Part shown: in pieces, positions 1-42,240 of the stretch
Layout of the letters: every line of letters starts with the position of its first letter
Position numbering within the stretch: the first letter of the stretch is position 1
Source: Clostridia bacterium
GTDB taxonomy: Bacteria; Bacillota; Clostridia; Christensenellales; Aristaeellaceae
Direction: 5' to 3'
Assembly (NCBI GenBank): GCA_017541205.1
Contig: JAFXZO010000113.1
Location: 1-42,240, forward strand
Length of the DNA: 42,240 nt
Position numbers and translations under genes: made by a program
Notes under the pieces: model-generated
Database searches by the model: none
What the model was told of the DNA's origin: nothing
The model's input: the letters and a program-made list of their open reading frames with translations, nothing else

Positions 1-2216
<2,216 letters not shown>

Positions 2217-2227
<11 letters not shown>

Positions 2228-2438
2228 GGCTGTTTTCTCCTTCCTCATAGATCAGGATATCCCCCGGCTGGCAGGAGAGCGCCCTGCAGATCGCTTCCAG
2301 GGTGGAAAAGCGGATGGCCTTCGCCTTGCCGGTTTTCAAAATGGACAGGTTCGCCATCGTGATGCCGACCCGCTGGCTCAATTCCGTCACGCTCATTTTC
2401 CGCCGGGCCAGCATCACGTCCAGATCGATACGGATCAT
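2217..2438 (-). CDS. Small Cro/CI-type HTH regulator (YozG-like)
   Basis: 73-residue protein that is almost entirely one helix-turn-helix domain: MIRIDLDVMLARRKMSVTEL, SQRVGITMANLSILKTGKAK, then AIRFSTLEAICRALSCQPGD. The recognition helix is around residues 26-40 and there is a typical end ILIYEEGE. Short HTH proteins of this YozG type are habitually encoded next to a DUF2975 membrane protein, which is exactly the case here: DUF2975 ends 14 nt upstream. GGAGGG precedes the start at 2438. It probably autoregulates the operon through the palindrome near 2993-3007 (inference). No effector domain is present. Confidence 0.9.
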
Positions 2439-2452
2439 TTCGCCGCCCTCCT

Positions 2453-2929
2453 TCATACCGTCAGATCGTTTTCTTCTTTGATTTCCACCGCGCGCCGAAG
2501 CAGCCTGGACAGCCCGTAGGCCAGCAGGGCAAGCGCGGCGCTCGCCATCGCGCACAAGAGGAGCATGAGCCACGCCGGCCCGATGGCAAGACGAAACAAA
2601 AGCCCCGGCGCGAAAATCGCCATCAGGAACAGCCCGGCCATCGCCGCCATATAGGCCGTGATCCTTCTTAAGCTTTTTACGTTTTCCATGCAGAACGAGC
2701 GATCCCGGCCGATCCTGAAGCAAACCCGGAAGTATTCCCACAGCCCCAGCAGGAACAGCCCGGCGATCGCCCATGCGCTGGCCAGGCCGGGCCAATAAAG
2801 CGCGGCGTATTCCGGATACGTTTCCCGGCATTCCCCGGCCACGGCGGGAACATAGACGAACGCGACAAACAGAACGCCGATCCCGGCGGCCGCCCCCGCG
2901 ATCAGGAGCCAAACGGATTCTTTCTTCAT
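2453..2929 (-). CDS. DUF2975 family membrane protein
   Basis: 158-residue protein with four predicted transmembrane helices (about 6-27, 48-67, 92-115 and 120-142). It has the internal motif FRIGRDRSFCMENVKSLRRI that is typical of DUF2975 (short cytosolic loop with F-x-x-x-N-x-x-x-L/I-R-x-I). Function is unknown. These proteins co-occur with YozG-type HTH regulators and are thought to form a membrane sensor/regulator pair; the next gene here is such a regulator. The start at 2929 was chosen over the in-frame 2965 because AAAGGAGG lies just upstream. It is the first gene of the leftward operon behind a strong promoter. Confidence 0.85.
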   Translation of the reverse strand: MKKESVWLLIAGAAAGIGVLFVAFVYVPAVAGECRETYPEYAALYWPGLASAWAIAGLFLLGLWEYFRVCFRIGRDRSFCMENVKSLRRITAYMAAMAGLFLMAIFAPGLLFRLAIGPAWLMLLLCAMASAALALLAYGLSRLLRRAVEIKEENDLTV

Positions 2930-2955
2930 GGTTGACAATCCTCCTTTACGCAGCC

Positions 2956-2984
2956 ATGATAGCATAGAAAATGCCGAATGTCAA
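2956..2984 (-). promoter_or_regulatory. Promoter of the DUF2975-HTH-DUF4173 operon
   Basis: Minus strand TTGACA (2984-2979), 17-nt spacer, TATCAT (2961-2956), followed by AAAGGAGG before the DUF2975 start. It is back to back with the proS leader promoter. Confidence 0.85.
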
Positions 2985-2992
2985 TATATAAA

Positions 2993-3007
2993 TATCGAAA
3001 AACGATA
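2993..3007. promoter_or_regulatory. Candidate operator, inverted repeat TATCG-N5-CGATA
   Basis: TATCG AAAAA CGATA lies directly upstream of the -35 box of the DUF2975 operon. A second, wider inverted pair (TCAATATAT at 2981-2989 and ATATATTGA at 3019-3027) surrounds it. The position between two divergent promoters suggests the binding site of the small HTH regulator (inference). Confidence 0.45.
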
Positions 3008-3063
3008 AAAATTTATTGATATATTGATCTGGATCTGGATTGGAATTTCTTTTGGTTCCGCTG

Positions 3064-3092
3064 TTGCGCTTTTTTCTGTTTTATTGTATAAT
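3064..3092 (+). promoter_or_regulatory. Promoter of the proS T-box leader
   Basis: TTGCGC (3064-3069), 17-nt spacer, TATAAT (3087-3092). It gives a leader transcript that starts near 3099. Confidence 0.75.
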
Positions 3093-3098
3093 CATTTT

Positions 3099-3310
3099 GT
3101 TTACAGGCAATGCACGGGACCAGGCAAGCCAGAGAAAGAGAGCGCGTCACAGGCTGAAAGCGCGCGCGGCGTGCCGGCCCGCCCGTGGGCCAGCGGCCAA
3201 TCCCCGCCGGACGCCCCCGTTATCGGGCATGAAAGCCGGGCGCGGCAGCGCGCCAAGCAAGGTGGTACCGCGAAGCAGCCCTTCGTCCCTGCGTGGACGG
3301 GGGCTTTTTT
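3099..3310 (+). promoter_or_regulatory. T-box riboswitch leader controlling proS
   Basis: T-box leaders bind an uncharged tRNA and then read through a terminator. Seen here: the stem I base CACGGG (3113-3118) pairing with CCCGTG (3182-3187); the AGAGAG plus GGCTGAAAG distal elements of stem I (3136-3160); the T-box core AAGGTGGTACCGCG (3259-3272), whose TGG bulge pairs with the tRNA ACCA end; and a terminator at 3275-3310 (arms AGCCC/CGTCC with GGACG/GGGCT, then T6). The specifier is not obvious; CCN proline triplets are available in the expected 3' side of the stem I loop (3171-3184). Control of proS by uncharged tRNA-Pro follows from the gene downstream. Confidence 0.9.
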
Positions 3311-3421
3311 GGAACAAACCTTCAGGTTTGCGACGCGGGATGCGCCAACCCCAAAGAATTCAAACAGCGCGCAGGCGGAGCGCCGGGCGCGCGGGTAATT
3401 ATGGAGGAGGGAATCGTCACC

Positions 3422-4864
3422 ATGGCCAAGGAAAAGAAGCAGGAATTCGTACAGCACATTACCCCGCGGGATGAAAATTTCTCCCAGTGGTATACCGACG
3501 TGGTCACGCAGACCGATCTGATGGACTATACGCCCGTGCGCGGCTGCATGGCCTTGAAGCCCTATGGCAACCGCATCTGGGAGCTGATCCATGAGCAATT
3601 GGACAAGATGTTCAAGGATACCGGCCATGAAAACGTGTCCATGCCCATGCTGATCCCCGAATCCCTGCTGCTCAAGGAAGCGGATCACGTAGAGGGCTTC
3701 GCGCCCGAGGTCGCGTGGGTCACCCAGGGCGGTACGGAAAAGCTGCAGGAACGCCTGGCCGTGCGCCCCACCAGCGAAACCATTTTCTGCACCATGTTTT
3801 CCAAATGGGTGCAGTCCTACCGCGATCTGCCGCTCAAATACAACCAGTGGTGCTCCGTGATGCGCTGGGAAAAGACCACCAGGCCCTTCCTGCGCACGGC
3901 GGAATTCTGGTGGCAGGAGGGCCACACCGTGCACGCCACCGCCGAGGAAGCCGAGGAAGAAACCCAGATGATGCTGAACGTTTATAAGACGTTCTGCGAA
4001 AAGAACCTGGCGATCCCGGTCTTTGCGGGCCAGAAGTCCGACAAGGAAAAGTTTGCCGGCGCGCGCGCGACCTATTCCGTAGAAGCCATGATGCAGGACG
4101 GCAAGGCGCTCCAGGCCGGCACCAGCCACAACTTCGGCACCAACTTCGCCGTGCCCTTTGAGATCCAGTATCTGAGCAAGGACGGAAAGCTCGAATACTG
4201 CCATGAAACCAGCTGGGGCGTTTCCACCCGCCTGATCGGCGCCATCATCATGACCCACGGCGACGAGCGCGGCCTAAAGCTGCCGCCCATGATCGCCCCC
4301 TTCCAGGCCGTCATCCTGCCGATCGCCGCGCATAAGGGCGGCGTGATGGAAAAGTGCGGGGAAGCGTTCAGCGCGCTCAAAGCCGCCGGTATCCGCGTCA
4401 AGCTCGACGACCGCGATAACGTTTCTCCCGGCTGGAAGTTCAACGAATGGGAGCTCAAGGGCGTGCCGGTGCGCGTGGAAATCGGGCCCAAGGACATTGA
4501 GAACGGCGTCGCGACCGTCATGCGCCGCGATACCTTTGAAAAGACCGCGATCCCGCTGGACAGCCTGGCCGAAGGCGTGAACGCGCTGCTTGCCGATATC
4601 CAGCAGAATATGTACAGGATCGCCGATGAATTCCGCCTGGCCCACACCAAGGATGTGCACAATTACGAGGAGCTCAAAGCGCAGGTGGACGGCGGCTATG
4701 CCCGCGCCATGTGGTGCGGCGATCAAAAATGTGAAGACAAGATCAAGGAAGAGACGGCGGCCACCTCCCGCAACATGCCCTTCGACCAGACGCCCATTGG
4801 CGATACCTGCGTCTGCTGCGGCAGGAAGGCGAGCAAGGTCATGTATTTCGCGAAAGCGTATTGA
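3422..4864 (+). CDS. proS: Prolyl-tRNA synthetase, short archaeal/eukaryote-like type
   Basis: Charges tRNA-Pro with proline in the cytoplasm. It has 480 residues, the length of the archaeal-like ProRS form without the INS editing domain found in E. coli ProRS. Class II motifs are visible: VSMPMLIPESL, the RPTSE motif at about 115-119, VMRWEKTTRPFLRTAEFWWQEGH (motif 2) and TSWGVSTRLIGAIIMTHGDERGL (motif 3). An anticodon-binding domain follows (PPMIAPFQAVILPI and on), then a C-terminal zinc domain with Cys pairs in MWCGDQKCEDK and DTCVCCGRKA, ending in Tyr (AKAY), as is usual for this form. Start: GGAGGAGGG lies 9-10 nt upstream. It is regulated by the preceding T-box. Confidence 0.96.
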   Translation: MAKEKKQEFVQHITPRDENFSQWYTDVVTQTDLMDYTPVRGCMALKPYGNRIWELIHEQLDKMFKDTGHENVSMPMLIPESLLLKEADHVEGFAPEVAWVTQGGTEKLQERLAVRPTSETIFCTMFSKWVQSYRDLPLKYNQWCSVMRWEKTTRPFLRTAEFWWQEGHTVHATAEEAEEETQMMLNVYKTFCEKNLAIPVFAGQKSDKEKFAGARATYSVEAMMQDGKALQAGTSHNFGTNFAVPFEIQYLSKDGKLEYCHETSWGVSTRLIGAIIMTHGDERGLKLPPMIAPFQAVILPIAAHKGGVMEKCGEAFSALKAAGIRVKLDDRDNVSPGWKFNEWELKGVPVRVEIGPKDIENGVATVMRRDTFEKTAIPLDSLAEGVNALLADIQQNMYRIADEFRLAHTKDVHNYEELKAQVDGGYARAMWCGDQKCEDKIKEETAATSRNMPFDQTPIGDTCVCCGRKASKVMYFAKAY

Positions 4865-4957
4865 CAGATATCCATTCCGCTCACGGAACGGATGCGAGGG
4901 GGCCCGGGCTTTGGCATAATCCCTGCGCGAACGAACCATAGAAAAGGAGAAGACACC

Positions 4958-6085
4958 ATGGAAAAAGCAAAGGTATTCTTCACGGACTTCCGCACCAGCA
5001 TCGGTACCAGCCAAGGCGTCAAGCTCCAGCGCCTCATCAAAAGAGCGGGCATCGACACCATCGATTTTGAAGGAAAATTCGTCGCCGTCAAAATGCATTT
5101 CGGAGAGCTTGGCAACTTTGCGTACCTGCGGCCCAACTATGTGAAGGCCGTTGCGGACGTGATTAAGGCGCTGGGCGGCAAGCCCTTCCTGACGGACTGC
5201 AACACCCTGTATCCGGGCAGCCGCAAAAACGCCGTGGATCACCTGGAAAACGCGGAAATCAACGGCTTCAACAGCGTGACCACGGGCTGCTACATCATCA
5301 TCGCCGACGGCCTGCGCGGCACGGACGACGTGGAGATTCCCGTGCCGAACGGCGAATACTGCAAGACCGCCCTGGTCGGCCGCGCGCTGATGGACGCGGA
5401 CGTGCTCATTTCCCTCAGCCATTTTAAGGGCCATGAAGCGACCGGCTTTGGCGGGGCGATCAAGAACATCGGCATGGGCGGCGGCAGCCGCGCGGGGAAG
5501 ATGCACCAGCACAACGACGGCACCCCGGAGGTTGACCCGAACATCTGCCGCGGCTGCGGCCGCTGCGCCAGGGAATGCGGCAGCGACGCCATTTCCTACG
5601 GCGCGGATCGCAAAGCCTGGATCGATCCGGACAAATGCAAGGGCTGCGGCCGCTGTATTGGCGCGTGCGCGTTTGACGCGATCAGCAACGTGAACGGCAG
5701 CGCGAACGAGCTGCTTTGCTGTAAAATGGCGGAATACACCGCCGCGATCTGCGCGGGCCGCCCCTGCTTCCACATCAGCCTGATTATGGATGTATCGCCC
5801 AACTGCGACTGCCACGGGGAAAACGACGCCCCCATCCTGCCCAATATCGGCATGCTGGCCTCCTTCGATCCCGTGGCGCTGGACCAGGCCTGCGCCGATC
5901 TGTGCCTCGCCGCCACGCCTGTCAGCAACAGCCAGCTTGGCGATAACCTGGCAAAGCCCGGCTGGAAATGCCACCACGACCATTTTATGGACAGCAACCC
6001 CAACATCCGCTGGAAGGAAACGTTGGAGCACGGCGAAAAGATCGGCCTGGGCACGCGGGATTATGAACTGATCCGGATCAAATAA
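4958..6085 (+). CDS. DUF362 domain protein with two 4Fe-4S ferredoxin motifs
   Basis: 375-residue cytoplasmic iron-sulfur protein. The N-terminal DUF362 part (residues 1-190) has KMHFGELGN, the pattern TDCNTLYPGSRKNAVDHLENA, and SLSHFKGHEATGFGGAIKNIGMG. A bacterial ferredoxin domain follows near residues 195-240 with two CxxCxxCxxxC clusters, CRGCGRCARECGSDA and CKGCGRCIGACAFDA. A second DUF362 part (HISLIMDVSPNCDCHGENDAPILPNIGMLASFDPVALDQACADL) closes the protein. The family's reaction is unproven; a redox role is inferred from the clusters. AAGGAG precedes the ATG. The 93-nt gap after proS has a small hairpin (about 4868-4891) without a T-run, so read-through from proS is possible. Confidence 0.9.
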   Translation: MEKAKVFFTDFRTSIGTSQGVKLQRLIKRAGIDTIDFEGKFVAVKMHFGELGNFAYLRPNYVKAVADVIKALGGKPFLTDCNTLYPGSRKNAVDHLENAEINGFNSVTTGCYIIIADGLRGTDDVEIPVPNGEYCKTALVGRALMDADVLISLSHFKGHEATGFGGAIKNIGMGGGSRAGKMHQHNDGTPEVDPNICRGCGRCARECGSDAISYGADRKAWIDPDKCKGCGRCIGACAFDAISNVNGSANELLCCKMAEYTAAICAGRPCFHISLIMDVSPNCDCHGENDAPILPNIGMLASFDPVALDQACADLCLAATPVSNSQLGDNLAKPGWKCHHDHFMDSNPNIRWKETLEHGEKIGLGTRDYELIRIK

Positions 6086-6095
6086 ACGCTTCCCG

Positions 6096-6136
6096 GCATG
6101 AAAAAAGCGTCTGGCTCGCAGGCGCTTTTTTCATGC
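6096..6136 (+). terminator. Rho-independent terminator after the DUF362 gene
   Basis: GCATGAAAAAAGCG and CGCTTTTTTCATGC are the two arms, closing on a CTG/CAG inner stem. The T6 tract is part of the stem, so it may act in both directions. Confidence 0.85.
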
Positions 6137-6176
6137 GTTTTTGCAGCTTATACTATTTATCTTCTAAAAAAATTGA

Positions 6177-6428
6177 ATATCACAACTGAAAGAGCATCGT
6201 CCAGGGCTGTACAGCCGTCTGATCCTGTCCGGGAAACTTTACGAGCACCTGACAGAAGTTGAACGCACATGCCAGGAACGGCTGGAAACCATGATCCCGC
6301 AGATGGCAAAACAGCAAGGTGTCACGGAGGAACTGAAAGCCAGAGATCAGCTTGGCTGGGTAGGCCGGATGAATGAAATCCAGCACAGCGCAGAAGAGAT
6401 CATCCTTGCAGAAATCGTATATGAGTAA
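6177..6428 (+). pseudogene. TnpV-like transposon protein, C-terminal remnant without start
   Basis: An open stretch that begins right after an in-frame TGA (6174-6176) and ends at TAA (6426-6428). It reads QLKEHRPGLYSRLILSGKLY, then a segment with VERTCQERLETMIPQMAKQQ and GVTEELKARDQLGWVGRMNE, and ends EEIILAEIVYE. This matches the C-terminal two thirds of TnpV, a small protein carried by Clostridia transposons. There is no start codon or ribosome site, and the N-terminal third is missing. The upstream border lies only about 40 nt after the DUF362 terminator. It marks a past mobile-element insertion. Confidence 0.7.
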
Positions 6429-6477
6429 CAGCCCACGGGCTGCCCGTTCATCACAGCGGGCTGCCCTTTATTATACG

Positions 6478-7370
6478 TCAAAGGGTATCATCCTTTTTGC
6501 GAGCATCATACTGTTTCCTGCACGCTGCTCCGCAGAAATCCTGATCCCTGCCTTTGGCAACATACACCTTGGCGCAGTTCCGGCAAATGCAAAGCGGGTT
6601 TTCGTCGTCCGCCAGCATGAAGCTGAACATGAGCTGGATGCCCAGCAGCAGGGAATGGAAATCCCACACGATGGTGGGCGTGTCGTACAGGGCGATATGA
6701 TAGGTGGGCGTGTTGCCGTCCAGGGTCGCCATGGCCTGCTGATAGATGTTCCGCTGATCCGAGCTGAGCTTATCATAATCCATATAGTACAGGATCGCAG
6801 TGGTCAGGATGAAAGCCCAATCTTTGAACTGGTTTTTCAGCCAGTCGTACCGCTAGGCGTAGCTGCGCTGGAAGCTCATGTTGACGGCCATGGGCTGATC
6901 CCGCATGGTCATGGCCAGAGCCATCATGTCCTTGTCGCCGGAGAGATTCCACAGGGATTCGATGCCGCGCTTGGCGACCTCCGGCTTTTCAAAGGGGAAA
7001 AACAGGGCCAGGTAATTCAGGGTATTCATGGTTTCGTCCTTGAAAAAGCGGTTTTTCAGCAGATACACCGCTTCGTAATGCATGAATTTCGCCGTGGTGG
7101 GCAGGGCGGTCATCAGACCGAACAAGCCGTACTTGACGGCAAAACCGTGAATGGCTTTCTGGATTTCCACGTCGGGCTTGCGGCTCATGCCCATCCTGCC
7201 GATGTTCAGGGCGTCCAGCACCAGCGATTCGGCGTCCGCCAGGAGATCGAAAATAATGGGCTTGGCATCAGCGGCAGGGGTGAGATACAGAATCCCCTTG
7301 CCGTCCTTTTCCATTCATAATCGCTGTACCGCACCCATTGGGCGCTGGCCTGCTCAAAGTAGCGTTTCAT
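6478..7370 (-). pseudogene. Zinc-finger-tailed protein gene broken by frameshift and amber codon
   Basis: A start at 7370 (GGAG upstream) gives MKRYFEQASAQWVRYSDYEW and then shifts frame near 7310-7318. The next frame continues KGILYLTPAADAKPIIFDLL ... LVLDALNIG ... GLFGLMTALPTTAKFMHYEA ... FQRSYA up to TAG at 6855-6853. The same frame resumes RYDWLKNQFKDWAFILTTA and ends with a Cys-rich tail, CRNCAKVYVAKGRDQDFC followed by a final CRKQYD. Without the lesions it would be one protein of about 297 residues with a CxxC-x15-CxxxC zinc motif. I recognise the family only as a conserved hypothetical (DUF6076-like tail) found in Clostridia accessory DNA. The two lesions make it a pseudogene. Confidence 0.75.
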
Positions 7371-7423
7371 CATCTTTCTCCATAAATATAGAAGCTTTAC
7401 CTATGTGGTTATATATCGCTTGG

Positions 7424-8344
7424 CTAATTACTATGCTTCCTAATGATGTCCGAAACGTCCTGAAGCGAAATGAATGCCTTTTCGTCAAACTCATGGACGA
7501 TCGTTTTCAGCTTATTGATCTGGAACCGGTTGACAATGAAATAGATGATGCTCTTGTCTTCTTTGGAAAAACCTCCGATGGCGTTGACGATCGTACCGCT
7601 TGTGCCGAACTGTTTGGAGATTGCCTCGGAAATATCATTTGCTTTTGTTGTCACGATCATCGCGCATTTTGATCTGTCAAAGCCCTCGACGATGAAATCC
7701 ACGGTCTTTGAACCAACAAAGTACGTTACGATCGAATACAGCGGCAGAATCCAGCTTTGTATGGCGATACCACAGACGATATACAGAAGCGTGTTGAAGA
7801 TCATCACGAGCGTCCCGATAGAAATGCCGATCTTCTTTGCAAACACCACGGACAAAACATCCACCCCGTCGATCGCTCCGCCGAAGCGGATCGTCAGCCC
7901 GCTGCCTACACCTGAAATCACCCCGCCAAAAATGGCGCAAAGCAGGAGATCAGACCCTGCGAGCGGAGAAATGATCGAAACGTCGATGGGCAACACATCC
8001 ATGATCAGGAACGATGTCAGCGAGTAAATAACAACCGTAAATATCGAATAGACGGTAAACGGCAGTCCCTGTCTCTTATATCCGAACATGAAAATCGGAA
8101 TGTTCAGAAGGATAAGAAACATCGGGAGCGTCAAATACGCAGGCGTGACTTGATCCAGCAGCATCGACGTTCCCGAAATGCCGCTGTCATATAGCTTCAC
8201 AGGAAAAAGGAACAGCGTCACCCCAAAGGCGTTGATGATCCCGGCAACGGTTAGGGAAAAGAAGTTCAGCGGCTTGATGTCGCGGAGTTTCTGAATAAGC
8301 GCTGTTGTTTTACGGTGTGATACCTTTTTGTTCTTGGCTTTCAT
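7424..8344 (-). CDS. YitT family membrane protein (DUF161 + DUF2179)
   Basis: 306-residue integral membrane protein. A basic N-terminus (MKAKNKKVSHRKTTALIQKL) leads into five or six membrane helices. The YitT signature lies around residues 130-185: FGGVISGVGSGLTIRFGGAI, DGVDVLSVVFAKK, then IGTLVMIFNTLLYI. A soluble C-terminal DUF2179 domain (about 220-300) has KCAMIVTTKANDISEAISKQ, GTSGTIVNAIGGFSKEDKSI and a final SLQDVSDII. Function is unproven. The ATG at 8344 has GAGG about 9 nt upstream; an in-frame GTG 15 nt earlier lacks a site. It is noticeably AT-richer than the flanking housekeeping genes and sits between pseudogenes, so it may have been acquired with the accessory patch. Confidence 0.88.
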   Translation of the reverse strand: MKAKNKKVSHRKTTALIQKLRDIKPLNFFSLTVAGIINAFGVTLFLFPVKLYDSGISGTSMLLDQVTPAYLTLPMFLILLNIPIFMFGYKRQGLPFTVYSIFTVVIYSLTSFLIMDVLPIDVSIISPLAGSDLLLCAIFGGVISGVGSGLTIRFGGAIDGVDVLSVVFAKKIGISIGTLVMIFNTLLYIVCGIAIQSWILPLYSIVTYFVGSKTVDFIVEGFDRSKCAMIVTTKANDISEAISKQFGTSGTIVNAIGGFSKEDKSIIYFIVNRFQINKLKTIVHEFDEKAFISLQDVSDIIRKHSN

Positions 8345-8373
8345 ATATGGTTTCCTCACATATTTCGATTTGA

Positions 8374-9006
8374 CTATGGTGCTTTTTTTGAAGCAGTGTG
8401 CCTCGATAAAACCCCTTCAAGTATATCATATTTCCCTCGTTTTTGCTTATTTTTTTCTCTGAAAGCCTCTTTTTCTTTTTCCAGGAAGCTCCTCTCCCGG
8501 CTTGTCAGCGGCTCTCCCGCCGCGTCCATCCGCATCAGCACGGGCAGGATCTTTTTCCGAATCCGATTCAGGGAGGTATTGCGGATCTTGCGGATGTTTC
8601 GATCCGTATTTTTTCGCCATTTGGCGATTTTGAGCGTGCTCCAATGCTCGATGGCGTACAGGAACAGCAATTCCTTCCGATCATCCGGCAATTCAGCCAA
8701 TGGTGTACTCAGGTATTCCTGGGGCACCAGTTCATGCAGGTCATAGACGCAGTAATAGATCGTGTCCAGGAAATCGCCCTTCCGATTCTGCCGGGCCAGC
8801 ACGCCGTTCAGGGAGGCGGGGAAGGCATAGCCGTCCGGGATCATGTTGTGCTCCAGGGGCGGCGTTTTGTTGCCCCGCAGGATCTCGTGGTATCGCTCCC
8901 GCCGCTCCCGATTGGCGGCCAGACAATCCCAGTTCTTCACCACTTCCCGAAAATCCGCTTCTGTGCGGGCCGCTTCCTCCAGGCGGGTCAACGCTTCCCG
9001 CTCCAT
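8374..9006 (-). CDS. Sigma-70 region 4-like HTH protein of accessory DNA
   Basis: 210-residue, highly charged soluble protein. A segment near residues 110-155 (ELLFLYAIEHWSTLKIAKWR, then RNIRKIRNTSLNRIRKKILP) resembles a sigma-70 region 4 helix-turn-helix. The C-terminus is a lysine/glutamate-rich helix (FLEKEKEAFREKNKQKRGKY). No regions 2 or 3 are visible, so it is not a complete sigma factor. Proteins of this shape occur in Clostridia mobile elements (recollection, not checked). It precedes yitT by 29 nt on the same strand. The ribosome site before the ATG at 9006 is weak, so the start is uncertain. Confidence 0.6.
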   Translation of the reverse strand: MEREALTRLEEAARTEADFREVVKNWDCLAANRERRERYHEILRGNKTPPLEHNMIPDGYAFPASLNGVLARQNRKGDFLDTIYYCVYDLHELVPQEYLSTPLAELPDDRKELLFLYAIEHWSTLKIAKWRKNTDRNIRKIRNTSLNRIRKKILPVLMRMDAAGEPLTSRERSFLEKEKEAFREKNKQKRGKYDILEGVLSRHTASKKAP

Positions 9007-9096
9007 GTCCCGTTTCAGCTTATTAAAAGGGAAAAAACTATTGTCATGCCCTGGAAAAATCTATTTTTGATTGATAAGCTCTCAATTTTCAAGAGG

Positions 9097-9124
9097 TGGA
9101 CATTCTATATATGTCGATTATAAT
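9097..9124 (+). promoter_or_regulatory. Promoter of the broken XRE regulator gene
   Basis: TGGACA (9097-9102), 16-nt spacer, TATAAT (9119-9124), 48 nt before the ATG. Confidence 0.65.
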
Positions 9125-9128
9125 AATA

Positions 9129-9142
9129 TTTGACCGGTCAAA
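9129..9142. promoter_or_regulatory. 14-bp perfect palindrome over the start site of that promoter
   Basis: TTTGACCGGTCAAA is a perfect palindrome starting 5 bp after the -10 box. That is where a repressor would block transcription. The sequence type resembles operators of TetR-family repressors, but no such gene is in the window. Confidence 0.55.
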
Positions 9143-9172
9143 ATAATTCACAAGCATTGAGAGGTGTGGCTT

Positions 9173-9676
9173 ATGTCATTTGGTGAAACGGTAAAAACAC
9201 TTCGCCGAGCTTCAAATCTGACGCAGGAAAAGCTTGCGGAGCTGCTTGCCATTTCGCCGCAGGCTGTGAGCTGATGGGAAACCGATGCGGCAATGCCGGA
9301 TATTTCACTCCTGCCGCCGCTGGCTAATTTGTTCGGGGTCTCAACGGATCACTTGCTGGGTATGGACACTTACCAGAATGATTTGCGCAAAGCGGAATTT
9401 GACAAGGCATTCTTTGAGTATTGGAAACACGATGATAAAGAGCGCAACTATCAAATCGCCCAGCAAGCCGCATCAGCGTATCCGGGCAATATGGAATATA
9501 TGGAATGGCTCGCATCCGCCGAATACTATGCAGCCGTCCTGAAACAGGACGATGCCGAACGAAAAAAGCTGCTTGAAAGCTCTGTTGCGCACTACAACAT
9601 CGTATTAGATCATACTAAAGAATCATGTCGCCGGAGAGAAACCACAGACAGACTCAAAAACAAACGATCTGGATGA
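9173..9676 (+). pseudogene. XRE-family transcriptional regulator gene with an in-frame TGA
   Basis: The ATG at 9173 (GAGGTG upstream) opens a normal XRE helix-turn-helix: MSFGETVKTLRRASNLTQEK, then LAELLAISPQAVS. The next codon is TGA at 9272-9274, where the family has Arg of the S-R-W-E motif (a single CGA to TGA change would do it). The frame continues WETDAAMPDISLLPPLANLF, GVSTDHLLGMD and a TPR-like helical part (AYPGNMEYMEWLASAEYYAA ... HYNIVLDHTKES). Similarity to what I know of this family stops near 9620 and the frame ends RLKNKRSG. So both a nonsense codon and a lost C-terminus make it non-functional. Re-initiation at 9293 would give a protein without the DNA-binding helix. Confidence 0.75.
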
Positions 9677-9746
9677 TTTTTATGTCAAACATGATGAACG
9701 TAAGAAACAGCAGACCAGGAAAAAGAATCAGCCCACGCTTGAATGA
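9609..9746 (+). pseudogene. Orphan C-terminal tail of an unidentified protein
   Basis: In a different frame from the XRE remnant, an open stretch ending at TGA 9744-9746 reads HVAGEKPQTDSKTNDLDDFY followed by VKHDERKKQQTRKKNQPTLE. It has no start codon or ribosome site. The charged, low-complexity ending looks like the tail of a mobilisation or transposon protein, but I cannot name it. It begins where the XRE similarity stops, which suggests a deletion junction. Confidence 0.35.
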
Positions 9747-9793
9747 TCGTCAAAAACGCGCCCCAAAGCTGCTTCTGATCGTAAAAATCATGT

Positions 9794-9848
9794 TCGAGAC
9801 TTACAATTTTGTAAGTTTCGCCGTTTTCCTCAAATTCGGGTGTATAAT
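9794..9848 (+). promoter_or_regulatory. Kinase-operon promoter with palindromic element (copy 1)
   Basis: The element at 9794-9821 contains arms ACTTACAA and TTGTAAGT around TT (9799-9816), widened by CGA/TCG flanks. It is followed after 21 nt by TATAAT (9843-9848). The same 28 bases recur at 13371-13398. No good -35 hexamer is present, so an activator acting at the element would make sense. Confidence 0.7.
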
Positions 9849-9888
9849 AGTTTAGCAATGAGACGAGAGGAAAAGTGAGGCGAGCGGC

Positions 9889-11820
9889 TTGAAATGGGAG
9901 AGAACGCTGAAAGCGGCGCGTCAGTTTCTTGTGCCGGCGCTGGTGCTGGCGTTGATCATCGCATTCTATTCATTCTGCGTAGGTCGTGCGCAGACGGAGT
10001 TCCCGGTGCTGCGTCCGCAGGACGGAGTGCTGGACGTAAGGGAGACAGACTTTTCTTCGGACGTCTATCACTTGGTGAACAAATGGGATTATTATCCGGG
10101 CCAGCTTCTGTCCCCGGATGCTTTTGCTGATCCCACTGCTGCCCCGGAGAAGGACAACGACAGCCCGATTGACGTAGAGAAAGGCACCTATCGGCTGCGC
10201 ATCCTGGCAAAACCGAATGCCTACCTTACCGTTTGCTCCTTCTCCATTGATTACAGCACCCGCATTTTTGTGAACGGAAAGGAGGTGCGCAGCATCGGCT
10301 TTGTGTCGGACGATCCAGCCCGGGCGGTGCCAAGGGTGCGTTATGTGACGCTGCCCCTGTATTCCGGGGACAGCGGCGAAATCGAAATCATCTATCAATG
10401 CGCCAACTATGTGCACAATGAAGGCGGGTTCATCCAGAACACCCTGATCTCCACGCCGGAGAACATTGACGAATACCAGCGTGGACTGACGCTGAACGCC
10501 ATGATTGTCAGCGGCGGGCTGCTGATGCTTTGCTTCTATTTCCTGCTGTGCGCCGCATTCCAGAAAAACCGGGAATACGCCGCGCTGGCGGCCTGCTGCC
10601 TGGTGATTGCGATGCGCAACCAGTTTTTCTCCGTCCAGCATTTGATGCCGCCGACGCTCAGCTTCTATATCGAATACCGCCTGGTGATCCTGGACGTCAG
10701 CTGGATTCCCATGGTGACGGTGTTTCTGTTTTTCGCCTTTTTCCGGGAATCCGCTGGAAAGAAGACGCTGCTTTGTTTCGCGTGCCTCTGCCTGCTCCTG
10801 TCCGCGCTGCACTTCATCGTGGATACCCATGATCTGGTGCTGCTGTGCCACGTCTGCTATTATGCCTGCGCTCCCTTTGCCCTGTGGTTCCTGCTCCGGC
10901 ATCTCTGGTCTTTCCGCAGGCAAAAGCCCGGTGTGCTGGATATCGTCACGCTCCTGGCCATCCTCTTCTTCACCTTCATGCTCATCCGGGAGGGCACGGC
11001 CTCCGGCAGCAATTCTTCCATCAATCATTTCGGCGTCACGCCGTTAGCGATGGTCGTGTGCATCCTGCTGCTGGCCATCGTGAACAATGAAAAGATCAAC
11101 CGGCAGACGGCCCAGCTGCGGAAGGAAATGCAGCGCAACGAGCTGCTTTTGCAGATGAACGCCACCAACAACGATTTCCTGCGCACCGTGGCCCATGAAC
11201 TGAAAACCCCCCTGACCGTGATCTCCGGCTATGCCCAGCTGATGGAGCGCCAGATGGAGCGCGGCCCGCTTTCCGAAAAAGCGCCGGAGCGATTGAAAAC
11301 CATCCAAAGCGAGGCGGACCGTCTGGCGGAAATGGTTTCGCAGCTCATGGATTACACCTATGGCCACGAGAAAGACGCGGAAATGACAGCCGTGGATATC
11401 GACGAACTGTTCCGCAGCGCCTCCGCCATCATGACGCCGGTATGCGCAAAAAAGAACAATACGCTGACCGTCCATAATGGCAGCGCGTCCAATATCCACG
11501 GCAATGCCGAGCTGCTTTTGCAGGTGCTCATCAACCTGATCGTGAACGCCACCCGCCACACGGAATCCGGCCAGATCACCGTAAGCGCACAGGACAATGT
11601 GGGCTTTGTGGAGATCACCGTATCGGACACCGGCGACGGTATATCCCCGGAGGCCGTACCGCACATCTTTGAAAAGGGCTATTCCACCGATGACAGCCGG
11701 GGCCTTGGCCTGGCCATCTGCATGGATACCGTGCGCCTGCACGGCGGCACGCTGGAATTGGTATCTAACAGCCCGGATGGCGCTTCTTTCCGCTTCACGG
11801 TGCCGAAAGAAGCAATATAG
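9889..11820 (+). CDS. 7TM (7TMR-DISM-like) sensor histidine kinase
   Basis: 643-residue membrane sensor. There is one N-terminal helix (about 13-30), then an extracellular beta-rich domain (31-205) with segments such as TYRLRILAKPNAYLTVCSFS and STRIFVNGKEVRSIGF typical of 7TMR-DISM jelly-roll sensors, then seven helices (about 205-400). The cytoplasmic kinase has the H box NDFLRTVAHELKTPLTVISG (phospho-His about 436), the N box LLLQVLINLIVNATRHTESG, the G1 box VSDTGDGI and the G2 box SRGLGLAI. Ligand unknown. The start is TTG at 9889 with GAGG 9 nt upstream; no in-frame ATG is near. It forms an operon with the regulator gene 38 nt downstream. Confidence 0.92.
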   Translation: MKWERTLKAARQFLVPALVLALIIAFYSFCVGRAQTEFPVLRPQDGVLDVRETDFSSDVYHLVNKWDYYPGQLLSPDAFADPTAAPEKDNDSPIDVEKGTYRLRILAKPNAYLTVCSFSIDYSTRIFVNGKEVRSIGFVSDDPARAVPRVRYVTLPLYSGDSGEIEIIYQCANYVHNEGGFIQNTLISTPENIDEYQRGLTLNAMIVSGGLLMLCFYFLLCAAFQKNREYAALAACCLVIAMRNQFFSVQHLMPPTLSFYIEYRLVILDVSWIPMVTVFLFFAFFRESAGKKTLLCFACLCLLLSALHFIVDTHDLVLLCHVCYYACAPFALWFLLRHLWSFRRQKPGVLDIVTLLAILFFTFMLIREGTASGSNSSINHFGVTPLAMVVCILLLAIVNNEKINRQTAQLRKEMQRNELLLQMNATNNDFLRTVAHELKTPLTVISGYAQLMERQMERGPLSEKAPERLKTIQSEADRLAEMVSQLMDYTYGHEKDAEMTAVDIDELFRSASAIMTPVCAKKNNTLTVHNGSASNIHGNAELLLQVLINLIVNATRHTESGQITVSAQDNVGFVEITVSDTGDGISPEAVPHIFEKGYSTDDSRGLGLAICMDTVRLHGGTLELVSNSPDGASFRFTVPKEAI

Positions 11821-11858
11821 AATGTAGAACGCAGAATTTAGAATGAAGAGGGTGCATC

Positions 11859-12524
11859 ATGAGCTATACGATCCTTTTAGTCGAAGATAATCCCCACATC
11901 ATGGAAATCAACCGAGAAGCGCTGATAATGGAGGATTTCGGTGTGGTGGAAGCCACGAACGGCAAAGCGTGCATGGAAGTCCTGCGCACTCACGATGTGG
12001 ACATGATCGTGCTGGACATCATGCTGCCGGACAGCGACGGATTGACATTGTGCAGGCAGATCAAGGCCCAGTACGACATTCCCATCCTGTTCCTTTCCGC
12101 CCTGGGGGAAAACGAGCAGATCATCCAGGGCCTGCGCTCCGGCGGGGACGACTATTTGCCCAAGCCCTATGATATCCGGGTGCTGGTGGCCCGCATCGAA
12201 GCGCGATTGCGGGCATCCCAGCGCAGAAAGCGGTTCATGACCTTCAGCGGCCTAAAGCTGGACACGGCCCTGCTGACGGCGTATTCCGGCGAAACGGATC
12301 TGCTGCTGAGCCAGAAGGAGTACCTCCTGCTGCTGACGCTGCTCGGCAACCCCAACCGGCCCATAGAGAAGGAGGAATTGTACAGCGCCGTTTGGGGCAT
12401 GGCAGCGGGCGGCGACATGAGCGCCTTGCATACGACCATCTCCCGACTGAATAAGAAATTGGAAAGCGCGGGGAAACGGGTATCCCATCGCCGGGGCGAA
12501 GGATACGCACTGGAGGAGATATAA
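11859..12524 (+). CDS. OmpR/PhoB-type response regulator
   Basis: 221-residue cytoplasmic transcription factor, partner of the kinase encoded 38 nt upstream. The receiver domain (1-120) has the acidic pair ED at 9-10, phospho-acceptor Asp53 in MIVLDIMLPDSDGL, and the switch residues S80 and Lys102 (DDYLPKP). The C-terminal winged helix (about 125-221) shows LDTALLTAYSGETDLLLSQK, EYLLLLTLLGNPNRPIEKEE and an ending RRGEGYALEEI typical of the OmpR class. The palindromic element upstream of its own operon and of the secreted repeat-protein gene is its most likely target (inference). Confidence 0.95.
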   Translation: MSYTILLVEDNPHIMEINREALIMEDFGVVEATNGKACMEVLRTHDVDMIVLDIMLPDSDGLTLCRQIKAQYDIPILFLSALGENEQIIQGLRSGGDDYLPKPYDIRVLVARIEARLRASQRRKRFMTFSGLKLDTALLTAYSGETDLLLSQKEYLLLLTLLGNPNRPIEKEELYSAVWGMAAGGDMSALHTTISRLNKKLESAGKRVSHRRGEGYALEEI

Positions 12525-12545
12525 ACGAATCACATCCACACCCTC

Positions 12546-12593
12546 AAAAACGTACGATTTTCTTTTGACAAATCGTACGTTTTTGGATATGAT
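12546..12593 (+). promoter_or_regulatory. Toxin-antitoxin promoter inside a 15-bp inverted repeat
   Basis: The arms AAAAACGTACGATTT (12546-12560) and AAATCGTACGTTTTT (12570-12584) are perfectly complementary with a 9-nt loop. TTGACA (12565-12570) and TATGAT (12588-12593), spaced by 17 nt, form a promoter, so the right arm fills the spacer. The repeat may be the operator for the antitoxin. As RNA it is a hairpin ending in T5, so it can also terminate the kinase-regulator transcript. Confidence 0.75.
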
Positions 12594-12616
12594 AAAAAGG
12601 AAGGGAGGAATAAAAA

Positions 12617-12832
12617 ATGTCCATTACAGCGACGGAACTAAAGAAAAACCTGAGCAAGTACCTGCTGCTTTCCGCCACGGAGGACGTTTATATCACGAAA
12701 AACGGCAAAGTAGTCAGCAAGCTCTGCAATCCTTTCCAGGATCGGGTGGAGATCGCCAAATCGCTGTTTGGCAGCGTTCCCGCCGCCATGACCCTAGAGG
12801 AAGCGAGAGAGGAGCGGCTTGGGAAGATATGA
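12617..12832 (+). CDS. Phd/YefM-type antitoxin
   Basis: 71-residue protein starting MSITATELKKNLSKYLLLSA, the N-terminal DNA-binding fold of the Phd/YefM family. It continues TEDVYITKNGKVVSKLCNPF (the I-T-K-N-G-K-x-V signature) and ends in a charged toxin-binding tail (MTLEEAREERLGKI). It would neutralise the PIN toxin encoded next and repress the operon. A strong GGGAGGAA site precedes the ATG. Its stop codon overlaps the toxin start (ATGA at 12829-12832), the usual coupling of antitoxin and toxin. Confidence 0.88.
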   Translation: MSITATELKKNLSKYLLLSATEDVYITKNGKVVSKLCNPFQDRVEIAKSLFGSVPAAMTLEEAREERLGKI

Positions 12833-13269
12833 GGATGTTGATTGATACCTGCGTGATCATGGACGCCGTGCAAAGCAGGGAACCCTTTGCCCAGGACGCC
12901 CAGGCGATCCTTCTTGCAGCCGCGAATCAACAGATCATGGGCTATGCCACCGCCAAGGAAATGACGGATATTTACTATCTCGCCCATCGATGCACCCACG
13001 ATCAGGGGGCAGCCAGGACGATCATGGGCAGGCTTTGCACGCTGCTGGACATCCTGGATACCACGGAAAGCGATATTCGCCGGGCGCTTGCGTCAGGGCT
13101 GAACGACTATGAGGACGCGGTCATGGTGGAAACAGCCATCCGTGAGGAAATGGATTGCATTGTCACCCGGAATCTGTCCGATTACGGCGCTTCCCCCGTA
13201 CCTGTTTATTCTCCCCACGATTTTTTGATGAAGCTGGAAAGCGAATGGTCGCAAAGCGACGAAAAATGA
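12829..13269 (+). CDS. VapC-like PIN-domain ribonuclease toxin
   Basis: 146-residue protein with a complete PIN fold: MLIDTCVIMDAV (first catalytic Asp), YATAKEMTDIYYLAHR (Glu), SGLNDYEDAVMVETA (Asp pair), and MDCIVTRNLSDY (final acidic site). VapC-type toxins cleave RNA in the cytoplasm, often tRNA or rRNA; the target here is unknown. The ATG at 12829 overlaps the antitoxin stop; a second ATG six bases on is also possible. The pair lies between the kinase operon and the secreted repeat protein but has its own promoter. Confidence 0.88.
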   Translation: MRMLIDTCVIMDAVQSREPFAQDAQAILLAAANQQIMGYATAKEMTDIYYLAHRCTHDQGAARTIMGRLCTLLDILDTTESDIRRALASGLNDYEDAVMVETAIREEMDCIVTRNLSDYGASPVPVYSPHDFLMKLESEWSQSDEK

Positions 13270-13370
13270 AGCCAGGCTGGCCCGTGCGGTCAGTCTTTTT
13301 GATTGCGGCAGATGATTTCTTATCCCTTCACATCCGTTTTCCATTCTACATTTTAATAAGTAGAAAAAAA

Positions 13371-13425
13371 TCGAGACTTACAATTTTGTAAGTTTCGCGA
13401 TTTGGGCGTTTTTTTATGCTATGCT
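13371..13425 (+). promoter_or_regulatory. Promoter of the repeat-protein gene with palindromic element (copy 2)
   Basis: All 28 bases of copy 1 recur here (13371-13398). A 21-nt spacer follows, then TATGCT (13420-13425) as the -10 box. Element identity and spacing match the kinase promoter, while the flanks differ. Confidence 0.7.
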
Positions 13426-13519
13426 GTATGCGATGAATTCCGTCCATGTGGGACGCGGGCGGCGAAGGACGAAAACGAACGGATTTTTATAGCGACGCCC
13501 GAAAAAGGAGGATGGGAAA

Positions 13520-16500
13520 ATGAAAAAACTGTTGTGCGCGCTGGCGGTGCTGGCGCTGGCGATCGTGCTGCTGCCCATGCAGGAGGCGAAAGCGAATTAC
13601 CATAGGGGCGACACATGCCCGAAATGCGGACAAAACAATATCAGTACTTTTTGGGGCACAACCAAACTTCACAACGTTTGGTGCAGTAATTGCCATTGGG
13701 GCCAGGAGTTAAATGGCGACGGTAGATGGATCACGCTGGAAAGCAACCGCGAACCGCATTTCGGCGGCACGGCCACCTGCGTAAAAGAAGCAAAATGCGA
13801 GGGCTGCAACACGACATACGGCGAAATAGACCCCAAAAACCATACAAACCTGGAAACCTTCGCCGCCAAAGAGCCCACCTGCACCGAAAGCGGCAATAAC
13901 CTGTATTACTATTGCAAGGACTGCAAAAAGTACCTGAAAGCGGATAAGAAAACCGAAACCACCGTGGAAAAAGAAACCATCAAGGCCTTCCACGACTGGG
14001 CCACCACCCTGACGGACGGCGGCGACACCCATTATTACGCCTGCTCCCGCTGTGACGCGAAAAAGGACGAAGCGGCGCACATCTACGAAAACTGGACGAA
14101 AGTGGACGACAGCAACCACAAGGGCAAATGCGCCTGCGGGAAGGAGAAAACCGAACCCCATTCCGGCGGCACGGCTACCTGCCAGGCAAAAGCCAAGTGC
14201 GCAGACTGCGAAGCGGAATATGGCGATAAAGCCGATCACAATTGGGATACGGCTTGGACCACGGGCGAGGGCAAGCACTGGCACAAGTGCAAAACGCCGG
14301 GCTGCACCGCCAAGAAGGACGAAGCGGAGCACAGCGGCGGCACGGCCACCTGCGTAAGCCAGGCCACCTGCGGCGTATGCAATCAGAAATACGGTCAAAA
14401 AGACCCCAACAACCACAGCTGGCAGCAGAGCAAGATTCTGTGGCTTTATGTCAATGGCACATATACCGAAGCAGACGTTTACTACTCCTGCGAACGGAAG
14501 GTGAATGGCTGCACTGCGAGCAAAACGCAGAAAATGCACCTTGAAAAGTCCTGCACGGCCACATGCGAAGCAGCCGGCAAATACATTTTCAAGGCTACGA
14601 TTTCTGCGGATGAAACGCTGGATGGCGGCGCGTATTCCGAAGAAAGAAGCCTGGATGCGTCCGCCCTGGGCCACGAATGGGAAACCAAGTGGACCATTGA
14701 CGGGGATGTGCATTACCACGCCTGCTCCCGGTGTGATGCAAAAAAGGACGAGGCGGCGCACAGCTACGGCAGCTGGACAAAAGTGGACGACGAAACCCAC
14801 GAGGGCACCTGCGTCTGCGGCGCGAAAACCACGGGGGAACATGTATGGAACGGCAGCCATTGGTGCGGATATCCCCGCAAGTGTTCCGTGTGCCAGGAAT
14901 ATTACGGCGAAACCTTGGGTCATGAATTTTGGTATGAATATAAAACCGAAGAACAGCACAAGATCAACTGCTATCACTGTGACGGGCTCTTCGGCAGAGA
15001 GGATCATTCTGGCGGCACCGCCACCTGCACGAAGAAGGCCGTCTGCGAAAAGTGCGGCGAGGAATACGGCGATTACGCCCACGACTGGGGCGAATGGCAC
15101 GTTGACCCGGACGACAGCACAAAGCACATCCGAACCTGTAACAACAACTGCGGCGCCAGCGAAAGCCACGCCATTTCCTGGGGCGCCTGGGAGAAGGTGG
15201 ACGAGGAAAACCACAAGCACTCCTGCCAGGGGGGCTGCGGCCTTTCGGAGACGGTGGCCCACGTGTGGAACGGCAGCCATTGGTGCGGCTATCCCCGTAA
15301 GTGCAGGGACTGCGGCGAGTTCTACGGCGACGTTTTAGATCATGAATTCTGGTACGAGTATAAAACGGAAGAGCAGCATAAGATCAACTGCTATCACTGC
15401 GACGGGCTCTTTGGCAGGGAGGACCATTCCGGCGGCACGGCTACCTGTACACAGAAGGCCGTATGCGAAAAGTGCGGTCATGAATACGGCGCGCTCGCCG
15501 AGCACACCGGCGGCACGGCTACCTGTACGGAGAAGGCGAAGTGTGAAGTCTGCGGACAGGAATACGGGGAACCGCTGGGCCACGACCTCATCCATCACGA
15601 CGCCCAGGCCCCCACCTGCACGGCTATCGGCTGGGACGCCTACAACACCTGCTCCCGGTGCGATTACACCACCTATGAGGAAAAAGCCGCGCTCGGCCAT
15701 GACCCGGTGCACCATGACGCACAAGCGCCCACCTGTACGGCCATCGGCTGGGATGCCTATGATACCTGCTCCCGGTGTGACTACACCACCTACGCGGAGA
15801 AGGCCGCTTTGGGCCATGACCTCGTGCACCATGACGCGCAAGCTCCAACCTGCACGGAAATCGGCTGGGATGCCTACGACACCTGCTCCCGGTGCGATTA
15901 TACAACCTATGTGGAAAAAGCCGCGCTGGGACACGACCTGATTCACCACGACGCGCAGGCCCCCACCTGCACGGCTATCGGCTGGGATGCCTACGACACC
16001 TGCTCCCGGTGCGATTATACGACCTATGTAGAAAAAGCCGCGCTGGGGCATGACCTGGTCCACCATGACGCACAAGCCCCCACCTGTACGGAAATCGGCT
16101 GGGACGCCTACGACACCTGCTCCCGGTGCGACTACACCACGTATGAGGAAAAGGCTTCGCTCGGCCATGACCTCGTGCACCATGACGCTCAGGCTCCGAC
16201 CTGCACAGCTATCGGCTGGGATGCCTACGATACCTGCTCCCGGTGCGACTACACCACGTATGCGGAAAAGAAAGCCCTGGGCCATGATCTCGTGCATCAC
16301 GACGCGCAAGCGCCCACCTGCACGGCCATCGGCTGGGACGCCTACGACGCCTGCTCCCGCTGCGATTACACCACCTATGCGGAAATCCCGGCGCTGGGTC
16401 ACGATTATCAAATCACCAGCCGCACGATCACCATCATCACATCCACATGCAGTCATTGCGGCGACAGCGCCTGGACATATAACCCCGGCAGCAGGAGCCT

Positions 16501-16933
16501 GCTGGACGGCCTGGTGCGGGATGTCGCGGGTGAACCCGTGGATTATTCCGCCGGCGTTTCCCTGGTGGATGGAAAGCGTGTGCTCGCCGTGACGCCTGAT
16601 CCCGTGGACGGCGAGGTTGGCTTGTATCTGACGCCGGAGGAAGCTGAGCTGTGGCTCAAGCAGGGCATTGACACGGTTTCGTTCAGCACGGATTTCGCGG
16701 CCCTGGAAATCGACCTTTCCGAGATCACCGCCGAATGGTTCCCCCTGGAAGACGGGGCTGAGATCGACTTCTTCGTATTCACCCTGGCCCCCGCCGAAGA
16801 CGGCGCGGAGGTGCGGGCGGAAGCCTTGATCGGCGAAGAAAAAACGCCGGCGGAAGCGTTTGCCGGCATCGCCCTGTTCCTGGAAGATCAGGGAATCGGT
16901 GTTACGGAGAATGGCGTATATCGAAAAGAATGA
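13520..16933 (+). CDS. Secreted cysteine-rich repeat protein
   Basis: 1137 residues. The signal peptide MKKLLCALAVLALAIVLLPM-QEAKA has a likely cut before NYHRG. The mature part is a chain of short CxxC modules. One class reads like HSGGTATCTKKAVCEKCGEE (about eight copies). Another has two long copies holding VWNGSHWCGYPRKC and HKINCYHCDGLFGRE. Residues 686-958 are seven tandem 39-residue units. The last 160 residues are an acidic, Cys-free domain (LLDGLVRDVAGEPVDY to VTENGVYRKE). The repeats resemble zinc-ribbon-like modules of gut Clostridia surface proteins. There is no LPXTG, S-layer or membrane anchor, so it is probably released or held by unknown contacts. AAAGGAGG precedes the ATG. 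Function unknown; regulation by the adjacent two-component system is inferred from the shared element. Confidence 0.85.
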   Translation: MKKLLCALAVLALAIVLLPMQEAKANYHRGDTCPKCGQNNISTFWGTTKLHNVWCSNCHWGQELNGDGRWITLESNREPHFGGTATCVKEAKCEGCNTTYGEIDPKNHTNLETFAAKEPTCTESGNNLYYYCKDCKKYLKADKKTETTVEKETIKAFHDWATTLTDGGDTHYYACSRCDAKKDEAAHIYENWTKVDDSNHKGKCACGKEKTEPHSGGTATCQAKAKCADCEAEYGDKADHNWDTAWTTGEGKHWHKCKTPGCTAKKDEAEHSGGTATCVSQATCGVCNQKYGQKDPNNHSWQQSKILWLYVNGTYTEADVYYSCERKVNGCTASKTQKMHLEKSCTATCEAAGKYIFKATISADETLDGGAYSEERSLDASALGHEWETKWTIDGDVHYHACSRCDAKKDEAAHSYGSWTKVDDETHEGTCVCGAKTTGEHVWNGSHWCGYPRKCSVCQEYYGETLGHEFWYEYKTEEQHKINCYHCDGLFGREDHSGGTATCTKKAVCEKCGEEYGDYAHDWGEWHVDPDDSTKHIRTCNNNCGASESHAISWGAWEKVDEENHKHSCQGGCGLSETVAHVWNGSHWCGYPRKCRDCGEFYGDVLDHEFWYEYKTEEQHKINCYHCDGLFGREDHSGGTATCTQKAVCEKCGHEYGALAEHTGGTATCTEKAKCEVCGQEYGEPLGHDLIHHDAQAPTCTAIGWDAYNTCSRCDYTTYEEKAALGHDPVHHDAQAPTCTAIGWDAYDTCSRCDYTTYAEKAALGHDLVHHDAQAPTCTEIGWDAYDTCSRCDYTTYVEKAALGHDLIHHDAQAPTCTAIGWDAYDTCSRCDYTTYVEKAALGHDLVHHDAQAPTCTEIGWDAYDTCSRCDYTTYEEKASLGHDLVHHDAQAPTCTAIGWDAYDTCSRCDYTTYAEKKALGHDLVHHDAQAPTCTAIGWDAYDACSRCDYTTYAEIPALGHDYQITSRTITIITSTCSHCGDSAWTYNPGSRSLLDGLVRDVAGEPVDYSAGVSLVDGKRVLAVTPDPVDGEVGLYLTPEEAELWLKQGIDTVSFSTDFAALEIDLSEITAEWFPLEDGAEIDFFVFTLAPAEDGAEVRAEALIGEEKTPAEAFAGIALFLEDQGIGVTENGVYRKE
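15575..16393 (+). repeat. Seven tandem 117-bp coding repeats (39 residues each)
   Basis: Each unit begins LGHD and contains HHDAQAPTCTAIGWDAYDTC followed by SRCDYTTY and a Lys/Ala tail. Units differ mainly at three protein positions (L/P-I/V after LGHD, A/E before IGW, and A/V/E before EK), while many third codon positions vary. The protein is therefore conserved more than the DNA. Confidence 0.95.
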
Positions 16934-16961
16934 TTGGACAAGCAGAAAAAGTTAAAGCTTG

Positions 16962-17008
16962 ACGAAAACCTGCAATTTTGACGAAAATCAGAATTGCAGG
17001 TTTTTCGT
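16962..17008. terminator. Terminator after the repeat-protein gene
   Basis: CGAAAACCTGCAATTTT and GAATTGCAGGTTTTTCG form a long stem around a short AT-rich loop, with a T-tract in the stem on both strands. It can also serve the leftward UMF1 gene. The remaining bases up to 17182 hold no gene that I can see. Confidence 0.75.
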
Positions 17009-17182
17009 GGTCTGCGTTCATCCTGCTCGAATAGAACGCTTTTGAGCATGGGTGAGCCGTAAAACTCGGATCATAGAATGGCTCAAGGCTTTACGGAAGC
17101 TTTCTTTCAAAACACCTTGCCAAAATGTCAAAAATAATCTAAAAATACCCTTGACAATATCCGTCTTAGATGGGATTAAGTA

Positions 17183-18727
17183 TCAGTTTTCGTGATTCAG
17201 CGCTTCAAAATGCTTTTTCCCCGTTACCAAGATGATGAGGCCGATCAGGAACAGGCAGATCAGCGCAAGCACGCCGTAGGAGGAGCGGCCCGTCCACGTG
17301 CCGATCATGGCATAGAGCACCGGGCCCAGCACGGAAGCGAATTTTCCGAAGATATCAAAGAAGCCGAAGAATTCGTTGCTGCGTTCCTTGGGGATCAGCT
17401 TGCCGAAATAGCTGCGGCTGACGGCCTGGATGCCGCCCTGCACCGTGCCCACCATAAAGGCCATCGCCCAGAAGAGGATGGTGGAGCGGCTGACGGCGCT
17501 TTGGAATTTCTGGATGACGGAGATATTGTTCCCCAGGAATTGCGCGTAGGTCCCCAGCACCTTGTCCACTTCTGCGTTCGCGCGCTGCTCCTGCGTATAT
17601 TTTACGATTTCCGCCTCCCACTTGGCCGCGGCGTCCTTGCTGGAAAGCAGGCCCGCGCCTGCGTCGCGCAGGGCGATGGCGGTTTCGTCGGTCAGATCGG
17701 CCAATTGATCCGTGTATTCCGCTTTCAGCACTTCGTTATACGCTTCCTGGTGCGGCTCCAGGGAGAAGCCCATATAGAACCCCAAGCAGCAGATCAGGGT
17801 ATATACGGCAATGGCCCCGATCAGCGCCTTGCGGGCGGAGAACTTTTCCGCGAGCTTCGCAAACCAGATCGAGCACGGCATTGCGACGAGCTGGGTCACC
17901 AGCAGGGCCAGGATCATGCCCACGCTGCCAAGGCCCAGCACCGTTCCGTAAGCCGTGGAAATATTGATGATCGTTCCGACGCCGTCGATATAGAAGAAAT
18001 AGGCCAGCACGTAGAGGAACAGGCCGCGGCGCTGGAAGATGTCCTTCGCCGTATGCAGGATGTTGCGGAAGGTATGGCCGATGGTGTGGTCTTTCGTGCG
18101 CTCGATGTAGTGGGTCTGCTCCACGTTCCTGAAGAAGGGGATCGAGAAGACCAGCCACCAGACGCTGGTGATGATGATCGAGAACTTTTGCGCGATGGGA
18201 TTGCTGTAGCCCAGGACCAGCAGCATCGCAATGGAAATCACAAACGGGATCGTGCTGCCGCCGATGTAGCCCATGGCATAGCCCCAGGAGGAGACCTTGT
18301 CCATCTTATCATCGGTGGTCACGTCGGTCAGGAACGAATCATAGAACAGGCAGCTGCCCGAAAAGCCGATGCGGCTGATGATGTAGCCGATCAGCATGAG
18401 CTTCCAGTTGTTCATCACCAGGGCGATCAGGAACGTGAACACCACGCCCATCAGCACGAAGACGGTGAACAGCTTTTTCTTCATTCCCTTGTAGTCCGCC
18501 ACAGCGCCTAAAATCGGCGCGAGAACGGCGACGATGAACGTGGCGATGGAAATGCCGTAGCCCCACCAGATATCGCCCGTGCTGCCCGTGCCGCCGGCGA
18601 TGGAGACGAAAATGATGGGGAAGATGGCGGCCATGATGTTGGTGGCGTAAACGGAGTTGGCCCAATCGTACATGATCCAGCTCCATTCTTTTTTTGTAAA
18701 TCTTTTTTCCGCTTTGGCCTTGGGCAT
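17183..18727 (-). CDS. UMF1/Atg22-like MFS transporter
   Basis: 514-residue membrane transporter of the UMF1 branch of the major facilitator superfamily. It has the family opening KKEWSWIMYDWANSVYATNI, the loop ADYKGMKKKLFTVFVLMG, SCLFYDSFLTDVTTDDKMDK and VSSWGYAMGYIGGS, and near the end VQGGIQAVSRSYFGKLIPKE plus FFGFFDIFGKFASVLGP. The substrate is unknown. It is longer than the usual UMF1 of about 430 residues. An extra hydrophilic stretch of about 80 residues (from about 335, EPHQEAYNEVLKAEYTDQLA and on) sits between membrane segments. The start at 18727 has AAAGGAGG. Single gene with its own promoter. Confidence 0.9.
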   Translation of the reverse strand: MPKAKAEKRFTKKEWSWIMYDWANSVYATNIMAAIFPIIFVSIAGGTGSTGDIWWGYGISIATFIVAVLAPILGAVADYKGMKKKLFTVFVLMGVVFTFLIALVMNNWKLMLIGYIISRIGFSGSCLFYDSFLTDVTTDDKMDKVSSWGYAMGYIGGSTIPFVISIAMLLVLGYSNPIAQKFSIIITSVWWLVFSIPFFRNVEQTHYIERTKDHTIGHTFRNILHTAKDIFQRRGLFLYVLAYFFYIDGVGTIINISTAYGTVLGLGSVGMILALLVTQLVAMPCSIWFAKLAEKFSARKALIGAIAVYTLICCLGFYMGFSLEPHQEAYNEVLKAEYTDQLADLTDETAIALRDAGAGLLSSKDAAAKWEAEIVKYTQEQRANAEVDKVLGTYAQFLGNNISVIQKFQSAVSRSTILFWAMAFMVGTVQGGIQAVSRSYFGKLIPKERSNEFFGFFDIFGKFASVLGPVLYAMIGTWTGRSSYGVLALICLFLIGLIILVTGKKHFEALNHEN

Positions 18728-18767
18728 GGCGGCTGCCTCCTTTGCGTTGCTGATTGATCCCGCCTCT

Positions 18768-18795
18768 ATTATACAGAATTCAGCATTTTTTTCAA
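18768..18795 (-). promoter_or_regulatory. Promoter of the UMF1 transporter gene
   Basis: Minus strand TTGAAA (18795-18790), 16-nt spacer, TATAAT (18773-18768). Confidence 0.65.
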
Positions 18796-19038
18796 GGCGA
18801 AAAATTTTTTCGGCCTGATCCTGGAAATGTATGGAAGGAACAAGAGCACCCAACTTCTGCAGCCCTTTCCAGCGTGCGGTAAAAATGCAGTGCAGGAAAT
18901 CCAGCGCTGGGAAATGCTGGAATACCGGATTGGATCTGCCATATATTGGCAGAAAAATGGGGATAAACAAACGCGGGCGCTTCGTCATTGTGGTGTACGG
19001 CCAAGGCCGGAACACAGAATACAAAAGGAGGAATCCCC
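18796..19038. other. Intergenic stretch between UMF1 and SH3 genes
   Basis: Between the divergent UMF1 and SH3-protein genes. AAAGGAGG just before 19039 is the SH3 gene's ribosome site. I see no convincing promoter hexamers, conserved RNA or small gene here. Confidence 0.4.
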
Positions 19039-19734
19039 ATGAACGATCGCAAAACCCCAAGAATCCTGAGCGCCATCCTGGCGGGCATCCTGTGCCTTTC
19101 CATTCCCGCCGCTTCGCTTGCCGCCGAGTACGCTACCGTGCAGGGCGGCGGGCTGAACCTGCGTCAGTGCGCAGGGCTGGATGCGAAGGTCCTGGGCCAG
19201 TATGGCACCGGCACCTGGATCGAGGTGCTGGAAAAGGGCGAAACCTGGAGCAAGGTGAAGGTGGACGGAAAAACCGGCTACATGATGACCAAGTACCTGA
19301 ATTTTGGCCTGACCGGAAAGACCATGTATGTGCGAACCAACACCGGCATCGGCCTGAACCTGCGCGAAGCCCCCAGCACGTCCGCCCGGATCATTACGTC
19401 CTTCCCCGTCGGCACCGCCGTGTGCGTCATCCAGGGCGGCGATTCCTGGCATAAGGTCTGCGTGGGCAAGCTGAGCGGCTACATGGCCAGCGCGTACCTG
19501 AAAACGGAAAAAACGTCCTCCGCCGCGGCGCCCGCCACTTTCAAGGCCACCGTGCGCAACATCAACGGCGGATGCGTGGTCAATTTCCGCCTGAAGCCCG
19601 GCATGAAAACCACCATCCTCAAAAAGATCCCCGTCGGCACCCAGGTGACCGTACTCGAAAAGGGCGAAAACTGGTGCAGGGTGGAGATCGACGGCCAGCA
19701 GGGCTACATGAGCACCTATATGCTGAAATTCTGA
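19039..19734 (+). CDS. Exported protein with three SH3b domains
   Basis: 231 residues. The signal peptide (MNDRKTPRILSAILAGILCL SIPAASLA) ends at an ALA-type site before AEYATVQ. Three bacterial SH3 (SH3_3) repeats follow, at about residues 30-87, 94-160 and 170-231. Each carries the pattern LNLRxxxxxxAxV/I ... G-T-x-V-x-V-L-x-K-G-x-x-W-x-K/R-V-x-V/I-x-G-x-x-G-Y-M. Such modules bind cell wall peptide or glycan. With no catalytic domain, this is a wall-binding or scaffold protein of unknown partner. GGAGG precedes the ATG. Confidence 0.9.
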   Translation: MNDRKTPRILSAILAGILCLSIPAASLAAEYATVQGGGLNLRQCAGLDAKVLGQYGTGTWIEVLEKGETWSKVKVDGKTGYMMTKYLNFGLTGKTMYVRTNTGIGLNLREAPSTSARIITSFPVGTAVCVIQGGDSWHKVCVGKLSGYMASAYLKTEKTSSAAAPATFKATVRNINGGCVVNFRLKPGMKTTILKKIPVGTQVTVLEKGENWCRVEIDGQQGYMSTYMLKF

Positions 19735-19774
19735 TATTCATGCATGCGGGCCTTGGCCGCGCATGAAGCATGCA

Positions 19775-19825
19775 GGGCCGACCTTTGCTTTGGCGGCAGA
19801 GGCCGGCCCAATTTTCTGTTTTTCC
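19775..19825 (+). terminator. Probable terminator after the SH3 gene
   Basis: GGGCCGACCT and AGAGGCCGGCCC arms (19775-19809) are followed by AATTTTCTGTTTTT. The stem is GC-rich with one bulge. Confidence 0.55.
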
Positions 19826-19848
19826 GCGGCATATTCCTTTGGCCGGGA

Positions 19849-19877
19849 TTGCCTTTTGCCCGCACTTCGTTTATAAT
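19849..19877 (+). promoter_or_regulatory. Promoter of the acyl-ACP thioesterase gene
   Basis: TTGCCT (19849-19854), 17-nt spacer, TATAAT (19872-19877). Confidence 0.7.
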
Positions 19878-19925
19878 GGTCGCCGGAGATCATGAAAACG
19901 GAAAGACCATCACGGAGGATCGGCC

Positions 19926-20660
19926 ATGAAAACGTATGAGCAGGAATTGCTGCTTCGCACCTGCGACTGTGATTTTACCGGTTCCTGGCGTCCCAGCGCC
20001 ATCATGGAAGCCATGCAGGAATTGTCCGGTATCCATTCGGAGCTGATCGGGTGCGGCAGGAACGCGCTGATCGCGCGCAACATTGTCTGGGTGCTCAACC
20101 GCAGCGAAATCCATATGCAGAAGTATCCGCGCATCGGGGACCGCGTCATGGCCCAGACCTTTCCGATCGCCACTCGCCGCTGGTTCTTCCCCCGGTACTA
20201 TTTTTTCCGGGATGAGCAGGGCGAAGTGCTGGGCTACGCCGCCACGCTTTGGGCGCTATTGGATCTGGGCAGCCGGAGCCTCCTGCCGCCCAAGGAAGTG
20301 GGCGCGATCCTGCCGGATAATTCCGATCTGCCCCTGCCCATGGGGCTGCCCGCGACGGTGGATACGGTGGAGGGCGAAGAAAGGGTCCTGCGCCGCGTGC
20401 CCAAATATTTTGACCTGGACGTAAACCAGCACGTGAACAACACCCGGTACGCGGACTGGGCCTGCGACGCCCTGGGCGTCGAGGTGATGCGCGATTATTG
20501 CCTGGAATCCATGCTGATCAACTTTGACGCGGAAATCACGCCCGATCAGCCGATCATGCTGCACGTATCTCAAAACGGCCTGGATTACCGCGTGGCAGGG
20601 TATCACGAGGATAAAATGCATTTTGAAGTCGGCGGCAAGCTGCGCAGGCGCTCCGAATAA
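19926..20660 (+). CDS. Acyl-ACP thioesterase (FatA/FatB-like, double hot-dog)
   Basis: 244-residue cytoplasmic enzyme predicted to hydrolyse acyl-ACP and release free fatty acid. The N-terminal hot-dog (about 1-130) has LRTCDCDFTGSWRPSAIMEA, WVLNRSEIHMQKYPRIGDRV and ATRRWFFPRYYFFRDEQGEV. The C-terminal hot-dog opens with KYFDLDVNQHVNNTRYADWA, which holds the family's active-site Asp-Asn-His run. Bacterial members are about 240-250 residues, so it is full length. GGAGG lies upstream of the ATG. It stands alone between its promoter and a strong terminator. Chain-length preference cannot be read from the sequence. Confidence 0.9.
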   Translation: MKTYEQELLLRTCDCDFTGSWRPSAIMEAMQELSGIHSELIGCGRNALIARNIVWVLNRSEIHMQKYPRIGDRVMAQTFPIATRRWFFPRYYFFRDEQGEVLGYAATLWALLDLGSRSLLPPKEVGAILPDNSDLPLPMGLPATVDTVEGEERVLRRVPKYFDLDVNQHVNNTRYADWACDALGVEVMRDYCLESMLINFDAEITPDQPIMLHVSQNGLDYRVAGYHEDKMHFEVGGKLRRRSE

Positions 20661-20674
20661 ATACTTCGAGATAG

Positions 20675-20716
20675 AAAAAACCCTTCCATCCCTTTTCGGG
20701 AGCGGAAGGGTTTTTT
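20675..20716. terminator. Bidirectional terminator between convergent genes
   Basis: AAAAAACCCTTCC and GGAAGGGTTTTTT arms around a small inner loop. It serves the thioesterase (rightward) and the E2-like gene (leftward, stop at 20718). Confidence 0.9.
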
Positions 20717-20717
20717 A

Positions 20718-21644
20718 TCAGCCCGCGACGGACTGCTCTTCCTGTTTTTTCAGGCGCTTTTTCTTGGGCTTGGGCAGGGAGTATTCGTTGCCCTCCTCAA
20801 AGGTCACGGTTTCCGGCGGGGTTTCCAGCAGGCTCGGGTTTTCCAGATAATGGATCATTTTGGCGACCAGTTTGGCATAGGTGGCGCCGGCGCAGATCCT
20901 TTCATCCGCCGTCACGCCCACGGGCAGATAGCGCTTACGGGTCACTTTGCCGTCCGGGCCCGTCACGTTTTCGCGGATCACCGAGCCCATAGAGAAGAAA
21001 AGGGACGTGGTGCCGAAATTGTAGATGTGGTGGTTCACCGCGGGCATGCCGATGGAGCCCATATGGGTCACGAACAGGCTGGTATGGAAGGGCGAAGCGT
21101 CCTGGATATAATTGGGCATGATCCCATAGCGGTCCAGGAAGCGGGCGGTGTGCACAATGATATTGGCCAGGATGGGGTTCAAAAGGAGTTTAGCCACCTT
21201 CATGGTGGAATTGTCGGCTTCCTCCTTGCGCGCGGCTTCGATGGCCGCGCTTACGCGCTCCGCCACGTCGAAAATGGTGTCCCGGGGATCGAAATAGCAT
21301 TTGACGGTGTTTTCTTCGATGGCGTTCACGTCGCTGGTCTGCTTGAGCGCAACGAAGGAAACGGTCAGCTGCGTACGGGCGTAGAGGCGCTTGTTGGAAA
21401 CGAAGCGGTTCACATCCGGCAGCTCTGACACCACGCGAACAAAGGCCGCGATCAAAAGCTCCAGGAACGTGAAGTGGTTGCCTAAATTGCCCTGCTCCAC
21501 GATATAGCGGGCCATTTTTTCGTAGTCCAGCCTGTAATTCAAAAAGACCTGCGCATCACACCGCATGGGCATCAAATACGGCGTCAGGGCAACGATCGGA
21601 TCGATTTTTTTCAGCACGCGGCCATCCACTCTGCGGCCAAACAT
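20718..21644 (-). CDS. E2-like (2-oxoacid dehydrogenase acyltransferase fold) protein, catalytic motif altered
   Basis: 308 residues. The CoA-dependent acyltransferase fold is recognised from LDYEKMARYIVEQGNLGNHF, LLIAAFVRVVSELPDVNRF, SPFHTSLFVTHMGSIGMPAV and NFGTTSLFFSMGSV. It has no lipoyl or E1/E3-binding domain. The active-site motif DHRxxDG of E2 enzymes reads DERICAG here (about 247-253): the catalytic His is Glu and the second Asp is Ala. Classical E2 or chloramphenicol-acetyltransferase chemistry is therefore unlikely; a structural or binding role, or other chemistry, is possible. The basic C-terminus is LPKPKKKRLKKQEEQ. The ATG at 21644 has AAGGGGG upstream. Single gene with its own promoter. 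Confidence 0.8.
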   Translation of the reverse strand: MFGRRVDGRVLKKIDPIVALTPYLMPMRCDAQVFLNYRLDYEKMARYIVEQGNLGNHFTFLELLIAAFVRVVSELPDVNRFVSNKRLYARTQLTVSFVALKQTSDVNAIEENTVKCYFDPRDTIFDVAERVSAAIEAARKEEADNSTMKVAKLLLNPILANIIVHTARFLDRYGIMPNYIQDASPFHTSLFVTHMGSIGMPAVNHHIYNFGTTSLFFSMGSVIRENVTGPDGKVTRKRYLPVGVTADERICAGATYAKLVAKMIHYLENPSLLETPPETVTFEEGNEYSLPKPKKKRLKKQEEQSVAG

Positions 21645-21691
21645 GGGCGTTCCCCCTTCTCAAATCAGTGCGTTGGTTCAACCGTCCCTTC

Positions 21692-21720
21692 ATTATACTC
21701 TGTTTTATCGGCTGCGTCAA
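21692..21720 (-). promoter_or_regulatory. Promoter of the E2-like gene
   Basis: Minus strand TTGACG (21720-21715), 17-nt spacer, TATAAT (21697-21692). Confidence 0.8.
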
Positions 21721-21820
21721 TGTGACGAATCAGGTCAAAAACAGGAAAAACACAAACCGACGCGAATTGTAAAATCTTCCGTCGGCGCGCAACACGCGGG
21801 CTTTCCCGGCCTCTATGGGG

Positions 21821-21849
21821 ATGACAAAGGCGCGCCTGTGTGTTATAAT
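21821..21849 (+). promoter_or_regulatory. Promoter of the membrane protein-dus operon
   Basis: ATGACA (21821-21826), 17-nt spacer, TATAAT (21844-21849). The 322-base gap between the genes at 21644 and 21967 otherwise shows nothing beyond this and the divergent promoter. Confidence 0.65.
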
Positions 21850-21966
21850 ATCGAAGCAGCCGGCGTAAAGCGCGGTTGGCCGTCCCGGCGGTTCTCTTTC
21901 GGAATGACGCCGAGCGGCATGAGAGAACGGCGTTCGCTTGATCCAAACGCCGTGTTGGAGGATCAT

Positions 21967-22509
21967 GTGAAGTATTTACGGCGTTTGATCTGGTATGTAT
22001 CGTCCCGGCTGCTGGCGCTGTGCCTGATCCTGGGCTTGATTACCATGGTTTTTTATTTCTCGATGAACGCCACCAATATCTATATTATCCTGAAGGACGG
22101 CATGGCAAAGCGCGCGCAGGTGGTGATGATGGGGGCGGACGAGAGCCTGCTCACCCCTTATTTTTCCGCCGGCTATATCGACCGCGATCCCATGCTCATG
22201 GAGGCAAGGAACGGCCAATCCTCCTATCAGAACAACTACAGCATCACGGGCTTTGACCACCGCATCAACCTGGATTGGGTGTGGTGCTGGCCCTGGGAGG
22301 ACAGCGCCCGCGCCACCATTACCGAGCGCATCCCTGCCATTGACGGCAAGCTGCGCGCGTCCGCCCGGGATACTGCGGCCGCGATGGGCACGCCGCTTCC
22401 ATCCATCCCCAAATGGCAGACCACGCAGTATACCGTCTATTTGAGCCGCGAAAACAATCAATGGCGGATCCGCAACCTGACGGTATCCAAGGTCATTAAC
22501 GAAGAATAG
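21967..22509 (+). CDS. Single-pass membrane protein of unknown function
   Basis: 180 residues with one N-terminal membrane helix (VSSRLLALCLILGLITMVFY, about 11-33). An extracytoplasmic domain of about 145 residues follows, with GMAKRAQVVMMGADESLLTP, a Trp-rich INLDWVWCWPWED and RENNQWRIRNLTVSKVI near the end. I do not recognise a family. The start is GTG at 21967, since GGAGG lies 6 nt upstream and no in-frame ATG fits. It ends 11 nt before the dus start, so the two are co-transcribed. Confidence 0.75.
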   Translation: MKYLRRLIWYVSSRLLALCLILGLITMVFYFSMNATNIYIILKDGMAKRAQVVMMGADESLLTPYFSAGYIDRDPMLMEARNGQSSYQNNYSITGFDHRINLDWVWCWPWEDSARATITERIPAIDGKLRASARDTAAAMGTPLPSIPKWQTTQYTVYLSRENNQWRIRNLTVSKVINEE

Positions 22510-22520
22510 GAGCGTCCTTC

Positions 22521-23459
22521 ATGCCCGCACTGTATTTGGCGCCCATGGCGGGGATCACCGATCAGGTGTTCCGCCGCCTTTGTTTTGCGAAGGGCTGCGA
22601 TTATGGCACCACGGAAATGGTAAGCGCGCAGGGCTTTTTGACCGCGCCAAAGGATCGAAACGCCTACCGTTTTTTGCTCGCGCGTTTTCCCGAGGAGGGG
22701 CCGCTCAGCGTGCAGCTGTTTGGCAGCGAGCCCGGTTTTCTCGCGCAGGCGGCGGCGCGCTTGACGGAAACGGGCGTTTTTTCCGGCATTGATCTCAACA
22801 TGGGCTGCCCGGCCCAGAAGGTGGTCGGCGGGCAGAGCGGCAGCGCCCTGATGAAGGATACGCCCCTTGCCGCCCGGATCGTCGAACAAGTGAAAAAAAA
22901 CACGCATTTGCCCGTATCGGTCAAAATGCGTCTGGGATGGGATGACGAGCACAAAAACGCCGTTCCGTTTGCCAAAGCGCTCGAAAACGCCGGGGCGGAC
23001 CTGCTGACCGTGCACGGCCGGACCCGCGCGCAGCAGTACGCCGGGCGCGCCGATTGGGAGGCGATCGCGCAGGTGAAGCGGGCCGTCTCCATTCCGGTGA
23101 TCGCGAACGGAGATATTGTCAGCGGCGAAACGGCGCGGCAGGCGCTTTCCGTGACCGGATGCGACGGCCTCGCGATCGGCAGGGGCGCGCTCGGCAATCC
23201 CTGGATCTTCAGCGAAATCAAGGCGTATTTGTCCGGCGAAGCCTATACGCCGCCGCCCTTTTCCGAGGTGATCGACACCGCCCTGGCCCAGGCCCGGGAC
23301 ATGGCGGAATGGAAAGGCGAAAAAAGCGCCCTGCTCGAAATGCGAAAGCACTTTGCCTGGTACACCGCAGGCCGCCGCAATTCCGCGCTCGTCCGCACGA
23401 AAATCACCCTGGCCTCATCCTTTGACGAAGTGGAAGCGCTGCTGAGGACCCTGTTATGA
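22521..23459 (+). CDS. dusB: tRNA-dihydrouridine synthase (DusB-like)
   Basis: 312-residue FMN enzyme reducing uridines in tRNA to dihydrouridine with NADPH. The TIM-barrel signatures are LAPMAGITDQVFRRL (FMN site, N-terminus), EMVSAQG, DLNMGCPAQKVVGGQSGSAL with catalytic Cys96, SVKMRLGWDD, LLTVHGRTRAQQYAG and VIANGDIVSGETARQAL, plus GCDGLAIGRGALGNPWIF for FMN phosphate binding. A helical C-terminal domain (about 240-312) binds tRNA. The symbol is by similarity to the DusB group common in Firmicutes; the exact uridine position is not determined. AGGAG precedes the ATG. Confidence 0.93.
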   Translation: MPALYLAPMAGITDQVFRRLCFAKGCDYGTTEMVSAQGFLTAPKDRNAYRFLLARFPEEGPLSVQLFGSEPGFLAQAAARLTETGVFSGIDLNMGCPAQKVVGGQSGSALMKDTPLAARIVEQVKKNTHLPVSVKMRLGWDDEHKNAVPFAKALENAGADLLTVHGRTRAQQYAGRADWEAIAQVKRAVSIPVIANGDIVSGETARQALSVTGCDGLAIGRGALGNPWIFSEIKAYLSGEAYTPPPFSEVIDTALAQARDMAEWKGEKSALLEMRKHFAWYTAGRRNSALVRTKITLASSFDEVEALLRTLL

Positions 23460-23462
23460 TCT

Positions 23463-23506
23463 AAAAATCGGCCATGCCGGAAGATGAAACCGGGCATGGC
23501 CGTTTT
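23463..23506. terminator. Bidirectional terminator between dus and the TPM gene
   Basis: AAAAATCGGCCATGCC and GGCATGGCCGTTTTT arms with a 12-16 nt loop. It lies between convergent stops at 23459 and 23509. Confidence 0.9.
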
Positions 23507-23508
23507 TC

Positions 23509-24255
23509 TCAGAACTTTCCGCTGTGGTGCGTATGTCCGCCGCCGCCGGCGTGGCTGTGTCCCCCGCCGCCGCTGCGGCTGCCGCTGGAAGTGGATACCC
23601 TGTGGGTGGTGGTCGTGGTATAGAGGTAGACATCCTCCCTGCGTGTGATCCCGCTTTTCTCCTGCCGGATATAGGAGGCCGCGTCGGTCTTGCGCCGGAC
23701 GGTCTTCATTTGATGCCTGAAGACAGAGGCCACGATGAGCCCGACCGCGAGGCCGATGAGCAAGGCGACGGGCAATACGCGCAGGGCGCGGTTGAGGGGC
23801 TGATACGCATTGAGGCGGCTGGACACCGCGCGGACAAACTGGCTTATACCGGAAGCGTATTCGCTTCTGCGCAGGTAGGGCAGCATGGCGTCATCCAACG
23901 CTTCCATGGCGCTTTCGCCGAAGATCTTCCTGCCTTTGCCGGCGGTGCAGATATCGTAATCCCGGTTGCCGGCGCCGCCGCCCGTGACCAGGAGCAGCAA
24001 AATGCCGTCCTCGCCAAAGGAGCCGGTGTCATAAAACGTTTCGGAATAATTGTAGAGCGATTGGCCGCGGAGGCTTTCTTCGGTCAGGATCACCACGTCG
24101 AAGGGATACTCGCCCTGCATGGAAGCGATTTGCTCCTCCAGCATCTGTTCATCCTTATCGGAGACCACGTCGGCATGGTCAAATACCCGCGTTTGCGCGA
24201 GGGCGGGGGAGACGAAGAGCAGGCAGAGGATGAGCGCCGCGATACACTTTTTCAT
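23509..24255 (-). CDS. TPM-domain (YgcG-like) membrane protein
   Basis: 248 residues. The signal peptide MKKCIAALILCLLFVSPALA is followed by a TPM (TLP18.3/Psb32/MOLO-1) domain (about 20-140): VFDHADVVSDKDEQMLEEQI, PFDVVILTEESLRGQSLYNY, SFGEDGILLLLVTGGG. A membrane helix lies near 160-180. A cytoplasmic part ends in a Gly/His-rich tail (GGGGHSHAGGGGHTHHSGKF) that could bind metal. It is the last gene of the CotH cluster: its ATG lies 2 nt after the stop of the zinc-ribbon gene, so translation is coupled. A GTG 6 nt earlier is an alternative start. Function unknown. Confidence 0.85.
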   Translation of the reverse strand: MKKCIAALILCLLFVSPALAQTRVFDHADVVSDKDEQMLEEQIASMQGEYPFDVVILTEESLRGQSLYNYSETFYDTGSFGEDGILLLLVTGGGAGNRDYDICTAGKGRKIFGESAMEALDDAMLPYLRRSEYASGISQFVRAVSSRLNAYQPLNRALRVLPVALLIGLAVGLIVASVFRHQMKTVRRKTDAASYIRQEKSGITRREDVYLYTTTTTHRVSTSSGSRSGGGGHSHAGGGGHTHHSGKF

Positions 24256-24257
24256 CG

Positions 24258-25361
24258 TCACAGCACCCCCGAAGAAAACAGCGCGTACGCGGCGGCGAAC
24301 CCGCCAAAGCCGATGCCCAGCGTCAGCCCGAGCAGCCAGCCCCAGAATTTGCCCTTATCGACGGGCAGATCGCCGATGAACCGGCCTGTCTGGCCGTTCA
24401 TGGCGAAGGTATAGGTTTTCTCGCGCCAACGGGTGTTGAGCATCCAGACCGGGAAAAGCACCTGGCTCACCTGGCTGTTCTGCAATTGGATCTGAACGCC
24501 GTCGGGCACCACGGACGCGTAACCGGAAACGCTCGAACGCAAATAGCTTTTCACGCTTTCGCGGATGCGATCGTTCGCCCGGGGCTGGCAGGTCTCCTGA
24601 TCCACGTCGTATCGCTGGGCCTGATAGCCGCTCAAATAGGCGCTGCTGAAGGGCTGGGCGTCGCCGGTGTGGAAGGGCTCGATGGATTCCATCATGGTGT
24701 CGTCCATGGCGCTCGCGCCGTCCACGGGCACCTCGCTAAAGCCGATATGCCCGCCGCGCCGCACCAGGAAATGCGCGGTGCGGGTGGTCACGTAATCCCC
24801 GTGCCGGCTGCGGCTCACCTTGGTGGCCTTGTAGGTGCAGTCTGCCTCCGCGTCCGCCTGGTAGAGCCAGAAGGGCACGTAAACGCCGGTAATTTTTTCC
24901 ACCCGGCCTTCGTCAAAAAAGCCCTTGGGCAGCAGCTTTTTTCCCTTGCAGTGGCCGCGGAAAGCGTCCTGCGCTTCCTGCCTGCTCTTTTTGAAGGGGA
25001 TCACCCTGTCCGGCCGGTACGCGCCGGAAAGCACGCCGGGCAGGATGGAAGGGCTACCGCAATAGACGCACTCGGTAGCCGCGGTGGTTTCATCCGCAAA
25101 GATTTCAGAGCCGCAGTTCTGGCAGCGGAAGGAACGCAGGCGGGACGCTTCCTCCGCCCCGAAGCCCTGGTTCCCCGACGCTCCCCAATGCAGGCTTTGA
25201 TCCGGCGTATTTTCTATCTGGTTCTGCGCCACCTGTTCAAGGGTTTCCAGCGTAAACTCATTCTTGCAGCTGTCGCATTTGAGGTTTTGGCTCTGGCTGG
25301 AAAAAGTCAGCGACGATCCGCAGGCGGGGCATCGAAAATGCATAGCGGCCTGTTGGCCCAT
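24258..25361 (-). CDS. TFIIB-type zinc-ribbon protein with C-terminal membrane anchor
   Basis: 367 residues. There are two zinc ribbons at the N-terminus: CPACGS...CDSC (about 11-32) and CQNCGS...CVYC (about 80-102). A beta-rich middle domain contains RVIPFKKSRQEAQDAF, KITGVYVPFWLYQADAEADC and FPVWMLNTRWREKTYTFAMN. A hydrophobic C-terminal stretch (WGWLLGLTLGIGFGGFAAAY) acts as a membrane anchor. Such proteins are often annotated as zinc ribbon / PriA-like, but no helicase domain is present. AAGGAGGG precedes the ATG. It sits between the VTC and TPM genes, so a shared membrane-linked role is inferred. Confidence 0.82.
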   Translation of the reverse strand: MGQQAAMHFRCPACGSSLTFSSQSQNLKCDSCKNEFTLETLEQVAQNQIENTPDQSLHWGASGNQGFGAEEASRLRSFRCQNCGSEIFADETTAATECVYCGSPSILPGVLSGAYRPDRVIPFKKSRQEAQDAFRGHCKGKKLLPKGFFDEGRVEKITGVYVPFWLYQADAEADCTYKATKVSRSRHGDYVTTRTAHFLVRRGGHIGFSEVPVDGASAMDDTMMESIEPFHTGDAQPFSSAYLSGYQAQRYDVDQETCQPRANDRIRESVKSYLRSSVSGYASVVPDGVQIQLQNSQVSQVLFPVWMLNTRWREKTYTFAMNGQTGRFIGDLPVDKGKFWGWLLGLTLGIGFGGFAAAYALFSSGVL

Positions 25362-25379
25362 GAAAGACCCTCCTTAATA

Positions 25380-26081
25380 CTATTCTTTCCCCTCATATTG
25401 CCGGCACAGGGTATACTTGGATATGGCGGTCTGCACGGCTTCAGGGCAGGCAAACGAAAGCAGGGAAACCATATAGGGCGGCAGAACACGGTTGTATTTC
25501 ACTTCGAGGATCGTTTCGTCATGCTCCAGAACCGGCACGGTGGGCACGCGCGGATTGAAAAGATCAATGCTGTTCAGCCCCGTCCTCACCTTCATATCGA
25601 ACGTGATGCGCACTTCCTCCGCCGGGTGCACGTAAGCCTCGCGCTCATAATCCACGATCACGGCGGGATGAAGCAGGTGCGTCCTCATTTCGCGGTAAAT
25701 ATCCCGGAGCAATCCGCTCTGCGTGCTGTCCAGGCCCGTGGGGTCCCCGGCCATCAGCTGCTCGGCCAGGTCGCGGGAAATCTTCACCGAACGTTTGGAT
25801 ATCAGGTTGCCCACCTTGGTTTTGCATTCCATGAAGATGTTTTTATCGGACAGGTTATAGATGCGGATGCGGTATTTATCGCGGTCCTTGACGCCGGCGA
25901 TCTTATCATAGAGCGCGTCGTCAAACACCGTATCGAAATACAGCGAGCGGATATGGTAGCTTCCGCCGTTTTTCTTGGCGTTGGGGTCCAGGTTCAGCAC
26001 ATGGCCCACCGTGCGGCGAAGCACCTCCAGCTGCGGCTGGTTTATCAGATATTTTAATTCGTGGCGAAGGGGCAGGGCCAT
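25380..26081 (-). CDS. VTC-domain polyphosphate polymerase-like protein
   Basis: 233 residues, nearly all one VTC domain of the CYTH/triphosphate-tunnel fold. Tunnel residues are seen in HELKYLI, SLYFDT, DKYRIRIYN, MECKTKVGNLISKRSVKISR, VIVDYEREAYV, RITFDMKVRT and ILEVKYNRVLP. The yeast homologue Vtc4 makes polyphosphate from ATP at a membrane. The bacterial soluble form is usually encoded beside DUF4956 and CotH, as here: DUF4956 ends 4 nt upstream. Whether it makes polyphosphate is not shown by the sequence. Cytoplasmic. Confidence 0.92.
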   Translation of the reverse strand: MALPLRHELKYLINQPQLEVLRRTVGHVLNLDPNAKKNGGSYHIRSLYFDTVFDDALYDKIAGVKDRDKYRIRIYNLSDKNIFMECKTKVGNLISKRSVKISRDLAEQLMAGDPTGLDSTQSGLLRDIYREMRTHLLHPAVIVDYEREAYVHPAEEVRITFDMKVRTGLNSIDLFNPRVPTVPVLEHDETILEVKYNRVLPPYMVSLLSFACPEAVQTAISKYTLCRQYEGKE

Positions 26082-26085
26082 TGCG

Positions 26086-26781
26086 TTACGCCCCCGCTTC
26101 GGTCTGGCAGGATACCAGGGTGGCGTCGTAAACGCCGTTGATATCGAGCATGTCGGTCACGATATTCACGCGATGATCCAAGCGGATCTCCACCGTCATT
26201 TCCGCGCCGGAGCGGGTAACGGTCTTGGAGCGCATACGATAGAAGCGCACGTTCCGTTTGAGCGTGTTTTCAATGTCCGTCTGCGCGTCCTCCTCATAGT
26301 GCAGCACCAGCAGATAGCCGTTGGGCTTGCGTAGCCGCAGATAGGAGATCGCAAGCATGATGACCGAGATGCCCAGCAGCGCCACGACCGCGATCACATA
26401 CGCGTTGGAGCCCACAAGAATGCCCATCGTGATCGCCCAGAACATGTAGGCGGTATCCAGCGGATCCTTGACCGCGGTGCGGAAGCGCACGATGGACAGC
26501 GCGCCCACCATGCCCATGGACAGGGCCACGTTGCTGCCGATGCACATGACCACCGGCGTGGTGACCAGGCAGAGCAGGATCAGCGTGAGGGTAAAGGAGG
26601 GGGAATAAAGCACGCCGCGGTAGGTCTTTTTATACACCATGGCGATGATGGCCCCCGCCGCCAGGGCGACCAGCAGGGCAATGGCCACGTTCAGGGGAGT
26701 AAAATTGGAAAGCTGATCCGCAAACCAATCGGAAAAGCTGCTGCCGCGCATAACATCGTTGAACGTAAGATTGCCATTCAT
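26086..26781 (-). CDS. DUF4956 membrane protein
   Basis: 231 residues. Three or four membrane helices lie around 33-55, 66-90 and 115-150. Between them is the highly conserved segment GSNVALSMGMVGALSIVRFRTAVKDPLDTAYMFWAIT that defines DUF4956. A cytoplasmic beta-rich domain (165-231) follows. Function unknown; the gene nearly always accompanies a VTC-domain gene and may provide its membrane partner (inference). GAGGAGG precedes the ATG. 64 nt separate it from the CotH gene upstream, without a terminator. Confidence 0.9.
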   Translation of the reverse strand: MNGNLTFNDVMRGSSFSDWFADQLSNFTPLNVAIALLVALAAGAIIAMVYKKTYRGVLYSPSFTLTLILLCLVTTPVVMCIGSNVALSMGMVGALSIVRFRTAVKDPLDTAYMFWAITMGILVGSNAYVIAVVALLGISVIMLAISYLRLRKPNGYLLVLHYEEDAQTDIENTLKRNVRFYRMRSKTVTRSGAEMTVEIRLDHRVNIVTDMLDINGVYDATLVSCQTEAGA

Positions 26782-26845
26782 AAGTCATTCCTCCTCATTT
26801 TTGCATCAAATATCGTACACCGTTTTGATTTTTTCGTCAATGCGC

Positions 26846-29800
26846 TCACTTTTTGGACGGATCGGCCGGCCGGGGGCCAAAGTAATGCTCCATGTCCAGA
26901 TCGCTCAGCTTGAACTGCGTCTGCACCAGGCCCCAGAATTTATAGGGGCGAAGCTGCATGGTTTCCTTCATGCGCTCCACGCGCTGCCGCCAGTAGCGCA
27001 TCAGGCCGCTGGCCGTGGACGGGGAATCGGAGTTTAGGTACTTTGTATCCGGATGCCCGGCCCAGCGCTGGTAATGCATGGTCAGCTCCGGCTCGATCAG
27101 GGCCGTGCACTCCTCCAGCTCCTGAATCATCACATCCGAGGTCAGGATCCGGAAGATTTCGCCCAGCCGCGTGAGGAATTGATCCCGGATCACATCCGAT
27201 TCGATCATCTTTCGGAAAATCGTGTTGTTGATGTTCTGCTGGCCCATGCCCTTTTCTTTGAGGTACGATTTTGGGCTGTCGAAGCCGGAATTGAACAGGC
27301 CGTAGTCCAGATCGAACAGCAGGCACTTCCATTTGGCGCCTTCCGTCGGCAGCTTATAGAACATGATGTTGCCGGGGTCGGAATCGCCGAAAAACATCTT
27401 GATGGCGTACCAATCGATGTAGTTTTCGATGTCGATATGATCGTAGAGGTATTGCAGATCGGCGGCGCTGGAATTGGGCTTGAGGGCTTCGATTTCCTTG
27501 AGCATGGCGCGGTATTCCGCGTTGCTGCCCTGCACCACGCCCCAGCCGGCGCGCAGGATGGTGATGTTTTCGAGGATCTCTTTGTCGCTTTCCAGGTCCA
27601 GCCCTTCATACTGGCCGATGGAAAAGCGGTCCTTGCGCTCGCGCATGTTGTAATGGCCCCAGTATTCGCCGTTCAGGTAGACCACCACGGGCCGCCAGGC
27701 CAGGGTGAGCAGGTTCGCGTCCAGATACTTGTCTACCAGCCGGGTCTGCACGCCGTCCGAAACGCGGGTCCACACACAGTCGTTGCCCGAATTCCGCAGC
27801 GTGAAGGATTTATAGAAAGTATAATCCCGATCCTCAAACAGCGGATAATCAAAGAATTTGCCGCCCAGCGCGGCCTGGGCGCGGATCTTGAAGGATTTTT
27901 GCGGCATATCCAGGCTGTAGTCGCCCATCAGGTCCATTTTGATGCCCTGGGAGATGTAAGCTTCGCCCGTTTTGCTGCTGAGTATCTCCACATAGCCCTG
28001 CCGGTCGTCCTTGCCGTAGGTGCGGTATACCGGCGTCTGGAAGGGAATGACGGATTTTTTCTTCCCGTCTTCGCTGACGGTTTGCTTCAATACCTCCGTC
28101 GCGCTTGGGTTTTTCTTGTTCCGGCTGCTGTGGTCCTGCGCATCGCTGAGCAGGCCGGTTTCCATGTTCCACAGTTCCTCCGGATCGCACACCAGGGAGA
28201 CCACGTCCAGCGTATGGTACAGTTCCATAAAATAGCTGCCGGTCGCGGTATCCGAGGGCTGAAGGCCGGCCTGGAACGCCCGTGCGCGGATGACCATCGT
28301 GCCGGTGATTTCGATGGGGCCGGTATACACCGTTCCGTTGTCGACGGTGGGAATGGAGCCGTCCGTCGTGTAACGGATGGTAGCCCCGGGATCGGAGGAG
28401 AGAGAAACGCTCAGCTTGCCCTTATACAGTCCGCTTGGCACATCGAACAGAGGGCGGGTGGTGAACCCCGAAAAGCCGGAGCCGTTTGCCGCGCCGGGAG
28501 ATGGCGCGTTATAATAAAAAAAGCCGTCTGCCCCCAGCGTCCTGCCAAATGAAATATCGGTGGGGATTTCCGGAAGATAGACCCTGTCCAGCACCTGGCC
28601 GTCGGGGGAGGACAAGGTGACCATTTCTCCGCCCGCGCGGCTGAGCTTAAAGGAGGCGCGCAGCCGGGCGGCGTTCTGGGTTTCGCCGGTATAGCCGTCC
28701 AGCATGATGACCTTGTATTCCCCCGGCCCGATGGACGTCCCCTGGGGGAACGTCCATTTGCTCAGCCAGTTGATGTTGTCGCTCAGGCCCCAGCCGCTCA
28801 GGTCCCGGATCTCGCCGGAGGCGTTATAGAGCTCCACGTAATCGCACGCGGAATAATCGGGAAACGGCTTGACCTGATTGGAGGAGGACATGATCTCTGA
28901 AATATAGACCTGGGTCTGGTTCAATGCGCGGATGAAGCGATCCGCCTTGTTGGCCCCGTCCTGGTTGTTGGGCGCGCCGGGCGTCGCCAGCGTATAGACC
29001 TTCCAGCCGCCCAGGCTGTCCCGGCCGTAGCTCATATCCCGGCTGGTCCCGGTCACCACCACGCGGTCCACCAGCTCGCCCACCATGGTGGACAGAACCA
29101 GCGTCTCTTCTTCGTTGTTGATGGAAAAATTGGCGTGGGGATAGCGGGTGCCCTCCTCCACCTTGTTTTTGCCCGAGCAGAACACGATGTAATATCCGCC
29201 CGCCGGGATCACCGCATCCTGCGGGAAGGACCATTTCATGGGCTTGGTTTCATCGTCGGAAAGGGCGAAATTGCCCAGCTTGATGTCCTTGGCGCCGGCG
29301 TTATAGAGCTCCACCCAGTCGGAATAATCGCCGTCCTCATCCTTAAGGCCGGAACGCGGGCTGGGCATCACTTCGTTGATCATCAGATCGCCGGGAACGA
29401 CGTAGTAAGCGGCAAGATACGCGTCGTGCCCTTCCAGGGTGTTGGGGTAATTGGGCGAATAGGCTGTGGTCTTTTCCCATTCGTTTTCTTCGTTGCGGAT
29501 ATAGCTTTCATCGGCGTTCAGGGTGGGCACCTTCACGCTGTCGATGGAAAGGCCGCTCGCGTCGAACAGGTACACCGTTTCGCCGAGGGAGCTCAGCTTG
29601 AATTTGGCGTGCAGGACGCCGTTCGGGTCGTCCCGGTTCACGCCGTCCGCGAACACGATCGCTTCTTTTCCGGCGGCCAGCGTCACATCCGGGAACAGGA
29701 AGGTGATCCGGTCGCTCCGATCGGAGAGGCCGACGCCCTTCAGGCTCATGGGCGAGGCGGTGGTATTTTTGATCTCGATCCAATCGCCGAATTTGCCGGT

Positions 29801-30025
29801 TTCATCGGGGAAAGCGGATGCGTTGTCCGTCATGACCTCGCTGAGGACCAGACCGGCGTGCGTGGACGGCGCGCCGGACGCGGACACGTTCAGCGCCTTG
29901 GTCGTGGTCTCCTTGGGCATGACCAGAATAAATAAAACGAGGGCTGCTGCCAATAACAAAAGCAGCGGCAGCCGGACGTCCTTTTTATTTGCGCTGCGGC
30001 GGCGGCCGCGGCGGGATGATGCCAT
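26846..30025 (-). CDS. CotH-type kinase with three lamin-tail domains
   Basis: 1059-residue exported or membrane-anchored protein. A basic start (MASSRRGRRRSANKKD) is followed by one signal-anchor helix (about 19-40). Three lamin-tail-like domains (about 55-170, 205-320 and 365-475) each have S/N-E-V/I-M ... D-W/Y-V/I-E-L/I-x-N motifs. A chitobiase-like beta domain has IRYTTDGSIPTVDNGTVYTG. The CotH atypical kinase domain (about 600-1000) has KMDLMGDYSLDMPQKSFKIR, WYAIKMFFGDSDPGNIMFYK and the metal-site LLFDLDYGLFNSG. CotH of B. subtilis phosphorylates spore-coat proteins; the target here is unknown. Start: AAGGAGG before ATG 30025. It is first in a leftward five-gene cluster. Confidence 0.93.
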   Translation of the reverse strand: MASSRRGRRRSANKKDVRLPLLLLLAAALVLFILVMPKETTTKALNVSASGAPSTHAGLVLSEVMTDNASAFPDETGKFGDWIEIKNTTASPMSLKGVGLSDRSDRITFLFPDVTLAAGKEAIVFADGVNRDDPNGVLHAKFKLSSLGETVYLFDASGLSIDSVKVPTLNADESYIRNEENEWEKTTAYSPNYPNTLEGHDAYLAAYYVVPGDLMINEVMPSPRSGLKDEDGDYSDWVELYNAGAKDIKLGNFALSDDETKPMKWSFPQDAVIPAGGYYIVFCSGKNKVEEGTRYPHANFSINNEEETLVLSTMVGELVDRVVVTGTSRDMSYGRDSLGGWKVYTLATPGAPNNQDGANKADRFIRALNQTQVYISEIMSSSNQVKPFPDYSACDYVELYNASGEIRDLSGWGLSDNINWLSKWTFPQGTSIGPGEYKVIMLDGYTGETQNAARLRASFKLSRAGGEMVTLSSPDGQVLDRVYLPEIPTDISFGRTLGADGFFYYNAPSPGAANGSGFSGFTTRPLFDVPSGLYKGKLSVSLSSDPGATIRYTTDGSIPTVDNGTVYTGPIEITGTMVIRARAFQAGLQPSDTATGSYFMELYHTLDVVSLVCDPEELWNMETGLLSDAQDHSSRNKKNPSATEVLKQTVSEDGKKKSVIPFQTPVYRTYGKDDRQGYVEILSSKTGEAYISQGIKMDLMGDYSLDMPQKSFKIRAQAALGGKFFDYPLFEDRDYTFYKSFTLRNSGNDCVWTRVSDGVQTRLVDKYLDANLLTLAWRPVVVYLNGEYWGHYNMRERKDRFSIGQYEGLDLESDKEILENITILRAGWGVVQGSNAEYRAMLKEIEALKPNSSAADLQYLYDHIDIENYIDWYAIKMFFGDSDPGNIMFYKLPTEGAKWKCLLFDLDYGLFNSGFDSPKSYLKEKGMGQQNINNTIFRKMIESDVIRDQFLTRLGEIFRILTSDVMIQELEECTALIEPELTMHYQRWAGHPDTKYLNSDSPSTASGLMRYWRQRVERMKETMQLRPYKFWGLVQTQFKLSDLDMEHYFGPRPADPSKK

Positions 30026-30148
30026 AATCCGGTCCTCCTTGTCAGGTTTCCGGGGCGGTTCCAAGCCCCGGGCGAAAGCGCGGCGTTTCATCGCCCGGCG
30101 TTTTCCCTTTCGGGAACTGCCGGGACGGAAGGCTCCGCTTTCTCTGCT

Positions 30149-30154
30149 ATTATA
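30149..30154 (-). promoter_or_regulatory. Probable -10 box of the CotH cluster promoter
   Basis: TATAAT on the minus strand, 124 nt before the CotH start. No good -35 is visible at 16-18 nt. Confidence 0.35.
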
Positions 30155-30230
30155 ACATACCTTTTTCACACGGAAAAGACACAAAATGACGGAATTCTGT
30201 AAAAAAACGCGTAAAAGCGTTTCCGTGTCC

Positions 30231-30806
30231 TCAGTCCGTCCAAACCAGGTTTTCCAGGATGCGGAGGAAATCCTCCTGCGAGATCTCGGCGGCGTACACG
30301 GAATAGGCCGCGTCCTCGGTAACGAAGTAGGCGCACCGGGCGTTCTGCCGCTCCGCCAGGGTGACGGGCAGGCTCAGCACCGTCAGATCGCTGCGCATGG
30401 ACACAGAGAGGCTTTCGCGAAGCAAAAGCGGCGCCGCGCTCGCCGGGCGGACGGCGGTCACGATCACGCCGGGATAGCTCAGCGTGCATACGCGGACGGT
30501 CTCTCCGTCGTGGCTGGAATTGGCGCTATGGCCGGTGGCGTTCACATTTTTGAGATACGGGAGCGGCGCGCCGAAGAGGCCGGCCAGCGCCGGAATATCC
30601 GTCATGGTGGCGGACTGCATGCGCTCGACCGCCGTTTTTTCTTCCTGTACCACAAAGCTGCCCTTCTGGGTGCTGTCGGGGGATTGAAGCAGCACCGCGC
30701 CCACGTATATGACCCCCATCAGGATCAGGCACAGGAGCACGGTCACAGACCGGCTCAAAAACGAACGCACTTTACCTTTTTCTTTTTTTTCCGGTTTTTC
30801 CGCCAT
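30231..30806 (-). CDS. Single-pass exported protein of unknown function
   Basis: 191 residues. A Lys/Glu-rich cytoplasmic start (MAEKPEKKEKGKVRSFLSRS) leads to one membrane helix (about 20-41). An extracytoplasmic domain of about 145 residues follows, with FVVQEEKTAVERMQSATMTD, GAPLPYLKNVNATGHSAN and the ending YAAEISQEDFLRILENLVWT. I do not recognise the family. GGGAGG precedes the ATG. Its start overlaps the end of the upstream membrane-protein gene by 35 nt, so the two are coupled. Confidence 0.75.
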   Translation of the reverse strand: MAEKPEKKEKGKVRSFLSRSVTVLLCLILMGVIYVGAVLLQSPDSTQKGSFVVQEEKTAVERMQSATMTDIPALAGLFGAPLPYLKNVNATGHSANSSHDGETVRVCTLSYPGVIVTAVRPASAAPLLLRESLSVSMRSDLTVLSLPVTLAERQNARCAYFVTEDAAYSVYAAEISQEDFLRILENLVWTD

Positions 30807-31152
30807 GATGGCCTCCCTTTTCCGTTTCCCGCCGCTTCTTTGCTTCCTGCCCGGCCACGGCCGCGATCATGGAAACCGCGAAACACAGTAGGGCGATCCC
30901 GGGGCTGTGATAGGTCCGGAACAAAAGCAGCGCCCCGCCGATGGGAAAGAATGCCGCCAGCGGATGCACGCCGCCAAGCCCGGCCCAAAAGGGGAGCAGC
31001 GCCGAGGCGACGGGGAGCGCCGCGTACAGATAAATCAGGTACAGCGCCAGCGCCCCGTCGCCCTCCGCCCGAAAAACAGCCAACGGCAGCAGCTGCAGGA
31101 AAACGGCGGCGATCAATAAAATCAAAAATCGAATCAGCGGCTTGTTCCGCAT
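30772..31152 (-). CDS. Small polytopic membrane protein of unknown function
   Basis: 126 residues, with four hydrophobic segments between about 7 and 100 and a basic tail ending KRRETEKGGHHGGKTGKKRK. The start at 31152 (MRNKPLIRFLILLIAAVFLQ) fits the first helix; an upstream in-frame start at 31272 would add an arginine-rich stretch without a ribosome site. TATAAT at 31248-31243 on the minus strand may belong to its promoter. No family recognised. Confidence 0.65.
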   Translation of the reverse strand: MRNKPLIRFLILLIAAVFLQLLPLAVFRAEGDGALALYLIYLYAALPVASALLPFWAGLGGVHPLAAFFPIGGALLLFRTYHSPGIALLCFAVSMIAAVAGQEAKKRRETEKGGHHGGKTGKKRKR

Positions 31153-31497
31153 GCCTTCTTTTCTCCCGCTTCTTAACGCCCGGCGTCTGTTCCATCGGGA
31201 GCCGCCGGGACGGATCGTCGGCTTTGCGCCGATTTCCCCGCCATTATACCATGCATCACGCTTTTGAAACAAGCTGAAAACAAATATTGTTACAAATTCT
31301 TTTCAATTATATGTGGAATTTGATACGGGACTATGATATACTGAACGCTGTGATAAGGGAGGATCCGCCGCCGGCGCAGCGCATTTCCGAAAAAAAGGAA
31401 AAAAGCGCAAGAAAGAGCGCCGCGCGGACGTTATTATGTTGAACCGGCCGGGAGAAAGCCGGAAAGCAGTGATGTACGAAAGGGGATCGATGGGAGG
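31153..31497. other. Divergent intergenic region
   Basis: 345 bases between divergent genes. It holds a leftward TATAAT (31248-31243) and a rightward AT-rich stretch with TATGATATACT (31333-31343) that could be a -10 region, with no clear -35. A purine-rich stretch near 31386-31420 is not a convincing gene. Confidence 0.4.
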
Positions 31498-32538
31498 ATG
31501 AAAAGAGGGATCTGCGTTTTTCTCTGCCTGCTTTTATGCTGCGCCGCCATGCCCGGCTTTGCCGCGCCTTCGCGCGATATGGCCGAAATGGATGTGACCG
31601 TTGACGACGGGCTGGAAGCATTGCTGGAAATCACGGCCAGGGCGTATCTTGGCCCGCGCTGGGCCGCCGTTCTGGACGGCAGGCTGCCGGACCCTGAAAG
31701 CGATTCCGCTTTGGCCTGGCGGCCCTGGAACGCCGTCGCCTTCGTGCTGGCGATGGATGGGGAAGACGAAATGACGCTGGAGGACGCGAAAAGCCTGATC
31801 GCCGAAATTTTTACGGATCCGCCGCGCACCGAAGCCGGGGATCCGGGCGAGCTGTTGACGCTAAAGGACGGCAGGATCACGCTGAACCGGGAAAACCTGG
31901 AAAGCGAATTCACGCTTCTCGTGTACCCCTATTCCGCAACGTTTGACGGCGACGAAGCGCACGTAAAGGCCGATCTGTACTGCACGCCCGCCGAAGATAC
32001 CGGACGCGCGGAAGATATGCCCGAGGATATGGTGATTTGGCTGATGCACATGGAATATGACCTCGCCTATTCGCCGCAAACCCACTTTGGCTATACGGTG
32101 AACGAATGCTCCGTTTCGCCCGCGTACCGGGACGGGGATCTGACCGCCTGGTATCTTGCGGAAAATACGGAATACGAATATTCCCTGAACATTCCTTCCT
32201 CCTTCGGCCTGGCGGAGGAAGACGCCATGAACCGCGCATGGCAGACCGCGGACGGCTCCGCCACGCTCACGGTGCGGATCCGGGAGGGCGGCATGTCCCT
32301 GGAGGAAGCGAAGAACGCGTTTGTCAAGGCGCATCCGGAATCGGAGATCGACGTGCAGGGGAACGATTTCTTCTATCTGTTCGAGGAGGGCTGCTTTACG
32401 CTGGTGGTCGCGTCCGAAAACGCGAACTGGACCTATACGCTCACCATGACCTTCCCCAAGGAGCGGCAGGCGGAATATGAGCTGTACGCCGAATTCATCA
32501 GAAATTCTTTTGTCGTCTGGGGGCTTTCCAATGGGTAA
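31498..32538 (+). CDS. Secreted protein of unknown function
   Basis: 346 residues. The signal peptide MKRGICVFLCLLLCCAAMPG FAA is followed by an acidic mature domain: a helical part (about 35-95, TVDDGLEALLEITARAYLGP) and beta-rich parts later (EYEYSLNIPSSFGLAEEDAM, SATLTVRIREGGMSLEEAKN, NWTYTLTMTFPKERQAEYEL). The latter resembles a lipocalin- or PsbP-like beta domain, but no family is certain. There is no anchor. The AAAGGGGA site lies about 12 nt from the ATG, slightly far. It overlaps the next gene by 8 nt. Confidence 0.75.
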   Translation: MKRGICVFLCLLLCCAAMPGFAAPSRDMAEMDVTVDDGLEALLEITARAYLGPRWAAVLDGRLPDPESDSALAWRPWNAVAFVLAMDGEDEMTLEDAKSLIAEIFTDPPRTEAGDPGELLTLKDGRITLNRENLESEFTLLVYPYSATFDGDEAHVKADLYCTPAEDTGRAEDMPEDMVIWLMHMEYDLAYSPQTHFGYTVNECSVSPAYRDGDLTAWYLAENTEYEYSLNIPSSFGLAEEDAMNRAWQTADGSATLTVRIREGGMSLEEAKNAFVKAHPESEIDVQGNDFFYLFEEGCFTLVVASENANWTYTLTMTFPKERQAEYELYAEFIRNSFVVWGLSNG

Positions 32539-33328
32539 AAGGATATTTGCCGCGGCGCTTTCGCTGCTCCTTTTCGCCGCGCCCGCGCTTGGCGAAATGA
32601 CGGTGGAGAGGATGGAGGGGGAAAGATATTTCCCCAATGAACAAAACTGGGTGTATCATTATACCTACGCCTATCCGCAGGTACAGGGCGAGGATTTAAC
32701 CGCCGCGCTCATCAACGACACCTATCAGATGGCGCTGGAAGAAATGACCCAGCTGGTGCTGCCCATGTTCGCCAACGCGGAGGACATGCGTTTTGACGGG
32801 AAAAACGAAGTGACGCACGATTTTGCCGTTATGTGCAATAACGGCAGGTTGCTTTCCATCCTTCAGAAGCGCACCCAGACCATGGGAAGCGAGGGCGTGA
32901 GTTTCGTGCTGGAGGCGCTCACGTTCGACGTGGGCGGCATGTACGCGGGCGAAACGCTGACGCTGCGCGGCGTGGCCCTCATCCAGGGGGGCGTTGACGC
33001 GGAAAGCCTGGAGGACGTGAACGGACAGGAGCACCCGGAACTGAAATACCTGATCGACGGCTCCTCCGCCGAAATGGCCGCGGCGCTTACCCCTGTGCTG
33101 TATCGGGAATTCCAGCGCCTGCAATCGGAAAACGTGATGGACCCGCAGATCACGCGGGAAGCGTTTGAGACGGCGTTTTCCGCAGCCCGGGATTTTTATA
33201 CGGACGATGAAAACAGGCTCGTTTTCTTTTTTCCGCCGTCCCTGATGCTGACGCCGTCCCTGACACCGCCCGCGTTTTCCTTTACGCCGTTTGAACTCAA
33301 CGATCTGTTAAGAGACTGGGAGGCATGA
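32531..33328 (+). CDS. Secreted protein, possibly DUF3298/RsiV-like
   Basis: 265 residues. The signal peptide MGKRIFAAALSLLLFAAPAL G is followed by a mature part with NWVYHYTYAYPQVQGEDLTA, EVTHDFAVMCNNGRLLSILQ, a calcium- or sugar-free stretch rich in Glu and Asp, and the ending FSFTPFELNDLLRDWEA. The order of a paired-strand segment, then F-D-x-x-x-G-x-x-x-T-L, then a DUF3298-like end suggests an RsiV-type extracytoplasmic domain, at low certainty. The start overlaps the preceding gene (ATGGGTAA), so the two are translationally coupled. A terminator follows at once. Confidence 0.7.
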   Translation: MGKRIFAAALSLLLFAAPALGEMTVERMEGERYFPNEQNWVYHYTYAYPQVQGEDLTAALINDTYQMALEEMTQLVLPMFANAEDMRFDGKNEVTHDFAVMCNNGRLLSILQKRTQTMGSEGVSFVLEALTFDVGGMYAGETLTLRGVALIQGGVDAESLEDVNGQEHPELKYLIDGSSAEMAAALTPVLYREFQRLQSENVMDPQITREAFETAFSAARDFYTDDENRLVFFFPPSLMLTPSLTPPAFSFTPFELNDLLRDWEA

Positions 33329-33339
33329 AAGCGATGCGC

Positions 33340-33379
33340 GCCGCGCTGGGCAGGACGGCCCGCCGCAGCGCGTTTTTTT
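33340..33379 (+). terminator. Terminator of the secreted-protein gene pair
   Basis: CGCGCTG with GGC, and GCC with CAGCGCG, as arms (about 33342-33372), followed by T7. Confidence 0.75.
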
Positions 33380-33404
33380 ATATGAAATATTTTTTGAATA
33401 CCGA

Positions 33405-33433
33405 TTGACGCTCTGCCGTATTCCAAGTATAAT
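33405..33433 (+). promoter_or_regulatory. Promoter of the MFS transporter gene
   Basis: TTGACG (33405-33410), 17-nt spacer, TATAAT (33428-33433). Confidence 0.85.
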
Positions 33434-33475
33434 GAGGGCCGATTCCGCGGCCGTGGGCTGAAAGGATGGGGAAGC

Positions 33476-34852
33476 ATGAGCTTGCTTCACAGGCATGGGG
33501 GCTATCATCCCATGCGGCTTTTGTATGACGAGGCGGGGCTCGCTCCCGCCATCCGGCGCAGCCTCAATCTGATCCTGCTTGGCAATCTGTTTGGCAATCT
33601 GCACGCCATCATCTGCGGCGGCGGCACCACGTCCATGATCGGCCTTGCCAACGAATTGCAGGCGGGAGACCTGGCCTTCGGCATCTTAAACGGCATCCCG
33701 CAGGCCGCGGCGCTCTTGCAGATCCCGTTTTCCCTGCTGGTGAACAGGACGCACAAACGCAAAAAATACCTGCTCACCTTTGGTTTGTTTTCCCGCGCCC
33801 TGTGGCTGGTTTTCGGCCTGATCCCTTTGATCGTGCCCGCCACGCCTGCCTCTCTTCGGCTGTGGACGCTCATCTTCCTGCTCGGCGTATCCTCCTGCTG
33901 CTCCTCGGCCATCAACGTGTGCTGGTTTCCCTGGTTTTCCGATCTGGCCCCGATCCGCATCCGGGGCCGCTGGCTCTCCATCCGGGATACGATGGTGGCG
34001 GCGTGCAACCTGGGGTTTGGCCTCCTGGTCGCGCGGATGCTGGATACGCTGCCGCCGGAAAGCAAATACGTCATTATCTTTTTGCTGGGCGGCACGCTGG
34101 GCGTGCTGGACATGGTGTGCTTCGGCTTTTGCACCGAAACCTATTCCAGCCCGCCCAAACGCCTGCATTTTGGGACGGTCCTCAAAGACATATTCCGGAA
34201 CAAGCCCTTTCTTCGCCTGGTCGTGATGTGGACGGCCTGGTGCTTTGCCGCCAATACCTGCGGCCCGTACCTGAGCCGCTACTCAGTCAACGAAATGGGC
34301 CTGTCCTTCACCCAGATGATGATATTCGGCACGGCCGCGGCGTCCGTTTCCACGATCCTGGTCATGTCCCGCTGGGGCAAAGCGCTGGATCATTTTGGCT
34401 GCCGCACCGTGATGCTGACGGCGGCGGCCGTCATGTCCGCGGTGGACGGGTTCTATCTGTTTTCCACCCCCGGCAATGTGATCCCCGTGCTGCTAAGAAA
34501 CTTTGTGGGCGCCATGTTTTGGAGCGGGACCAACCTGGCCGCCAACAGCATGCAGCTGTCCGCTTCGCCGGATGAGATGCGGCCTTCCTATATCGCCGTG
34601 TTCGCCTGCGTGACCTCGCTCGTGGGCACCACGCTGGGCACGCTGTTTGGCGGAACGCTGCTGGAAGCCTGGAAACAGGCGGGGCTGTTCACCGGCGCGT
34701 TCGACCGGTATAAAATGCTGATCGTCGTTTCGATCTGCCTGCGCCTTTTGACCACCTGGGTCCTCGTTCCTCCCCTGCAGAACGACCGCGACGGCACGCC
34801 CAGGCAGCTGATCGCCGCCGTGGCAGCCGGGCTGCCGTTCAAAAGAAAGTAA
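33476..34852 (+). CDS. MFS transporter of unknown substrate
   Basis: 458 residues with about 11-12 membrane helices. MFS hallmarks: the loop after helix 2 (LVNRTHKRKKYLLTFGLFSR), the segment DLAPIRIRGRWLSIRDTMVA (an R-G-R-x-x-S motif common in this subgroup) and MSRWGKALDHFGCRTVML in the second half. A soluble start of about 25 residues (MSLLHRHGGYHPMRLLYDEA) precedes the first helix. The substrate cannot be inferred. The ATG is preceded by GGGGAAG. Single gene between a good promoter and a hairpin without T-run. Confidence 0.85.
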   Translation: MSLLHRHGGYHPMRLLYDEAGLAPAIRRSLNLILLGNLFGNLHAIICGGGTTSMIGLANELQAGDLAFGILNGIPQAAALLQIPFSLLVNRTHKRKKYLLTFGLFSRALWLVFGLIPLIVPATPASLRLWTLIFLLGVSSCCSSAINVCWFPWFSDLAPIRIRGRWLSIRDTMVAACNLGFGLLVARMLDTLPPESKYVIIFLLGGTLGVLDMVCFGFCTETYSSPPKRLHFGTVLKDIFRNKPFLRLVVMWTAWCFAANTCGPYLSRYSVNEMGLSFTQMMIFGTAAASVSTILVMSRWGKALDHFGCRTVMLTAAAVMSAVDGFYLFSTPGNVIPVLLRNFVGAMFWSGTNLAANSMQLSASPDEMRPSYIAVFACVTSLVGTTLGTLFGGTLLEAWKQAGLFTGAFDRYKMLIVVSICLRLLTTWVLVPPLQNDRDGTPRQLIAAVAAGLPFKRK

Positions 34853-34902
34853 ACCGGAACAAGGCTGGACAGCGTATCAGCAGCCGATAGCGCTTCACGC
34901 AT

Positions 34903-34937
34903 GAGGCCGCCGCAGCACATAACGCCGCGGCGACCTC
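34903..34937. other. Stable hairpin without T-run between MFS and trpB
   Basis: GAGG-CCGCCGC and GCGGCG-CCTC arms with one mismatch, lying between convergent genes. With no T-tract on either side it is not a standard terminator. It may still block transcripts or protect 3' ends. Confidence 0.45.
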
Positions 34938-34953
34938 GTTCAGTTATTTGGGT

Positions 34954-36333
34954 TTACAGGTCTGCTTTGGGCAGGCCGTCGAAGCCCCTCTGCAAATCTT
35001 CGTCCGTGGGGATGTAATCGCTCATCAGGCCATCGTGGAATTTTTCGTACGCCACCATATCGAAATAGCCGGTGCCGGTGAGGCCGAAGAGGATGGTCTT
35101 TTCCTCGCCGGTTTCCTTGCACTTCATCGCCTCGTCGATCGCGGCGCGGATGGCGTGGGCGCTTTCCGGCGCGGGCAGGATGCCCTCCACGCGCGCGAAT
35201 TCCTCCGCCGCGCGGAACACGCTGGTCTGTTCCACGGCGCGTGCTTCCATGTAGCCGTCGTGGTAAAGCTGGCTCAGGATGCTGCTCATGCCATGATAAC
35301 GCAGGCCTCCCGCATGGTTCGGGGCGGGAATGAAGCCGCTGCCCAGCGTGTACATTTTCGCCATGGGGCACACCTTGCCCGTATCGCAGAAATCATAGGC
35401 GTAGCGGCCGCGGGTAAAGCTGGGGCAGGAGGCGGGCTCCACGGCGATGATGCGGTAATCCTTTTCGCCGCGCAGCTTTTCGCCCATGAACGGGGCGATC
35501 AGGCCGCCCAGATTGCTGCCGCCGCCCGCGCAGCCGATGATGATGTCGGGCACGATGCCGTATTTGTCCATGGCGATCTTGGATTCCAAGCCGATCACGC
35601 TTTGATGCAGCAGCACCTGGTTGAGCACGCTGCCCAGCACGTAGCGGTAGCCTTCGCTGCCGACAGCCACCTCTACGGCCTCGGAGATCGCGCAGCCAAG
35701 GGATCCCGTGGTGCCGGGAAACTGCGCAAGGATCGCCCTGCCAACGTTGGTGGTGTCGGAGGGGGAAGGGACCACCGACGCGCCGTAGGTGCGCATCACT
35801 TCGCGGCGGAAGGGCTTTTGCTCGTAGCTCACCTTCACCATGAACACCTTGCAGTCCAGGCCGAAGTAAGAGCACGCCATGCTCAGCGCCGTGCCCCACT
35901 GGCCCGCGCCTGTTTCCGTGGTGACGCCCTTGAGCCCCTGCTTCTTTGCGTAATACGCCTGGGCGATGGCGGAATTCAGCTTATGGCTGCCGGAGGTGTT
36001 GTTGCCCTCGAACTTGTAATAGATCTTAGCGGGGGTGTCCAGCTTTTTTTCCAGACAGTACGCGCGCACCAGGGGAGAGGGCCGGTACATCTTGTAGAAA
36101 TCCTGGATCTCCTGCGGGATCGGGTATTCCCGGGTGTCGTTGTCCAGTTCCTGGCGGATCAGCTCCTCGCAGAATACGGGGGCCAGCTCTTCCGCCTTCA
36201 TGGGCTGCAGGGTACCGGGGTTGAGCAGCGGCGCGGGCTTGTTTTTCATATCGGCCCGCACGTTGTACCAATACCTGGGCATGTCCTTTTCTTCGAGGTA
36301 GATCTTGTAGGGGATGGCCTTGTTTTCCGTCAT
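34954..36333 (-). CDS. trpB: Tryptophan synthase beta chain, long (TrpB2) form
   Basis: 459-residue PLP enzyme joining indole and serine to tryptophan. It is longer than TrpB1 (about 400) and starts IPYKIYLEEKDMPRYWYNVR, typical of TrpB2, which often works without TrpA. The PLP lysine lies in YYKFEGNNTSGSHKLNSAIA. TETGAGQWGTALSMACSYFG, PDIIIGCAGGGSNLGGLIAP (phosphate site) and ILFGLTGTGYFD complete the family signature. There are no other trp genes nearby, so it may salvage free indole (inference). AAGGAG lies 9-10 nt before the ATG. Regulated by a tryptophan T-box. Confidence 0.95.
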   Translation of the reverse strand: MTENKAIPYKIYLEEKDMPRYWYNVRADMKNKPAPLLNPGTLQPMKAEELAPVFCEELIRQELDNDTREYPIPQEIQDFYKMYRPSPLVRAYCLEKKLDTPAKIYYKFEGNNTSGSHKLNSAIAQAYYAKKQGLKGVTTETGAGQWGTALSMACSYFGLDCKVFMVKVSYEQKPFRREVMRTYGASVVPSPSDTTNVGRAILAQFPGTTGSLGCAISEAVEVAVGSEGYRYVLGSVLNQVLLHQSVIGLESKIAMDKYGIVPDIIIGCAGGGSNLGGLIAPFMGEKLRGEKDYRIIAVEPASCPSFTRGRYAYDFCDTGKVCPMAKMYTLGSGFIPAPNHAGGLRYHGMSSILSQLYHDGYMEARAVEQTSVFRAAEEFARVEGILPAPESAHAIRAAIDEAMKCKETGEEKTILFGLTGTGYFDMVAYEKFHDGLMSDYIPTDEDLQRGFDGLPKADL

Positions 36334-36371
36334 GGTGGTTCGCTCCTTCCTTTTTGTCGGGCAGAGCATAC

Positions 36372-36640
36372 AAAAACCCTGCCCCAGTAGTTTTGCTGGG
36401 ACAGGGATGAAGAACTTCATACCTGCGGTGCCACCCGGCTTGACGCGATGCGCCCGCTCTATACCGTACAATCATACGGCTTCCTTTGATAACGGAGGGT
36501 TCTCCGTCGCCCCTACTGAGGTTGCCCCGTTCAGTTTGCCCTCAAAAGTCCATTCGCCCCGGCTGCCCGTGCGGCGATCCCACCATCCGCCGCTCTCTTG
36601 TCCGTCATGCGCGGGGTTACTTCTCTTTCTCCCAGGTTTG
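36372..36640 (-). promoter_or_regulatory. T-box riboswitch leader, UGG (Trp) specifier, controlling trpB
   Basis: Read leftward: AGAGAGCGGCGG with matching GCCGC (stem I distal part). The specifier loop GAATGGACTTTTGAGG follows, with UGG at 36552-36550, the single tryptophan codon, in the place used by known Trp T-boxes. Then come the T-box core GGGTGGCACCGCAGGT (core at 36436-36427) and a terminator (CCCTGTCCC with GGGGCAGGG, T5; 36406-36372) just ahead of the trpB ribosome site. Uncharged tRNA-Trp would permit read-through. Confidence 0.93.
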
Positions 36641-36645
36641 CAAGC

Positions 36646-36675
36646 ATCATATCATGGATACTGATCCGCTGTCAA
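36646..36675 (-). promoter_or_regulatory. Promoter of the trpB T-box leader
   Basis: Minus strand TTGACA (36675-36670), 18-nt spacer, TATGAT (36651-36646). Confidence 0.75.
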
Positions 36676-36742
36676 TCCATTTTCTGCCAAATACAGCCAA
36701 AAAACAATGCCGGTCCGTATACGCATTTTGAGGTTCATATGG

Positions 36743-36748
36743 TATAAT
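36743..36748 (+). promoter_or_regulatory. Likely -10 box for the nadD-like gene
   Basis: TATAAT 46 nt before the ATG at 36795. There is no good -35 at 17 nt. It is divergent from the trpB leader promoter. Confidence 0.45.
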
Positions 36749-36794
36749 GAACAAGGAATGAAATTGCATTACGAAGGAAAGCAGGAGAGACGGA

Positions 36795-37412
36795 ATGAAA
36801 AAAATGCTCGCGTTTTTCGGGGCCTTCAACCCGCCGACGCTCGCGCATTTGGAGCTTGCGCACTTTGCGCTCGACAAAACAGGGCGCGAAGGCGTGCTGT
36901 TCGTGCCGTCCAAATCGGTCTATATTCGGAACGAACAGGGCAAGGATTTCGCGTTCAGCGATGCGGAAAGGCTGTCCATGCTGCGCTCGGCGGCAGGAGA
37001 AAGGCCCTGGATGCAGGTGACGGATTGGGAGATAAAACAGCCCTATCAGCCGCGGACGTACGAAACCCTGTGCCACCTTCGGGACGAGGGGATCGACGCC
37101 GCGCTGCTCCTGGGATCGGACAAGCTTCCGGAATTGGAGAAGGGCTGGCGCAGCATTAAAGAGATCGCGCAGGAGCGGGGCATCGTGTGCCTGTCCCGAG
37201 GCGGGGACGACTGCCGCGCCATGATCGATGACGATCCCTTCCTATCCTCTCTTTCACCGTACATCCTGGTTTTGGAAACGCCGGCGCAGTTTCAGAGCGT
37301 ATCCTCCACGGCTGTGCGCCGACGCCTCGCCGCGATGCAGGAACTCAAAGACGAGCTTTCCGCCATGGTGCCCAAGGAGATCTGCGCGCTGCTGATGGGA
37401 AAATTCCGGTAA
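36795..37412 (+). CDS. nadD: NadD-like nucleotidyltransferase
   Basis: 205-residue cytoplasmic enzyme of the HxGH nucleotidyltransferase fold, most likely making nicotinate adenine dinucleotide from NaMN and ATP. The N-terminal signature FFGAFNPPTLAHLELAHFAL (residues 7-26) is a variant of GGTFDPPHxGH, with T-L-A-H in place of H-x-G-H. LLLGSDKLPELEKGWRSIKE follows the D-x-L/x-x-W pattern, and VSSTAVRRRL (about 166-175) is the usual ISSTxIR motif. The altered first motif means another nucleotide substrate cannot be excluded; the symbol is tentative. CAGGAGAG precedes the ATG. Confidence 0.75.
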   Translation: MKKMLAFFGAFNPPTLAHLELAHFALDKTGREGVLFVPSKSVYIRNEQGKDFAFSDAERLSMLRSAAGERPWMQVTDWEIKQPYQPRTYETLCHLRDEGIDAALLLGSDKLPELEKGWRSIKEIAQERGIVCLSRGGDDCRAMIDDDPFLSSLSPYILVLETPAQFQSVSSTAVRRRLAAMQELKDELSAMVPKEICALLMGKFR

Positions 37413-37417
37413 AGCCG

Positions 37418-37445
37418 TTGCAAAGAGCATTTTTTGCTGTATAAT
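37418..37445 (+). promoter_or_regulatory. Promoter of pgi
   Basis: TTGCAA (37418-37423), 16-nt spacer, TATAAT (37440-37445). Confidence 0.7.
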
Positions 37446-37500
37446 GGAAGGGAAAACGTAACCGAACAAGCGATCCCGCGAGAAGAAAGGATGATATGCC

Positions 37501-39084
37501 ATGATTTCCTGGAAAAACCTTGATACCGTGCCCGCGTATAAAAAAATGATGGCCCTGCGCGGCCGCGTGAACCTTCAGACCGCCATGGCCGGCGAAAGCG
37601 GCGCGCAGCGGGTGAAAAAATACGCGGCGCCCATGGCCGCGGGCCTTTGCTATCATTATGCCGCCAAGCAGGTGGACGGCGAGGTGCTTTCCGCGCTCAA
37701 AGAGCTTGCCGAGGAAATGCAGCTTGCCGAGAAATTTGAAGCGCTCTATAACGGGGAGGTCATCAATACCGGCGAAAAGCGCCTGGTGCTGCATCAGCTG
37801 ACGCGCGGCCAGCTGGGAAAAAAGGTCATGGCGGACGGCGTGGATAAGCGCACGTTTTATCTGGGCGAACAGAAAAAGGCCGCGGATTTTGCCAAAAAGG
37901 TGCACGCCGGCGAGATTTTGAACGCGGCGGGCGAAAAATTCACTACCGTGGTGCAGATCGGCATCGGCGGCAGCGATCTGGGGCCCCGGGCCATGTATCT
38001 TGCCCTGGAAAACTGGGCGCGGCAGAACGGCTCCCTCAAAATGGAAGCCCGGTTCATCAGCAACGTGGATCCGGACGACGCCGCCAGCGTGCTCAAGAGC
38101 ATCGACGTTGCCCATTCCCTGTTCGTGCTGGTGAGCAAATCCGGCACCACGCTGGAGACGCTGACCAACGAATCCTTCGTCAAGGACGCGCTGAAAAACG
38201 CGGGCCTTGATCCCGCGCGGCATATGGTGGCCGTCACCAGCGAAACCAGCCCCCTGGCCAAGAGCCGGGATTATCTGGCCGCGTTCTTCATGGACGATTA
38301 CATCGGCGGGCGCTATTCCTCCACGTCCTGCGTGGGCGGCGCCGTGCTGTCCCTGGCCTTCGGCCCGGAGGTGTTCGAGCGCTTCCTTGCCGGCGCGGCG
38401 GAAGAAGACAAGCTGGCCGCGAATCCCGATCCGCTCCAAAACCCCGCCATGCTGGACGCGCTGATCGGCGTGTACGAGCGCAACGCCCAGGGCTACCCGG
38501 CGACCGCGGTCCTGCCCTATTCCCAGGCCCTCTCCCGTTTCCCGGCGCACCTGCAGCAGCTGGATATGGAAAGCAACGGGAAATCCGTCAACCGCTTTGG
38601 CGAGCCCGTTTCCTACGTGACCGGCCCCGTCATTTTCGGCGAGCCCGGCACCAACGGCCAGCATTCCTTCTATCAGCTCCTGCACCAGGGCACCGACGTC
38701 ATTCCCCTGCAGTTCGTGGGCTTCCGCCGCAACCAGGCGGGCATGGACGTGGACATCCAGGGCAGCACCAGCCAGCAAAAGCTCTGCGCCAACGTGGCGG
38801 CCCAGATCATGGCCTTCGCCTGCGGCAAGCATGACGACAACCCCAACAAGCATTTTGAAGGCGGCCGGCCTTCCTCCATCATCATCGGCGATCAGCTGAC
38901 GCCCGAAGCGCTGGGCGCGCTGCTTTCTCATTTTGAAAACAAAGTGATGTTCCAGGGCTTCCTGTGGAACCTGAACAGCTTCGATCAGGAAGGCGTGCAG
39001 CTGGGCAAGGTGCTCGCCAAGCGCGTCCTGGCCCATGAGACCGACGGCGCGCTCAAAGCCTTCAGCGATTTGATGGATATTTGA
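37501..39084 (+). CDS. pgi: Glucose-6-phosphate isomerase
   Basis: 527-residue glycolytic enzyme interconverting glucose-6-phosphate and fructose-6-phosphate in the cytoplasm. Sugar-phosphate-binding segments: VVQIGIGGSDLGPRAMYLAL, FISNVDPDDAASVLKS, LFVLVSKSGTTLETLTNE, and DDYIGGRYSSTSCVGGAVLS. The catalytic region FGEPGTNGQHSFYQLLHQGT has the Glu and His of the family, and NLNSFDQEGVQLGKVLAKRV near the C-terminus holds the essential Gln-Lys stretch. Length is normal for the long form of about 530. GAAAGG precedes the ATG. It is single, convergent with degV. Confidence 0.95.
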   Translation: MISWKNLDTVPAYKKMMALRGRVNLQTAMAGESGAQRVKKYAAPMAAGLCYHYAAKQVDGEVLSALKELAEEMQLAEKFEALYNGEVINTGEKRLVLHQLTRGQLGKKVMADGVDKRTFYLGEQKKAADFAKKVHAGEILNAAGEKFTTVVQIGIGGSDLGPRAMYLALENWARQNGSLKMEARFISNVDPDDAASVLKSIDVAHSLFVLVSKSGTTLETLTNESFVKDALKNAGLDPARHMVAVTSETSPLAKSRDYLAAFFMDDYIGGRYSSTSCVGGAVLSLAFGPEVFERFLAGAAEEDKLAANPDPLQNPAMLDALIGVYERNAQGYPATAVLPYSQALSRFPAHLQQLDMESNGKSVNRFGEPVSYVTGPVIFGEPGTNGQHSFYQLLHQGTDVIPLQFVGFRRNQAGMDVDIQGSTSQQKLCANVAAQIMAFACGKHDDNPNKHFEGGRPSSIIIGDQLTPEALGALLSHFENKVMFQGFLWNLNSFDQEGVQLGKVLAKRVLAHETDGALKAFSDLMDI

Positions 39085-39092
39085 GAAAACAT

Positions 39093-39138
39093 AAAAAGCA
39101 GCCCCCTTCCCGCACTGCCCGTGGGAAGGGGGCGCTGC
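39093..39138 (-). terminator. Terminator of the DegV gene
   Basis: GCAGCGCCCCCTTCCC with GGGAAGGGGGCTGC arms, read leftward, followed by TTTTTATGTTTT. The T-run is only on the minus-strand side, so it mainly serves degV. For pgi it gives a strong stem without T-run. Confidence 0.8.
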
Positions 39139-39150
39139 CGTATCATCGGC

Positions 39151-40170
39151 TTATTTATCGCCTCTGCCGCCTTTGATCTGATCGATGGTGGAGCGAATGG
39201 CTTCCTTTCCTTCGTCCACCTTCTGGGTGATGGTGGAGCGGAGGGCTTCCCTGCCCTCGTCCACCCGCTGGGTAATGGATGCGAGGAGGGAATCGCTTGC
39301 CCCGCGGAATTTTGCGTCGCCAAAGAAGAAGAGCGCGAGCGTGCCCGGGCCGACGTGGGAGCCGGTGACGGGCTCGTACATCACGGTCATGATGTCCTTG
39401 GGCGGGTTATTGCGTTTGAGCAGGCTGATCAGGTAATCCACGTCCTCCTGGCAATCGGCGTGGGCAATGCCGATCATCTGGCTGCCGGCGTTGCGCACGA
39501 ATTTATCATATTGCTCTACCAGCCCTATGACGGCCTTTTTGCGGCCGCGAAGCTTGGCGAAGCTGACGATCTTGCCCTCCGTGTCGCCCTTGAGCAAGGG
39601 CTTGATGTTGAGCACCATGCCGACCAGCGCGGCCATATTGGAGAGCCGGCCCGTATTGCGCAGGTATTTCAGATCGTCCACCGTGAACACCTGGCACATG
39701 CTGTGGCGAAGCTCCTGGAGCAGCTCGAAGGCTTCCTCGATGGGCGTTCCCTTGTCGCGGCATTCCACGGCCTTTACCACCAGCAGCCCTTCGCCAAGCG
39801 AGGCGCTGTAGGTATCCACGAGGCGGATCTTCCGCTGGGGATAGGCTTCCTCCAATTCGCGGGCGGCGGACTGGCTTTGGGAAAAGGACCCGCTGATGCC
39901 GGAGGACATGCTCACGAACAGGATATCCTGGCCCTGGTCCAGCCAGGGCTTAAAACCGTCGATAAACGCCTGGGGCGTGATTTGCGATGTGGTCACCTTT
40001 TCCCCTGCGCGCATGGCGTTATAAAAGGCTTTGCCGTCAAAGCCGCGAGTATTGGTGCACGTATTGTCCTTGCCGTTCACATAATAATGAAAAGGGATCA
40101 CCGGCACGTCATGGTCGATCAGCCATTGCTGGTCCAGATTGGCGGAAGTATCCGTAAGAACCTTGTACAT
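39151..40170 (-). CDS. DegV-family fatty-acid-binding protein with repeat tail
   Basis: 339 residues. The DegV fold (1-285) binds a fatty acid and presents it to the fatty-acid kinase system. It starts MYKVLTDTSANLDQQWL and has TTSQITPQAFIDGF, VSMSSGISGSFSQSQSAA, LVDTYSASLGEGLL, YLRNTGRLSNMAALVGMVLN, IKPLLKGDTEGKI and the ending TGSHVGPGTLALFFFGD. It is longer than the usual 280-290 because of a tail (about 290-339) with two near-identical 15-residue units, SITQRVDEGREALR and STITQKVDEGKEAIR, that would form an amphipathic helix. GAGGTGGG precedes the ATG. No kinase gene is adjacent. Confidence 0.9.
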   Translation of the reverse strand: MYKVLTDTSANLDQQWLIDHDVPVIPFHYYVNGKDNTCTNTRGFDGKAFYNAMRAGEKVTTSQITPQAFIDGFKPWLDQGQDILFVSMSSGISGSFSQSQSAARELEEAYPQRKIRLVDTYSASLGEGLLVVKAVECRDKGTPIEEAFELLQELRHSMCQVFTVDDLKYLRNTGRLSNMAALVGMVLNIKPLLKGDTEGKIVSFAKLRGRKKAVIGLVEQYDKFVRNAGSQMIGIAHADCQEDVDYLISLLKRNNPPKDIMTVMYEPVTGSHVGPGTLALFFFGDAKFRGASDSLLASITQRVDEGREALRSTITQKVDEGKEAIRSTIDQIKGGRGDK

Positions 40171-40488
40171 GCGTTCCCACCTCGCTTGGATCCGAGAAGC
40201 CCGAACCGCGTTTGATCCTTGGCCTGGAAGCATGCAGGCCAATACTATCATTTTATATCCAACGGCGCAAAAGTCAATATCTTTTCTGAATTTGGGCGGA
40301 TTTTGAACGCAATTTGCACGGAATAAGACGAAACCGGATGATTTGCTTTTGCCGGACGGAACGCCAAACAGCGCGCGCTTTGGAGCGCGGCCGGACGGCG
40401 TGGCGGACGCGCGAAGGACAGCGCAAAAAATGAGCGGGATTCTTCTGCATTTGCGAACAATTTGCAGCAAATACTTTCAAAAAGAGGG
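40171..40488. other. Intergenic region between degV and the ABC-exporter leader
   Basis: No gene is seen. On the minus strand TTGACT (40276-40271) and TATAAA (40256-40251) are only 14 nt apart, which is a poor match for a degV promoter. The rest is mixed GC-rich DNA with no repeat that I can recognise. Confidence 0.4.
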
Positions 40489-40517
40489 TTGACAAGCGGC
40501 GGCAATGCCGCTATACT
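40489..40517 (+). promoter_or_regulatory. Promoter of the leader-ABC exporter operon
   Basis: TTGACA (40489-40494), 17-nt spacer containing a small GCGGC/GCCGC dyad, TATACT (40512-40517). Confidence 0.85.
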
Positions 40518-40552
40518 ACAAGTGAAATGATGAAAGAAAGGAGGCCGCGGGA

Positions 40553-40648
40553 ATGTACAGCCGTCTGTCAAGCATGCTGATCGTATCTTTTCGCAGGGGG
40601 GATTTTGCGCATTTTTGCGGCCGAACCATGCCTGTTTATAGGGGCTGA
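40553..40648 (+). CDS. 31-residue leader peptide upstream of the ABC exporter
   Basis: ATG at 40553 with an excellent AAAGGAGG site 8-9 nt upstream. The reading is MYSRLSSMLIVSFRRGDFAH followed by FCGRTMPVYRG, stop TGA at 40646-40648. The peptide looks neither like a secreted nor like a DNA-binding protein. Its codons 23-25 overlap a sequence (GCCGAAC, 40620-40626) complementary to the 3' arm of the terminator downstream. This is the arrangement of leader peptides such as BmrB of B. subtilis, where drug-stalled ribosomes change RNA folding to allow transcription of the exporter. Translation is inferred, not shown. Confidence 0.65.
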   Translation: MYSRLSSMLIVSFRRGDFAHFCGRTMPVYRG

Positions 40649-40708
40649 AGCCCATCGAAGCAGGCAATAACAGGTCACCGGCTGCAAAACAGTTCGGCGG
40701 CCTTTTTT
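40617..40708 (+). promoter_or_regulatory. Attenuator: competing RNA stems and terminator
   Basis: Terminator: GGTCACCGGCTG (40673-40684), loop CAAAA, CAGTTCGGCGGCC (40690-40702), T6 (40703-40708). Competitor: GCCGAAC (40620-40626) can pair with GTTCGGC (40692-40698), enclosing a TGCCTG/CAGGCA stem (40629-40634 / 40661-40666) and a GGGC-TGAA-GCCC hairpin (40642-40653). The stop codon of the leader lies in the last loop. Confidence 0.65.
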
Positions 40709-40743
40709 CATATGTTTTATCTTGGACAAGGGAGGAATTCCTT

Positions 40744-42240
40744 ATGGAACGCAAGAAGCCCGGCTTGATGATCAAGATGATCCGGGACAACAAATGGTTT
40801 TTTGTGATCGCGTTTTTCAGCACGGTCTTTACCGTAGCCATCGAATTTATTACGCCCGTTATCCTGGCGGAGACCCTGGACTATTATCTGCAGGGGAAGC
40901 CCAGCCGCATGCCGGCGTTCGTCAACGCTTTTGTGGACAGCCTGGGCGGGCGGGAATACATGGCGAATAACCTGTGGATCGCCGGGCTTGCGATGGTGGG
41001 GCTCAACCTGATCAGCGGCGCGTTCGCCTTCATGAAGGGACGGGCGCAGTCCATGGCCGGCGAAAACGTATCGCTCACCCTGCGGGAAAGGCTCTATCAG
41101 CATATCCAGCGCCTGCCGTTCGCGTATCATGTGAAGGCCGAAACGGGCGATCTGGTACAGCGCTGCACGTCGGATGTGGAAACGGTGAGGCGCTTCCTTT
41201 CCATGCAGCTGATGCAGGTGGTCAACGCGCTCATGATGATTACCGTCGCGCTCGTTTATCTCTTCCGGGAAAACGTGAAGATCACGCTCATCAGCATGAT
41301 CATGATCCCGGCGCTGTTCCTGTTCGCGTGGCTGTTCTTCAAGTGGGTCATCAAGAATTTCCGCCTGTCGGACGAGGCCGAGGGCAAAATGAGCGCCGTG
41401 CTGCAGGAAAACCTGACGGGCGTTCGCGTGGTGCGCGCCTTCGGGCAGCAGGAATACGAGGTCGAGAAGTTTGATAAGGTTTCGCAGGATTTCCGGGTCA
41501 AGACCTTTAAGCTTTGCAAGCTGCTGGCCGTCTACTGGGCGACGAGCGATTTCCTGAGCATGATCCAGTCCATGCTGACCCTGCTCGCCTGCGTGTACTT
41601 CGCGATCAAGGGCGAGATCACGGTCGGCGCGCTGATTATCTTTACCTCTTACATCTGGAAGCTGCTCTGGCCGATCCGGCAGCTGGGCCGCATCCTCAGC
41701 GACGCGGGCAAGAGCAAGGTGGCCATGGACCGTATCCAGGAGATCCTGGGCGTGCCGGAAGAGCCGGAGGAACCGAACGCCAAGAAGCCTTCGCTCAAGG
41801 GCGATATCGTGTTTGATCACGTGACCTTCGGCTATGAATCCGGCCGCGATGTGCTCAAGGACATGAGCTTTGTCATCCCCGCCGGGAAAACCGTCGCCAT
41901 CCTGGGCGCGACGGGCAGCGGCAAATCCACCGTGGTGCATTTGATCCAGCGGCTGTTTGACGTAGAAAAGGGCGAGATCAGGATCGGCGATACCCCCATC
42001 CGTCAGATCGACCGGTATTATCTGCGCTCCCGCGTCGGATTGGTCCTGCAGGAGCCCTTCCTCTTCTCCAAGACGCTGCGGGAAAACGTCGGCATCGCCG
42101 TACGCGATCCGCTCGACGAGGCGATCGACCGCGCCGTGACAGACGCCGCGGCCAAGTCCTTTATCTTAGAGAGCGAAAAGGGATTCGATACCCTGGTCGG
42201 CGAACGCGGGGTCACCCTGTCCGGCGGGCAGAAGCAGCGC
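40744..42240 (+). CDS. ABC exporter half-transporter (MDR type), cut by window edge
   Basis: 499 codons are visible from MERKKPGLMIKMIRDNKWFF. The transmembrane domain (about 1-310) has six helices and intracellular loop motifs (HIQRLPFAYHVKAETGDLVQRCTSDVE). The nucleotide-binding domain starts near 340 with DIVFDHVTFGYESGRDVLKD. Walker A is GATGSGKST (about 391-399), the Q-loop is VGLVLQEPFLFSKTLRENVG, and the signature LSGGQKQR lies at the very end; Walker B is outside. It belongs to the ABCB/MsbA-like heterodimeric exporters, often drug exporters encoded in pairs, so a partner gene may follow. GGGAGG precedes the ATG. The leader and attenuator upstream suggest inducible expression. Confidence 0.93.
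   Translation, partial: MERKKPGLMIKMIRDNKWFFVIAFFSTVFTVAIEFITPVILAETLDYYLQGKPSRMPAFVNAFVDSLGGREYMANNLWIAGLAMVGLNLISGAFAFMKGRAQSMAGENVSLTLRERLYQHIQRLPFAYHVKAETGDLVQRCTSDVETVRRFLSMQLMQVVNALMMITVALVYLFRENVKITLISMIMIPALFLFAWLFFKWVIKNFRLSDEAEGKMSAVLQENLTGVRVVRAFGQQEYEVEKFDKVSQDFRVKTFKLCKLLAVYWATSDFLSMIQSMLTLLACVYFAIKGEITVGALIIFTSYIWKLLWPIRQLGRILSDAGKSKVAMDRIQEILGVPEEPEEPNAKKPSLKGDIVFDHVTFGYESGRDVLKDMSFVIPAGKTVAILGATGSGKSTVVHLIQRLFDVEKGEIRIGDTPIRQIDRYYLRSRVGLVLQEPFLFSKTLRENVGIAVRDPLDEAIDRAVTDAAAKSFILESEKGFDTLVGERGVTLSGGQKQR

Follow-up and report, generated by a model that had tools for sequence, protein, structure and literature searches.

The question raised by this locus is why one palindromic element stands before two different genes in a window of 42,240 nt (the whole stretch of DNA analyzed, from a Clostridia bacterium), and which protein would recognize it. 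Judged from sequence, the element is very probably the operator of the OmpR-type regulator of the locus, which would activate its own operon and a neighboring exported output. An autoregulated two-component operon with such an output is the most likely reading. The features are collected in table 1.

Table 1. Features of the candidate regulatory locus in the window
Feature	Position	Strand	Evidence or remark
Candidate operator box A	9794..9821	+	Before kinase-regulator operon; 28-nt identity to box B
-10 hexamer TATAAT, operon promoter	9843..9848	+	42 nt from TTACA, commonest offset in relatives; no conserved -35
Membrane sensor histidine kinase	9889..11820	+	Pfam HisKA 7.6e-18, HATPase_c 2.2e-23
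OmpR/PhoB-type response regulator, proposed binder of both boxes	11859..12524	+	Response_reg (PF00072) 6e-28, Trans_reg_C (PF00486) 2.2e-15
Phd-type antitoxin and PIN toxin	12617..13269	+	Between regulator and output
Candidate operator box B	13371..13398	+	Before secreted repeat protein; identical to box A
-10 hexamer TATGCT, output promoter (weak)	13420..13425	+	42 nt from TTACA as in relatives
Output protein, 1137 aa	13520..16933	+	Translation; signal-like N-terminus (script)

Self-comparison of the window gave a maximal identical run of exactly 28 nt shared by boxes A and B, as the first-pass annotation had reported, and the flanks do differ as it stated (35% identity over 60 nt upstream and 25% downstream). 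The palindrome described there is also present, but its arms are of 12 nt (92% complementary, 2 nt apart) and not of 8 bp. Both copies contain TTACA-ATTT-TGTAA, and the core of box A, CTTACA-ATTT-TGTAAG, lies at 9800-9815. At up to three mismatches, the core ACTTACAATTTTGTAAGT occurs at two places only in the window, with 0 expected from 100 shuffles. The genome scan proposed in the same annotation covered an assembly of 3,003,240 bases in 121 contigs (84.86% complete) and found no further copy at up to two mismatches, both genomic copies being at promoters; the other sites at up to three mismatches were two, each with exactly three.

A -10 hexamer follows each copy after the 21 nt previously counted. 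A second TATGCT (13415-13420) overlaps the one at 13420, which is favored as the output hexamer because relatives usually have this distance from TTACA (42 nt). When the best hexamer was taken anywhere 30-55 nt downstream of the box, it was found 41-42 nt after TTACA in 55 of 67 boxes of the window and its relatives. The reported lack of a good -35 box was borne out, since none is conserved among relatives; matches to TTGACA at three or more positions were not enriched (17 of 54 promoters vs. about 25 expected from shuffles). A simple sigma-70 scan of 9600-13600 gave four sites, none of them at the box A or box B promoters.

The kinase (643 aa) consists of an N-terminal hydrophobic segment, a presumed extracytoplasmic domain (about 160 residues, flanked by this first segment and the later hydrophobic ones), a multi-transmembrane region, HisKA and HATPase_c; a crude script counted seven hydrophobic segments. 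It had been called a 7TM sensor, of which the membrane sensor kinase stands, whereas the match to 7TMR-DISM_7TM (PF07695) remains under the curated cut-off (18 vs. a gathering score of 29 bits). The same family matches 12 of 29 aligned kinases at E≤0.01, with a best value of 2.1e-6. In 11 presumed extracytoplasmic domains scanned against Pfam there was no credible match (PSF3_N in two of the 11, best E 0.046), DISMED, the known extracellular domain of 7TMR-DISM receptors, included; the search against PDB gave no credible match either (one weak, E 0.031). By its sequence, the regulator is a member of the OmpR/PhoB family, with a receiver, a winged helix and the conserved phospho-acceptor Asp. 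D10, D53, and K102 are invariant in 32 aligned sequences (from 32 of the 42 loci described below), and we take D53 and K102 to have the conserved receiver roles, that of the phospho-acceptor included.

The small signaling unit drawn in the first-pass annotation is supported, with corrections. Its regulator and output are separated by the Phd/PIN pair, which is not part of it, and box B starts 853 nt past the regulator end. The pair is composed of an antitoxin at 12617-12832 (PhdYeFM_antitox 25.6 bits, under the cut-off of 29.8; NCBIfam phd_fam 22.7 vs. a cut-off of 20.8) and a toxin at 12829-13269 (Pfam PIN_3, 9.1e-24). The output protein contains repeats, 77 Cys and 23 CxxC motifs, and no NCBIfam family matched it at E≤0.01. 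Its weak local Pfam matches, BCNT (24.9 vs. a cut-off of 22.2, best stretch 22 residues) and PIRC1_2 (below cut-off), were judged spurious. That this is the single dedicated secreted output is true for the window genome as assembled and fails in several relatives, where further boxes are located mostly before exported-type proteins.

In order to describe the conservation of the box, 42 loci with the regulator were considered, that is, the window and 41 relatives (L045-L085) with 54-77% identity. The box CTTACA-N4-TGTAAG (up to two mismatches) precedes the kinase gene in 38 of the 41 testable loci, the contig of L051 holding too little upstream sequence, and it keeps this position in loci with the order regulator-kinase (L055-L058, L060, and L063). 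Three loci without a kinase box (L074, L081, and L082) count against the operator reading, as does L069, with a perfect box and its best hexamer at 55 nt. At up to one mismatch, 63 boxes were found in 673 kb of the 42 loci vs. one in 660 kb of 38 loci with weaker matches (L087-L124). This lone control box belongs to L113, itself a 75%-identical regulator match cut at 60 residues; L086, also a cut match, was in neither set.

Behind the regulator, 29 of the 35 boxes within 1000 nt start 6-86 nt past its end. In nine of the 42 loci this region has no box; four of these loci (L054, L059, L071, and L073) have an exported-type gene following the regulator without one. Where the box is not that of a kinase gene (37 boxes), it precedes a gene for a protein with an exported-type N-terminus in 27 cases, as labeled by our own script with hand correction, and has no called target in seven; these seven, like the nine loci, count against the operator reading. 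Across the 42 loci the exported-type background is 103 of 483 called genes (90 aa or longer), box targets included and with gene calling slightly different from that of the box classification. Gene calls and the exported label derive from our own scripts (ribosome-site start; hydrophobic N-terminus) and not from a trained predictor. The classes of the 75 boxes were corrected by hand, with one box each of L049, L050, L059, L060, and L061 moved to kinase and one of L081 to exported.

The box also follows the regulator across genomes. Among 308 genomes of the family, with regulator presence set at E≤1e-50, box plus -10 (up to two mismatches) was present in all six with the regulator and in 12 of 302 without it (Fisher 1.6e-8, only indicative because the genomes are related to one another). 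The reversed pattern matched 16 of the 308, none of the six included. Over 42 genomes (39 distinct), the pattern was found in 37, at 71 places vs. three for the reversed pattern; G320, G329, and G331 matched only at a spacing one base shorter. A strict 19-mer missed G064, G185, and G186, where the boxes differ slightly, and, apart from G024, matched ten genomes that lack the regulator. In six of these ten (L128 and L130-L134), the box carries a third half-site with an ATPase gene behind it. L135 has the extra half-site with another longest frame; in L129, L140, and L141 this layout was not shown or not followed. G024 (L012) keeps the box together with a related output, 54% identical over a best segment of 425 aa, with no regulator orthologue found in the genome and no kinase on the 5.3-kb contig, which counts against the operator reading.

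An alternative that leaves boxes and targets unchanged is that the regulator is a repressor or has a dual role, or that the main binder is another OmpR-type regulator, for instance of BceR-like type. BceR is itself of the OmpR family. Another binder would suit G024, the five further OmpR-type matches of the window genome (E≤1e-20) and the CTTACA-N4-TGTAAG boxes before the ATPase genes of relatives, whose presence in the family also counts against the operator reading. These ATPases are of ABC transporters and were read as BceA-like; ABC_tran was confirmed for that of L132, and "BceA-like" is our own reading, as no family was above cut-off among the 25 NCBIfam matches listed for it. However, box plus -10 tracks this regulator and not OmpR-type regulators generally, which are present in all 29 genus genomes searched, and the transporter promoters have the extra half-site and an offset from box to hexamer of 67 nt (one measured) instead of 42. 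As for repression, the box position alone is no proof of activation, but the absent -35 and a box end near -40 fit activation. This alternative is judged unlikely.

An RNA hairpin acting as transcription terminator or attenuator is considerably less probable still. Both copies do fold as hairpins (-15.4 and -14.8 kcal/mol; z -3.65 and -2.78), a scan gave a terminator-like call at 9795-9820, and the frequent position of the box shortly past the regulator end would suit it. An intrinsic terminator has a stable G+C-rich stem with a U-run immediately behind; here the core is A+T-rich and a T-stretch follows it after about 9 nt. On the contrary, the box is also found before the operon, the spacing from box to -10 is nearly fixed, and the T-rich stretch (-31 to -28) has 0.60-0.88 T before the operon (n=25) vs. 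0.42-0.68 T in other boxes (n=31). It is weaker in boxes following the regulator, the reverse of what would be expected if it ended transcription of the regulator gene. A described RNA element was rejected, as the window gave 0 matches to Rfam at gathering score. The perfect 28-nt identity within one locus could also come from a mobile or recently duplicated repeat located at two promoters by chance. The two genomic copies, the unrelated flanks, the 0 expected in shuffles and the position conserved in relatives leave this explanation practically no probability.

The operator reading, which the first-pass annotation had assigned to the adjacent OmpR-type regulator, is therefore supported by box position, sequence and promoter geometry, conserved with the orthologues, and by the co-occurrence in 308 genomes. 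We infer that this regulator is the binder. The membrane kinase would sense a signal and phosphorylate the regulator, a dimer of which would bind the inverted repeat CTTACA-N4-TGTAAG, centered at about -47 beside the place of the missing -35. Bound there, it would recruit vegetative RNA polymerase to a -10-only promoter, activating rather than repressing. Box A would provide positive autoregulation of the kinase-regulator operon and box B activation of the neighboring exported protein gene.

This operator type has a precedent, because TNACA-N4-TGTAA with an AT-rich 4-nt spacer, the same as in the window boxes, is given as the consensus of BceAB-associated (BceRS-like) regulators (PMC9020739 and PMC7864038); a box type common to other regulators also counts against the operator reading. 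BceRS-like systems include a BceAB-type transporter, whereas none was found in the window neighborhood (10 proteins scanned, 6373-19060). Their kinases are described as without an extracellular sensory domain (PMC7864038), unlike the window kinase with its presumed 160-aa domain and many hydrophobic segments. The single box of the window, moreover, differs from transporter promoters of the family with their extra half-site. The box fits the BceAB-associated consensus, but the kinase is not of BceRS type. Direct repeats are a frequent target of OmpR-family regulators, and one studied case showed weaker or no binding to an inverted repeat (PMC6222199), a preference which counts against the operator reading.

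Other systems show partial likeness. In Staphylococcus aureus, the palindromic GraSR operator ACAAA/TTTGT is required for activation and precedes promoters whose -35 regions are weak; for GraXSR, however, no autoregulation and 29 predicted potential target genes are reported, in contrast to the boxed kinase operon and two sites of this assembly (PMC3128592). BgrRS (Sak188/Sak189) of Streptococcus agalactiae adjoins its target, the surface-antigen gene bac, whose transcription its regulator activates, but the kinase is dispensable for bac expression and the abstract mentions no operator (PMC2856668). CusR copper regulators share a palindromic site, a very restrictive regulon and control of their own operon (PMC11195947). 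Membership of the window regulator (P0002) in the heavy-metal subfamily TIGR01387 was rejected (122.8 bits vs. a cut-off of 279.2).

In titles and abstract openings, no description of such a system was found for 7TMR-DISM kinases or, among the matches listed, for rumen or Lachnospiraceae bacteria; subscription papers were mostly outside this scope, which makes it weak evidence of novelty. A search with the box letters gave unrelated titles among the best 20 of 1,320 matches. Tentatively, the locus could represent a portable sensory cassette, made up of a conserved membrane kinase whose extracytoplasmic domain is undescribed, the regulator and a rigid module from box to -10. Gut and rumen lineages of Clostridia may have attached to it, possibly under one shared surface or neighbor cue, extracellular products that are not related to each other (CxxC-repeat proteins, BspA/InlB-repeat giants, GDSL-domain proteins and short anchored proteins, with a Nif11-type peptide and a radical-SAM enzyme in a single genome). 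An uncharacterized sensor family would gain a defined, testable candidate operator, and therefore its candidate targets would be readable from genomes alone. Because mainly exported-type genes are found behind the box, and the outputs vary by lineage while sensor and box remain constant, this may offer a way to study how large surface and secreted proteins are turned on in uncultured bacteria of the gut and rumen.

The 28 nt at 9794-9821 and 13371-13398 are identical and differ in their flanks, as the first-pass annotation had stated; the identity stops exactly at these ends and drops to 35% (upstream) and 25% (downstream) over 60 nt of flank. In each copy, two 12-nt arms form an inverted repeat and are 92% complementary. 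A genome scan, proposed in the same annotation, showed no further site with up to two mismatches to the 18-nt core in the assembly (3.0 Mb, 85% complete, 121 contigs), and two further sites, both with three mismatches.

Genes associated with the two copies of the 28-nt element in the window
Feature	Position	Relation to the element	Product
Histidine kinase gene	9889-11820	downstream of first copy	
Response regulator gene	11859-12524	after the kinase gene, downstream of first copy	
Output gene	13520-16933	second copy upstream	1137 aa, signal-like N-terminus

The output protein is cysteine-rich (77 cysteines, 23 CxxC motifs) and of secreted type, with near-identical C-terminal repeats; searches of Pfam and NCBIfam gave no credible known family. 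A Phd/PIN toxin-antitoxin pair sits between the regulator and output genes. It is preceded by a near-consensus promoter (12565-12593), the TTGACA of which is overlapped by a second palindrome (12551-12579, CGTACGATTT...AAATCGTACG), as a toxin-antitoxin operator would look.

Genome contigs were scanned with the regulator, and the best 80 of 91 loci were obtained. In 41 of these 80 (L045-L085) the match covers the whole or nearly whole protein with 54-77% identity. Their record titles refer to Clostridiales, Clostridia, Lachnospiraceae, Ruminococcaceae, Oscillospiraceae or related MAGs, many from rumen, omasum or reticulum; RUG names denote rumen genomes. With the window included (42 loci), the box CTTACA-N4-TGTAAG (up to two mismatches) lies upstream of the kinase gene in 38 of the 41 loci with enough sequence, and at this threshold is missing before the kinase gene in L074, L081 and L082. 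The loci are not independent: 71 promoters with a -10 hexamer at 41-42 nt become 67 when near-identical ones are dropped.

The box is conserved, its spacing is near-constant and a -35 is absent. Of 67 boxes close to the operon, 55 had the hexamer 41-42 nt from TTACA when it was picked freely between 30 and 55 nt; with the hexamer taken to span -12 to -7, this centres the box at about -47. An alignment of 54 promoters shows arms that are almost invariant except at a single position in each, where A/G and T/C changes occur, and a 4-nt spacer that mostly resembles ATTT in one orientation (exactly ATTT in 20/56). The lack of a good -35, noted before for the window, extends to these 54 promoters: TTGACA is matched at at least three positions in 17, below the ~25 expected from shuffles, and at at least four in 9 (~6.5 from shuffles). 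Since these promoters were selected by their -10, the conservation of that element is in part circular; the freely chosen offset and the -35 are unaffected.

Boxes with up to one mismatch number 63 in 673 kb (42 loci), whereas the 660 kb surrounding 38 weaker matches contain a single one. It lies in L113, where the match is 75% identical but breaks off at 60 residues. Among 308 genomes of the family, six have the regulator (E<=1e-50) and 18 the box plus -10, that is, 6/6 with the regulator versus 12/302 without it (Fisher 1.6e-8, uncorrected for kinship). Most of these 12 look like chance, because a reversed pattern matched 16/308 genomes (0/6 with the regulator). One of them, G024, is not a chance match, since it has the box together with a related output (54% identical). 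There, a 5.3-kb contig (L012, G024:C80) holds a gene read as a similar PIN gene, the box and the output together (3018-3503 and 3672), and two tandem HD_5-domain genes upstream; the contig is without kinase or regulator, and a genome search found no regulator orthologue. Similar boxes plus -10 occur at G020:C73:14376 (L195) and G027:C68:1088, G027 having no regulator orthologue at E<=1e-50.

In a set of 42 genomes, all except G024 picked for carrying the regulator (39 distinct; G064/G318, G185/G309 and G186/G310 give identical coordinates), the pattern was present in 37, at 71 places versus 3 for the reversed pattern. Three of the five others (G320, G329, G331) match if the box-hexamer distance is one base shorter; in G322 and G327 the box or the hexamer is weaker.

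The 42 loci contain 75 boxes with a hexamer (at least 4/6) at 40-42 nt. By partly hand-corrected classes, 38 precede kinases, 27 genes for proteins with exported-type N-termini (26 genes, including the window's output; L068 has two boxes upstream of one), 2 RiPP-type genes and 1 an EAL protein gene, while 7 have no called target. The RiPP-type targets are a Nif11 leader (L050, 33.2 bits, cut-off 32.3) and a radical SAM/SPASM protein (L052). A single genome, G014, carries both loci (7293-7893 and 10688-13289, respectively) as two paralogous versions of the system, with the peptide precursor and the radical SAM/SPASM gene downstream of their output boxes; a further L052 frame scores slightly under the Nif11 cut-off (23.1, 23.8). 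The EAL target (L055, 13343-15332; 4.5e-60, N-terminal half hydrophobic) hints that in one relative the system may be tied to cyclic-di-GMP. In nine of the 42 loci the 1000 nt downstream of the regulator contain no box, and four of these nine carry an exported-type gene after it, without a box.

The 42-genome scan yielded 20 further places beyond these loci, and 19 were examined (all except G338:C136). Twelve precede proteins exported by a script rule (L198-L208 and L211), some needing a later start codon; the L209 target is exported by eye and fails the rule. The remaining boxes precede a contig-cut kinase (L197, 56% identical over 159 aa), an RDD-family protein (L195, G020), and what read as a receiver-domain protein (L210) and a phosphotransferase (L212), with no clear gene behind those of L196 and L213. 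Target domains include InlB-type and BspA-type repeats, Big_2, dockerin, collagen repeats and GDSL lipase.

The box agrees with TNACA-N4-TGTAA, which PMC9020739 reports for regulators associated with BceAB. Similar boxes lie upstream of ABC-transporter ATPase genes of the same bacterial family (L128, L130-L134), which we read as BceA-like (L132 matches ABC_tran). Their promoters have a distinct layout, with a third TGTAAG half-site besides CTTACA-N4-TGTAAG and, in the one measured, a box-hexamer offset of 67 nt. Because of this fit and this difference, the window's system has the same kind of operator as Bce modules, yet is no Bce module. The nearest functional parallel found is BgrRS-bac, described in PMC2856668 as a two-component system adjoining a surface-antigen gene that it activates.

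No credible match was found in Pfam and PDB for the presumed extracytoplasmic domain of the kinase. The best reading of the sequences is positive autoregulation, together with activation of the adjoining exported output, with the regulator as the presumed binder and with its phosphorylation, the sign of regulation and a signal likewise presumed. A regulator dimer would bind the box beside the place of the absent -35, and would thereby activate both its own kinase-regulator operon and the neighbouring exported output gene.
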